Part shown: positions 1 through 44,719 of the stretch, in pieces | Numbering within the stretch: the first letter of the stretch is position 1 | Layout of the letters: each line of letters begins with the position of its first letter | IMG/VR virus record: IMGVR_UViG_3300035688_000016 | Coordinates: 1-44,719 of that record | Length of the DNA stretch: 44,719 nucleotides | Source: a virus | Direction: 5' to 3' (one strand) | The notes under the pieces: generated by a model | The model's database searches: none | Seen by the model: the letters and a program-made list of their open reading frames with translations, nothing else | Told to the model about the DNA's origin: nothing | Translations under genes and position numbers: made by a program

Positions 1-2
1 GC

Positions 3-31
3 TTGCAATACTGCCCCGTACGGTGTATAAT
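3..31 (+). promoter_or_regulatory. Sigma-70-type promoter for the late block
   Basis: TTGCAA (3-8) and TATAAT (26-31) are separated by exactly 17 bases, close to the bacterial sigma-70 consensus. Transcription would start near 38 and read through the folded leader into the ParB-methyltransferase and terminase genes. The same promoter is unchanged in the right repeat copy (44318-44346). Confidence 0.75.
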
Positions 32-41
32 CCCCCCAGAA

Positions 42-240
42 TATTCCCCGCGTCCAGGGCGCGGGTTCACCCCGATCCGTCGGGGAATACCCTGGTCTGA
101 CACTCCTCTCCTTGAGGGCTCCGATGGATCGGCCCATCGGAGCGGCAATCATACTTTTGGCTCCACAGGCCAATGACTGCCGAGAATAGTTCGGCTCTTT
201 TCTCCTTCTCTCTGGGGGCCGGGAGGAGACAACCGGCCCC
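42..240 (+). promoter_or_regulatory. Structured 5' leader with serial hairpins and a terminator-like end
   Basis: Between promoter and start codon lie these stems: 47-52/60-65; CCCCGA-TCCG-TCGGGG at 70-85; 118-127/134-143 (10 bp, 6-base loop); 157-161/169-173; 179-183/191-195; and 215-222/233-240 (8 bp GC stem followed by ACCTTTT). A 9-bp pairing of 42-50 with 81-89 would exclude the first two hairpins, and the loop at 54-59 can pair with 90-95. This is the layout of an attenuator or cis-acting RNA. No known riboswitch class is recognised. Confidence 0.6.
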
Positions 241-257
241 ACCTTTTCGGAGAATGA

Positions 258-1988
258 ATGTCCAAGCTGACGAAGATAAGCGACCTTACTCCTGATCCTC
301 AGAATGCCAACAAGGGCACCGAGCGTGGCCGGGGCATGATCGAGGATAGCCTGCGGCGGTTCGGCGCAGGCCGCTCAATCCTGGTTGATAAGCACAACTG
401 CGTAATCGCCGGGAACAAGACGCTCGAGGCTGCCGACGATATAGGACTTGCCGAGGCTATAATCGTGGAGACGGACGGCACGAAGCTAGTAGTAGTCAAG
501 CGTACCGACCTTGACCTGGAGGGCGACGGTGACATGGCGCGCCAGTTGGCGTACGCCGACAACCGCACGTCCGAGGTCGGGCTGGAGTGGGATTTGGATA
601 GGCTCGCCGAGGACGTGGAGGCGGGGCTGGACCTCAGGGGGTTGTTCTCGGAGTTGGAGATCGAGAACCTGCTGGCCGGGCGGAACGGCGGAAGCGCCCC
701 GAGTTCACCAGAGGAAGCACGTCGGACGCTTGCCGAGCGGTTCATAGTCCCGCCCTTCAGTGTTCTGGATGCGCGGCAGGGGTACTGGCAGGAACGGAAG
801 CGGGCATGGATAGCATTGGGGATTAGGGGGGAACTAGGACGGGGTGCTTGCCTCACCTGGACAGGTGAGGCGGTGACGGAACCGGGCTTGAATCATTATC
901 GTAAGCAAGAGAAGACTTTGGGCGCGATCCCGCCGAATGAGCGCGAGATACTCTCGCGCTCATATAAGCAAGGTTCAACCCCGCCGGGGGCACAAGACGG
1001 AGGCAGCGGGCTTTTGATTGACGGCTATCGCCGTCAATCCCGCAAGGACAACGGCCTGCTCGGAGAATCCGAGCAGGCGCGACGACACTACCGGAACAGT
1101 CCAGGAGGCTCGCCGCGTCCTGCGGCGAGCCTGAAGAACGGGCATACGGTGCGGGGGGATGGCAAGGGCAGGGAACTGAGGTTTGGTGAGGGGGGCATGG
1201 CGTTCGACGGCGGGCCTATGCCCGCCGTTGTAAATATCCCACAGACCGGCACTTCAATCTTCGACCCGGTCCTCTGCGAGATAGCCTACCGTTGGTTCTC
1301 GCCGCCGGGGGGCAAGGTGCTTGACCCCTTTGCCGGGGGCAGCGTGCGCGGCATAGTGGCCGCATTGCTTGGGCGGCAATATACGGGTATTGACCTCTCC
1401 GAAGCCCAGATAGCGGCGAATCGTGAGCAGTGGGAAGAGATCGAGGGTGATTGGCCGAACCCATCTTGGATTATCGGGGACGCAAGGGAAGTGAACGAGA
1501 TAGCCGCGGCGGAGTATGATTTCGTCTTTTCCTGTCCACCCTACTTCGACTTGGAAATATACGGCGATGATGCCGCTGACCTGAGCAATATGGCAGATTA
1601 TGGGCGCTTCCTTCTGGCATACCGGCAGATTATTGGCGACTGTGTTTCGATGCTCAAGCCGGACGCCTTCGCTTGCTTTGTGGTAGGCGACATTCGGGAC
1701 AGGGCGGGTTTCTACCGGAACTTTGTATCTGATACAATCTCCGCCTTCCAGGATGCGGGGGCAGGACTCTACAATGACGCGGTTCTGATAACCGCTGTCG
1801 GAAGCCTGCCGATCCGGGCGGGCAGGGTCTTTGTTGCAGGCCGGAAGTTGGGCAAGACTCACCAGAATGTGCTAATCTTCTATAAGGGCGACCCAAACAA
1901 GATTGAAGCGTTGCCGGAGGCATTGACCGATAGCGATTGGGAAGAGGCTCTGTGTCGGCATAACGGTCAGAGGTCGGAGGTGAGTTGA
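258..1988 (+). CDS. ParB-like nuclease domain fused to DNA methyltransferase
   Basis: The N-terminal ~140 residues form a ParB/sulfiredoxin-like domain (LTPDPQNANKG, then VIAGNKTLEAA). A segment with the phage-methylase signature PPFSVLDARQGYWQERKRAW follows. The C-terminal half has SAM-binding motif I (DPFAGG, residues ~355-360) and then catalytic motif IV (CPPYF, ~424-429). It probably modifies phage DNA on N4-cytosine or N6-adenine; the target is not readable. Start ATG 258 has GGAG five bases upstream. The linker between motifs (residues ~195-325) is encoded by DNA packed with perfect hairpins. The gene heads the late block and its stop overlaps the terminase small-subunit start. Confidence 0.85.
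   Translation: MSKLTKISDLTPDPQNANKGTERGRGMIEDSLRRFGAGRSILVDKHNCVIAGNKTLEAADDIGLAEAIIVETDGTKLVVVKRTDLDLEGDGDMARQLAYADNRTSEVGLEWDLDRLAEDVEAGLDLRGLFSELEIENLLAGRNGGSAPSSPEEARRTLAERFIVPPFSVLDARQGYWQERKRAWIALGIRGELGRGACLTWTGEAVTEPGLNHYRKQEKTLGAIPPNEREILSRSYKQGSTPPGAQDGGSGLLIDGYRRQSRKDNGLLGESEQARRHYRNSPGGSPRPAASLKNGHTVRGDGKGRELRFGEGGMAFDGGPMPAVVNIPQTGTSIFDPVLCEIAYRWFSPPGGKVLDPFAGGSVRGIVAALLGRQYTGIDLSEAQIAANREQWEEIEGDWPNPSWIIGDAREVNEIAAAEYDFVFSCPPYFDLEIYGDDAADLSNMADYGRFLLAYRQIIGDCVSMLKPDAFACFVVGDIRDRAGFYRNFVSDTISAFQDAGAGLYNDAVLITAVGSLPIRAGRVFVAGRKLGKTHQNVLIFYKGDPNKIEALPEALTDSDWEEALCRHNGQRSEVS
850..1228. repeat. Cluster of six perfect short-loop hairpins inside the methyltransferase gene
   Basis: The six inverted repeats are 850-859/862-871 (10 bp, 2-base gap); 937-948/952-963 (12 bp, 3-base loop); 1016-1025/1030-1039 (10 bp, 4); 1054-1063/1069-1078 (10 bp, 5); 1106-1116/1122-1132 (11 bp, 5); and 1207-1215/1220-1228 (9 bp, 4). 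All arms pair perfectly, yet the six sequences are unrelated. They lie in the reading frame without breaking it, in the linker between the ParB-like and methylase domains. Confidence 0.9.
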
Positions 1989-2413
1989 GTGCTATGCTCG
2001 ACGATGCTCAAACTACTGCGAGAACTACAGGAAACGGTAATCTGCGCCCGTGGAAGCCGGGGCAGTGCGGGAATCCGAACCACAAGGGCAACAACGGCAG
2101 GCCGAAGAACAGCCTTAGCCTGAAGGTGCTGCTCAAAAAGAAGCTGAACGAGGTGTGCCCTGCCGACCGGGGCCGACGCAAGTGGAAGGACGTGTTCATC
2201 GAGGCGGCAATGGCGCGGGCGCTGAAAAACCCCGCCTACGCCAAGCTCGTTTTCGAGTATGTTGACGGTAAGCCGGAGGTCATGCTAGTTGGCGACCCTA
2301 ACAGACCAGTCGAAGTCAGACACGACACAACCGACGAGCTCCTTGGCCGAATCGCTCGCCTCACTGCCAGAATCCAAGCAGAAGCGGATTCTGGAGAGCC
2401 TGACCCAGAGTGA
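1985..2413 (+). CDS. terS: Terminase small subunit candidate (DUF5681-like)
   Basis: This 142-residue protein carries the motif LRPWKPGQCGNPNHKGNNGR near residue 20, typical of the DUF5681 family that precedes large terminases in many phages. It probably recognises packaging sites on phage DNA. TTG 1985 is the chosen start because GGAGGTGA lies at 1976-1983; ATG 1994 in the same frame is an alternative. The start overlaps the methyltransferase stop, and the 3' end overlaps terL by 125 bases. The TerS role rests on family resemblance and position. Confidence 0.7.
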   Translation: MSAMLDDAQTTARTTGNGNLRPWKPGQCGNPNHKGNNGRPKNSLSLKVLLKKKLNEVCPADRGRRKWKDVFIEAAMARALKNPAYAKLVFEYVDGKPEVMLVGDPNRPVEVRHDTTDELLGRIARLTARIQAEADSGEPDPE

Positions 2414-3698
2414 GGCCGAGCGGCTGCTTTACACGTGGGGCTTCTGGGCGCGACCGAAGCAGTTACCGCCGCCGGGGGACTGGCTCGGCTGGCTGATACT
2501 GGCCGGTCGCGGCTGGGGCAAGAACCGCACGGGCGCAGAGTGGGTCATAAACCGGGCGCAGAACGGCCCCTATGAGCCGATTGCTTTGATCAGCGAGACT
2601 TCGGCTGACGTGCGGGATGTTATGGTGGAGTCGGGTGACTCCTCCATCCTGAAGATCAGCCCGCCGTGGTTCTATCCGCATTACGAGCCTGCGAAGCGGC
2701 GGCTCACCTGGCCGAATGGCGTGGTGGCGCATACCTACTCAGGCGACGAGCCGGACCAGCTCCGAGGGCCGCAGCATGGGACTGTGTTCGCCGACGAGCC
2801 AGCGAAGTGGAAATACGGGGAAGAGGCTTGGGCCAACATGGAGTTTGGCCTTCGTATCGGTTCAGACCCGCGCTGGGTGGCAACCACGACGCCGAGGCCG
2901 ATTGCCCTGATCCGGCGGCTGCTGGCGAGCAAAAACGTGGTAGTGACGCGGGGTAGCACCTATGAGAACCTTGTCAACCTGTCGCTGGTATACCGGCAGA
3001 TCATAGGCCGCTTCGAGGGGACGCGCCTGGGCCGCCAGGAGCTGCACGCCGAGGTGCTGGAGGACGTGCCGGGGGCGCTCTGGACGCGGGCGACATTGGA
3101 GGCGTGCAGGGTGACTTCCCACCCGGAACTCGTCCGTATCGTGACGGCACTTGACCCGGAGGCGTCTAGTATGGAAGATTCGGCAGAGACGGGGATCATC
3201 TGCGCCGGGCTAGGTATTGACGGCCACGGATACGTCCTTGAGGACGCGACTCTGAGGGGGACACCGCACGAATGGGGAACTGCAGGCGTTGCGTGCTATA
3301 ATAAGCACCTGTGCGACCGGCTGATCGGTGAGGTCAACAACGGCGGCGAGATGATCGAGTTCGTGATCCGCACGGTTGACCCGCATGTGAGTTACAAGGC
3401 GATCCACGCCAGCCGGGGGAAGCAGACGCGGGCCGAGCCTGTCGGATCGCTGTTTGAGCAGGGGCGGGCGCACTTAGTAGGCGTGTACTCGGAGCTAGAA
3501 GATCAGCTCTGCGGCTGGACGCCGGGCGATCCGGTATCCCCCGACAGGATGGACGCGATGGTTTGGGCTTTGACGGAACTGATGCTTGGCGAGATGACCG
3601 AACTGCCGGAGGTTCGCGGCAGCGGCGTGAGGCGCGAGGCGTTCAAGGGACTGGCCCCGACGGATCGGGGCTGGCAGGATCGCAGAAGCGTGGTATAA
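2289..3698 (+). CDS. terL: Terminase large subunit (packaging ATPase-nuclease)
   Basis: The packaging motor subunit has an N-terminal adenine-binding region (YTWGFWARPKQLPPPGDW), Walker A GRGWGKN at residues 73-79, Walker B VFADE ending at D169-E170, and a C-terminal RNase H-like nuclease (ALDPE, GEVNNGG, SPDRMDA). The length of 469 residues is normal. Walker A has Asn79 where Ser or Thr is usual. The start is TTG 2289, eight bases after GGAGGT, inside terS; TTG 2343 is an alternative. The gene ends with a 16-base palindrome followed by an extended -10 promoter for the portal operon. Confidence 0.92.
   Translation: MATLTDQSKSDTTQPTSSLAESLASLPESKQKRILESLTQSEAERLLYTWGFWARPKQLPPPGDWLGWLILAGRGWGKNRTGAEWVINRAQNGPYEPIALISETSADVRDVMVESGDSSILKISPPWFYPHYEPAKRRLTWPNGVVAHTYSGDEPDQLRGPQHGTVFADEPAKWKYGEEAWANMEFGLRIGSDPRWVATTTPRPIALIRRLLASKNVVVTRGSTYENLVNLSLVYRQIIGRFEGTRLGRQELHAEVLEDVPGALWTRATLEACRVTSHPELVRIVTALDPEASSMEDSAETGIICAGLGIDGHGYVLEDATLRGTPHEWGTAGVACYNKHLCDRLIGEVNNGGEMIEFVIRTVDPHVSYKAIHASRGKQTRAEPVGSLFEQGRAHLVGVYSELEDQLCGWTPGDPVSPDRMDAMVWALTELMLGEMTELPEVRGSGVRREAFKGLAPTDRGWQDRRSVV
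3655..3670. repeat. 16-base hairpin palindrome CCCCGACGGATCGGGG, copy in terL
   Basis: The sequence is a 6-bp stem with a 4-base loop. It occurs again at 32813-32828 inside dnaB, and in reverse complement at 70-85 and 44385-44400. Here it abuts the -35 box of the portal promoter, so it could also act as an operator or insulator hairpin. Shorter relatives with TCCCGA/TCGGGA arms lie at 13752-13767, 32324-32342 and 34882-34898. Confidence 0.85.
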
Positions 3699-3699
3699 T
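3671..3699 (+). promoter_or_regulatory. Promoter for the portal/head operon (extended -10)
   Basis: CTGGCA (3671-3676), a 17-base spacer and TATAAT (3694-3699), with an upstream TGG giving an extended -10. It overlaps the terL stop codon and sits 37 bases before the portal start. The perfect -10 together with the extension makes activity plausible despite a 4/6 -35 box. Confidence 0.6.
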
Positions 3700-3735
3700 G
3701 CAAGAGGCAAGACTGCAAACGGGGGCACTCCAAGA

Positions 3736-5127
3736 ATGAGGATTCTCGGCAAGCATATCCCCTTCACGGCGGCAGGGAAGCCGACGCCACAACCCGACAT
3801 GCGTGAGCAGGTCCGCGCCGTCAGCCTCTTCGATCTCCAATCGCGCCGCTACTCCAACGCCTTCTCCGAACTCGACCCCGTTCTGAGCAGAAAAGGGTAC
3901 GAGGTCTATACCCGCGATATGATGGCGGACGATCAGGTCTGCCGCTGCGTCCACCTGCTGAAGCTCGGCGTCGTGGTCGGCGGCTGGTCGGTCGCCCCGG
4001 CGGTAGGCGAGGGCGAGGAGGGCTACCAGGAGGCGCAGGACATAGCCGATTTCGTGGAGCATTGCATTGACCAAATGCAGGGGAGCCTCGAGCGCGTGTG
4101 TATGAACATAGCCGACGCGGTTGTTCCTGGCTTCAGTGTCGCCGAGATCAACTGGCTTCTCTTCGAGGGCGGCCCTTACGACGGCATGGTAGGCATAGAC
4201 TCGATCAAGCCGAAGCCCGCCGCGACCTTCACGTTTGATTTAGACGAGTTCGGCACGGTGAAACAGTTGCTCCAGACGATAGGGACGACACGCGAGGAGC
4301 CGGTCGCGCTCGACAAGGTTCTGCTCTATACCTACGACCAGCAGGCGACGGGGTTGCCGCAGGGCATGTCGGCGCTCCGGGCCGCGCACAGGCATTGGTG
4401 GCGGAAGAACAGCCTGATGCAATGGGAAATGGTCGCGGCGGAGAAGCACGCCTGCCCGACGCCGTGGGGGACTTACCCGAAGGGCACGCCGAAGCAGTTG
4501 CAGGACGATCTGCTGAAGGCACTGGAATCATTTCAGACGGATACCGCCGTGATCACGATGGAGGGGGCCACCATCACCCTCCTTGAGCCGAAGTCCTCTG
4601 TGATGGCGCCCTACGAGGACGGGATCGCCTCGGCGAACATGGCGATAGCGCGGGCGATCCTCGGCCAGACGCTCGCCGTAGAGGAGAGCACGTCCGGTAC
4701 GGGCAGCTACGCGCAGGCGAAGGTTCATGCCGGGGTACTGGCAATGTTCCTGGGCGGCATCCGGCGCGAGATAGCCGAGGAGGTATTGAAGGAACAACTA
4801 GTCAAGCGCCTGGTCAACTATAACTTTACTACTGACCTATATCCGAGTATAATCCTATCGGAGCCGGACGAGCGGGATCTGGAGAGCCTGGCGCGGGTGT
4901 TCGACGTTTTGCTCAAGGGCGGTGTAGTTGACCCGAAGGAGCCTATGATACGCGAGGAGTTCGGACTGCCGCCTATGCCGCAGGAGTTGGCGGAGGAGCA
5001 GGCGGCGAAGGTTGAGGCCGCTGAGATAGCGGCAGAGAAGGCGAAGGAAGCGGCAGCGCAGCAACCGCCGGTAAGTGTGGGGCCGGAGACGCCGCTTGGA
5101 CAGACGCAGGGGGTAGACGGGGCATGA
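3736..5127 (+). CDS. Portal protein, DUF935 / Mu gp29-like
   Basis: This 463-residue protein reads as a Mu gp29-type (DUF935) portal, the dodecameric ring through which DNA enters the capsid. Recognisable stretches are MMADDQVCRCVHLLKLGV, PQGMSALRAAHRHWWRKN and ILGQTLAVEESTSGTGSYAQ; the last is characteristic of the family. The C-terminus is Ala/Glu/Pro-rich and probably flexible. A weak GGGG precedes ATG 3736. The stop overlaps the minor head gene as ATGA, so the two are translationally coupled. Confidence 0.85.
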   Translation: MRILGKHIPFTAAGKPTPQPDMREQVRAVSLFDLQSRRYSNAFSELDPVLSRKGYEVYTRDMMADDQVCRCVHLLKLGVVVGGWSVAPAVGEGEEGYQEAQDIADFVEHCIDQMQGSLERVCMNIADAVVPGFSVAEINWLLFEGGPYDGMVGIDSIKPKPAATFTFDLDEFGTVKQLLQTIGTTREEPVALDKVLLYTYDQQATGLPQGMSALRAAHRHWWRKNSLMQWEMVAAEKHACPTPWGTYPKGTPKQLQDDLLKALESFQTDTAVITMEGATITLLEPKSSVMAPYEDGIASANMAIARAILGQTLAVEESTSGTGSYAQAKVHAGVLAMFLGGIRREIAEEVLKEQLVKRLVNYNFTTDLYPSIILSEPDERDLESLARVFDVLLKGGVVDPKEPMIREEFGLPPMPQELAEEQAAKVEAAEIAAEKAKEAAAQQPPVSVGPETPLGQTQGVDGA

Positions 5128-6005
5128 TAACCCGCGCCGAAGTAGTCCGATTCCGCCGACGCCCGTCTAATCCGGTGAAGGTGTACGCCGACACAACGAC
5201 CTTCGCGGCCAAGCCCGGTATAGCCCGGAAGGTCGCTACGAAGCGGGCGTGGCAGACGCGCCGAGGCAAACTCTGGCAGACGAGGATGGCTGAGCAACAG
5301 GTATTGGCGAAGGAGACGCAGCGGGGGCATATCGGCAAGGCGCTCGACGATCACTTCCTGACGCTGCACGAGCACCTGAAGTCAACGGTATTGCACCACG
5401 CCGAGCGGATGTCCGACGGCAAGATCAGTGCCGAGGAGTTCGAGAAGCGGGTGCGGACCGACCTGCGGAGCGCCTACGACAAGGCGGCGCAACTCGGGAA
5501 GGTCAAGGCCAGGGGCGAATACGTGCAGCTCTCGCAGCGGGATCTCGCCGCCGTGAACCGCCAGCGTTACGAGGATAACAAGTTTTTGAAGGGCTTCATT
5601 GAGGATATACACGGCAAGTATCAGCAGTTGGAGCCTGAGAAGGCGGCTGCCCGAGTCCAGTGGCGGGCGCAGCAGTACGCCGACGCGCTCCAGGGGACAA
5701 TGAACGAGTCCTTCGTCGCCCATATGCCGGAGGAGACGCTTTACGACTGGGTATTGACGGAGGGCGCAGATCACTGCGAGGATTGTCTTGCGGCGGAGGC
5801 AGGCAGTCCCTATAAGCGGGCGACCCTGCCATTCACGCCCGGAGACGGGAGTTGCGCCTGTGTCGAGAATTGCCTTTGTTCCTTGGTCGCCCGCACGGAG
5901 CGGACGGTGCAACGCGAGACGGCCACTGGCGTCAAGAGTGTGACGGTCAAGGGCGAGGTGTCGGGCGCGCCGGTAGTGGCGCCAGCTAGTCCGTCCGGTA
6001 CGTGA
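5124..6005 (+). CDS. Minor head protein, Mu gpF-like (capsid morphogenesis)
   Basis: The C-terminal part (WVLTEGADHCEDCLAAEAGS, then TPGDGSCACVENCLC) matches the Cys-containing signature of Mu F-like minor head proteins, which attach near the portal vertex and can be injected with the DNA. The N-terminal ~60 residues are basic and the middle (residues ~85-200) is helical. The length of 293 residues fits the family. The gene follows the portal with a 4-base overlap, the usual order in Mu-type head modules. A long imperfect hairpin lies just after its stop. Confidence 0.82.
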   Translation: MITRAEVVRFRRRPSNPVKVYADTTTFAAKPGIARKVATKRAWQTRRGKLWQTRMAEQQVLAKETQRGHIGKALDDHFLTLHEHLKSTVLHHAERMSDGKISAEEFEKRVRTDLRSAYDKAAQLGKVKARGEYVQLSQRDLAAVNRQRYEDNKFLKGFIEDIHGKYQQLEPEKAAARVQWRAQQYADALQGTMNESFVAHMPEETLYDWVLTEGADHCEDCLAAEAGSPYKRATLPFTPGDGSCACVENCLCSLVARTERTVQRETATGVKSVTVKGEVSGAPVVAPASPSGT

Positions 6006-6389
6006 TATAACACTTAACCAGAGGATACCTCCGGGCGATCCTGAAGATAGTTCAGGAAAATCGTGAGGTATCTTAAGGATTACCGACAATGCAGAAGAAG
6101 GCGCGGGAAGTGGTCGGAACACAACGGGGGACAAAGGGCCTTGATTGACTATCAAGGTAGCGGCAAGGATACCCAGTCAGGCGTTTAGGCCGAGGCGTCA
6201 AACACGGCCTGTTTCTATCGGGTTGACCTGCCCTGACCGCTTCCCGTAGCCGTTCTGCTTCAGACAGAGGGATGACGTTATCTCCCCCTGTAGGCGTAAG
6301 GCTTCCGAAAAAACGTGAAGTAATCTCAGATATTGTGTTAAGATAGTTCAGAGATAGCCCAAACGACGCCGCTGGGCGGGGAGAATGCG
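6006..6389. other. 384-base gene-poor gap: hairpin and 12-base direct repeats
   Basis: No convincing gene was seen. Directly after the minor head gene, 6022-6074 folds into a nearly continuous hairpin (6022-6031 with 6065-6074, 6036-6039 with 6060-6063, 6040-6045 with 6051-6056). The 12-mer AAGATAGTTCAG occurs at 6044-6055 and again at 6340-6351, bracketing ~284 bases. A 7-bp hairpin CCTTGAT/ATCAAGG lies near 6139-6157. An insertion with target duplication, or a structured RNA, could explain this otherwise unusual space in a tight late operon. Confidence 0.6.
6022..6074 (+). terminator. Long imperfect hairpin after the minor head gene
   Basis: Three stacked helices (10, 4 and 6 bp) with small bulges close on a GATAG loop. 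There is no clear U-tract after it, so it may be an RNA processing or pausing element rather than a true intrinsic terminator. Confidence 0.45.
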
Positions 6390-6695
6390 TTGAAGAGAAC
6401 GGGCGAGTGCAAGCGGTGCGGGATATGCTGCCGGATTGCACTACGGGCGACGGCGCAAGCGGGCCGGGATAACGCGCTCGTCGAGTGGGCGTGTGTGAGG
6501 GAGCTAGAGATGGAGTCCGGGGCCGACGGCCTCACCTCCATCTACGCGATCCAGCCGTGCCCCCGTCTGGCCGAGGGCGAGGACGGGATGGCCATGTGCA
6601 CGATTTACGACTACCGCCCGCAGCTCTGCCGGGAGTATCCGGGTGACGCCGGCATGATTACTGCGGGCTGCGGGTTTAGGTTCGAGGAGGTATAG
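6390..6695 (+). CDS. YkgJ-like CxxCxxCC metal-binding protein
   Basis: The 101-residue protein begins with CKRCGICCR and continues with CPRLAEGEDG, CTIYDYRPQLCREYP and a late Cys. This is the YkgJ pattern (cluster- or zinc-chelating Cys-rich domain). The family's biochemical role is poorly defined. The start is TTG 6390 with GGGGAG seven bases upstream. It sits between the minor head gene and the prohead protease, three bases before the latter, so it is expressed with head genes. A role in head maturation is only a guess. Confidence 0.8.
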   Translation: MKRTGECKRCGICCRIALRATAQAGRDNALVEWACVRELEMESGADGLTSIYAIQPCPRLAEGEDGMAMCTIYDYRPQLCREYPGDAGMITAGCGFRFEEV

Positions 6696-6698
6696 GAC

Positions 6699-8000
6699 AT
6701 GCCATATACCGTTTCGCAACTTCAGGCAGACGAGCGGTTCAAGGGAATGCCGAAGCACGCGCTTGAGATATTCGCGGCGGCGTTCAACGCGGCGAGTGCG
6801 GCGGGCAACCCGGAGGCTCGCTGCTTCCAGATCGCCTGGGCCGCCGTGAAGGAGAAGTATCATAGGACGGCAGAGGGCGCATGGGTAGAGTTCGCTGTCG
6901 AGATGGGCAGGTACGCCGAAGCGACCAACGGCGATGACTACTACAAGAGAGATGATGGGAGGTGGGTTCTTTTGACTGACGACGTGGAGCGCGAGGCCAA
7001 GCTATTCGAGGCCGGGGACTATCCCGACAAGGGCGTGAGCATCACCGAGGAAGAGTTGGACGCGATGGTCGCGGCTCACCCGGCGGAGGGAGTGCCGATC
7101 AAGGTTGAGCACTCGGAGACGCCGTTTGACGGTGCGCTCGGTACTGTGCAGGCTATCTACCGCCGGGGCAAAGAACTATTTGGGAAGATTAGGTTCCCTA
7201 GGTCGGCGTGGGACTTCCTGGAGGCGGCAGGCGCGAAGGCACTATCCTGTGGGGTCAAGCGCGACAAGACAGGGATAACTGAGGTTTCGATAGTCTGCAA
7301 CCCGCGAGTAGCGGACGCCCGGATATTCGCGGATACGGCAGAGGCGGTAAGGTTTTCGGCGGATGTTGAATGGGACGGCCATCCGGCGAAAGAAGAGACA
7401 TCCGCCGTCCCGAAATCTAGCACATTGCCCCCGAAGGAAGGGGCAGAGGAGGTGAAACCCATGCCGGAAGACGGCAACAGGGAAATCACGTTTGAGGCCG
7501 CGCTGGAGGTAGTCCGCAAGGCTGCCGAGGCGGACGATGCCCGCGCGCAGGTGGTCAAGTCCGAACTGGAGCGCACGGCTTACTTCAAGCAAGTCGAGGA
7601 GAGCGTGCAGCGGGTAGCCGCCCGTGAGACGGAACTTGACATGCACTTCCGCCGGACCAACGCGGAGGGCGTGCTAGGGCAGTTCAAACGCGCAGGTAAG
7701 ATCGTGCCTGTGTCGGAGAAGCTGGCGAGGGCGCTACTCTCGGAGCTGCCGCTCGTAAGTACGTTCGCCGAGCCAGCGCATGTCATCAAGTTCACGGACA
7801 AGGACGGGAACGAGCAGACGGCCCACTTCGCCGAGGTGTTCAAGATGTTCCTGGAGGCGAGTCCGCCCTGCGTGAGCTATGCGGAGATGGTCCGCAACGA
7901 GAAGGAAGCCGAACTCGGAGGCGCGACCGCCGAGCAAGTCAAGTTCGCGGAGGCGCACGGCGTCTCGAAGGAAGACCTGGCGAAGTACGCCGGAAGGTAG
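6699..8000 (+). CDS. ChaB domain fused to Mu gpI-like prohead protease/scaffold
   Basis: Residues 1-66 match the ChaB domain (MPKHALEIFAAAFNAASAAG, AWAAVKEKYHR). Residues ~105-220 resemble phage I-like (Mu gpI) prohead proteases (GDYPDKGVSITEEELDAMV, IKVEHSE, GALGTVQAIYRRGKELFGKI, KALSCGVKRD). From about residue 250 the protein becomes a charged helical scaffold. It should drive assembly and proteolytic maturation of the capsid. A strong internal start at 7461 would make the scaffold portion separately. The ChaB fusion is unusual to me for this family. Confidence 0.75.
   Translation: MPYTVSQLQADERFKGMPKHALEIFAAAFNAASAAGNPEARCFQIAWAAVKEKYHRTAEGAWVEFAVEMGRYAEATNGDDYYKRDDGRWVLLTDDVEREAKLFEAGDYPDKGVSITEEELDAMVAAHPAEGVPIKVEHSETPFDGALGTVQAIYRRGKELFGKIRFPRSAWDFLEAAGAKALSCGVKRDKTGITEVSIVCNPRVADARIFADTAEAVRFSADVEWDGHPAKEETSAVPKSSTLPPKEGAEEVKPMPEDGNREITFEAALEVVRKAAEADDARAQVVKSELERTAYFKQVEESVQRVAARETELDMHFRRTNAEGVLGQFKRAGKIVPVSEKLARALLSELPLVSTFAEPAHVIKFTDKDGNEQTAHFAEVFKMFLEASPPCVSYAEMVRNEKEAELGGATAEQVKFAEAHGVSKEDLAKYAGR
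7461..8000 (+). CDS. Nested scaffolding protein from an internal in-frame start
   Basis: Codon 255 of the protease gene is ATG 7461, preceded by GAGGAGGTGA with GGAGG at 7448-7452, an optimal 8-base spacing and as strong as any gene start in this window. The product would be 179 residues, acidic and helical, covering only the scaffold part. Nested scaffolds in the protease 3' end are known from lambda (Nu3 inside C) and Mu (Z inside I). The same arrangement is inferred here; expression is not proven. Confidence 0.7.
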   Translation: MPEDGNREITFEAALEVVRKAAEADDARAQVVKSELERTAYFKQVEESVQRVAARETELDMHFRRTNAEGVLGQFKRAGKIVPVSEKLARALLSELPLVSTFAEPAHVIKFTDKDGNEQTAHFAEVFKMFLEASPPCVSYAEMVRNEKEAELGGATAEQVKFAEAHGVSKEDLAKYAGR

Positions 8001-8012
8001 GAGGTGATTTGA

Positions 8013-8474
8013 ATGGCCTATGGCACTACGACCGCTATCCGTGAGACCGGCGTGGCCGATGGTAGGTTTGTCGCCTGTCTTGCCAAAGCCGCGCAGGTCT
8101 TCAAAAAGGGCGACATTGTAGTCATTGACGCCACCGACGGCCTAGCCTACAAAGCGTATGCCGACGCTGGCTATGCCAACGGCGACATCTTTGCCGGGAT
8201 AGCGAACGACTCGAAGATAGCCGCCGCAGGCGATACTGACACGATTGTAGTGGATACGGAGGGCATCCATGAGTTGACTATCGCTGCGACGAACCAGGCC
8301 ACGGCAGTAGGGAGGCCGGTCTACCACGAGATCGGGGAGGGTACGGCGCAAACCGTCACGTTGACGGCGCCTGCGCCCTACCTGCGGATCGGCATTGTGA
8401 CCGGGCTAGTTAGCACGACTAAGGTACTGGTAGACATCGAGGGGTTCCTGAATATCGCCGCAGGCGCCGACTAG
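8013..8474 (+). CDS. Capsid decoration-like protein, first tandem copy
   Basis: This 153-residue beta-rich protein (KKGDIVVIDATDG, DIFAGIANDSK, VYHEIGEG, LVSTTKVLVDIEG) has the look of small phage head-decoration/cement proteins of the DUF2190 kind. It is followed by a paralogue 13 bases downstream and then by the major capsid gene, which supports a capsid-surface role. GGAGGTGATT precedes ATG 8013. An internal stretch (8079-8157) is identical at base level to the second copy, while the rest has diverged. Confidence 0.65.
   Translation: MAYGTTTAIRETGVADGRFVACLAKAAQVFKKGDIVVIDATDGLAYKAYADAGYANGDIFAGIANDSKIAAAGDTDTIVVDTEGIHELTIAATNQATAVGRPVYHEIGEGTAQTVTLTAPAPYLRIGIVTGLVSTTKVLVDIEGFLNIAAGAD
8079..8157 (+). 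repeat. 79-base identical tract, first copy (second at 8554-8632)
   Basis: The 79 bases match exactly at a 475-base offset, although the flanking parts of the two paralogous genes differ at many positions. A recent gene conversion or unequal exchange limited to this segment is the simplest reading. Confidence 0.9.
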
Positions 8475-8487
8475 GAGGTGATGACTG

Positions 8488-8946
8488 ATGGCATACTCAA
8501 CTACCACAACTATCCGTGAGACCGGCGTGCAGGACGGCAAGTACATAGCCCTCCTTGCCAAAGCCGCGCAGGTCTTCAAAAAGGGCGACATTGTAGTCAT
8601 TGACGCCACCGACGGCCTAGCCTACAAAGCGTGGGCGCACGCCACGACTGCCGCTGGCGATATATTCGCCGGCGTAGCGATGGAGTCGAAGACGGCGGCA
8701 GCCGGCGATGCCGACACGATCAAGGTGAACACTAAGGGCGTCCATGAATTCGACATCGCCACGACCTCCCAGGCGGCAGGTCTGGGTAGGCCGGTCTACC
8801 ACGAGGACGGAACGAGCGGCAATGCTCAACTCGTAGTTATCGCCGCGCCGGCAACGCACTACCTGCGCGTCGGCGTGATCGTCGGCCTGGTTAGTACGAC
8901 AAAGGTTCTCGTCAAGATCGAGGGCCTCAAGAACGTTTCTCCATAA
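8488..8946 (+). CDS. Capsid decoration-like protein, second tandem copy
   Basis: This is a 152-residue paralogue of the preceding protein with the same motif order (RETGVQDGKYIALLAKAAQ, KKGDIVVIDATDG, GRPVYHEDG, GLVSTTKVLVKIEG). It starts at ATG 8488 after AGGAGGTGATGACTG and ends 23 bases before the major capsid gene. The two copies may form mixed trimers on the capsid, or one may serve another vertex or protein. Function is inferred from position and fold appearance only. Confidence 0.65.
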   Translation: MAYSTTTTIRETGVQDGKYIALLAKAAQVFKKGDIVVIDATDGLAYKAWAHATTAAGDIFAGVAMESKTAAAGDADTIKVNTKGVHEFDIATTSQAAGLGRPVYHEDGTSGNAQLVVIAAPATHYLRVGVIVGLVSTTKVLVKIEGLKNVSP

Positions 8947-8969
8947 CATACGAAAGGTGGTGATTTACT

Positions 8970-9908
8970 GTGCCTATCACTCAGAGTGATATACCGAACT
9001 TGATGAACCCAGCGATCAGGGCGATCTTCTTCGAGGCGTACCAGGCGGCAATCGCAGCCGCTGATTGGACGCAGATATGCGACATCGTACCGTCCACGAC
9101 CAAGACTGAGACTTATGCCTGGCTGGGTGCGCTGCCCTCCATGCGGCTCTTTGACGCAGAGCGACTTCCGAAGGGTATCAGCGAATACGCCTATACGCTG
9201 ACCAACAAGAAGTACGAGGTATCTATCGCGGTCGACCGCGATGCCTATGAGGACGACCAGTTCGGCCAGATCAAGTTGCGTATTCAAGGGCTGGCACGCG
9301 AGGCTGCTCGCTATAAGGAAGCGCTTGTCATGGGCGCGCTTGAGAAGGGAATATCGTCTACGCCAGCGACGGACGGCTATGCTTACGATGGGGCGTACAT
9401 GTTCGGCACCAGCCGAACCATCGGGGCATCAGGTACGATAGACAACTACGACACAGGTGTCTTGACTGCCGCGAATCTCCAGACCGAGATCATCAAGCTG
9501 ATGAACTTCTGTGACGATACCGGCAAGTCTATGGGACTCCTGCCGGATACGCTGGTTGTGTCGCCCACAAACATGTTCGTCGCTCGGGAGCTACTGAACT
9601 CGGTTTACTTCCCGGACTTACCTGCGGCGACCTATCCGGCGGTCCCGAAGGTGAACGTCCTTCAGGGCATGTTGAAGTTAATCGTGACTCCGTACATCTC
9701 GACAACTCCGGCCCGGTGGTTCCTCCTGGATACCAAGCACGTGCCGAAGCCGTTGATCCTGCAGATGCGGGAGGACGTGACGTTTGATGCGCTTGAGGCC
9801 AACTCGGAAACTGGCTTCATGCGCGATCAATACGTCTATGGCGTGAAGATGCGGTGTGTCGTCGGCTACGGACTGCCGCAGACAGCCATAGCCGTAAGTG
9901 GCAGTTAG
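8970..9908 (+). CDS. Major capsid protein, Mu gpT-like
   Basis: The 312-residue protein fits the HK97-fold Mu T family: N-terminal PAIRAIFFEAYQ, the P-loop-like TYAWLGALPSMRLF, central YEVSIAVDRDAYEDDQ, and the C-terminal FDALEANSETGFMRDQYVYG. It would form the icosahedral shell. Start is GTG 8970 with AGGTGGTGA upstream. Its position after the protease/scaffold and decoration genes is the expected order. No propeptide is evident, consistent with a separate scaffold. Confidence 0.9.
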   Translation: MPITQSDIPNLMNPAIRAIFFEAYQAAIAAADWTQICDIVPSTTKTETYAWLGALPSMRLFDAERLPKGISEYAYTLTNKKYEVSIAVDRDAYEDDQFGQIKLRIQGLAREAARYKEALVMGALEKGISSTPATDGYAYDGAYMFGTSRTIGASGTIDNYDTGVLTAANLQTEIIKLMNFCDDTGKSMGLLPDTLVVSPTNMFVARELLNSVYFPDLPAATYPAVPKVNVLQGMLKLIVTPYISTTPARWFLLDTKHVPKPLILQMREDVTFDALEANSETGFMRDQYVYGVKMRCVVGYGLPQTAIAVSGS

Positions 9909-9991
9909 TACTGGGTGTGGCTGGCATTGGGCCGTCACACGTACGGGCGCTGGAGGTTTCTAGGGCCTCCTTGCGCCTGGGAGGTAATACT

Positions 9992-10258
9992 ATGCCTTAC
10001 TTAGTGAGGTCCGCACGCGGCCCGGGCTGTTCTGGAGTCAAGCTACGGGACGGCACGGTGATCGGGCAGGAGTGGAAAGAGGTCGAGTTCCTGTGTGAGT
10101 TGGACACGACGGACTCGCTGATCGAGTGGAAAGAGATCGAGCCGGAACTCGAACCCGCGCCGCCGGTTGAGGCGGCTGAGATACCTGTGATTGTCGAGGC
10201 GACCGTACCGGGGATAGAGAGGCCGTCCCGGAAGCGGCGGAGGAAGGTGAGGCCGTGA
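9992..10258 (+). CDS. Small head-region protein of unknown function
   Basis: This 88-residue protein starts at ATG 9992 behind GGGAGGTAA, the only good site in this interval. The N-terminal half is compact (KLRDGTVIGQEWKEVEFLCE). The C-terminal half is Pro/Glu/Val-rich and ends in a basic RKRRRKVRP tail. Its stop overlaps the GTG of the DUF2961 gene (GTGA), so both are probably co-translated. It might be a linker or chaperone for that protein. A GC-rich imperfect hairpin lies between the capsid gene and this start (~9949-9980). Confidence 0.65.
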   Translation: MPYLVRSARGPGCSGVKLRDGTVIGQEWKEVEFLCELDTTDSLIEWKEIEPELEPAPPVEAAEIPVIVEATVPGIERPSRKRRRKVRP

Positions 10259-11892
10259 GTTACACAGGTACGAGCGAGCTGATCTTCTCCGACCTTACTG
10301 ACGGGGTAGTAGACGACGAGTCGGCACACGCCTCCGATCCCTGCAGCGTCGGCCGTATGGATAAGGCGACCTTGCAGGTGACGGCGACCAAGACACTCTC
10401 ACCGGGCGACCTTACCGCGCTACTTGAGGCGAGCGAGGACGGCACGAACTGGGCGACCGTCGGGGCGATACTCTTCACTGCGGACGGCTCCTCGACAGTC
10501 CACATAGACTCGACGCATACCTGGCTACGTTGTAAGTTGACCGCAGCGGCGACCACGAACGGCACGAACTACTGGACGGTCACGGCGGTACTGACGGCAC
10601 TGTACCATCTCGGGCACGAGTTCGAGGAGGCCGAGTCTCAGGCAGGGAACCCGCTAGAGTTTCCCTTCCCCAGTCCGCAGTATCCCGGCAAGATGCTGAC
10701 TGCGAAGAAGGAGGAGGACGACATTATAGACCATACTGCCGATCCTCCGACGCTTGTGGTGCTGAACCTCGGTGCGGGACAACAGGGCGTAATCCGCCGC
10801 ATCCAGATCGTGTTCCAAACCTTGAACAACAAAGCCACTACCCTCCAGGCGGTGTGGGCTGCCCTACGGCTGGTAGTTACGGTAGATGGTGAGGTTGACC
10901 CTGCTGTAGACGTTGCACTGGGTGAATTGGCGGCACTTGGGCTTGTGGCGAATGACCAAACCTTGCAGGTGTGGCAGACACCGATGTTCAGTGTGAACCT
11001 GAACACCTGGGGCGCCCAGGACGGTCAGTGCCAGATTGACCTTAGTTGGCCTATGCCATTCTCCAACGGCATTAAAGTGGAGATTAGGCCGTCACCAGGT
11101 TTTGAGTATTGGACTGCCCCTAGTACACACAACTGCCATACCTGGGTTTACGTCTCCTATCAGAACGTGCTGCCGCCGTGTTGGAATCGAAACTACAGGT
11201 TCCGCGCAAGCAGATTCCAGCACGAGTTCGGCGTCTTTGAATGTGAGGGCACTGCCACCACTGACCCCGCTAACCACAAACACCTTATAGGGACGAGCAG
11301 CTACTTCGTCGTGCAGTTGAGCCCGACAGATATGGTTGCCTACCAATACCGTGCTGTTTGCTCCGAGATTGACCACATAGAGAGTGAAACGTCGCTGTAC
11401 ACCGTTGACAACATGGAGGTTCTAACCGGCGCAGTCATATATGGGATCAAGGCTGGAACGCCAGAAGCTCCCAGTATTGAGACGATATTCGACAGGCCAG
11501 CGGGGAAACGCGGAGTCTACGTAGGTAGCCTTGCCTCGTTTAACCAGGGTGAGATCGGCGAAATCACGGACAACTTCTTTGAATACAACGTCCAGTTTCA
11601 TGTTGACAGGGAACCCAACGCGAGTTGGGAAGCCAGCAGCACTGAGGACTATTTTGGCAGTGGGTTCTACTTTGGGGGTAGCACACACGCTAAACCGATA
11701 CTTGGCCTAGAGAGCGGCCAGCCGTGCGTAGACCACACGAGCAAGTGCTATACGGCTTACCGCATCCACCGTGACGATCCGATTCCTTACTCTGACGGCA
11801 TTTATAGCCTTTGGCAGTGGGGCGCGGCAGGTCAGAATCTCTACAATCCCATTGATGTCACATGGGTTCATCTCTACTACGAGGAAGTCTAA
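10255..11892 (+). CDS. Head-module protein with DUF2961/GH172-like domain
   Basis: Residues 1-~115 form a beta-rich domain (LEASEDGTNWATVG) like those on phage fibres. From ~160 onward the protein follows DUF2961: VIRRIQIVFQ, LRLVVTVDGEVDPAVDVALGEL, WPMPFSNGIKVEI, KRGVYVGSL, STEDYFGSGFYF, YRIHRDDPIPY. DUF2961 defines glycoside hydrolase family 172 (fructofuranose and arabinofuranose-active enzymes with a double jelly-roll trimer). Glu443 (FFEYN) and Glu464 (STEDYF) are 21 residues apart, the spacing I recall for the GH172 catalytic pair. It may be a capsid-surface glycan-cleaving fibre. It sits just after the major capsid and overlaps both neighbours. Confidence 0.8.
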   Translation: MSYTGTSELIFSDLTDGVVDDESAHASDPCSVGRMDKATLQVTATKTLSPGDLTALLEASEDGTNWATVGAILFTADGSSTVHIDSTHTWLRCKLTAAATTNGTNYWTVTAVLTALYHLGHEFEEAESQAGNPLEFPFPSPQYPGKMLTAKKEEDDIIDHTADPPTLVVLNLGAGQQGVIRRIQIVFQTLNNKATTLQAVWAALRLVVTVDGEVDPAVDVALGELAALGLVANDQTLQVWQTPMFSVNLNTWGAQDGQCQIDLSWPMPFSNGIKVEIRPSPGFEYWTAPSTHNCHTWVYVSYQNVLPPCWNRNYRFRASRFQHEFGVFECEGTATTDPANHKHLIGTSSYFVVQLSPTDMVAYQYRAVCSEIDHIESETSLYTVDNMEVLTGAVIYGIKAGTPEAPSIETIFDRPAGKRGVYVGSLASFNQGEIGEITDNFFEYNVQFHVDREPNASWEASSTEDYFGSGFYFGGSTHAKPILGLESGQPCVDHTSKCYTAYRIHRDDPIPYSDGIYSLWQWGAAGQNLYNPIDVTWVHLYYEEV

Positions 11893-12395
11893 TGCCCGCA
11901 GTTCTGACAGTAGAAGACGACGACATCAAGGCTTACCTGCTCATCCTGGTTGACACGTACGACGCAGGGATAGCCGCAATCCTGGCCGCCTGGGATACGG
12001 CAATAGAGGTCATGATCCAGGCAGGCTACCTGAATGATGCGGCACTGACGGACATCCTGACGCTCGGCAAGCTCCTCGTGATCTGCGGGCAGGTCAAGAA
12101 CTGCCTGCCAGCGACCGCGACCGGCAGCGGCGCAAAGACCTCGATCAAGATGGGTAGTTACGCAGAGAGCACGGAGAGCGCGACGAGTACCGGCGGCACT
12201 ACGACCGGGGTATCGGGTGACGGGCTGATAGAACAGGGCTGGGGCATACTGCGGCCCTACATGACCGCCGAGGCCATCGCGCAGGGCTTCGAGCAGATTA
12301 TCTCGTCAACACAGACCTACGCCCGCGAGTTCCGGCTAACGCATAGGGACTCCGAGGGCGGGGTGACTGTCCAGGGCACGATGGAGGGCTGGTAG
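11892..12395 (+). CDS. Head-tail connector candidate, unknown family
   Basis: This 167-residue protein starts at ATG 11892 inside the previous TAA (TAATG). The first ~75 residues are helical (DIKAYLLILVDTYDAGIAAI), the middle is Ser/Thr/Gly-rich, and the end is GFEQIISSTQTYAREFRLTH. It occupies the slot where head completion/adaptor genes normally lie, after capsid genes and before head-closure genes. No family signature is recognised, so the role is positional inference. Confidence 0.55.
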   Translation: MPAVLTVEDDDIKAYLLILVDTYDAGIAAILAAWDTAIEVMIQAGYLNDAALTDILTLGKLLVICGQVKNCLPATATGSGAKTSIKMGSYAESTESATSTGGTTTGVSGDGLIEQGWGILRPYMTAEAIAQGFEQIISSTQTYAREFRLTHRDSEGGVTVQGTMEGW

Positions 12396-12396
12396 G

Positions 12397-12777
12397 TTGG
12401 CGAGCATTGACCTCAATCATCTGCCACATACCGTGGCGATCTGGCGGAAGTACGAAGTCCCCGCGTACGACGGTACGGGGCGGATTCAGACGCCCTCTTA
12501 TGTGTGCGGTGAAGTCTCCGAACCCTGCTGGATGGAGCCACTGTCGGCTACGGAGAAGGCAGGACTCGGGTACGCCTTTGACGCGAACAGTTACCGTGCC
12601 TGGTTCGCCGTAAGCGCGAAACTGAAGGCCACAACTGGCGATGTTCTGATTTACGACAACGTAGCCTACCAGGTAGACGACTGGACGGTGTATGATAGCG
12701 GCCCCACAGCGGCGCAGCACGTCGAAGCGATGTCCATGAGGCTGCCGGCGATCCCGGCGGGCGTCACGTTCCCATGA
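12397..12777 (+). CDS. Head-closure / head-tail joining protein candidate
   Basis: The 126-residue beta-rich protein (LPHTVAIWRKYEVPAYDGTG, YDNVAYQVDDWTVYDSG) resembles the small barrel head-tail joining proteins in layout: an opening strand with a tyrosine/tryptophan patch and a late VDDW-type strand. TTG 12397 is eight bases after GGAGGG. Its place, between an adaptor candidate and tail-completion candidates, agrees. Confidence 0.6.
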   Translation: MASIDLNHLPHTVAIWRKYEVPAYDGTGRIQTPSYVCGEVSEPCWMEPLSATEKAGLGYAFDANSYRAWFAVSAKLKATTGDVLIYDNVAYQVDDWTVYDSGPTAAQHVEAMSMRLPAIPAGVTFP

Positions 12778-12784
12778 GGCACTT

Positions 12785-13264
12785 ATGACTGCACCGAGTT
12801 TCGACTATACGGATGCAATAAAGGCGCTCTGCACGCAGTTCGCGGCAATGACGGGACTCTCGGAGGGGCCACCGAACAAGGTGGAGGAGTCGGCCATGAC
12901 CTTCCCCGTCTTCGACGCGGCCTACGAGCTGCCGTACGGCGTAGTGGAGACAGTCGGGGCGATGGAGATCGAGCAGGGCGGCGACCTGGCGATCCTCCAG
13001 GTTCGGAACCGACTGCGCCTGCGGGTCTGGTATATCCGTAGTTGCGAACCCCATGCCGTGGTCGGGGACAGTCTGCGGGCGGACGGCGAGCTGATAGCGC
13101 AGACGTTCTGGGAGTCAACTTTGAGTAATATGGTCGAGGCCGTCTGGCCGGTGAGTATTGATTGGAGTTACGAGGCCGAGTTCAACGCGGCGGCTAAGAT
13201 AGCTGGCTGGCCTGCGGCGGCTGTAGCAGTCACGATGGACGTTGTAGCCGTGGAGAGGCGGTAG
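12785..13264 (+). CDS. Tail completion / neck protein candidate
   Basis: This 159-residue protein (FDYTDAIKALCTQFAAMTGL, LAILQVRNRLRLRVWYIRS, TMDVVAVERR) has the alternating alpha-beta pattern of tail-terminator or neck proteins but no diagnostic motif. It begins seven bases after the head-closure candidate and ends one base before the next gene, so it is part of the same translation chain. Confidence 0.55.
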   Translation: MTAPSFDYTDAIKALCTQFAAMTGLSEGPPNKVEESAMTFPVFDAAYELPYGVVETVGAMEIEQGGDLAILQVRNRLRLRVWYIRSCEPHAVVGDSLRADGELIAQTFWESTLSNMVEAVWPVSIDWSYEAEFNAAAKIAGWPAAAVAVTMDVVAVERR

Positions 13265-13265
13265 C

Positions 13266-13760
13266 ATGGCCGGGGTAGTATTCACGAGTAACGCAGGGGC
13301 ACTGGCTGCACGACTCAGGCGCAAGGCCAGCTCGTTTATACCACTCCAGGTCGGTGCGATGCGGGCCGCGACAAACGACGTTTTGCACGAGGCGCGGCGG
13401 CTCTCCGGTAGGACCTATGCCACGACCGCGAAACTGCGGGCGATGGGGCATCCGTACGCACGGGCCGGTAGAGGCGGCGGGTTTGGCAGGCGGTTGCGCG
13501 GAGGGGCAGCATTGCCAGCACCGCCGTTCGTGCTGAACCTGCAGACCGGGAGGCTGCACGGCCTCTGGCGTACGCTGGTTCGGCGCGGCATGGGCGTCGT
13601 CACGGGAACGGTCTACAATCTGGCCGCTTACTCGCGGTTCATGCGGGGGACGCGGAAGATGATTGAGCGGCCTATCTTACAGGAGGCGCTCCGCCGCCAT
13701 AAGCAACGGATGCTCCGACGCTTCCGGGGTGGCTTGCAGAAATCGTTATCATCCCGATAG
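13266..13760 (+). CDS. HK97 gp10-like tail completion candidate
   Basis: The 164-residue, very basic protein has an N-terminal helix after VVFTSNAGALAARLRRKASS, a central PPFVLNLQTGRLHGLWR and a C-terminal Arg/Lys-rich helix (EALRRHKQRMLRRFRGGLQ). Size, charge and gene order recall HK97 gp10-type minor tail/neck proteins, but similarity is weak. Its last codons overlap a perfect TCCCGAT/ATCGGGA hairpin at 13752-13767, which ends just before the next gene's ribosome binding site. Confidence 0.5.
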   Translation: MAGVVFTSNAGALAARLRRKASSFIPLQVGAMRAATNDVLHEARRLSGRTYATTAKLRAMGHPYARAGRGGGFGRRLRGGAALPAPPFVLNLQTGRLHGLWRTLVRRGMGVVTGTVYNLAAYSRFMRGTRKMIERPILQEALRRHKQRMLRRFRGGLQKSLSSR

Positions 13761-13767
13761 ATCGGGA
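13752..13767. repeat. TCCCGAT-AG-ATCGGGA hairpin at gene junction
   Basis: A 7-bp perfect stem with a 2-base loop, related in core to the 16-base palindrome found four times in the window. It spans the stop of the gp10-like gene and ends three bases before the next Shine-Dalgarno, so it could modulate coupling between the two genes. Confidence 0.7.
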
Positions 13768-13784
13768 ATAGGAGGTGGTTACAT

Positions 13785-14753
13785 TTGAGCGCAATCACGG
13801 CAATACAGGGAATCGTTGACCGGGTAGCGAAGGGCAGGCAGAACGGGCAGGCTAACTTCGCTACGGGCGATGACTTCTGGACGCGGGTAGACGCCGCCGC
13901 CGATGAGACGTTCGAGAACCGGGTCAAGGGGTCGGATATAACCGACCTAGACGCGGCGTTGGCGGCTGGGCAGGTCTGGGACTCCACGAAACTACGGAAG
14001 CTGATCTCGCTTCTTAATAGCTACCTCGCGGTTGACCTCGGCACGAGCGGCCCGGACTATCTCGACAACTACCTGGCTTCACTGGGCGGTTGGCGCGTGC
14101 CGTACGAGGCGGGCGAGGCGATAGTGGAGGCCGTCGGCACGGGCGGGCGACTGCCTGCCTGCCGTGTGTTCCCGAAGGGGACATGGGCGGCGAATATAGA
14201 CGGCAACGCGACCGCCGGATTGCACAGGTTCGGCTCGTCGCTCCGAGCCACTGGCGCATGGACGTGGACTGAGGATGAGGGGGCGTTGCCGATCACGACG
14301 ATAGCACCGGTGTTCGTGGCGGCCCATATAGTCGGGGGAACGCCGCCCTCCGCCTGCGTAGTCCACGGAATCAACCAGTCCGACGCGGAAAAGGCCGTCA
14401 CGCTGACAGAGACGTTCGCAGCGGACGCGCAGTTCGTGGTCGGCGAGCAGAACATCGCAGCCGAGGCCGCTGCCGGCCAGAAGGTCGTCACAGTCGCCGT
14501 TACGGGGCAGTTCACCGATGAGGAGTGGGTTCTTCTGATCTCGGCTGACCTGGCGACCGCAGAACTCTGCCAGGTAGACAGTATCGTGACCAATACGAGC
14601 CTCACGATGAAGTCGAATCTGCTCAATACGTTCGCCAATACCGGCCACGTCTGGCCGCTGTTCAAGGACGCCCATATCAACGGCGTCACAGGCGGCACGA
14701 ACGACGATACGATGGAGTTGTATGCGCGACCCGACAGGGCAATCGCGCTTTGA
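13785..14753 (+). CDS. Structural protein of unknown function, tail region
   Basis: The 322-residue protein starts at TTG 13785, nine bases after GGAGG. The first ~95 residues are helical (AITAIQGIVDRVAKGRQNG, LRKLISLLNSYLAVDLGTS); the rest is beta-rich and Ala/Thr-rich, like virion surface proteins. It lies just before the tail-tube candidate and could be a tail sheath-less tube partner, neck whisker or decoration. No family recognised. The late position and strong ribosome binding site suggest an abundant virion component. Confidence 0.5.
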   Translation: MSAITAIQGIVDRVAKGRQNGQANFATGDDFWTRVDAAADETFENRVKGSDITDLDAALAAGQVWDSTKLRKLISLLNSYLAVDLGTSGPDYLDNYLASLGGWRVPYEAGEAIVEAVGTGGRLPACRVFPKGTWAANIDGNATAGLHRFGSSLRATGAWTWTEDEGALPITTIAPVFVAAHIVGGTPPSACVVHGINQSDAEKAVTLTETFAADAQFVVGEQNIAAEAAAGQKVVTVAVTGQFTDEEWVLLISADLATAELCQVDSIVTNTSLTMKSNLLNTFANTGHVWPLFKDAHINGVTGGTNDDTMELYARPDRAIAL

Positions 14754-14770
14754 TCTGGAGGTGATTCGAT

Positions 14771-15151
14771 ATGGCGCAAGCCAGCAGGGTTTATCTGACC
14801 AACGCGGCAGTGTGGAACGCCGGGGGGACTGACTTCCTGGCGCGGCTGAAGTCCGCGAGTATCAAACTATCGGTAGCCGTGCAGGAAAACTCGGCTATCC
14901 TCGATCCCGGCGTATATCCCCATCCGGGCAAGAAGTCAGCAAGCCTGGAGTGGTCGGAGGCAGAGGAGGGCACAAGCGTCCTAGTGCCGGGCGAGTATTA
15001 CGCCTTCACGGGAGAGGAGGCAGGGGGCAGCGCGTATTCCGGCACATTCCTCATGGAAGCGCGGAGCCAGGATATAGCGGAAGACGGCGTGAGCCGCGCG
15101 TGGTCAGGGACGTTCACGACGCTGACGATAGATGGCATTACCTTCTACTAG
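14771..15151 (+). CDS. Major tail (tube) protein candidate
   Basis: A 126-residue beta-rich protein (RVYLTNAAVWNAGGTDFLAR, EWSEAEEGTSVLVPGEYYAF, WSGTFTTLTIDGITFY) directly before the tail-assembly chaperone and tape measure, the standard place of the tube subunit. GGAGGTGATT precedes ATG 14771. It is short for a tube protein, but the single-domain size is possible. Assignment is by position, composition and strong translation signal. Confidence 0.6.
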   Translation: MAQASRVYLTNAAVWNAGGTDFLARLKSASIKLSVAVQENSAILDPGVYPHPGKKSASLEWSEAEEGTSVLVPGEYYAFTGEEAGGSAYSGTFLMEARSQDIAEDGVSRAWSGTFTTLTIDGITFY

Positions 15152-15160
15152 GAGGCGGGT

Positions 15161-15679
15161 ATGGCGAAGCGACTCAGTGCCGCGCATAGGGACGGGGCGA
15201 TAACGACCGTAGAGGAATTGGCATCTCATGCTGATGGTCTGCCTGATTACGAGGAGGCCGAGTTCTCTCTACCGCAGGGCAAGGTCTTCCGGTGCAAACT
15301 CAAAATCATCAAGGATGGGGCTGAGTGGGGCGAAATCATTAGACAGGCACAGGCCCGTATGGAACGGTCAAGGGCAAAGGGCGGATACACCTTCCAGGTT
15401 GGGGAGGGCGAATCCGCAACTATCGCAGACCCTAACATTGCCGCAGCGCTCACGTACGTAGCGCAGGGCATGCTAGAACCCAAGATCGCCTTCGCTCAGG
15501 CGGCAGTCCTCTTCCGCAAGACGGGCAAGTTACTACTTGAAGTGGCCATCAGGATACGCGAGATCAACGAGGCGGAGTCCTTCGAGCAAGCAAAAAACGC
15601 CTCCAGGCAGGCGACTGGGCCGGACTTGCCCGAATCGCCTGCCTCGCCGTCTTCGGTAAGCCCTTCAGCAGATGTATAG
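15161..15679 (+). CDS. Tail assembly chaperone, short form (gpG-like)
   Basis: The 172-residue protein (LPDYEEAEFSLPQGKVFRCK, then a helical ALTYVAQGMLEPKIAFAQAA and a Pro/Ser-rich tail) has the size and position of lambda gpG, which coats the tape measure during tail building. Its reading frame contains a perfect slippery heptamer at 15592-15598, and a -1 shift yields a longer form. The Pro/Ser tail after the slip site is what unshifted ribosomes add. Confidence 0.8.
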   Translation: MAKRLSAAHRDGAITTVEELASHADGLPDYEEAEFSLPQGKVFRCKLKIIKDGAEWGEIIRQAQARMERSRAKGGYTFQVGEGESATIADPNIAAALTYVAQGMLEPKIAFAQAAVLFRKTGKLLLEVAIRIREINEAESFEQAKNASRQATGPDLPESPASPSSVSPSADV

Positions 15680-15753
15680 CGGAGGGATATAGCAAGCAGG
15701 ATATGGAGGAGGCGATGGCCTTCCTCGAACTCTTTCCACGATTAGCACTATGA
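15161..15753 (+). CDS. Tail assembly chaperone, -1 frameshift form (gpGT-like)
   Basis: After slipping at A AAA AAC (15592-15598) ribosomes would resume at 15598 and read 51 further residues (RLQAGDWAGLARIACLAVFG ... FLELFPRLAL), ending at TGA 15751-15753. The total is about 197 residues. The extension is folded-looking, uses the otherwise empty gap before the tape measure, and its stop overlaps the tape-measure ATG as ATGA. This is the classical G/GT arrangement of siphophage tails. Joined segments are 15161-15598 and 15598-15753. Confidence 0.85.
15592..15644 (+). promoter_or_regulatory. Programmed -1 frameshift signal
   Basis: The heptamer A AAA AAC is in the correct codon phase (GCA AAA AAC). 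Six bases later a 10-bp perfect stem (15605-15614 with 15635-15644) encloses an inner GGGC/GCCC stem (15617-15620 with 15628-15631). Slippery site, spacer and stimulatory structure all meet the usual requirements. Confidence 0.9.
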
Positions 15754-17117
15754 TAACAACGGATGTTCTGAAGGTAGACGCTCGGCTCGACGATCACATG
15801 AGCGGGAAGCTCAAGGGCTTGGCGGGCGGAATAGGATCGCTTGGAGCGAAACTCGGTATGCTTGGTTCGCTCGGTGGTATCAGTGCTATATTCGGTGGCG
15901 CGGGAGGTATAGCTGGTCTACTCATGGGTAGTCGGGCCGTCGGTAGTTACGCCGAGGAACTTGAGAACCTGTCCGCATCAACCGGCCTCTCTACGACAAA
16001 GCTCCAAGAACTCCGGTACGCCGCCAACATCATGGGTCTGGACTTTGAGCGTGTTACGCGAGGGGTCGGCATGATCGAGATGAAGATGATGGGCATGGAG
16101 AAGGAGACGGGCAATGCCTCCGACGCCATGAAGCGACTCGGTATCCCAATCCACGGTACACACGGGGAATTACGCTCTATGGGCGACCTCTTCGTAGACG
16201 TAATAGGCAAACTCCAGGGCGTCAGGAACGCTACCGAGCGCAACATGTTAGCAGCTCAACTATTCGGTAGAGGTTGGCGCGAATTGGCTCCGCTCATTGC
16301 CATGCCTGCCGAGGAATTAGCGCGCCTCACAGACGAAGCGCATAAGGCAAGCGCAGTCCTCTCCGGCGAAGCGTTGATGAAGGCCAAGAAGTTCGACGAC
16401 GAGGTTGACCGCATGGAAGAACGCCTAAAGGCGATGGGCCGGGTCCTGTTGATCGAGGCAATACCCTACCTGGAGAAGTTCATCAAGTGGATTACTGAGG
16501 GCATCCCCAAGCTCCAGAAGTTTATTGACAAGCAGGGCGGTCTAGCCGGGATATTGAAAGAGGTCGTCAAGTGGACGCGCATCTTTGTAAGCCTATGGAT
16601 CGGATTGAAGTTCGCGGAGATCGTCGGTTGGCTTCTCAAGATGGCGAAGGCTATCAAAGAGATAGGGATAGCCGAGGCCATCGCCGGACTCCTGAACCCC
16701 GTGACAATGGGTGCGGCGGCGGCGGGTATAGCGGCAGCGATTGCCGCCTACTTCCTGCTCGGCAAGGTATTCAAGGGAGTCGGCGGCGGTGAACCCGGCA
16801 CGCAGGGCCCGCTCTGGGTCCCGCCCAGTCTGAAGGGTCTACTCGCCCAGATAGCCGGTAATACTGAGCAAACGGCTGGCAACACAAAGGCTATGGCCGA
16901 GGGGCTTTCAGTTTCCGGCGGCGGCTGGCGCACGAAACAGGCGACTGCCTTCGAGCGGTTCCGGCTCCGCGCCCGTCAAGCAATGCAGGTCAACATTAAC
17001 GTGGCTGGCGTCGAGGGGCCGATCTCGGCGGTTATGGGAAACGTGGCGGCGCAGGCCGTGGGTCAGTTCGCCGGTCAGTTCGCGGCAGCGACGGGCGGCT
17101 CTGCGAGGTACGGATAA
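15750..17117 (+). CDS. Tape measure protein
   Basis: The 455-residue protein begins with a Gly/Ala-rich hydrophobic segment (~27-65), then a typical tape-measure stretch (AEELENLSASTGLSTTKLQE, LRYAANIMGLDFERVTRGVG), long helices to ~245, and a second hydrophobic region (~255-340, including AAAAGIAAAIAAYFLLGKVF). By the common ~1.5 A per residue rule the tail would be roughly 70 nm, short for a siphovirus. Start ATG overlaps the gpGT-like stop. Confidence 0.85.
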   Translation: MITTDVLKVDARLDDHMSGKLKGLAGGIGSLGAKLGMLGSLGGISAIFGGAGGIAGLLMGSRAVGSYAEELENLSASTGLSTTKLQELRYAANIMGLDFERVTRGVGMIEMKMMGMEKETGNASDAMKRLGIPIHGTHGELRSMGDLFVDVIGKLQGVRNATERNMLAAQLFGRGWRELAPLIAMPAEELARLTDEAHKASAVLSGEALMKAKKFDDEVDRMEERLKAMGRVLLIEAIPYLEKFIKWITEGIPKLQKFIDKQGGLAGILKEVVKWTRIFVSLWIGLKFAEIVGWLLKMAKAIKEIGIAEAIAGLLNPVTMGAAAAGIAAAIAAYFLLGKVFKGVGGGEPGTQGPLWVPPSLKGLLAQIAGNTEQTAGNTKAMAEGLSVSGGGWRTKQATAFERFRLRARQAMQVNINVAGVEGPISAVMGNVAAQAVGQFAGQFAAATGGSARYG

Positions 17118-17120
17118 GGT

Positions 17121-17252
17121 TCAATGCCTGAGCGCCTTGGCTATATAGATCACCGCTGCCACACCTACCAAGGCAAGAACACCGAGCGGCCCGAAACACA
17201 GGAAGACGGCGATGACCACGATGCCGGCGATCAGACAACCGCAGGTTCCCAT
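17121..17252 (-). CDS. Possible small antisense membrane protein
   Basis: In the 151-base gap after the tape measure, the minus strand encodes a 43-residue hydrophobic peptide (GTCGCLIAGIVVIAVFLCFG...) ending KALRH, with two membrane-segment-like stretches. TGCTATAAT on the minus strand at 17260-17268 resembles an extended -10. The ribosome binding site is poor, and the strand is opposite to all neighbours. Reverse complements of acidic coding DNA also look hydrophobic, so this may be spurious. Confidence 0.3.
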   Translation of the reverse strand: MGTCGCLIAGIVVIAVFLCFGPLGVLALVGVAAVIYIAKALRH

Positions 17253-17268
17253 ACCTGGATTATAGCAC

Positions 17269-19356
17269 ATGTCCGAACCGCTTTTGGAGATTCTGATAGA
17301 CGCCGACACCCGCTGCAACACCGTGCAGAATCGGGGTTGGGGCGACCACATAAGTGCACGGCGCACGGCGTTCGGCGCGTCCCTCACCGACTGCTGGATT
17401 GACCCCGTCGGTAACGCACTGCTCCTTCAGCCGCTTCAACTGCTGCCCGGCTTCAGGGCAGGAACCGTCACAGTCCCCCGCCTCCGACTGACCGACTGGA
17501 ATGTGGCAACGGGCGCATTCGAGGAGGTCGTGGACAACTCAGTCTACGCCTCGGACTATTATCTGCTGTCCGATGGCACGATAGACGCGGAGATTCAAAC
17601 CACGACTATCTACGAGGTCAACCGCGCCTTCTATGCCTCCTTCCATGTATTCGCCCACCATAGCGACCCTTGCCTGTTCGCCAGGTTCTACTTCGGGCAG
17701 TACCGGCTAGACCTCTACAGCGACGGCCACAGTTGCCTCTGGCTGGCCGCTGGCGGGGCCTGTAAGGGTAGGGGTTATATAACCCCCGGCCCACAGGACT
17801 TAACCGGCAGGATGCTCGACCTGGTAGTGCTGCCCTATAACCGGAACCAGATACTTATATGGTCCCCGGCGGGCGGCTCCGGCTGGGTGTTCATTGACGC
17901 CTCGCTCCCGGCACAGAAGCGGGAACTCGACGATTACCATATAACGGACGCGGGGCAACTCAAGGCTATCTTTCCCGCCGGCGCGGGCCGATTCCAGGCC
18001 ATGCCGCTGAAGTTTAAAACGAGTGCGACCTACCTCTCCGGCGTCGTGGAGTGCGCGATAGCCCCGACGAGCGAGCAGGAACCCACCGCAGAGTCAATCT
18101 GGGACGTTCCGCGCGGAATTGGCGGAGGGTGCATCAGTTGGGTAAAGGAGGAGGATGGGATAACAGACTTCTCGCCGGATGGCGAGAAGCGGCGCTACCG
18201 GGCACGTTTCGACCTCCTCAGTAACGGTGATTGGACGCCCTTCATCTACGGCATGACCGTGGACTGGCCTGCGGTCAAGGGCATTAAGACGCCGGAGCAG
18301 TTGGGGATCGTCGCTGACTGCAAATCGTTCAGCCTACATATAGCCGAGGACGCGCGGCAGTCGCAGGCGACGTTCACCGTGCGGAACGCCGGTACGACGC
18401 AGTATGCGAAGCTCAGGCGGAAATCGGGCCGTAGTTGCATTATCAGGATCGGCACGACGGAGATATTCTGGGGCGTCCTAAACGTCCCCGACTTCACGCT
18501 CGGACTCGATGAGAACCTGAGCGAGTATCAGGTCACGGCCCAGAGCGTACTGCGCTGGTGGGAACTGGCGAACTTACCGAACTCTGTCCCCTGGGACAAC
18601 AAGCCCCATACGGACTTTATGCGCTGGCTAGCGACGCTCGACGACTGCGTTGACAGCGACCTCTCGTGGCCGGCCATCGCGGGGCAGGCACTGCCCGCGC
18701 CGACCGAGCCAGGCGGGGACCCGCTCTGGCAGCCGAAGGACGGGGATACGCGGGAGGAGTGGGCGAAGAAATTGACGGACTTGACCGGCTTCGTGCTAGA
18801 CGACGCCCCGAACGCGGGAACCGGCCTGATGCAACTGCGCTACCAAAACCGGGATGACCTGCCGACGTCCTCGCCGCAGGATTTCTACTTCACGCGGCTG
18901 GAGTCACCGTCTGACCGACGCCTGTGGGTGCGGTCATTCAAGGAGATGGTAGAGGAGCCGGAGGCGACGCAGGTGTGGGCGATAGGGTGCCGGGAGGATA
19001 CCGAGGAGCTGATCGCCGCCGCCTACATAGACTTCAAGGCCGAGGACGGGTCGCTGGCGGACGACGACCGACCCGCGAACTGGATGGGGCGACCCATCCC
19101 TGTGAAGTTAAGCGACTTTACACTGCGGACGATGGACGACCTGAAGAAGCTCGCGTACCGGGTAGCGAAGCGAATAACTGTCCCCCGGATATGCGCGGAG
19201 ATCGAGGCGGAGTATGTGGTAGGGCTTTACCGCTACTCGCCGGTAAGGGTAGATATGGCGGTCTATCGCATCCTGGAGATGGACATTGACTGCCAGATGG
19301 AGATTGACGGCGCGACCTTCAGGCCGACACGGTACAAGTTGGAGCAGATAGCATGA
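17269..19356 (+). CDS. Large tail-tip / baseplate hub candidate
   Basis: The 695-residue protein follows the tape measure, the usual slot for distal-tail and hub proteins. The N-terminal ~330 residues are beta-rich (YYLLSDGTIDAEIQTTTIYE). From ~345 (SFSLHIAEDARQSQATFTVR) to the end (VDMAVYRILEMDIDCQMEID) it has the split-barrel look of hub/Tal proteins, with a central EEWAKKLTDLTGFVLDD typical of hub insert domains. No catalytic motif was seen. It contains a perfect 9-bp hairpin at 18168-18189 and a 16-base palindrome at 17771-17786. ATGA overlap with the next gene. Confidence 0.6.
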   Translation: MSEPLLEILIDADTRCNTVQNRGWGDHISARRTAFGASLTDCWIDPVGNALLLQPLQLLPGFRAGTVTVPRLRLTDWNVATGAFEEVVDNSVYASDYYLLSDGTIDAEIQTTTIYEVNRAFYASFHVFAHHSDPCLFARFYFGQYRLDLYSDGHSCLWLAAGGACKGRGYITPGPQDLTGRMLDLVVLPYNRNQILIWSPAGGSGWVFIDASLPAQKRELDDYHITDAGQLKAIFPAGAGRFQAMPLKFKTSATYLSGVVECAIAPTSEQEPTAESIWDVPRGIGGGCISWVKEEDGITDFSPDGEKRRYRARFDLLSNGDWTPFIYGMTVDWPAVKGIKTPEQLGIVADCKSFSLHIAEDARQSQATFTVRNAGTTQYAKLRRKSGRSCIIRIGTTEIFWGVLNVPDFTLGLDENLSEYQVTAQSVLRWWELANLPNSVPWDNKPHTDFMRWLATLDDCVDSDLSWPAIAGQALPAPTEPGGDPLWQPKDGDTREEWAKKLTDLTGFVLDDAPNAGTGLMQLRYQNRDDLPTSSPQDFYFTRLESPSDRRLWVRSFKEMVEEPEATQVWAIGCREDTEELIAAAYIDFKAEDGSLADDDRPANWMGRPIPVKLSDFTLRTMDDLKKLAYRVAKRITVPRICAEIEAEYVVGLYRYSPVRVDMAVYRILEMDIDCQMEIDGATFRPTRYKLEQIA

Positions 19357-19820
19357 GAATCCTGCGAGGGATATTTAGTCCGGGGCCGAGTGTAACGAGC
19401 GGTGCTGGTCCTTCCCCACTTGGCGGCCCTTCAGTCACTAACGCCTACCTGCCGCCGCCGCCGATTGCCGGTCCCAGTATCACGGGGGGCCGCGGTTGGG
19501 GTTGGATTGGCGGGCCGGGTGTCACGAACGCGCCTCCGCCCTACGTACCGGCTCGTGGCCCTTCGGTTACCCAACCATCTTACCTGGACACTATTATCAG
19601 GCGTATCAAGAAGGTAATGGGACCGCCGTTATACAAACCGCCCCCGCCGATAGCTAAGCCGCCGAAAGCGCCGGTGACTGCCCCCGATGTTCCGAAGGCC
19701 GACTGCCAGGGCCGTATAACGAAAATCGAGATTATGACAACCGCGCCGACGCCGGGCGTACAAAAAGAGGTATTTACGCTCGGCCTTAACGTGCCGGACG
19801 CTAGCACTTGGGTGATATGA
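19353..19820 (+). CDS. Pro/Gly-rich repeat protein of the tail tip
   Basis: The 155-residue protein has an N-terminal half made of degenerate GPSVT repeats (GPSVTSG, GPSVTNA, GPSITGG, GPGVTNA, GPSVTQP) separated by polyproline. It then has a basic helix (DTIIRRIKKVMG), another Pro-rich stretch and a short folded end. It overlaps the hub candidate by four bases and the zinc-ribbon gene after it. It may be a flexible linker or collagen-like spacer in the tail tip; no family recognised. Confidence 0.55.
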   Translation: MRILRGIFSPGPSVTSGAGPSPLGGPSVTNAYLPPPPIAGPSITGGRGWGWIGGPGVTNAPPPYVPARGPSVTQPSYLDTIIRRIKKVMGPPLYKPPPPIAKPPKAPVTAPDVPKADCQGRITKIEIMTTAPTPGVQKEVFTLGLNVPDASTWVI

Positions 19821-20098
19821 TGAGCGTGGCTTACCGCTGCCGGACATGCGGCCACTATTTCCTGCTTCTTCCCTCGCCGGGGGAGAACGGAGAGGCGCTC
19901 ATCAAGCGGGCGCGGATGACGCCGGAGACGGACTGCACGAGCTTTGAGTGTGAGGGCATAGCGGAGCGGTGCCCCTATATTGTTGCCTGCCGCTACTGCG
20001 GGGCTAAAATCACCGTTGACTGGCTTACCGCCAACCGCGTGTCATGTCTGTCATGCGGGCGGCTGGTAAACCTGTGCGCGGAGGCCGATAATGGTTGA
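19817..20098 (+). CDS. Zinc-ribbon protein within the tail operon
   Basis: The 93-residue protein has pairs CRTCG, CRYCGA and CLSCGR plus CEG/RCPY between them, consistent with two zinc ribbons. ATG 19817 overlaps the preceding stop (ATGATGA); ATG 19820 is nearly equivalent. It ends inside the start of the giant tail protein (8-base overlap). A chaperone or adaptor for that Cys-containing protein is possible. Confidence 0.65.
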   Translation: MMSVAYRCRTCGHYFLLLPSPGENGEALIKRARMTPETDCTSFECEGIAERCPYIVACRYCGAKITVDWLTANRVSCLSCGRLVNLCAEADNG

Positions 20099-23000
20099 GT
20101 TTGCCACCGGACTGAAGCACAAGAAGAAATGGGAGGTCAAGGTCCGCCTCCATAGCGTCCGTACGATAACGAGTTGGGAATGGCAGCCGCCTCCGCCGGA
20201 AGATCCAGTCTGCACGTATCCGGTGTGGGGCGTAGACTCCTCGACTAGCATTGACATCATGACACCTGCAGGCAGCGTACGGGTTTGGGCGGACTACGTG
20301 CCATCCGCCCGGCCCGAGAATGAGGAGATAGGCCAGTGGGTTGGTGGCAACCCTCCGGGGGGCGAACCCGACCTCGGCGGCAGGTTGGAGTTCTGGGCGA
20401 TGGCCATCGCCCCCACAGCGGAGATATTCGAGCCGATCCGACTGGGCTGGATTCCGATCTACTGGTGGTGGGACCCCCTTATCTGCTGGAACTACGGTGG
20501 CAGCGGGATCAATAAGGACGCGAGCCACTGGAGCGCCTATATTAACCTTACACTCACGAGTTGGGCGGAATACGAGATCATGGCGGACGACTACGAGCCG
20601 AACCTCTCACAGAGCGCCGCTTGCCAATCGCCATGTCCGCCCGCCTACTGCCGCTTCCCCGATAGAAGCCAGTCCTTCGCCGAGGCTAAGTGGATTGACA
20701 TCAAGGGGTACGCGTGGATGCCGGAGGAGACGTGCGGGGGCTTGCTGGAGTGGAGTATATCGGGCGGCGGCGGAAGCGGCAGCCAGGGCTGGATACTCGA
20801 AGCCCCGCCCGCCTACTGGAACTCGGCCTGTTGGACGCTACTGAATGCCTCACCTGCCGGACCGATACCAAGTCAGCCAGACCTCACGGATAAGGACCAC
20901 ATCGTTGACATATTCACCGCCCTCGGTTTTCGCTACTGGAACAGTAAGGATAGCGGCACGACCTGGCAGCAGGACAACCTGCCGCCGTTCGTGCCGGCGG
21001 GCGGCGGGGGGACTTACCGCTACAGGTACGAACCCGCAGGCCAGGAGGAATGCTGGTTCCGGTACGCGTGGACGTTCACGCCATCCTCGGTCGGGATGGC
21101 CTACGGCGGCAGCGGACCCGGCGGCCCCTATACGCCGGGGGTCGTCAACCTACCCATCGCCATGATGTGCCCGCCGTGCCTAGCACACTATACCACAAAC
21201 TGCCCGGACTGGACGCCGAAGCCAATCGAGTGGCAGAGTCTCATAGCCAACACGATCTATAGTCGGGCCTCTATTCCCCCTGAGCGGGGTTGGCGCTGGC
21301 TCGACGGGGCCGAAGCCGTCGTATTAGAGGGCAACACAAGCCGCGACGTCGGCTACACGGGCTGGTGGGTTATACCGTGCGGGCCGTACCCGCCCGATGA
21401 GACGGTGATTGTCCCGATCTCCAAGCAGACGGTAAGAGAGGACGGATTGCCGCACCCGTGGTGGTGCGATGAGACGCACCTAGAGTCCTACCTATACTGG
21501 CCTACCAGCGGCCCAGAATACTACGACCTGCCGGAACCGGCGCAACCGTGGGGACAAGACCCGATATGGGTGAACCATGAACTCATCGTCTCCAACCTGG
21601 GGGTGCTGAAACAGCCGTACTACCCGCTTGACGATCCGCTCTGGGGCGATTGGCGGGTTCCCCTCTCGATAGTAGGTTGGGATTGGAATGCGCTCACCGT
21701 ACGGCACTACAACGACGTGACACTCTGGAGTTTCGATAGTGCAGAACCTTACCAGGACGACCTCGTGAACTGCTCTGCTGGCCTGGACGGCGGACTCCTC
21801 CGGCTGAAGGATATAACGGCGGGCGCCTCCGCCACGGGCGATCACTATCGGCTCACGACGCTAACGGCGGACTGCCTGGACGACGACGCGACGCTTTACG
21901 TAGCGGATACGACGGGGTTCCCGGAGTCCGGTGATCTTTTGTTGATGCCCTTGTACAGCGGGAGTTGGACATGGGATGCCGTTACCTACGCCGGCAAGAC
22001 GGGAACGACCTTCACCGGCTGCCAGGGCGTCAAGGCGAACTCCAGCGGGGAGCGGGTGGAGTTGATCGGTCCCTGGCTCTCGCACTACCGGTACGTTCGG
22101 CTAGACTGGGAGGCCCGGGATGGCGAGGGCGAGATAGATGAGTCGGCGAAACTGAGGGTGTGGTTTGGTGAGAAGTGGTGGGATCTGGCCTGGAGCGAGT
22201 ATCTCGGGGACTTCTGGCAGGTGATTGACCTCTGCAAACCGCACGGCGGGCTGGCCTGCGATCCCTCGTCCGAGCAGCAGAGCATGTTGAACTACTACCT
22301 GCCGCGCTCCATAGGTAAGTTCAACGGTAACTACATCGCGGGCAATGAGGGGGATACGGCTCTCCAAAACCCGAACTGCGAGGTGACGCAGCCAAACGAT
22401 AGGACGGTTGACTATGAGTGGTACTGGGGCGTTGACAAAGTGAATGTAGTCAAGTTCTCGGAGTTGACCGAGGGCGATACATACACCATAAGGACGATAA
22501 AGGGGGAACTTCTGAGTCCTACCGGGTCTGTCCTGAAAGCTGTCGAGCAATGGGGGTGGCGAAGAGCCCGGGATACGGACAACATGGCGAAACTAAGGAG
22601 TGGAATCGAGCCAGCGCCAGATAATTTCTACTACGACTCGGACGAGATCGGCTGGGTGCTGTTCGCGGACGGGAGGCCAGCGGCGGAGATAACCGGGCAT
22701 ATCTGGCAGGAGCGGACTAACGACGGCACAGGGTGCTGCGATGCGCTCCATTTCGACCCGCTACTCAAGGACATCTGGGTATTCCCGCGCCATCCCCGCA
22801 GGAGTCCGCCCGCCACGTTCGTTGTCGGTCAGGTGGGGGGCACTGGCTACCTCTCGAACGACCGCGACATGCGACATCTGCGGCTGGACTCGGCGGTCAA
22901 CGTCTCCGAATCCCTGACAACCCTGACGGCCCGCATCCGCTGTGATATGGTCCGGCAGGTGCTCGGGAGTGGCACAATGCCGTGGACCTTCGACTTCCGC

Positions 23001-23819
23001 AAGCGGTTCAGGCATAGGGTTTGCGGCCTGGTATTCGAGGGAGACAAACCCCGCCGGTCGGAGGCGGTCAAGGTCGAGTGCGGCGAGCATACCAGGTACG
23101 GTGTGACCAACTATTACGGCCACTTCGCCATTGACGTTCCCCGGAAGGAGGACGACGGCGCGAGGGTGTCACTTCCGAACGCGGCGGGTGTACCCTCGGT
23201 CATGGTTCCGGTGAGGCAGCGGCGCATGAGCTTCTGCGGGATCGGCGGAACCTGGCCCGTAGGGGCGTTGGGGCAAGGGATATGCTGGTCGGACGGGGCG
23301 GGTAGGGCGTACGCTATCTATGGGGCGGACGACGGGCTAAAGTTGCGTGTATACGGTCGGGGCGGTTGGTCGGATCGGCAGGTAACGGAGGACTCCGCCG
23401 ACCGGAACCCGAAGATTGACCATGCGCCCGGGCGGAAGGACGTGCTCTGGATAAGTTACGAAACAGATGCGGACGGTTCCTTCGTGGGGTGCCGCTCGAC
23501 GGATTCAGGAAGGACATGGGGGGCTGAGGTGAGTATAGCGACAGGATACCACGGGTGCATCTGCCTGTTACCAGCGGGCGTCGTCCTGGCTGGTTACTAT
23601 AGCGGCGGGGCGGTCTACGCGAAGCGCTCACGCGATGCGGGATTAACCTGGAGCGCGGCTATAACGGTAGTGCCGAGCGGCGCGGCTGATGACAACATAG
23701 ACATCTGCGCCGTGCCGGGGCGCAAGGCGAGCGCCTGGCTGGTCTACCGGCGGGATTCGGACAATGCACTTGTCCGCATGATCTCGGACGACGGCGGCAA
23801 GACCTGGGCGGAGGGATAG
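20091..23819 (+). CDS. Giant Trp-rich tail protein with C-terminal Asp-box repeats
   Basis: The 1242-residue protein is unusually rich in Trp, Tyr, Pro and Cys over its first ~600 residues (for example IPIYWWWDPLICWNYGGSG). Three Asp boxes of the SxDxGxTW type occur near the C-terminus (~1137 STDSGRTWG, ~1179 SRDAGLTWS, ~1231 SDDGGKTWA) with a fourth at ~284 (SKDSGTTWQ). Such boxes mark beta-propellers of the sialidase/BNR group, suggesting glycan or host-surface binding. The last box is at the very end, so the propeller may be incomplete or closed by another chain. GGAGG precedes ATG 20091. Confidence 0.65.
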   Translation: MVEFATGLKHKKKWEVKVRLHSVRTITSWEWQPPPPEDPVCTYPVWGVDSSTSIDIMTPAGSVRVWADYVPSARPENEEIGQWVGGNPPGGEPDLGGRLEFWAMAIAPTAEIFEPIRLGWIPIYWWWDPLICWNYGGSGINKDASHWSAYINLTLTSWAEYEIMADDYEPNLSQSAACQSPCPPAYCRFPDRSQSFAEAKWIDIKGYAWMPEETCGGLLEWSISGGGGSGSQGWILEAPPAYWNSACWTLLNASPAGPIPSQPDLTDKDHIVDIFTALGFRYWNSKDSGTTWQQDNLPPFVPAGGGGTYRYRYEPAGQEECWFRYAWTFTPSSVGMAYGGSGPGGPYTPGVVNLPIAMMCPPCLAHYTTNCPDWTPKPIEWQSLIANTIYSRASIPPERGWRWLDGAEAVVLEGNTSRDVGYTGWWVIPCGPYPPDETVIVPISKQTVREDGLPHPWWCDETHLESYLYWPTSGPEYYDLPEPAQPWGQDPIWVNHELIVSNLGVLKQPYYPLDDPLWGDWRVPLSIVGWDWNALTVRHYNDVTLWSFDSAEPYQDDLVNCSAGLDGGLLRLKDITAGASATGDHYRLTTLTADCLDDDATLYVADTTGFPESGDLLLMPLYSGSWTWDAVTYAGKTGTTFTGCQGVKANSSGERVELIGPWLSHYRYVRLDWEARDGEGEIDESAKLRVWFGEKWWDLAWSEYLGDFWQVIDLCKPHGGLACDPSSEQQSMLNYYLPRSIGKFNGNYIAGNEGDTALQNPNCEVTQPNDRTVDYEWYWGVDKVNVVKFSELTEGDTYTIRTIKGELLSPTGSVLKAVEQWGWRRARDTDNMAKLRSGIEPAPDNFYYDSDEIGWVLFADGRPAAEITGHIWQERTNDGTGCCDALHFDPLLKDIWVFPRHPRRSPPATFVVGQVGGTGYLSNDRDMRHLRLDSAVNVSESLTTLTARIRCDMVRQVLGSGTMPWTFDFRKRFRHRVCGLVFEGDKPRRSEAVKVECGEHTRYGVTNYYGHFAIDVPRKEDDGARVSLPNAAGVPSVMVPVRQRRMSFCGIGGTWPVGALGQGICWSDGAGRAYAIYGADDGLKLRVYGRGGWSDRQVTEDSADRNPKIDHAPGRKDVLWISYETDADGSFVGCRSTDSGRTWGAEVSIATGYHGCICLLPAGVVLAGYYSGGAVYAKRSRDAGLTWSAAITVVPSGAADDNIDICAVPGRKASAWLVYRRDSDNALVRMISDDGGKTWAEG

Positions 23820-23823
23820 CAGA

Positions 23824-23997
23824 ATGGCAGAGATTGGGCGACCGCCGGTTCAGGAACGGAGGCACCCGAACCGCAAGGAGCGGCGGCTGATGACCTTCGG
23901 CAAGCCTACGCGCAGTCTAGCAACTGAGCATGAGGTCGCAAAGCGGCGGCGAGCCAACAAACTAGCGGCGGAAAGTCGGAGGAGGAATAGGCAATAA
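23824..23997 (+). CDS. Small very basic protein
   Basis: This 57-residue peptide (MAEIGRPPVQERRHPNRKER ... ESRRRNRQ) starts at ATG 23824, eight bases after GGAGGG that lies in the end of the giant tail gene. About a third of its residues are Arg or Lys. It may bind nucleic acid or stabilise a virion part. The strong site and tight spacing support it as real. Confidence 0.55.
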   Translation: MAEIGRPPVQERRHPNRKERRLMTFGKPTRSLATEHEVAKRRRANKLAAESRRRNRQ

Positions 23998-23999
23998 GC

Positions 24000-24086
24000 A
24001 TGGGCGGCGTACTACGAACTCGCTGTGTCGGGCATTCTAGCGCGATTTGTGGGCATTCTAGGCGGGTAGGACAGGAGGCGAAATAG
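24000..24086 (+). CDS. Possible 28-residue Cys/His peptide
   Basis: An open frame fills the gap between two genes, with ATG 24000 about ten bases after GGAGGAGG. It contains a doubled motif (CVGHSSAICGHS), reflecting the repeat GGGCATTCTAG at 24032-24042 and 24052-24062. It is too short to judge; it may be only spacer sequence. Confidence 0.25.
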   Translation: MGGVLRTRCVGHSSAICGHSRRVGQEAK

Positions 24087-24089
24087 CAC

Positions 24090-24899
24090 ATGAGTATTGA
24101 GAGAGCATACCCCGGCGCACTTGCCTACAACGTAAGCGGCGCGACCTGGCAGAATGCTTTCGAGGCTGACAGACAGGCCGTGTACGGCCACGCCGACGCG
24201 CTCCAGACGCAGGATGAGGAACAAGGCAAGGCGGCACTCGGTACGACCGGCAAGGGCCAGGTAGGGGCCGATGAGATAACGGCGGACGGACCGACGCACA
24301 CCGCGACCGCGCCGACCGGCTTCCGGTGCATGGTCAACGGTATAGTCTACGCCCTCGCCGCGCCGGTCGAGCAGGGTTTCACGCACGATGAGGTCAACTA
24401 CGTGTTCTTCGTGGAGGGCGGCACGTTGCGGGTCAGTACGGTTGCCGATGAAACGACTGCCGATACCCTAGTCTGCACAATAGACGACACAGGCGTGGAC
24501 CCAGTAGTTGACATGCGACCTACGGGAAAGCGATGGGCCGGGTTCCCGCGGCACGCAATGGCCATGGCGGTGCTCGACCTCTCGGGCGCGGCGCAGGTAG
24601 ATGTCCCGATCCTGCACCCGGCGGATGACTGCATCCTATTGCACATCCTTTTGCTCTATGTAGAGGCATCGAGTAATAATACCGGGGTCGCCGTGACAGT
24701 CGGTAATGAGACAGACCCCGATTACTTCTATATCGGGGATTCAGAACTCAGTAAGGAGCAATGGTACGAACTGGATGCATTACTATTCGAGAACGATCTA
24801 GCTGGCGGTGATACTCTCGTCTGCGGGCATCCGGGGGGCAAGGTCGGCACGGGCGAAATCCTCGTCTGCGCCGAGTATATCCTGAACGACGCGAACTAA
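24090..24899 (+). CDS. Tail-tip / structural protein of unknown function
   Basis: A 269-residue protein beginning with a helical segment (GALAYNVSGATWQNAFEADR) followed by beta-rich sequence (GFRCMVNGIVYALAAPVEQG, VNYVFFVEGGTLRVSTVADE). The middle resembles beta-sandwich modules of phage upper-fibre or baseplate proteins. GGAGG precedes the ATG. It is the last clear structural gene before the lysis cassette. No family assigned. Confidence 0.5.
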   Translation: MSIERAYPGALAYNVSGATWQNAFEADRQAVYGHADALQTQDEEQGKAALGTTGKGQVGADEITADGPTHTATAPTGFRCMVNGIVYALAAPVEQGFTHDEVNYVFFVEGGTLRVSTVADETTADTLVCTIDDTGVDPVVDMRPTGKRWAGFPRHAMAMAVLDLSGAAQVDVPILHPADDCILLHILLLYVEASSNNTGVAVTVGNETDPDYFYIGDSELSKEQWYELDALLFENDLAGGDTLVCGHPGGKVGTGEILVCAEYILNDAN

Positions 24900-24920
24900 G
24901 GGAGGTTGAGGTATGAGCTT

Positions 24921-25238
24921 ATGACGGTTCCAGACGGGCTTATGATTACGGCCATAGTGGGCGGAGTTGGGTTTATCTCATGGGGCGGAAAGCTGATCGC
25001 CTCAGCCTACGTCCGCAACATGGACAAGCAGTGTGATGCGCAGATAAAGAGCATTGAACTGCGCGATGATTTACTCAAAGACAACATCGTGACTACGACC
25101 CGGAGTGTACAGACCCTCATTGAGGAGCATCGGACCCACGACAAGCTGTCGGCGGAGGCGCATGGAGAGACCTCCAGGCTTCTTGGGCAGATGACGACCA
25201 CTCTCATAAAGTTGAACGGAAAGACGGGAGGCAAGTAA
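24921..25238 (+). CDS. Holin-like protein, one membrane segment plus coiled coil
   Basis: The 105-residue protein has a single N-terminal hydrophobic span (MITAIVGGVGFISWGGKLIA) followed by a charged coiled-coil region (IKSIELRDDLLKDNIVTTTR) and a Lys-rich end. This layout fits class III-like holins or holin-associated membrane proteins. Start ATG 24921 is chosen because GAGG is nine bases upstream; TTG 24906 lies directly against its GGAGG and is less likely. Followed at once by a second holin candidate. Confidence 0.6.
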   Translation: MTVPDGLMITAIVGGVGFISWGGKLIASAYVRNMDKQCDAQIKSIELRDDLLKDNIVTTTRSVQTLIEEHRTHDKLSAEAHGETSRLLGQMTTTLIKLNGKTGGK

Positions 25239-25239
25239 C

Positions 25240-25425
25240 ATGGGAACATGGCTACGAAGCAGGAAGTTCAAACTGACGCTGGGGGCAGTGCTGGCCGCAG
25301 TAGCGGGCGGGGTGACCGGCCAAATGACGTGGGGACAGGTAATCTGGGCCGTCGTTCTAGCATTCACCGCCAACGGCCTCGGTATTGCCATCGAGGACGC
25401 CGGCAAGAAAAGCGCGGGCAAGTGA
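25240..25425 (+). CDS. Small holin candidate, two membrane segments
   Basis: The 61-residue protein has a basic start (WLRSRKFK), two hydrophobic segments (LTLGAVLAAVAGGVTG and WGQVIWAVVLAFTANGLGIA) and a short Lys-rich tail, a typical class II holin outline. It starts one base after the previous stop and its own stop overlaps the next gene as GTGA. Together with the M23 peptidase downstream it would form the lysis pair. Confidence 0.65.
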   Translation: MGTWLRSRKFKLTLGAVLAAVAGGVTGQMTWGQVIWAVVLAFTANGLGIAIEDAGKKSAGK

Positions 25426-25631
25426 GCAGGTTCACGGATTTTCTCAAGCGCCTGTTGAAGCAGGACAAACTGGGGCCCATCAAGACCGACCTGGAGGGTA
25501 TATTGACCGTCCTCGTGGCGCTGGAGGGGGTCGCGCCGGTGAGCATGAAGCCGCAGATCGCGCAGGGGGAAAAGCGTCTGCGGCAACTCATTCGGGATCT
25601 GACGGTGTTTGAGTTGATCGGCGGACTGTAG
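25422..25631 (+). CDS. Small lysis-cassette protein of unknown function
   Basis: The 69-residue protein starts at GTG 25422, overlapping the holin stop. It is helical and amphipathic (FTDFLKRLLKQDKLGPIKTD, GEKRLRQLIRDLTVFELIGG). It might be an antiholin or accessory lysis factor, given its position, but nothing in the sequence proves it. Confidence 0.5.
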   Translation: MSRFTDFLKRLLKQDKLGPIKTDLEGILTVLVALEGVAPVSMKPQIAQGEKRLRQLIRDLTVFELIGGL

Positions 25632-25640
25632 GCCGGGCGC

Positions 25641-26192
25641 ATGGAACCCGAAGGAGCACGGACGCTCTACGACGGCAACATTCGCTTGACCCGCCGGTAT
25701 GTGGCGCAGATCCCGACCGATCCGGAGACGCGCAGGGACTTGGAGCAGGTGGCGAAGCAGGCACTATGGGAGGCGGCAGTCGCTCACGACCCGGCGAAGG
25801 GGTATCAGTTCTCGACGCTGGCCTGCCTGTATATCCGGGGTAGGCTCCAACAATACCAGCGGGATTGCATGAACATGATCCGCGTCCCCCGGCTGAAGTA
25901 CAAGGCGGGCGTGAGGCAACCCTGCACGTTGGAGTCCGAACTGCCGCCGGGGGCCTTCGACGTGGAGGCGAACCCGGAGGACAGCGGCCTGCGGAGGGTC
26001 GTCGGTGAGGCGATCCGCGACCTGGCGATAAGCGAGCGGGACAGGCGGGTACTGCGGCTCACACTGATAGAGGAACGCACGTATGCCGAGGCCGGGCGCG
26101 CCGTGAACCGCTCGCATAGCCTTGCCCATAGGATAATCAAGGCTCACCGGCCGGCACTCCAGGCGGCGCTAGAAAGGGTAGTGGCGATATGA
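25641..26192 (+). CDS. Sigma-70-like factor in the lysis cassette
   Basis: The 183-residue protein has a region 2-like segment (QVAKQALWEAAVAHDPAKGY, QFSTLACLYIRGRLQQYQRD) at ~40-80 and a region 4-like helix-turn-helix near the end (ISERDRRVLRLTLIEERTYA, EAGRAVNRSHSLAHRI). It likely directs host RNA polymerase or acts as a late-transcription factor. The region 2.3 aromatic residues normally used for promoter melting are partly missing. It sits between holins and endolysin, and its stop overlaps the endolysin start. Confidence 0.72.
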   Translation: MEPEGARTLYDGNIRLTRRYVAQIPTDPETRRDLEQVAKQALWEAAVAHDPAKGYQFSTLACLYIRGRLQQYQRDCMNMIRVPRLKYKAGVRQPCTLESELPPGAFDVEANPEDSGLRRVVGEAIRDLAISERDRRVLRLTLIEERTYAEAGRAVNRSHSLAHRIIKAHRPALQAALERVVAI

Positions 26193-26650
26193 CCTCTCCA
26201 TTGAAGGACTACGGCGGGTTACTGAGTAGGCGATTGAACCGGACCCTACATGGGCGGTCGGTATATCGGCGGCAGGACGTGCCCGGGCATAACGTAGTGC
26301 ATGGCTACAACAATCCCGGCACTGGCGACGCGGTTGACTTCTTCGGGCCGAAGGGTGAGCCGGTCTACGCGGCGCACGACGGCACGATCAGGCGCATTGC
26401 CGACCCCGGCGGGAAGTTGTCCTGCCTCTACATCAATGGCAACCACGTCCTGACCGTCTATGCCCATGTCAGTATCAAGCCGGGGCTGAGGTTGGGTAGT
26501 CTGGTCAAGGAAGGGCAGGTGATCGGCTGGATCGGGAAGCGGCTGAGAGACCCGCACCTGCACTTCGAGTGCTGGCTGAACGGCAAGGCCCTGACCGGCC
26601 GGACGCCGGGCGAAGTCGCAAGGAAAATGGCGGGGGCACTCGGAGACTGA
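26189..26650 (+). CDS. Endolysin, peptidase M23 (LytM) family
   Basis: A 153-residue single-domain zinc metallopeptidase that would cut peptidoglycan cross-bridges. The fold signature is visible: a metal-site stretch VVHGYNNPGTGDAVDFFG, GEPVYAAHDGTIRRI, LTVYAHVS, and the catalytic DPHLHFE. There is no signal peptide, so release should depend on the holins. ATG 26189 overlaps the sigma-like gene's TGA. Confidence 0.85.
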   Translation: MTSPLKDYGGLLSRRLNRTLHGRSVYRRQDVPGHNVVHGYNNPGTGDAVDFFGPKGEPVYAAHDGTIRRIADPGGKLSCLYINGNHVLTVYAHVSIKPGLRLGSLVKEGQVIGWIGKRLRDPHLHFECWLNGKALTGRTPGEVARKMAGALGD

Positions 26651-26651
26651 C

Positions 26652-26924
26652 ATGGAAGGCGGCGATGTCGTTCACTGCCCCTGTTGCGGCGGAGTCTGCG
26701 TCGTGGAGACGACTGCCACTGCCCCCAGCGGCAGCCACAAGGCTATCTCGTACCGGCCCGTCGGCGACTCGGCACTGCAATCCGAGAATGAGCGGCTAAA
26801 GACCGATAACAAACGACTGACGACGGATAACCGGGCAATCCTGACCGCACTGCATTCTGCCTGCGTGGAGGTCGCGGACCTCCGCGCGGCACTGTTCCAG
26901 TTGACGCCGAGGAGCAGGCATTGA
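26652..26924 (+). CDS. Zinc-ribbon plus coiled-coil protein after the endolysin
   Basis: The 90-residue protein starts with CPCCGGVCVVETT, a probable zinc knuckle, then has a heptad-like coil (SENERLKTDNKRLTTDNRAI) and a basic end. It begins one base after the endolysin stop and is the last + strand gene, ending eight bases before a convergent gene. It lacks a membrane segment, so a spanin role is unlikely. Confidence 0.55.
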   Translation: MEGGDVVHCPCCGGVCVVETTATAPSGSHKAISYRPVGDSALQSENERLKTDNKRLTTDNRAILTALHSACVEVADLRAALFQLTPRSRH

Positions 26925-26931
26925 GCAGGAT

Positions 26932-27570
26932 TTACCCACTTACCCGCCCATGAGCGGCCCAGCCAGGCCCTGCCCTGCCCGGCCCCAGCCTGTTTGATGA
27001 AGAAGTCCTTAACCACAGCATCCGCCTGATCGCCGCATCTTTGAGTGCGGCGTCTGCCCATGGGGTTACTGGTGCTGTCGGCCAACTGGCTATAGTGCTA
27101 CTCAAGGGGTATCCATCCCAACCATCAGGATCACTCACCAACATAGCCTCCCATTCCCCGATCTCAGGGTTCCAGTTCAGACCGCAGAGGACGCCGCTAA
27201 AGAAGTCGGGGTAGTCTTGGTATCCGGTATGTCCCTCCATCTGCGGGCAGACACCATCGCTCGCCCGAGGCTTCTCATAGAACCCTACAATCAATTCATT
27301 TCCAGTAAACGGGCCCCACGGGTCCATCGGGATCTCACTTGTCCTGACCGTTATCAGCATCCCGACCAGGAGCGGGTACGGTTCCCAGTCCCTCGGCGTC
27401 AGACCATCCTCTGGGTTGTAGTACGCATTCAGCCGTGCCACAAACACGGGGCGCTCCCTGAATGCCGGAGATAACACCACGTCCAACCGCCCAACGTCCT
27501 TGAGGATGGTGCCCGCTGGCAGATGCACCAGGGGGTGTACGAGGATTAGGAGGAGGGCAAGGGTAGTCAT
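26932..27570 (-). CDS. Putative secreted protein at the end of the early block
   Basis: The 212-residue protein starts at ATG 27570 (GAGGAG upstream) with a signal-like sequence (TTLALLLILVHPLVHLPAG). The body is Trp/Pro/Gly-rich (RDWEPYPLLVGMLITV, MDPWGPFTGNELIVGFYEKP). The last ~20 residues are Gly/Ala/Arg low complexity encoded by a GGCC-rich run and may be unselected. Start overlaps the upstream stop as ATGA. It could act in the periplasm or cell surface, for example in exclusion, but no family is recognised. Confidence 0.5.
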   Translation of the reverse strand: MTTLALLLILVHPLVHLPAGTILKDVGRLDVVLSPAFRERPVFVARLNAYYNPEDGLTPRDWEPYPLLVGMLITVRTSEIPMDPWGPFTGNELIVGFYEKPRASDGVCPQMEGHTGYQDYPDFFSGVLCGLNWNPEIGEWEAMLVSDPDGWDGYPLSSTIASWPTAPVTPWADAALKDAAIRRMLWLRTSSSNRLGPGRAGPGWAAHGRVSG

Positions 27571-27872
27571 TTGTCTGCCGTCTCCTCGCCAAACCACTCA
27601 ACGAAATCAGCCAACCGCAACGTCACGAACCGCTCGGCCCTTACGCCCTGCCTCACAACCGTAAAGACCACCATCGGCAAGTGGCCCGGCTTCGCGTCAC
27701 GGACTGCCTGCGCGACAGCCGAGAGGAACCAGGCGGGCAGTGACTTCCGAGCTTTATGCTGAATGCTAAAGCTCGGCGTGTCCGCGTCGCTTTGCCCCTT
27801 GCCGACATTCGGATTGCGCGTGGTGCCGAATATGGCGGCTGTCTCGCGCTCCAACCGCTTCCAACGTGTCAT
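27567..27872 (-). CDS. PD-(D/E)XK-like nuclease / resolvase-like protein
   Basis: The 101-residue protein resembles small phage resolvase-like nucleases: an N-terminal helix with Glu (RLERETAAIFGTTR), then SDADTPSFSIQHKARKSLPA, where Asp and the QHK strand stand in for the D...(E/D)XK core, and a final VVFTVVRQG strand. The usual Glu of ExK is Gln here, which may weaken catalysis. It overlaps the methyltransferase upstream and the secreted gene downstream by four bases each. Confidence 0.6.
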   Translation of the reverse strand: MTRWKRLERETAAIFGTTRNPNVGKGQSDADTPSFSIQHKARKSLPAWFLSAVAQAVRDAKPGHLPMVVFTVVRQGVRAERFVTLRLADFVEWFGEETADK

Positions 27873-29422
27873 GGTTCCTCCTCCAACCCCAACTCCATGT
27901 TCCGGTCACGCTCGCGGCGGGCCAGCTCCTCCGCCTGCCGCTTCATATCCTTCGCCTGGGCGGTCAACTTCGCCGCCGCGAGCTGGCAGTAGCCTTCACT
28001 GATTTCGATTCCCACACTTTTCCTGCCGAGTTCGCGGGCGACGAGTAAGGTCGTGGCTATACCGCAGAACGGGTCGAGGACAGTTGCGGGGACAGGTTCG
28101 CCAGCGTTGCAGGTGCAGGTAGCACGCCAGGAGAGGGTTTGGGAATTGGTAACAAGGCCGAGTCCGCTCTCCCGCCGGGGATAATGCTCACCGTCGAAGT
28201 CGCCTTTGTTCCGCACCTTGCGGTTTGCACGGGCTGGGTGCTCGTAGGTATCGCCCTTGCTGATAACCCTGGCGAACGGACTCCCGCACCTGGCGCACAC
28301 GCCCTTCTCGCTCGTGGACGCCATCAGAATTGTCTCCACGAGCTTGTCCGGGTAGGTCGCGTAATGGGGTTCCTTCCTGGGCTGCGGCGTGATGTACCAA
28401 ACGTCGCGGAGATTCCGGCCAGCGGATATCCCCTGGAGTATAAACCTATCTTTTAGGCCGCGTAACGCCTTCCGAGCACTACGGTTGCGATTCGTCCCAT
28501 GTGCGTAATCCTTCGCGCCCCCGGTCTGCGCGTCGAAGTTCGGCTGACTCAATCTTTCGACGCTACTAGGACTCAACAGTTCTCGCACAGCGTCCCCGTC
28601 CCCATAGTAACTCCCCGTCTTGGCGAGCATGAGCACCACGTCGTAGGCGTGAGTGGGCCGCCAGGAACCCTTGCGAAGCACAAGGAGATCGTTCGGCAAG
28701 CAAATGGGGCAGCCGGGGCAGTCCTGCCACTTGGCGTCTGATTCAACGACGTTGCCGCTGTGGTCCTGGAAATGTCCGGCCTGCCGTGCCTGTTCCCGAC
28801 CTACGTTGCCGAGCTTCACCCTATGCCTGGTAAAAGTCCAGCCCCTCACGCTTTCCGGCATAACGCTCCCCGCGCCGTCCGGGTCGAACGAGCGCCCCTT
28901 GCTCCAGATGATGAACGAGCGCACGATCCAGCCGTCGGCCTGGAGTGCAAGTGCGAGCCGGGACGGAATCAGGCAGAGGTCGAGGGGCTTCAACCCTTGC
29001 GCCTTCAACACAGAGACGTTGCCCCGGTCGAGGGGATACACACCTTCGACCTTGCCCGTATCCTGCAAACTATCTGCCCCACCACCAGGGTTGTAACACT
29101 TACCCTTGCCGCTCGCCGCTTTGTCGCCGATCACCACCCAGCAGGTTCCGTCGCTTCTCAACACGCGCTTGACCGCCTGGAAGCATTCGACGAGGTGGGC
29201 GAGATAAGCGTCAATCGTCGGTTCAAGTCCGAGGCAGGCTGTTGTGCCGTCAGCCCACAGCACCGGCGCAACGGGCTCGTCGCCGTCTTTGTACGAGCGT
29301 AAAGCAAAATATGGGGGACTCGTGCAGCAGGTGTGAACCGACTCGGGCTCCAGCTCGGCCAGGACCGCACGGCAATCCGCGTTGAACAGAGTCACAGCGT
29401 TGTCCGACCAGAACGGCGTCAT
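27869..29422 (-). CDS. Site-specific DNA methyltransferase (N4/N6, beta order)
   Basis: The 517-residue protein has motif IV TSPPYFALRSY near residue 35 and SAM-binding motif DPFCGIATT followed by GIEISEGY near 460-490, the beta-class order. A zinc-ribbon-like insert (CARCGSPF ... CTCNAG) lies before the SAM motif, and a second Cys pair occurs in CPGCPICLPND. SPPY with this order favours N4-cytosine or N6-adenine. ATG 29422 has GGGAGG upstream and overlaps the preceding stop. It is unrelated in layout to the ParB-fused enzyme of the late block. Confidence 0.88.
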   Translation of the reverse strand: MTPFWSDNAVTLFNADCRAVLAELEPESVHTCCTSPPYFALRSYKDGDEPVAPVLWADGTTACLGLEPTIDAYLAHLVECFQAVKRVLRSDGTCWVVIGDKAASGKGKCYNPGGGADSLQDTGKVEGVYPLDRGNVSVLKAQGLKPLDLCLIPSRLALALQADGWIVRSFIIWSKGRSFDPDGAGSVMPESVRGWTFTRHRVKLGNVGREQARQAGHFQDHSGNVVESDAKWQDCPGCPICLPNDLLVLRKGSWRPTHAYDVVLMLAKTGSYYGDGDAVRELLSPSSVERLSQPNFDAQTGGAKDYAHGTNRNRSARKALRGLKDRFILQGISAGRNLRDVWYITPQPRKEPHYATYPDKLVETILMASTSEKGVCARCGSPFARVISKGDTYEHPARANRKVRNKGDFDGEHYPRRESGLGLVTNSQTLSWRATCTCNAGEPVPATVLDPFCGIATTLLVARELGRKSVGIEISEGYCQLAAAKLTAQAKDMKRQAEELARRERDRNMELGLEEEP

Positions 29423-29646
29423 GGGGCTGCCTCCCGGCTGTGGGTTTCGCCCTCCGCGTAGCCAGTAACGTACCCGTGATCCCAGCCCAGGTCCTCCCAT
29501 GCCAGGAGTAGTCGGACCAGCTCGCTCATCAACGGAGGACCGATTGGCAGGTCTAGGAAGAGTCCAAACTTGTCGAGCACGACCTGCACCTCGGATCTCG
29601 CGTCCTGCCGCCGGATGCGCGACACACGGCGGGTCTTACTCTTCAC
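29419..29646 (-). CDS. Small early protein of unknown function
   Basis: The 75-residue protein starts at GTG 29646 with GAGGAG nine bases upstream and overlaps both neighbours by four bases. It has a basic start (KSKTRRVSRIRRQDARSE) and a helical remainder (MSELVRLLLAWEDLGWDHGY). It is co-translated with the methyltransferase and may assist it; nothing more can be read. Confidence 0.5.
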   Translation of the reverse strand: MKSKTRRVSRIRRQDARSEVQVVLDKFGLFLDLPIGPPLMSELVRLLLAWEDLGWDHGYVTGYAEGETHSREAAP

Positions 29647-29912
29647 GGGGCTTGCTCCTCGACGATTGCGCGCCAGGCGTTGTAAGAGACACAGTAGGCA
29701 CAGTCGCAACCCGGATCGGGAGTCTTACCTGGGACAGCCCCAATCACCTTCTCCGCCGCCTCCCGTCTCCGCCGCTCGTAGCGCAGTTGGGCGAGTAGCG
29801 CGGGAACGTCCTCGCGGGCATGGGCAATGAGATATGCGGTCCAGGGTCCCTTTGTCGCCGCGTCAGCCCGCGCCTGGATTGCGGCCAGTTCCTCTTCACT
29901 CAACAGTTTCAA
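29643..29912 (-). CDS. Ead/Ea22-like early protein
   Basis: The 89-residue protein opens with LLSEEELAAIQARADAATKG followed by PW, the hallmark start of Ead/Ea22-like phage early proteins of unknown role. A CDCAYC pair sits near the end. TTG 29912 is chosen because GGAG lies seven bases upstream, inside the end of the DUF5131 gene. Its stop overlaps the next gene as GTGA. Confidence 0.55.
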   Translation of the reverse strand: MKLLSEEELAAIQARADAATKGPWTAYLIAHAREDVPALLAQLRYERRRREAAEKVIGAVPGKTPDPGCDCAYCVSYNAWRAIVEEQAP

Positions 29913-30708
29913 TTCCTTGCTCCTTTCCGCCGACCGGGTCTTGCCAATCCGTGACACTGCGGAACGGCTCGCCACTCCGCGGATCTGTCACCTGCTGGAT
30001 AATCGGCTCCAGGTTGGACTTCAGCCAGACACCGACCCCCGCTTCGGGCGCGAACCAGATCAGGCGTTCCACAAGCGCGGGTCGCGTTCCCCCGACCGTC
30101 TGCCCAACGGTCCTGCCATTTCGCGTCAGTGCGCCTACTACCATCCACTCGATAGTAGCCAATGCCTTCGGAGTCCCAATCCCCTGCGCCACATCCCTAG
30201 TCAACAGCGGCTCGACCGACAACCATGTGTGCCAGCCCATCCGGTTGAGGCGGCTCAACGAATTCACTGCCGGTCGGCCAGATTCATAATCACAGATTGA
30301 GGCCCCAACCCAGACGTTCGGCAGAACCGCACGCTCGCCGAAGAACTCCTCCGCTGCCCCGTACTGCTTCGTCAGGAAGAGGAATTGGTGCCGGGGACAT
30401 TCTTGCACCCGGCACCAGATTTGCTCTCGCCGTCCCCAGTGGATCTTAGGGTCCAAGAAATCAGACGTGAATTGCACCAGAAAACGTGCTGGTGTGGTCA
30501 TGCCTAGGGGCGCGCGGAGTACCCTCTCGTAGTCGGTCTTCAGTGTCGGTTCCTCCGGCCACCCGAACCGCCTGCACATAGCCAGCGCCCAGCAGTCAGC
30601 ACGGCAGGGACAGGCGGTGTTGCTGCACCCAGTCCACAGATTCCAGGCGTAACCGATCCGGCCTCCGCCGTGCGCGTAGTCAATTTCGGTTCGTGCTAGT
30701 CTGGTCAT
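29896..30708 (-). CDS. DUF5131 family protein (phage Gp37/Gp68-like)
   Basis: The 270-residue protein has the family's opening YAWNLWTGCSNTACPCRADC (residues ~20-40) with clustered cysteines, then FVQFTSDFLDP, FLFLTKQYGAAEEF, NVWVGASICDYES, LSVEPLL and EWMVVGA. These match DUF5131, whose Cys-rich start and barrel-like strands recall radical-SAM enzymes, although function is unproven. ATG 30708 overlaps the upstream stop. Confidence 0.8.
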   Translation of the reverse strand: MTRLARTEIDYAHGGGRIGYAWNLWTGCSNTACPCRADCWALAMCRRFGWPEEPTLKTDYERVLRAPLGMTTPARFLVQFTSDFLDPKIHWGRREQIWCRVQECPRHQFLFLTKQYGAAEEFFGERAVLPNVWVGASICDYESGRPAVNSLSRLNRMGWHTWLSVEPLLTRDVAQGIGTPKALATIEWMVVGALTRNGRTVGQTVGGTRPALVERLIWFAPEAGVGVWLKSNLEPIIQQVTDPRSGEPFRSVTDWQDPVGGKEQGIETVE

Positions 30709-30935
30709 TTGGCCTCCTGTTCCACCGCGAGCTCGCCTTCGTCCAGAAATCCCGCCTCCTCCAACTCTCCGACACGCAGATACGCCCAGGTGCAGAGGGC
30801 GCGCACCTGTTCTGGCCGTAGATAGAAGTGCTGGTAATTGGACCCGTCGAAGCACACAACAAGTGTCAGTTCGTGATCTGCCCTTCCTGAGATGCCAAAG
30901 TCGTATAGATCCGTTGTGATCGTCAAGCCTTTCAT
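30705..30935 (-). CDS. Small early protein of unknown function
   Basis: The 76-residue acidic protein (GLTITTDLYDFGISGRADHE, YLRPEQVRALCTWAYLRVGE) starts at ATG 30935 behind AAGGAG. It is coupled to the DUF5131 gene by an ATGA overlap. The strand-helix pattern suggests a small alpha-beta domain. No family assigned. Confidence 0.5.
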   Translation of the reverse strand: MKGLTITTDLYDFGISGRADHELTLVVCFDGSNYQHFYLRPEQVRALCTWAYLRVGELEEAGFLDEGELAVEQEAK

Positions 30936-30948
30936 TCCTTACTCCTTC

Positions 30949-31599
30949 CTACGCCCCTACGCACTGCCCGTGTTTCCTCAGCCTGCGGGCGGCGAGTCGT
31001 CGCGCCCACTCACGACTGAAGCCCATTGCCGCTCCAATCTGCTGATAGTTCCAGCCTGCCGTGTGTAGCGCCCCCACCGCTGCCTGCCGCAACCCTTGGC
31101 GATCAGTGGGTAGCCTTAGCCACACGATAGCAGCGCGGCGAATGTAGTGCCGCAGCGTGGTAGGTGAGACCATAAGCAGTCTCGCAGCGTCCCCAACGCC
31201 GATGCACGGATTCGCTGCATACAGGGCAAGCTGTTCTGCCTGCGCCTCGGTTGGGAACCTCCGCCTTACCCACCTAATGTTCTCCCTTCTGCAGCAAACT
31301 GCCAGACTGGCGTAACTCATACCGAGCGCGGGGGCTGCCTCGCGTGCAGGCATGGTCCCCTCGGCAGCCATCACACGGAGCAACGTCGTGTCGTGGTAGA
31401 CTCGGAACCGCCCCACGTGACCATTTCTCGCTCGGCACCTGACCTGGTACACGTCGGGATAGTATCGGTCTAGCCAATCTCGCGCTGTTAGGCAAGACAC
31501 ACCCAACTGGCGACATATACTACGCAAGGACCGCAGGGGTTCTGTTCGTGCAGCCTCGGCGAACTCCTCACGCTTCGACATCGGATATGGTTTGCCCAT
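30949..31599 (-). CDS. Multi-HTH DNA-binding protein
   Basis: The 216-residue basic protein contains several helix-turn-helix segments: SICRQLGVSCLTARDWLDRY (~28-48), AAPALGMSYASLAVCCRREN (~88-108), DAARLLMVSPTTLRHYIRRA (~135-155) and QQIGAAMGFSREWARRLAAR (~186-206). It probably binds phage or host DNA at an extended site, as a regulator or replication factor. ATG 31599 shares a base with the previous stop (TAATG). Confidence 0.65.
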   Translation of the reverse strand: MGKPYPMSKREEFAEAARTEPLRSLRSICRQLGVSCLTARDWLDRYYPDVYQVRCRARNGHVGRFRVYHDTTLLRVMAAEGTMPAREAAPALGMSYASLAVCCRRENIRWVRRRFPTEAQAEQLALYAANPCIGVGDAARLLMVSPTTLRHYIRRAAIVWLRLPTDRQGLRQAAVGALHTAGWNYQQIGAAMGFSREWARRLAARRLRKHGQCVGA

Positions 31600-31937
31600 T
31601 ACTCTTTTCCTTCCTCCCCCGCCTTCACGCGGCGCGCCTCCTCGCGCTTGTATAGATGCCTTGGTGCGATCTTCCCGTCCGGCTGCATCCAGCCGTAGAT
31701 GCGCCAGCCCTTTGTCGCGGCGTAAGCATCGAGATCCGCCTGCGCCTCTTGTCTTGTGTCCCGGAGCGGAAGGGTCTTGCTCTTAATCCGATGGGTGCCG
31801 CCGGTCAATGCGCGGTACACCGTCAGCCACCACTCGCCGCCGCTGATGCCGGAGGAAACGTAGACGAGTTCGATCCGGCCGTCTGGGGTGTCTCTCTGGT
31901 AGACCGTCCAGGTTTTGTCAATCAGTTCCTCGACCAC
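31599..31937 (-). CDS. Early protein of unknown function after dnaB
   Basis: The 112-residue protein starts at GTG 31937; GGAGG lies in the last codons of dnaB, eight bases upstream. It is an alpha-beta protein (WTVYQRDTPDGRIELVYVSS, WWLTVYRALTGG) with a charged end (REEARRVKAGEEGKE). Coupling to dnaB suggests a replication-linked role, but no motif is known. Confidence 0.5.
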   Translation of the reverse strand: MVEELIDKTWTVYQRDTPDGRIELVYVSSGISGGEWWLTVYRALTGGTHRIKSKTLPLRDTRQEAQADLDAYAATKGWRIYGWMQPDGKIAPRHLYKREEARRVKAGEEGKE

Positions 31938-31940
31938 GTG

Positions 31941-33281
31941 CTATTCCTCCTCTCTGTCGGTCGCCTTCACGCGGGCGGCGGGAATTGTCTGCCTGGTGTC
32001 CTGGTCAAAGAATCTCAGCCGCCTGCCTTCCCACATGCAGGTGACCGGGCCGGTCGGCCCGTCCTTCTGTTTCGCCACATACAGCGTCGCTGGTCGCGGG
32101 CTGCCGTCGTCCTCCTCCGGCTTGGGCGTGTGAATCAAGATTGTGAGGTCGGCAGCCGCCTCTAGTTCCCCCGATTCCCGAAGGTCCGCCAGTTCTGGAA
32201 TCTTGCCGCTCCGCCGTTCTGTTGCCCTGGAGAGTTGGGCGGCGGCAATGACCGGTAACTTCAAGTCCTGCGCCAGCCCCTTCAGCGCCCGTGTGACCGC
32301 TGCTACCTGTTGCTCCCGCCTCTCGTCCCGATGGTCGGGACGCACAAGCTGGATGTAGTCCACCATGACCATTTGTATCCCGTGAACAAGAGCGCAACGC
32401 TTCGCCGCCGCACATATCTGACCCACCGTCATAACGGAATCGGCCAGATACATTTCCAGATTGTGAAGGCCCGCTATGGCCGCCGTGACCTGCACGAGTT
32501 CCTCGTCTGAGAGCCGAGTGGAACGGAGGGTAGCCGAGTCAACCGCCGTCATGCCCGTAATCAGCCGCCGGACTATCCCCTCAACACCCGTCTCAAGCGA
32601 GAAGAAGGCTACGGGAACTCCCGCCTGCCTAGCAATCTGGAGCATGAGCGCCGTCTTTCCCATAGACGGCCTCGCTGCGATAAGCGTCAACCCCGGCCCT
32701 ATGCCGCCGGTCAGCCAATCCAGTCTACCTATGCCCGTTTGCGTCCGGTGCGGCTGGAGCACGCCGATCCCATCCCAGACACCCGGTAGAATCTCTCTGA
32801 TATGCCTGAGTCCCCCGACGGATCGGGGTCCCTGAATGGCAAGCAGGGCTTCGACGGCGCGACCGTGGGCCGCCGTAAAGTTTGCCTGCGGGTCAAGTGC
32901 GGTATCCGTAATCTCGCGCCCTGCCGTCGCCAGCGCCCTAAGAAGGGCCTTCTCTTTCACGATCCGGCAGTAGTGCTCGATTCTCGAAGCAGAGGGAACC
33001 TGCCCTGGTAGTGTGAAGGCGATATACTCCGCGCCGCCTACTACGTCGAGTTTCCCCCTCTTCCTCAACTCATCTATCAGTGTGATTGGGTCGAGAGGAA
33101 GTTCCTGCCTGAACGCCTCGCCTATGCAGTCGAATATCTCGCCGTGCGCGGGCCGGTAGAAGTCTGTTCGGGATAGTAATTCCAGCCCTCTTGCGCAGGC
33201 GTCACGGCTTATCAGCATCGAGCCGAGAACCGCCTGCTCCGCGTCCACGTCGTTAGGTGGGACCAGTGTTTCCAACTTCAC
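31941..33281 (-). CDS. dnaB: Replicative DNA helicase DnaB-like
   Basis: The 446-residue protein has the N-terminal helical domain (DVDAEQAVLGSMLISRDAC) and a RecA-like domain with Walker A ARPSMGKTAL, VAFFSLETGVEGIVRRL, VMVDYIQLV and LAQDLKLPVIAAAQLSR. It unwinds DNA at the phage fork. GTG 33281 is preferred because AGGAGG is six bases upstream; this overlaps the replisome organiser by 29 bases. Copies of the TCGGG-type palindromes lie inside the gene (32813-32828 and 32324-32342). Confidence 0.9.
   Translation of the reverse strand: MKLETLVPPNDVDAEQAVLGSMLISRDACARGLELLSRTDFYRPAHGEIFDCIGEAFRQELPLDPITLIDELRKRGKLDVVGGAEYIAFTLPGQVPSASRIEHYCRIVKEKALLRALATAGREITDTALDPQANFTAAHGRAVEALLAIQGPRSVGGLRHIREILPGVWDGIGVLQPHRTQTGIGRLDWLTGGIGPGLTLIAARPSMGKTALMLQIARQAGVPVAFFSLETGVEGIVRRLITGMTAVDSATLRSTRLSDEELVQVTAAIAGLHNLEMYLADSVMTVGQICAAAKRCALVHGIQMVMVDYIQLVRPDHRDERREQQVAAVTRALKGLAQDLKLPVIAAAQLSRATERRSGKIPELADLRESGELEAAADLTILIHTPKPEEDDGSPRPATLYVAKQKDGPTGPVTCMWEGRRLRFFDQDTRQTIPAARVKATDREEE
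32813..32828. repeat. 16-base hairpin palindrome, copy in dnaB
   Basis: CCCCGACGGATCGGGG again, identical to the terL copy and to the reverse complement of the leader copies. On the coding strand it specifies GPRSVGG in the linker between the DnaB domains, a place tolerant of insertions. Confidence 0.85.
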
Positions 33282-34095
33282 TATCTGCCTCCTGCTGTCG
33301 TAGGTATTCCTCATATGGTTCATCGAACTTGCTGGTGGCACCGACCTGGCCCGGCACCGACTGTGCCTTAGCCTTCATGCCCGCGTACCTTGGGCCGCAC
33401 ATGGTCGCCAGATTCCAGTCGGCCCAGGCGTACTCCTCGTTCTTGACGTAGTAGTCCATGACCATAGTTAGGTCTGCAACGCTTTCGCCCAACCGGAGCA
33501 GCTTCATTAAATGCGTAGCATCCTTATCGGGTATATCAATCTTGGTGCTGAGTTTTCGTTTCCAGGTCTCACGCCATGCAGCAAGCGCTTCAGGTAGGTT
33601 CGGCGGCTTGTCCGCCGTACCCTTACTTCCTTCCTTACTTATTCCTTCCTTACTTATTACTTCCTTACTTATTACTTCCTTACTTATTACTTCCTTACTT
33701 ACTTCGTCAGCCCTGGGGCTGTCCTGGGACTGCCCTGGGGTATCCCCTGGGGGTAGCAGTGGGTCGGGTAAGTGGCTGTCAAGGCGTTTGTCGGCGCGGA
33801 TCGTCTGATACTTCGCCCAGTTCGCCAACCTGATATACTCGCGCCCATTAGCGAAATATCGCTGGACGCTGCGAACCTTCGCCGTGAGTTCATTGAGGTA
33901 TATTTGAACTCGCGGGACAGAGATACTCCGAAAGCGAAAGGCGACACCACGCAGCCGTATAGCCGAACCCTCCAACTTGCCGTCGTCGTCAGCGGAGGAG
34001 ATACAGGCCACAAATAGCCTGAAGGCGCCATCGGACAGCGAACCGACGTCCTCATCATCCCAGATGGTCGGATCAATCATTCGACGCCTCGCCAT
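33253..34095 (-). CDS. Replisome organiser / helicase-loader-like protein
   Basis: The 280-residue protein starts at ATG 34095 with RRRMIDPTIWDDEDVGSLSD and continues with GAFRLFVACISSADDDGKLE and REYIRLANWAKYQTI, the winged-helix start typical of phage replisome organisers. A linker at ~125-175 contains EVISK pentapeptides encoded by a tandem 15-base repeat. The C-terminal helical part (LPEALAAWRETWKRKLSTKI) may contact DnaB, encoded directly downstream. Confidence 0.72.
   Translation of the reverse strand: MARRRMIDPTIWDDEDVGSLSDGAFRLFVACISSADDDGKLEGSAIRLRGVAFRFRSISVPRVQIYLNELTAKVRSVQRYFANGREYIRLANWAKYQTIRADKRLDSHLPDPLLPPGDTPGQSQDSPRADEVSKEVISKEVISKEVISKEGISKEGSKGTADKPPNLPEALAAWRETWKRKLSTKIDIPDKDATHLMKLLRLGESVADLTMVMDYYVKNEEYAWADWNLATMCGPRYAGMKAKAQSVPGQVGATSKFDEPYEEYLRQQEADSEVGNTGPT
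33630..33705. repeat. 15-base tandem repeat encoding EVISK linker
   Basis: About four to five copies of a 15-base unit (TTACTTATTACTTCC type) lie in frame in the replisome organiser. They encode repeated SKEVI pentapeptides and two SKEGI variants. The run is much more AT-rich than its surroundings and should be prone to slippage, so its length may vary between relatives. Confidence 0.9.
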
Positions 34096-34387
34096 GACCA
34101 GCCCCCTTCCTCTCAAAGTGAAATACGCCATCGAAGTAATACCTGCGGGAGCGCGCCAGTAGCCATTGTCGCCACTCCTCAACGGTTCGCCCCCACTTGC
34201 TACCGTTACAATAGGCGCAGGAGGCTATAAGGTTCGCCAAGTCATTCCTGCCACCCCTTGAGCGCGGGATGATGTGATCTACAACCCACTCGTTCTGGAG
34301 GTGAAGATCCGCACCACAGTAGGCGCAGTGCCCAGCGGTCTTCTGCCAGACTGCCACCCTCTTCTCAGCCGAATACAATCGGGACAT
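34073..34387 (-). CDS. HNH endonuclease
   Basis: The 104-residue protein is a compact HNH nuclease: zinc pair CAYCGADLHL, catalytic VVDHIIPRSRGGRNDLANL, and a second pair CAYCNGSKWG. It may nick DNA for replication, packaging or homing. It overlaps the replisome organiser by 23 bases and is the first gene after a strong minus-strand promoter and folded leader. Confidence 0.88.
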   Translation of the reverse strand: MSRLYSAEKRVAVWQKTAGHCAYCGADLHLQNEWVVDHIIPRSRGGRNDLANLIASCAYCNGSKWGRTVEEWRQWLLARSRRYYFDGVFHFERKGAGHGEASND

Positions 34388-34560
34388 AACCAGCCTCTAC
34401 CTCCGTGCACAAAAAGACGGCGGACTCCGAGAAGAGCCGCGCCGCGCCTGTGGAGACCGCCCGACTCACGAAGTCCGCCGCTTTCGCTCCGTTCGCTCGG
34501 AGCAACCGGATATTCAGTTCAGCCAAAGAAAAGACGCCGCTCATTCGAACAGTCTCCACT
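34388..34560 (-). promoter_or_regulatory. Structured leader of the replication operon
   Basis: The ~170-base transcript start before the HNH gene can form several helices: GTGGAGAC/GTCTCCAC (8 bp, long range), GCTCCG/CGGAGC, and GGCGGACT/AGTCCGCC followed by GTCTTTTT, which looks terminator-like. A 59-codon open frame (MSGVFSLAELNIRLLRANGA...) runs through the leader and ends inside the HNH start. Attenuation of replication genes is a plausible reading. Confidence 0.45.
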
Positions 34561-34566
34561 GGCTCT

Positions 34567-34595
34567 ATTCTACCGCACCTCGCCCGCCTTGTCAA
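34567..34595 (-). promoter_or_regulatory. Strong sigma-70-type promoter for HNH and replication genes
   Basis: On the minus strand TTGACA (34595-34590) and TAGAAT (34572-34567) are 17 bases apart: a perfect -35 and a 5/6 -10. It lies just past the stop of a small zinc protein gene and would drive the HNH, replisome organiser and dnaB genes. Confidence 0.75.
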
Positions 34596-34598
34596 GCA

Positions 34599-34775
34599 TT
34601 ATTTTCGCTTACCAAACACCCGCCGCAACTTCTCCAGAAGCCGTCCGGTGTCGTAGTCCAGCGTCGCGGGATCGGCTGCCGCAGTCCGCCGGAAACAGTG
34701 CCGACACTCCCAGTTCGCGTGCGGCACCCAAATAGGCGGCACGTTCTTCAGGTCATGGGCACAGACATGCGCCAT
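34599..34775 (-). CDS. Small zinc-finger protein
   Basis: The 58-residue protein (MAHVCAHDLKNVPPIWVPHA ... GKRK) has CAH and CRHC groups that could bind one zinc, then a basic helix (LLEKLRRVFGKRK). It starts five bases after the upstream stop without a clear Shine-Dalgarno, suggesting translational coupling. WVPHANWECRHC is reminiscent of small phage zinc proteins. Its stop abuts the replication promoter. Confidence 0.6.
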   Translation of the reverse strand: MAHVCAHDLKNVPPIWVPHANWECRHCFRRTAAADPATLDYDTGRLLEKLRRVFGKRK

Positions 34776-34780
34776 CGCTG

Positions 34781-35092
34781 TCAGTTTTCATGCGCTGCCG
34801 CCGTGACCTTACCGCAAGCAGCAAGGAGCTGGGCCTCCGAGAGCGTGCCTGTGTGAGCCGCGCGGTCAACGCCGGCCTTGGGTCCCGACGGTCGGGACAT
34901 CAGCTCGCGCCAAACCCAACGCAGGAGACAAGCCGGCCCACAGAACTCTACCCCGACCCCCTCCTCCCGCGTCACTATGAGGTCGTCAGGATTGACGGTT
35001 GCCACATCGAACGCTCGAAGCTCCAGCCAGCCCCTCGGGTCGGCCGACTCCGCAGGGCAGTAATCGCAAGAGTGTTTCTTAATCTCGGTCAA
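34781..35092 (-). CDS. Cys-rich early protein of unknown function
   Basis: The 103-residue protein starts at TTG 35092, seven bases after GGGAGG. It has CDYC near the start and CGPACLLRWVWREL in the middle, a likely split zinc finger of the MYM/FCS kind. The end is Ala-rich. A TCCCGA/TCGGGA hairpin (34882-34898) lies within it, encoding RPSGP. Confidence 0.55.
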   Translation of the reverse strand: MTEIKKHSCDYCPAESADPRGWLELRAFDVATVNPDDLIVTREEGVGVEFCGPACLLRWVWRELMSRPSGPKAGVDRAAHTGTLSEAQLLAACGKVTAAAHEN

Positions 35093-35115
35093 ATCTGATC
35101 CTCCCTTTCCGGGCC

Positions 35116-35178
35116 GGGGCCGGCTGACAGTTCCCAGCTAGGTTGAATTTGAAGTCGGCCCCATGCCCGAAACTGTCA
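35116..35178 (-). promoter_or_regulatory. Pseudoknot-capable intergenic RNA
   Basis: Two interleaved complementary pairs occur: 35116-35122 with 35156-35162 (GGGGCCG/CGGCCCC) and 35125-35132 with 35171-35178 (TGACAGTT/AACTGTCA). Their order permits an H-type pseudoknot or two competing hairpins. The element runs from the stop of the decoration-like gene toward the ribosome binding site of the next gene. Confidence 0.4.
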
Positions 35179-35592
35179 ACTCGCGTACCTGTCTATCCTG
35201 ATCCGCACGGTCGAGGCGTCAATGGACTCGACGCAGATTCCGGCCCTCAGACTGTAGTTTGTGTGGCAGTGGGTGACGGTCTGATTGTCAAGGATGTAGA
35301 ACTCGTCCCCGACATCGACCTGGATGCCCTTTCCGCCGCCGTCAACAAAGACGAAGGTGCCGGTAGTTTCGACGCGGATTTCCTTGTCTCCCGCAAGGCC
35401 CGCGGAGTTGTCCACGGTCTCATACGCGACGCCGGCGAACGTCTCGCCGGACGCGTCGGTTGAGTTGGTCGCGTATCCCGCGACGTTGATCGAGACCAGC
35501 GCGCCTTTCGGGATCTTGACGGCGACCATCTTGTAAGCGATCAGCTCGCCGTCCTTCCGTTTCGCTTCTCTCGCTACTGTTGTTGCTGTCAT
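35176..35592 (-). CDS. Decoration-like beta protein encoded in the early block
   Basis: The 138-residue protein shares the layout of the capsid decoration pair at 8013-8946: KIPKGALVSINVAGYATNST, ETFAGVAYETVDNS, IRVETTGTFVFVDG, VDVGDEFYILDNQTVT and an ending strand with IDASTVRIRID. ATG 35592 is behind GGGAGG. A capsid-type protein among recombination and replication genes is unexpected. It may be a decoration variant, or this fold may serve another early role. Confidence 0.6.
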   Translation of the reverse strand: MTATTVAREAKRKDGELIAYKMVAVKIPKGALVSINVAGYATNSTDASGETFAGVAYETVDNSAGLAGDKEIRVETTGTFVFVDGGGKGIQVDVGDEFYILDNQTVTHCHTNYSLRAGICVESIDASTVRIRIDRYAS

Positions 35593-35624
35593 GTTGTCCT
35601 CCCGTGTTTTGCTCTCTGTATCAG

Positions 35625-35657
35625 GGGGGAAGCGCCGCGCCCAACGGCGCCTCCCCC
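35625..35657 (-). terminator. 13-bp intercistronic hairpin
   Basis: 35625-35637 pairs with 35645-35657 (13 bp including one G-T), with a 7-base loop, between the small conserved gene and the decoration-like gene. No U-tract follows. It may stabilise or process the message and separate expression levels. Confidence 0.5.
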
Positions 35658-35694
35658 GTCCTGGCCCTAGTGGTCAGAACATTGGTAAGCATCC

Positions 35695-35940
35695 TCATTG
35701 GGGATGCAAAGGGGCAAGTTCGCTCAAGTCATTGGGCAGCAGCCCTTGGGCCTGCAGGTCCGCCAGGATCTCCTGTTCGGTCTCGCCCCAGACAATCGCG
35801 ATCTCGGTGTTCGGCAGGCCAAATGGTTCGCCATTGAACAGGATTGGCCGTCCCTGTCGTAGGATCTCCAGGTTGCGCTCGGATAGACCGAGGAGCAAAA
35901 CGGTCGGCTTTCCTTCGCTAACAAAGCTGGCCTTGATCAT
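35695..35940 (-). CDS. Small phage protein beside SbcC
   Basis: The 81-residue acidic protein (TVLLLGLSERNLEILRQGRP, FGLPNTEIAIVWGETEQEIL) has a LGLSxxNLxxLxxGxPI pattern that I associate with a small uncharacterised phage/bacterial family. ATG 35940 has AGGAGG upstream and is ten bases after sbcC. A GCATCC/GGATGC hairpin overlaps its end. Function unknown. Confidence 0.6.
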   Translation of the reverse strand: MIKASFVSEGKPTVLLLGLSERNLEILRQGRPILFNGEPFGLPNTEIAIVWGETEQEILADLQAQGLLPNDLSELAPLHPQ

Positions 35941-35949
35941 GGAGTCCTC

Positions 35950-38085
35950 CTAGGCGACGACGACGGCACTCGATGCCCTGCCATCGGTCGTAACGATGAT
36001 CTGTTCTGGTAACCGATCCTGCAGAGCCTCCCGGTGCGTAATTACCAGGATGCAGGCAAACCTCGCTGCCAGCCGGTTCACACAGTCGATCAGGGCATCC
36101 TCACCTTGGGCGTCCAACGGCGAGCAGGCCTCGTCGAGTATGAGCGTCTCGATCTTTGCGCCTGTACGTTGCGCGAGCAATAGGCCCAGGCCGATGCTCA
36201 TACTCAGCGTCACCCGCAGCCGTTCGCCGCCGGAATAGTCCTCGTAACTGCGCTCACCGCGCTGATCGGCGACGATGATGTCGAGCGTCTCGGCTATACC
36301 CCCTGTGATCTTGAGCCGCTGAGTCGTCAGTTTCAGAGTCAGCCGCCCATCGGACAGGCCAGCGAGAATATCGTTGGCGATCTCCTCGAGCGCCGGGACC
36401 GTTGCGTCAATGATGAGCGCGGGGATTCCGTCGCGCGAGAACGCCTCCTGCAGTGTGGCATAGATCACGCGACTGTGCTCCTGGCCAGCAACCTGCTGCT
36501 CAACCTGCCTGAGTTCGCCCTCGGCCTCCGCGACTTGCCGCAGTCGCTCGTCGTACACGGCCAACTCGCGAGTGTACTGCTCGACCTCGCCGCGCGCGAC
36601 CTCAAGGGTTTGCTCAGCGATCCGCAGAGATTCGGCGAGCTGCTCGGCACCGGCGGTCTTGAGGTCCAGATCAGAGCACTCCTGGCGGCGGTCGGTCAGT
36701 TGCCGCCCCGTCTCTTCCATGCGCTTGGCAACCTCCCGCAGCGCCGTCCTGGCGCCCTCTGCGCGGGCCTCAGCGCCGGCAAGGAGGGCGAGTTCGGGCC
36801 GGGCGCGAACCAAGGTGTCGTACTTCGCCTGCGCCTCTCTGTGGGCCTTCTCATCGTAGCCAGTATCGGCAGTCTCCCATGCGGCGTAGGCGTCCCGCTG
36901 GGCGTGCTCTGCCTTCTTGCAGCCCTCCTCGAGGATCGTCAGTTCGTCGTGGGATGCCCTGGCCTGCGCCATGAGGAGGAGGGGACAGGTTGCTCCCAAC
37001 TCCGTGTGGAGGCATGGGACCCGTTCGGCCCCCTCCGACATGTCAGACGCGCGTTTGTACCGCTCTTGAGCAACCCGACGCTCGACCTCCGCTTTTTCGT
37101 GTGCAGATTGAGCCAGCCGCAATGCCTCCCGCCTCTCGGCAAACTCCTTGAGTTCGGCCTCCAGGCGGTCGGCTGTTTCGGCATCTCGCCGGATCTGCTC
37201 GGCCCGCGCCAAGAGTGCCTGGTCGCCATCGAGGATGGTTTGCCATTCGGTTCTTTGCCGCTCAAGATCGGCGCCCTCACTCTCCAGGTTCCTGCACTCC
37301 GTTCTGGCAACGGCCAACCGGTTCAGGGCCGCCTCGTGTTGCGCCAACGATTCGCGCAGGCCGCTTGTCCGCTCCTCCTCTTTCGCAACCTTGCTGCGGC
37401 TGAGCCCGAGCTGCTCCTGCGCGCCAGTCTTGGCGGTTTCAGTAGTCTCTCGCATCGCGATCAGGGTCTGGAGCTGTTCACGAGTGACGCGCGCTGCCGC
37501 CAACGCTTCGTCCAGCGTCTTAACGGTCGCCTTGCACGCCTCGTGCAGCGCGTCGAATTGTGCAAGCCGATCCTCCAGGATGTCGTAGAGGACAGCCTTG
37601 CGCTCTGCTGGTGTAACCTCGCAGATGCCGGTCGAAGATCGGGCCAGGTCCCCCTGGCCGAGGATGGCCCCTCTCTGCGCCCGGAATGCAGTGGCCAGAA
37701 ACAGGTTGGCGTCCATCATCAGGTTGGTGTTGATCGCCGCCTGTGCTTCCTTCCCCGAGGCGATCAGTCGCCAGTCCGTGCCATTCCGCGACAAGTAGGC
37801 GAGTTCGATCTTCCCACTGCGAGTCCGCTTTCGGATGACTTTGTAGTCAGCCCCATTGTGGAGGTACTCGAACTGCGCACTCACGCCATCCGCGCCCTCG
37901 GAAATCACTGCGTCTACGCCAGATGTAAAGTGTTCGCCCCAGAGGGCCCAGATGATGGACTCGCAGATACTCGTTTTTCCTGCCCCGTTCGGACCGATTA
38001 CAGCCGCCGTGGTGATGCCCGATAAATCGAGGTCCAGATCCAGGAGGCTGCGATAGTTCTGCAGGGTCAATCGAGTCGGTCTCAT
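35950..38085 (-). CDS. sbcC: SbcC/Rad50-like ATPase subunit
   Basis: The 711-residue SMC-like protein has Walker A GPNGAGKTS near residue 32, long coiled coils (~170-560), the ABC signature YSGGERLRV and Walker B LILDEACSPLD near the end. It partners the SbcD nuclease in DNA end processing. The hook region has Cys near 357 and 366 (VPCLHTELGATCPLL) rather than a compact CxxC, so the zinc hook is atypical. Four-base overlap with sbcD. Confidence 0.9.
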   Translation of the reverse strand: MRPTRLTLQNYRSLLDLDLDLSGITTAAVIGPNGAGKTSICESIIWALWGEHFTSGVDAVISEGADGVSAQFEYLHNGADYKVIRKRTRSGKIELAYLSRNGTDWRLIASGKEAQAAINTNLMMDANLFLATAFRAQRGAILGQGDLARSSTGICEVTPAERKAVLYDILEDRLAQFDALHEACKATVKTLDEALAAARVTREQLQTLIAMRETTETAKTGAQEQLGLSRSKVAKEEERTSGLRESLAQHEAALNRLAVARTECRNLESEGADLERQRTEWQTILDGDQALLARAEQIRRDAETADRLEAELKEFAERREALRLAQSAHEKAEVERRVAQERYKRASDMSEGAERVPCLHTELGATCPLLLMAQARASHDELTILEEGCKKAEHAQRDAYAAWETADTGYDEKAHREAQAKYDTLVRARPELALLAGAEARAEGARTALREVAKRMEETGRQLTDRRQECSDLDLKTAGAEQLAESLRIAEQTLEVARGEVEQYTRELAVYDERLRQVAEAEGELRQVEQQVAGQEHSRVIYATLQEAFSRDGIPALIIDATVPALEEIANDILAGLSDGRLTLKLTTQRLKITGGIAETLDIIVADQRGERSYEDYSGGERLRVTLSMSIGLGLLLAQRTGAKIETLILDEACSPLDAQGEDALIDCVNRLAARFACILVITHREALQDRLPEQIIVTTDGRASSAVVVA

Positions 38086-39257
38086 TTGAGCACCGTCCTC
38101 TCCAGGGTCACCGCAGCAGTAGTAAGCTCCTCAAGTGCCACTGGGCTGTCCTTCGCCTCATGCCACAGTTTCAGGAGGTCCGGGAGGGACTGCGCCTTGA
38201 CGATCTCCTCGGATCGGACCGCCGCCGTGCGCTCGACCTCCTCGACGAAGCCCCTGAAGTCCCAAGACCCGGACTCCTCGGCCCATTTCTGGAGTTTGGC
38301 ATAATCTGGGCGCATGTTCTCTGGGCGCTTGATCCTCACACGGCAGATGGCCTGGCGGTCCATGTTGCAGTCGAAATCCTCGCCCTCGTCACCGTCCGCG
38401 CAAAGTTCATAGTTGAACGTCTTGTATTCCCTGCACGGAATCGGCACCCGCTCCCAGGTGTCGCCCTCCGTGTCCAGGAGGACGTAGGACTTCTCCTCGC
38501 CCTCCTCACCAAAGTCAATCCGCTCGGTCGAACCGCAGTAAAACACGTTCGGCCTGCCTTGAGCCGCGAAATCCTGCGGCTTATGGACGTGGCCCAAGAC
38601 GGCGAATGTGAACCCCTCCGGGATGGCCGAGAGCGGAAGGGTGATGTCCTTGCCCGCCATGATCTGCCGCTCGGCGCCGACCTCTGCGCTGTCTATCGAG
38701 ATGTGCGCGAGCAGAATCGAGGGCATAGAGGCATCAACTTGGGCCGCCAGTCCGCGCAGGATGGACTCCAGGTGCGCCGCGATCAAGCGGTCTGCATCCG
38801 CCGGCGAGAGTTTGTGGTAGTCCCGTAGGCTCGCGGCCAGCGCCGACCTGTTCGGCCAGGGCAGGTAGGCGAGCTGGATATCTTGCTCGCCAACGCTCCG
38901 GACCTCAAAGTGCGGAGCGACCATCTCCAACCAAGCGCTGTTCCCGAGTGGCGCCAGGGCAGTCACCTCGCCGATTGATCGGGGAACGTCGTGGTTGCCG
39001 TCAATGGCGATAATAGGTAAGGGCCCGCGCATCGCCCTTGCCGCGAACACCAGCTCCGTCGGCGTAGGTTTTGCTGTGGGCGATCGGAACATGTCCCCGG
39101 CGAAGAGGACGAGCTCCGCACCCCGCCTCTTGGCGTCGTCCACCACAAAGCGCAGGGAGTTCACGCAGTCAATGAGGCGGGCGTTGAGTGCCGTTTCTGG
39201 ATCGGTTTTGCTCCCGTAGGAGCCTATATGCGCATCGGCGAACGCGGCGATCTTCAT
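38082..39257 (-). CDS. sbcD: SbcD/Mre11-like nuclease subunit
   Basis: The 391-residue metallophosphoesterase shows the Mre11 motif series: FADAHIG, VLFAGDMF, AIDGNHDVPR, ILLAHISID and AVLGHVHKPQ. It would form an end-processing complex with SbcC, useful for recombination-dependent replication or resolving hairpins, which this genome has in number. Its start overlaps the upstream gene by four bases. Confidence 0.9.
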   Translation of the reverse strand: MKIAAFADAHIGSYGSKTDPETALNARLIDCVNSLRFVVDDAKRRGAELVLFAGDMFRSPTAKPTPTELVFAARAMRGPLPIIAIDGNHDVPRSIGEVTALAPLGNSAWLEMVAPHFEVRSVGEQDIQLAYLPWPNRSALAASLRDYHKLSPADADRLIAAHLESILRGLAAQVDASMPSILLAHISIDSAEVGAERQIMAGKDITLPLSAIPEGFTFAVLGHVHKPQDFAAQGRPNVFYCGSTERIDFGEEGEEKSYVLLDTEGDTWERVPIPCREYKTFNYELCADGDEGEDFDCNMDRQAICRVRIKRPENMRPDYAKLQKWAEESGSWDFRGFVEEVERTAAVRSEEIVKAQSLPDLLKLWHEAKDSPVALEELTTAAVTLERTVLK

Positions 39258-40387
39258 GCGCTTGCCTTCGCCTCTCTCGCACGCGCCCGGACGCTACGCA
39301 AGCTCGGCAGGTCGAGAACCGATAGGTGAGGCGTGGCCTGCCCGTTGCGTAAACCCAGGACGTCGCGCGTGATGTCCCGTACCGTGGCCTTGTCAAGTTG
39401 TCCGCCAGCGACCGAGGCGTTTAGGTCCTCGATTATTTCGCGTTTCTCGGCCTGGCGCTGTTCCGCTGGAGTGGGATGGACAAGGCTCGGGGGTTCGCCT
39501 TCGCTGGCCTCTGCGTCAACCGGCGCCTTCTCCTCGACCGGCGGTGGGGCATCGGTTGCCTGGGGTTCGGGGTTCTGGGGGTCCGTGGTCGCTTGCGGCT
39601 CCTCCTGGTCTTCATCGCCATTCGGGAGGTCTGGGGCGACCTCAACCGGCAGGGCCGCGACGAGCTCGGCGGGCAGGGGCGCAGCGGGATACAGCATCTG
39701 AACCCCGAGGACAGCATTCTGAACCATCGCCGCATGTATTGCCGGATCGTCCGTGTTCGGGACGAGTTTGGCGACAAGGAACGGCTTTTTCACTTCTTCG
39801 ACTGTATAGGAAGTCTTCAGCGAGCAGAAGAATCGCGCCGCGCTCAGCATCGACCTGGTGGCTGTCCGCTCTGCTGCATAGTCCCTCTCTTCCCTCGTCC
39901 GGCGAAGCGCATATGCCTTCGGGTCCTTCTCGCCCTTCTTGATCCCAATGCGCTCATTCTTATCCAGCGCAACTTCCCAGTGCCAGTGCGCGGTTCCGGG
40001 GACGCGCTGGAAGTTCCCATCGTACGCGCGACCGAGGGCAAAGCAGCAGAACTCGTAGTTGTTCACATCGGAGTGGGGCGATACTTGGATTGGAGCCTCG
40101 AAGGATACGCCCCTCTCGTTTCCGATTTTGGAGATAGCGACCTTTGAGAGGCCGCGATCCTGACTGCCGGGGATTGGGTACGTCTCGCCCGAGAGGTCAA
40201 TCACGACCATGCCAATCATCGGTCGGTAGATTGGTGGGACCATCTCGAACACGGTCTCACTAAAGAGGACGTTGAAGTGCTCGCGGAACTTGCGGTCCCG
40301 ATAGAGCTTCCTTGGGATAATCTCATCCACCGCGAACCCGCCGAACGTTGCGAGCGCCGTCTCTTTTTGACTTGTTTCTGTTGCCAT
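39254..40387 (-). CDS. Candidate recombination mediator / annealing protein
   Basis: The 377-residue protein has a structured first ~230 residues (EHFNVLFSETVFEMVPPIYR, RDYAAERTATRSMLSAARFF) and a long acidic Pro/Glu-rich linker (~240-320) before a short helical end. Coupling to SbcCD and the layout of a folded core plus acidic tail suggest a single-strand annealing or ssDNA-binding role, but I do not recognise RecT, Erf or Sak motifs. AGGAG precedes ATG 40387. Confidence 0.45.
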   Translation of the reverse strand: MATETSQKETALATFGGFAVDEIIPRKLYRDRKFREHFNVLFSETVFEMVPPIYRPMIGMVVIDLSGETYPIPGSQDRGLSKVAISKIGNERGVSFEAPIQVSPHSDVNNYEFCCFALGRAYDGNFQRVPGTAHWHWEVALDKNERIGIKKGEKDPKAYALRRTREERDYAAERTATRSMLSAARFFCSLKTSYTVEEVKKPFLVAKLVPNTDDPAIHAAMVQNAVLGVQMLYPAAPLPAELVAALPVEVAPDLPNGDEDQEEPQATTDPQNPEPQATDAPPPVEEKAPVDAEASEGEPPSLVHPTPAEQRQAEKREIIEDLNASVAGGQLDKATVRDITRDVLGLRNGQATPHLSVLDLPSLRSVRARAREAKASA

Positions 40388-40428
40388 TTCGTGTTATACT
40401 CCTTGTGTCTCCTCTATGTCCTAAGTGC

Positions 40429-40465
40429 GGGCCTGGGGGTTGGCTGGCAAGTCACCCCCAGGCCC
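40429..40465 (-). terminator. 12-bp perfect hairpin before the recombination genes
   Basis: 40429-40440 pairs perfectly with 40454-40465 (GGGCCTGGGGGT/ACCCCCAGGCCC), with a 13-base loop, just after the stop at 40474. There is no U-run, so it is either a weak terminator or an mRNA-stabilising element ahead of the SbcCD group. Confidence 0.5.
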
Positions 40466-40473
40466 AAATCACC

Positions 40474-40938
40474 TTAGCCTCCGCCTGTCTCCCTTGCAAT
40501 CACGGCGTCCAGGTCGCCTGCGATAGTCGCCTGCGGAAGCTCCTCGACCTTCACAAACGCCGGGCGGTTCGCGTCCGACTTGCACAGGTCCTTGAAGGCT
40601 TTCCCGTCTAGGCTCAGGCAGATTCCCCGCGCCTTCGCCCAGTCCAGGGCCTCACCAGGCGGGTACTCGAATGTCGTCACTAGCCGGATGCTCACGCCGG
40701 GGCAGACGGCCTTCTCTTTGGTGTCCCGGTATTCCGCGAGGGCGTGGTCCCTGAGCTCCTGCTCTGTTTGGCCCACGAGCCCCGCGTGCGATACCTCGTC
40801 CTCGAACAAGTCCGAGTTCTCCTGGCGGAAGGTCGCCTCTGCCTGCATCCGACGCCCCTTGATCTCGACGTAGGCACGCCGCCTCTCCGCCAGACTCCGC
40901 ACTAGCCTGTTGATCGTTTCGACTCTCGTTTCACTCAT
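40474..40938 (-). CDS. Early protein of unknown function, coiled-coil start
   Basis: The 154-residue protein begins at ATG 40938 (TGAGGAA upstream; ATGA overlap with the previous gene). A helical N-half (INRLVRSLAERRRAYVEIKG, RRMQAEATFRQENSDLFEDE) is followed by an alpha-beta C-half (ALDWAKARGICLSLDGKAFK). Size and place recall Gam- or Gp157-like phage early proteins that protect DNA ends, but evidence is only contextual. Confidence 0.5.
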   Translation of the reverse strand: MSETRVETINRLVRSLAERRRAYVEIKGRRMQAEATFRQENSDLFEDEVSHAGLVGQTEQELRDHALAEYRDTKEKAVCPGVSIRLVTTFEYPPGEALDWAKARGICLSLDGKAFKDLCKSDANRPAFVKVEELPQATIAGDLDAVIARETGGG

Positions 40939-41138
40939 TTCCTCACGCCTTTCCGGCCACACCGGCCTCGCGCTTCGAGCCGCGCTAGTTGCCACATGCA
41001 CCAGAACACGAACACTAGCCCGAAGCCAATTAGGAGCAGGTTCTCAAGGCACTCATGAGCGTACGGCCCGTGAAGGACGACACGACACCACCGGACGCCT
41101 TGAATGATGGCTACCCAGAGGACCGCGCCAAGGATCAT
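40935..41138 (-). CDS. Small two-segment membrane protein
   Basis: The 67-residue protein starts at ATG 41138 and has two hydrophobic spans (ILGAVLWVAIIQGV and LLLIGFGLVFVFWCMWQLA) with a basic end. An early-expressed inner-membrane protein could mediate superinfection exclusion. The ribosome binding site is weak (GGGG). Confidence 0.5.
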   Translation of the reverse strand: MILGAVLWVAIIQGVRWCRVVLHGPYAHECLENLLLIGFGLVFVFWCMWQLARLEARGRCGRKGVRK

Positions 41139-41190
41139 GGCCCCACAGCAACCGACGAGGTTCGGCCCCGGCCTGGTTCTCTGCCCATCG

Positions 41191-41661
41191 CTATTCGGAC
41201 GGCGGCTTCTCTGCAACTTCGCTCGCCCCCTTCCCCCGTTTGCGCTTCTTGATCCTGAGCTTCTCGTCACCTGGGACCTCGATCCTGGCCTCCGCGATGA
41301 TCTTCTTCGCGGCGTCGCCGTACTTGTCAGTCAGGGCCTCGAAGAAAGCGCCACTCGGGTTCATCAAGGCCAGTTCAAGGATCGGAAAGTCCCCGTCAAG
41401 TCCCCTGAGTCCGAGTAACACCGGGTAGTCGTATTCCGTCCTGCTGCCCGGCCCAAGAGAAGCGATCAGATCGTCAACGACTATCGCCCTTCCGGATCGG
41501 GCGCGCAGGCGCTTTTCGAGTTCCTTCTCGGCCGATTTCCTGGCGTCTCGCGCCGCGCTCTCATACTCCCGAGTCCGTAGAACCAGCAGGACTACCTCCT
41601 CGTCCGAGATAGTCTCCGCCTGCCCCTCCGCCACGAGCTCCAATGTTGTCACAGCCTCCAA
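41191..41661 (-). CDS. Early protein of unknown function
   Basis: The 156-residue protein starts at TTG 41661, six bases after AAAGGAGG. The first ~60 residues are helical and charged (RTREYESAARDARKSAEKEL), the centre is alpha-beta and the end is Lys-rich (RIKKRKRGKGAS). It overlaps the upstream zinc gene by 101 bases in another frame, unusually long for this genome. A later start is possible but lacks a good site. Confidence 0.5.
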   Translation of the reverse strand: MEAVTTLELVAEGQAETISDEEVVLLVLRTREYESAARDARKSAEKELEKRLRARSGRAIVVDDLIASLGPGSRTEYDYPVLLGLRGLDGDFPILELALMNPSGAFFEALTDKYGDAAKKIIAEARIEVPGDEKLRIKKRKRGKGASEVAEKPPSE

Positions 41662-41998
41662 TTTTTGCCTCCTTTTCCCGCGGCGGGCGCGCCGCCTTTA
41701 GGCGCAGTTCCGCGAGTTCGTTCAGCATATAGACAGAGGGTAGCCACAAGAAGGGAACGCCGCGCAGGATCTCCGGCAGCGACAGTGCGTCAATCATCGC
41801 ACAAACCGACTCCTTGATCTCCCTCTTCGCCCACGCGACCTTGGCCTGGGGCGATTCAACGGGCCCGATGACCTGAAGGTCCGTCATTGTCCTGCGAACC
41901 CTGTCCGCGCACCCGTAGCAAAGCCCGATCTCGTCGTCAGTCACGGTGCCCCGCACGAGTACCATCGCCTCTGACTCTTCACATTGATTACACAACAT
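41561..41998 (-). CDS. Zinc-finger early protein
   Basis: The 145-residue protein starts at ATG 41998 (GGAGG six bases upstream). Two pairs, CNQCEE and CYGCADRVRR, near residues 2-35 suggest a treble-clef zinc finger. A helical middle follows (AWAKREIKESVCAMIDALSL). The last ~35 residues are Gly-rich and overlap the next gene, so they may be unselected. Confidence 0.55.
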   Translation of the reverse strand: MLCNQCEESEAMVLVRGTVTDDEIGLCYGCADRVRRTMTDLQVIGPVESPQAKVAWAKREIKESVCAMIDALSLPEILRGVPFLWLPSVYMLNELAELRLKAARPPREKEAKIGGCDNIGARGGGAGGDYLGRGGSPAGSTDSGV

Positions 41999-42359
41999 CA
42001 GCGGCCTCCTGCTGTTCCCTGAACCGCGCCTGCTGCGCCTCCCAGCCCCTGCATCCACCCACTGTAATCCAGTCGTCAACTGCCTTCTCCGACCCGTGGC
42101 AGGTCGGCGGTGCGTAGTTGTGGATCAGCAGGCATATCTGCTTTAGGACGGGGAGGTTCTGGGCGTTAGCGGCGAAGAGTGCCCAGAAGAGGTCATGGAC
42201 CAACACCGCGCGAAGCGAATCCCCGGTCGGGCATCCTTCCTCGACATACCGGTGAAGCGCGGCCAGCGTGACGTCTGGGATCATCGCGTAGTCGGCGATG
42301 CAGTAGTCCTCCCAGCCGAGTAGCCGGCGGCCAGTCTTATCCTCGTGCATTACAACCAT
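41988..42359 (-). CDS. Early protein of unknown function
   Basis: The 123-residue protein starts at ATG 42359 after GGAGGAG. It is mostly helical (YAMIPDVTLAALHRYVEEGC, AVLVHDLFWALFAANAQNLP) with His and Cys scattered along it. Overlaps the zinc-finger gene by 11 bases. The helical core is reminiscent of small phage regulators of cell processes, but no family is recognised. Confidence 0.5.
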   Translation of the reverse strand: MVVMHEDKTGRRLLGWEDYCIADYAMIPDVTLAALHRYVEEGCPTGDSLRAVLVHDLFWALFAANAQNLPVLKQICLLIHNYAPPTCHGSEKAVDDWITVGGCRGWEAQQARFREQQEAADVV

Positions 42360-42378
42360 CTCGATCTCCTCCTTTCGT

Positions 42379-42459
42379 TTAACTTTGGATCAGTTGAACC
42401 CGATCCAGCTCTTGCAGTCGCGCCTCCAGGGCCTCGGCGACCCTCACTTGTTCCCGCAC
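42379..42459 (-). CDS. Possible 26-residue coiled-coil peptide
   Basis: GTG 42459 opens a short frame (MREQVRVAEALEARLQELDR VQLIQS) with heptad-like spacing, seven bases after AGGGTGA. It fills most of the 107-base gap between two genes. Could be real or leftover coding sequence of a longer ancestral gene. Confidence 0.3.
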   Translation of the reverse strand: MREQVRVAEALEARLQELDRVQLIQS

Positions 42460-42466
42460 CCCCCGA

Positions 42467-42583
42467 TCACCCTGCCGCCCCGGGTGCCCTTATCGGTGCT
42501 ATCAGTCCCAGAGCGGCAGGGGAGGGCGTCAGACCGCCGCCGTCCAGCTTCTCACACCACGCGCACTCCTCCCGGTTGCTCAT
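42467..42583 (-). CDS. Small CxxC protein
   Basis: The 38-residue peptide (MSNREECAWCEKLDGGG ...) starts at ATG 42583 with AGGAGGT six bases upstream, one of the best sites here, and overlaps the HNH-AP2 stop as ATGA. Only one CxxC pair is present. The signals support translation although the product is tiny. Confidence 0.55.
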   Translation of the reverse strand: MSNREECAWCEKLDGGGLTPSPAALGLIAPIRAPGAAG

Positions 42584-43311
42584 GGCGATACCTCCTGTCT
42601 CGCGGCGAGTGAGCGGGGGTTGTCCGCGAAGTTAAGCCACGCAAACTCGCCAAAATACTTGACCGCAGCGGCGTCGTACACGCGGGCCGCAGCCTCCTCC
42701 GTTGGGTGCATCCCGAGGTAGAGTCTCCTGCGTGCTACAGTGATGTCTACGCGCCAAGAGTTTCGCCAGCGTTTGTCAACGGCACGTCGGCTTACACCCT
42801 TGAACCGCGACGTGCAAACCGTGCTCAGTTTTCTCTGATTGCGGGTGTTACCGTAGGCGTCGCACAACCGGAGGTTGCACCGCCGGTTGTCCAATGGATT
42901 GCAGTTGATGTGATCCGTTAGGGCGCCATCCGCAGGATTGAGGAGTAGGCGGTGCAGTAACAGTCTCCCTCTGTTACTTTTAGTCCTGGCGTAACCCCCC
43001 GCCGTGGACCACCTGTACCCGCACACGAGCGGGTAGTCGGCGGCGTCAATCAGAGTCACCTGGCCATCCGGCAGCATAATCTCAACTATCCCATCAGGGC
43101 GAAATCTGTACTCCTGCGGCTTCTTCCGCAGTTGATAGGGGTGTACCTCCCGCCACCTTCGCGTATTCTCGGCGTAACAGTGGTGACACCACGAACTACG
43201 GCCCGATCGGACTCTGCGATCCGAGGGAAAACCACCGACCTCCCTTACCACACCGCACCGACTGCATGGCTTCTGCCCGTCTATGACGCGTTGTCCGTCT
43301 CCGTAAGCCAT
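42580..43311 (-). CDS. HNH-AP2 endonuclease with N-terminal zinc ribbon
   Basis: The 243-residue protein has an N-terminal ribbon (CSRCGVVREVGGF ... CHHCYAENTRRWRE), a central HNH nuclease (LLLHRLLLNPADGALTDHIN, NPLDNRRCNLR) and an AP2-like DNA-binding end (SRFKGVSRRAVDKRWRNSWR, HPTEEAAARVYDAAAVKYFG). This architecture is typical of free-standing homing endonucleases in phages. ATG 43311 follows GGAGG. The 5' end is preceded by the RHH gene. Confidence 0.88.
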   Translation of the reverse strand: MAYGDGQRVIDGQKPCSRCGVVREVGGFPSDRRVRSGRSSWCHHCYAENTRRWREVHPYQLRKKPQEYRFRPDGIVEIMLPDGQVTLIDAADYPLVCGYRWSTAGGYARTKSNRGRLLLHRLLLNPADGALTDHINCNPLDNRRCNLRLCDAYGNTRNQRKLSTVCTSRFKGVSRRAVDKRWRNSWRVDITVARRRLYLGMHPTEEAAARVYDAAAVKYFGEFAWLNFADNPRSLAARQEVSP

Positions 43312-43357
43312 CTTATCCTCCGTTGCGCCTCTGCATGGCTTCACGATAGCGCGAAGA

Positions 43358-43549
43358 TTATTTGCCATCCCGCACCTCCGCCGGTTGTAGTTCGGGCAGC
43401 GCGTTGTACCTGGCCAGGTGCGCGCGAATCGCTGCCCTCATAAAGGCTGTAATAGTGCGCGGCTCCGACCCTCGTTGTGTGACCGCTACAATCGCGTCGT
43501 ATTCCTCCGGTGGCAACCGGAGGTTGAACTGCTTTCTCGACTCACCCAT
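43358..43549 (-). CDS. Ribbon-helix-helix regulator
   Basis: The 63-residue protein KQFNLRLPPEEYDAIVAVTQ followed by TITAFMRAAIRAHLARY is a classic RHH (CopG/Arc) fold, which binds palindromic operators as dimers. ATG 43549 follows AGGAGG. A 12-bp inverted repeat overlapping its own promoter (43604-43658) is a natural candidate operator, implying autoregulation. Confidence 0.78.
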   Translation of the reverse strand: MGESRKQFNLRLPPEEYDAIVAVTQRGSEPRTITAFMRAAIRAHLARYNALPELQPAEVRDGK

Positions 43550-43581
43550 AAGAATACCTCCTTATCAAGGCTTCTGCTAGT

Positions 43582-43658
43582 AGTCTATCAGGTATATTCC
43601 ACATTGTCAAGAGGGAGTGGTCTTAAATATTGTTAAGGTTGCTACCCCCTCTTGACAA
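43582..43658 (-). promoter_or_regulatory. Promoter and inverted-repeat operator for the RHH operon
   Basis: Minus-strand TTGACA (43610-43605) and TAGACT (43587-43582) are 17 bases apart. The -35 box lies in the arm TTGTCAAGAGGG (43604-43615), which is repeated inverted at 43647-43658 with a 31-base spacer containing the inner palindrome CTTAA/TTAAG. Two dimers of a repressor could bridge the arms. Confidence 0.68.
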
Positions 43659-43685
43659 CTTGCCGGACGAGCAAGGCCCCCGTCA

Positions 43686-43898
43686 TCAAGCGGCTGGACG
43701 GAGTCGCGCTTTGATTGCTCGCGCTTCTGCTTTCGTCCAGACTCGCTTCCAGGGCTTGCCGGTGACCCGGCTCGGCAAGCGGCGTGGCTCATCTATCCGC
43801 CCCCACCTGAGCCAGTTCATGATGGTGTGATGGGGGACCCCCAGGTATGCCGCCAGGTCGGACGTGCTGAGCTGGTCAGGATCGTACAGCTTCTTCAT
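43686..43898 (-). CDS. Small HTH (MerR/excisionase-like) DNA-binding protein
   Basis: The 70-residue protein has a winged-helix start (LSTSDLAAYLGVPHHTIMNW) and wing (RVTGKPWKRVWTKAEARAIK), like HTH_17/excisionase proteins. With no integrase in the window it is better seen as an early regulator. ATG 43898 follows GGAGG by five bases. Genes downstream start after a separate promoter. Confidence 0.7.
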   Translation of the reverse strand: MKKLYDPDQLSTSDLAAYLGVPHHTIMNWLRWGRIDEPRRLPSRVTGKPWKRVWTKAEARAIKARLRPAA

Positions 43899-43971
43899 CC
43901 TCTCACCTCCTCCGCCCTGCCCGTCTCCGGGCTGCGGGCCTCGGCCTAACGGCCTATCCCTGCCCCGAAGG

Positions 43972-44145
43972 TCAAGCTGTGACTGCTGCATCGGTCTTCT
44001 TCTGCTTATCGCGTGCCGCCATCTCGCACAAGCAGCATAGTTGACGCCCGAAGAGTTGTTGGCATTTTGTCCAGGTCTGACGCTTCCTGCCGCTCACTAC
44101 GCCGCAGTCCGCGCACGGTCGGTCTATACGTACTCTGCTCAGCAT
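43972..44145 (-). CDS. Zinc-ribbon protein, first early gene
   Basis: The 57-residue protein has CADCGV and CCLCEM pairs spaced by ~25 residues, a small zinc ribbon, with a basic linker (SGRKRQTWTKCQQLFGR). ATG 44145 is eight bases after GGAGG; an in-frame TTG 44172 is also present. It is the first product from the early promoter, so it may act against host functions or as an early regulator. Confidence 0.65.
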   Translation of the reverse strand: MLSRVRIDRPCADCGVVSGRKRQTWTKCQQLFGRQLCCLCEMAARDKQKKTDAAVTA

Positions 44146-44186
44146 TCTCTGTTCCTCCTTCTGGCTCTCCAATCTCGTTATGCCTT

Positions 44187-44215
44187 AGTTTACCATGTCC
44201 TTACCACGTTGTCAA
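44187..44215 (-). promoter_or_regulatory. Early promoter facing left
   Basis: Minus-strand TTGACA (44215-44210) and TAAACT (44192-44187) are separated by 17 bases. It drives the leftward early block and diverges from the rightward promoter in the right repeat copy. An AT-rich run lies ~23 bases upstream. Confidence 0.7.
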
Positions 44216-44315
44216 CCCCTCCCCACGAGGGAGCCGCATTTATTTTTAATTATTTTTTCTGAGCGTGAGACCCACCCCGCCTCAACGTGACGCCCCTGCC
44301 CGCTGCCCGTACCCG
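44216..44315. other. Divergent control gap with AT-rich run
   Basis: This 100-base spacer separates the leftward early promoter from the rightward promoter in the right repeat copy. It contains a 25-base stretch made almost only of A and T (44239-44263), very unusual in this GC-rich genome, flanked by GC-rich sequence. It could be a DNA-unwinding element of an origin or an UP-like element. No gene seen. Confidence 0.5.
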
Positions 44316-44317
44316 GC

Positions 44318-44346
44318 TTGCAATACTGCCCCGTACGGTGTATAAT
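44318..44346 (+). promoter_or_regulatory. Sigma-70-type promoter, right repeat copy
   Basis: TTGCAA (44318-44323), 17 bases, TATAAT (44341-44346), identical to the left copy. It faces rightward out of the divergent control gap. Confidence 0.75.
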
Positions 44347-44574
44347 CCCCCCAGAATATTCCCCGCGTCCAGGGCGCGGGTTCACCCCGATCCGTCGGGG
44401 AATACCCTGGTCTGACACTCCTTTCCTTGAGGGCTCCGATGGATCGGCCCATCGGAGCGGCAATCATACTCTTGGCTCCACAGGCCAATGACTGCCGAGA
44501 ATAGTTCGGCTCTTTTCTCCTTCTCTCTGGGGGCCGGGAGGAGACAACCGGCCCCACCTTTTCAGAATGAATGA

Positions 44575-44719
44575 ATGTTGAAGACAACGAAGATAAGCGA
44601 CCTTACTCCTGATCCTCAGAATGCCAACAAGGGCACCGAGCGTGGCCGGGGCATGATCGAGGATAGCCTGCGCCGGCTCGGGGCCGGGCGCTCCATCCTG
44701 GTTGATAAGCACAACTGCG
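44575..44719 (+). CDS. Second ParB-like gene start, cut by the window end
   Basis: 48 codons are visible (MLKTTKISDLTPDPQNANKG ... DKHNC), close to the first 48 residues of the ParB-methyltransferase at 258 but with changes at residues 2-4 and 35. ATG 44575 is preceded by two other in-phase or near ATGs, and the GGAG of the left copy is missing, so translation may be weaker. Whether a methylase domain follows cannot be seen. Confidence 0.7.
   Translation, partial: MLKTTKISDLTPDPQNANKGTERGRGMIEDSLRRLGAGRSILVDKHNC

Follow-up and report, generated by a model that had tools for sequence, protein, structure and literature searches.

The window, by which we mean the whole stretch of DNA analysed (44,719 nucleotides), is an entire IMG/VR virus record of 44 kb carrying plus-strand terminal direct repeats (positions 1–402, with a second copy at 44316–44719) that are 96% identical, suggesting that little of the genome is missing from the record. 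The genome carries a Mu gpT-like capsid gene, a Mu-like portal and a tailed-phage terminase. Its genes are arranged in the order methylase, terminase, portal, a 293-aa gene, a ChaB-domain gene, two cement-like genes and the capsid gene, followed by an 88-aa open reading frame (ORF), a DUF2961 gene, connector-type genes, the tape measure and tail genes, with the replication and recombination genes on the opposite strand. The features mapped around the DUF2961 gene all lie on the plus strand: two tandem head decoration or cement-like genes (8013–8474 and 8488–8946; phrog_1731, Phage_cement_2 and phrog_122), which are paralogous and 75% identical over 300 nt; the Mu gpT-like major capsid gene (8970–9908; PF10124, 3.7e-53; phrog_371, 3e-57); the 88-aa ORF (9992–10258), recognized in the sequence; the DUF2961 gene itself (10255–11892); and four connector-type genes (11862–12395, 12397–12777, 12785–13264 and 13266–13760), the last assigned by a match to the phrog_5 neck/tail completion family (E = 8e-4) and the other three by position only. 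Elsewhere in the genome, the gene at 6699–8000 encodes a head-module protein of 433 aa that carries a ChaB domain (4e-12) at its N terminus, a DUF5131 gene (2.6e-23) lies in the replication region (29896–30855), and a 15-bp tandem array of the TTACTTCCTTACTTA type, with about five copies, occupies 33612–33708.

The terminase (2289–3698) has 80 related IMG/VR loci (L113–L192; 42–55% identity) that share TerL and, in part, the methylase. None of them carries the window capsid gene or the DUF2961 gene, and a portal match, weak at that (E between 1e-8 and 1e-12), is confined to three of them, indicating that packaging gene and head module do not travel together. These relatives span phages of Gordonia, Vibrio, Microbacterium and Caulobacter, and the host is not fixed thereby. 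The contig of the nearest portal relative (L002, 60% identity) stops about one gene past the portal.

The DUF2961 ORF, confirmed in the sequence, encodes 545 amino acids from a GTG start. Within the sequence GTGA, this start codon shares nucleotides with the stop codon of the 88-aa ORF, and a AGGAAGGTGAGG-like ribosome site lies upstream. An earlier note on this DNA had placed the gene between the capsid and connector genes, and this is indeed its position, with the 88-aa ORF intervening on the capsid side. Given this position and the coupling to the preceding gene, the product is quite probably a component of the virion; a hydropathy check found no hydrophobic signal-like N-terminus. Cellular GH172 fragments do occur in IMG/VR (L005/G004) and in fecal ‘Bacteriophage sp.' records (MT835583, MT836379 and MT835628), which raises the question of whether a cellular GH172 gene has been fused to a phage contig during assembly. 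We consider this extremely improbable: the gene sits in an unbroken same-strand block between the capsid and connector genes, the ORFs on both sides overlap it, the record has its 96%-identical terminal repeats, and no close cellular protein was found (best pairwise phmmer E = 0.003 among the loci compared).

The 545-aa protein matched the Pfam family PF11175 (DUF2961) with 63.3 bits (E = 3.1e-17), well above the curated gathering threshold of 27 and far above chance, and in a search of the record the alignment covers essentially the whole profile (positions 2–234 of 235). Typical full-length cellular DUF2961 members score 213–336 bits. A PHROGs search returned no family for the gene product and phmmer of the protein against PDB sequences matched no GH172 entry, which together mark it as a distant DUF2961 member that only a profile can reach. 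All the DUF2961/GH172 motifs quoted in the earlier note are present, and homology to GH172 is close to certain. No close relatives were found in the collections searched: viral_contigs and genome_contigs returned none, and the C-terminal part had no relative in the phage collection at E values up to 10. A single plasmid match (E = 8) was dismissed as unconvincing. DNA scans for GTEDYFG/STEDYFG recovered one cellular fragment and one false match (L010, a chance TEDYFG in repeat proteins).

The earlier note had also singled out two glutamates, Glu443 and Glu464, for a 21-residue spacing. They do lie 21 residues apart, and in each family member that we compared they align with the two catalytic residues. 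Glu443 (11581–11583, plus strand) aligns with the acid/base Glu270 of αFFase1 and is invariant in 21 of 21 cellular members and in all of a second set; Glu464-Asp465 (11644–11649, plus strand; Glu464 at 11644–11646) aligns with the nucleophile Glu291 and Asp292. The only other E-x20-E pair in the protein, 388/409, falls outside the conserved motifs. Alignment with 21 diverse Bacillota members gave an overall identity to cellular GH172 of about 16–22%, with 9 of the 14 invariant columns retained, including Glu443, Asp451 and Glu464. Asp465 and Tyr466, conserved in 20 of those 21 members, are also retained, and the family-invariant positions Pro221, Gly418, Pro456 and Gly462 are lost.

We mapped the active site of αFFase1 onto the window protein using our own alignments and published numbering (PMC8605356). 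Glu270, Asn272, Glu291 and Asp292 correspond to the identical residues Glu443, Asn445, Glu464 and Asp465, Thr288 becomes Ser461, and aromatic character is retained where Trp298 becomes Phe471 and Tyr187′ becomes Trp297. Trp267, part of the −1 and +1 subsites in αFFase1, is replaced by Asn440, with Phe441 adjacent; the family FH motif reads FE (Glu329), and the calcium ligand Asp33′ is seemingly absent. Mutants of DgGH172c at Glu233 and Glu254 support the same catalytic glutamates (PMC10115798). In αFFase1 the Y187F mutant is still active and W298A is partly active (PMC8605356), so activity is compatible with the changes at these two sites. On balance, the retained residues make it rather more probable than not that the window protein is catalytic. 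The known substrates of cellular GH172 enzymes are α-D-fructofuranosyl and D-arabinofuranosyl linkages, including those of pilin oligosaccharides (PMC8605356, PMC10115798).

An AlphaFold2 (AF2) model of the protein was computed with a 22-row alignment built of cellular GH172 homologues, so that the fold prediction and the sequence match are not independent results. The model (pTM 0.62, mean pLDDT 55) predicts the double jelly-roll whose absence the earlier note had named as grounds for discarding the assignment, spanning residues ~164–545. Jelly-roll 1 comprises about residues 164–334 (10744–11256, plus strand), including Trp297, and jelly-roll 2 about residues 407–545 (11473–11889, plus strand), with both Glu443 and Glu464 inside it; the cores are mostly modelled at pLDDT 60–88. 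Residues 1–163 and 338–406 fall below pLDDT 50, the latter being an insertion between the jelly-rolls (11266–11472, plus strand). Comparison with PDB structures, for which Foldseek was also run, placed four GH172 entries on top (Z 25.3–26.6 over 288–297 residues), followed by double-jelly-roll capsid proteins at Z 9–12 (STIV 11.8, PRD1 about 11.5, FLiP 10.9).

The N-terminal domain that the earlier note described as fibre-like corresponds to residues 1–118 (10255–10608, plus strand). Its likeness to fibres is weaker than the other features: no sequence match was found for these residues in the phages searched and the predicted structure is a generic, low-confidence β-sandwich. Modelled alone from single sequence, the N-terminal 132 residues gave seven strands (pLDDT 57, pTM 0.51), possibly a small β-sandwich, and many weak generic jelly-roll and β-sandwich neighbours, none standing above the rest.

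The opposite end of the protein is truncated relative to the cellular family. Only three residues follow the last conserved tyrosine (the Tyr542 column), compared with at least 20 in 19 of 19 cellular proteins. GH172 enzymes assemble as trimers and as multiples of the trimer (PMC10115798, PMC8812541), and in 4kq7 and 7v1v it is the C-terminal helices that join two trimers (PMC8812541). A protein lacking this tail would be expected to stop at the single trimer.

A second viral protein ends in the same way. Halorubrum tailed virus 29 (HRTV-29, NC_062762), an isolated haloarchaeal tailed virus, encodes gp60 (YP_010358434.1), a protein of 367 aa annotated ‘DUF2961' in GenBank, with a Pfam E value of 2.4e-15, the arrangement E267-x20-E288-D289, and four residues after the last conserved tyrosine. 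Its gene lies between those of gp58 (SPP1 gp17-like tail completion) and gp59 on one side and gp61 and the gp62 tail tube on the other. The statement in the earlier note that no phage example had been described thus needs amending, as gp60 carries the annotation and canonical GH172 genes are also present in clostridial phage contigs. We found no paper that discusses gp60, no mention of a jelly-roll, glycoside hydrolase or virion mass spectrometry in the HRTV-29 paper, and no viral case in publications linking GH172 or DUF2961 to phages. The best match in BFVD, UPI001E6B8B39, is also 367 aa long and, judging by this equal length only, is probably gp60.

In a tree of 22 proteins and 306 columns, the window protein and gp60 group against all others with support of 98.3/97. 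An alternative tree in which gp60 joins the cellular GH172 proteins of haloarchaea fits only marginally less well (AU p = 0.066). Both branches are long, at about two substitutions per site each, so attraction is possible; the equally long branch of L213 does not join them. The similarity of jelly-roll 2 between the two proteins exceeds all but about 1 in 2000 shuffles. An apparent shared N-terminal motif (M-S/T-Y-x-G-T) was rejected (shuffle p = 0.08–0.38). We tentatively propose, as a minority possibility, that a DUF2961 lineage specific to viruses is common to bacterial and archaeal tailed viruses, and that in it a cellular sugar-cutting double-jelly-roll enzyme became a trimeric part of an HK97-type virion, losing the trimer-joining tail and keeping the catalytic site. 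If true, this would be a present-day transition from enzyme to virion protein, like the one by which double-jelly-roll capsids have been proposed to arise.

The clostridial phage contigs in IMG/VR (L220, L221 and L223) have a different history. Their GH172 is canonical (342 aa, Pfam 1.3e-78), lies between distal-tail and tail-associated genes, and branches with a Lachnospiraceae gene in the tree, evidently a separate, recent capture. In L220 (IMGVR_UViG_3300031760_000911, positions 1–10573) there are two copies of the tape-measure and distal-tail genes; the first copy is followed by a nitroreductase-like gene and the second by the canonical GH172. In L055, the nearest cellular locus with GH172, a nitroreductase relative likewise lies downstream. 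A pattern census of viral_contigs, which needs exact conserved peptides, returned these three contigs and cellular fragments only, suggesting that DUF2961 is rare there. The fecal ‘Bacteriophage sp.' records named above, probably together with MT838830, were set aside because they look cellular, having TonB/SusD-like or metabolic neighbours and no phage genes that we recognized. The clostridial arrangement, with GH172 between tail genes and a nitroreductase-like gene nearby, is cargo-like, and DUF2961 is mostly a family of metabolic enzymes (PMC8812541). One could thus imagine the window protein as a moron enzyme, expressed late and remaining outside the virion, that acts within the cell, during lysis or on glycans that have been released. 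We regard this as unlikely: the window protein is highly diverged, has gained an N-terminal domain and has no signal-like N-terminus, and its gene is stop–start coupled to a small gene within the head block.

The explanation that we favour overall, with roughly even confidence, is a virion-attached trimeric protein, derived from GH172, that acts on furanosyl glycans at the host surface. The ancestor of its main domain would be a cellular double-jelly-roll furanosidase of GH172 (DUF2961). The protein would most likely be a trimer, like GH172 enzymes and the capsomers of double-jelly-roll viruses, given that the active site of GH172 forms at the protomer interface, and assembly would end at one trimer for want of the C-terminal tail. 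The N-terminal domain may anchor the protein on the head or neck, and during attachment furanosyl glycans, such as D-arabinofuranosyl or fructofuranosyl residues, would be cut or at least bound. A purely structural role, in which the GH172 fold is reused in a protein of the neck, a spike or a decoration of the head that possibly binds glycans and cleaves no sugar, is a less probable but serious alternative. It accords with the position of the gene in the head–connector block, with the family positions that have changed (Trp267 to Asn440, FH to FE, the Asp33′ ligand), with a fold class like that of double-jelly-roll capsid proteins, and with the trimeric jelly-roll head cement known in other phages, the KHP40 cement (7dou) being among the structural matches. 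Catalytic residues should disappear from a protein that has lost its activity, however, and their retention in both the window protein and gp60 (the glutamates and the adjacent Asp), despite about 80% divergence, argues against this reading and for the glycan-active virion protein.

According to a proposal by Krupovic, Makarova and Koonin (2022), the ancestors of double-jelly-roll capsids were DUF2961-like enzymes; their survey reported DUF2961 in no virus and no viral genes next to those for DUF2961 (PMC8812541). The presence of diverged DUF2961 proteins in the structural gene blocks of two tailed viruses that are unrelated to each other shows that viruses recruit this family, probably into the particle, and thereby qualifies the published absence. 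The step from enzyme to virion protein becomes testable in an isolated virus, HRTV-29, and the window protein, if active, would add a virion-borne furanosidase to the tools that phages use at the cell surface. The GH172/DUF2961 family and one viral example annotated in GenBank were already known; a phage DUF2961 in a head block with an added N-terminal domain is new, as are its likely kinship with a haloarchaeal virus protein and the loss of the C-terminal tail, which the two proteins share.

Compared with the GH172 enzymes αFFase1 of Bifidobacterium dentium (7v1v), the D-arabinofuranosidases 8ic8 and 8ah3, and BACUNI_00161 (4kq7), the window protein shares the Pfam family, the predicted double jelly-roll, E-x20-E-D, the invariant Asp and aromatic positions near the active site. 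It differs in its identity of about 20%, its added N-terminal domain and inter-jelly-roll insertion, its missing C-terminal tail, the changes at Trp267 and the FH motif, and the location of its gene in a phage head–connector block. HRTV-29 gp60 is likewise a DUF2961 protein encoded in the connector/tail block of a tailed virus, with E-x20-E-D and an end right past the last strand, but it is shorter, lacks such a 118-residue N-terminal domain and the YRxH motif, and comes from a virus of a haloarchaeal host; its gene lies between tail-completion and tail-tube genes, whereas the window gene is near the capsid gene. The clostridial phage GH172 resembles the window protein in being encoded by a DUF2961 gene inside a phage structural module, but is canonical and close to Lachnospiraceae GH172, belongs to the tail module and retains the C-terminal tail (20 residues in L220). 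Double-jelly-roll capsid proteins share the predicted fold class (Z 9–12) and are trimers; they have no sequence match to the window protein, whose phage already has a capsid protein of the HK97-fold type (Mu gpT).
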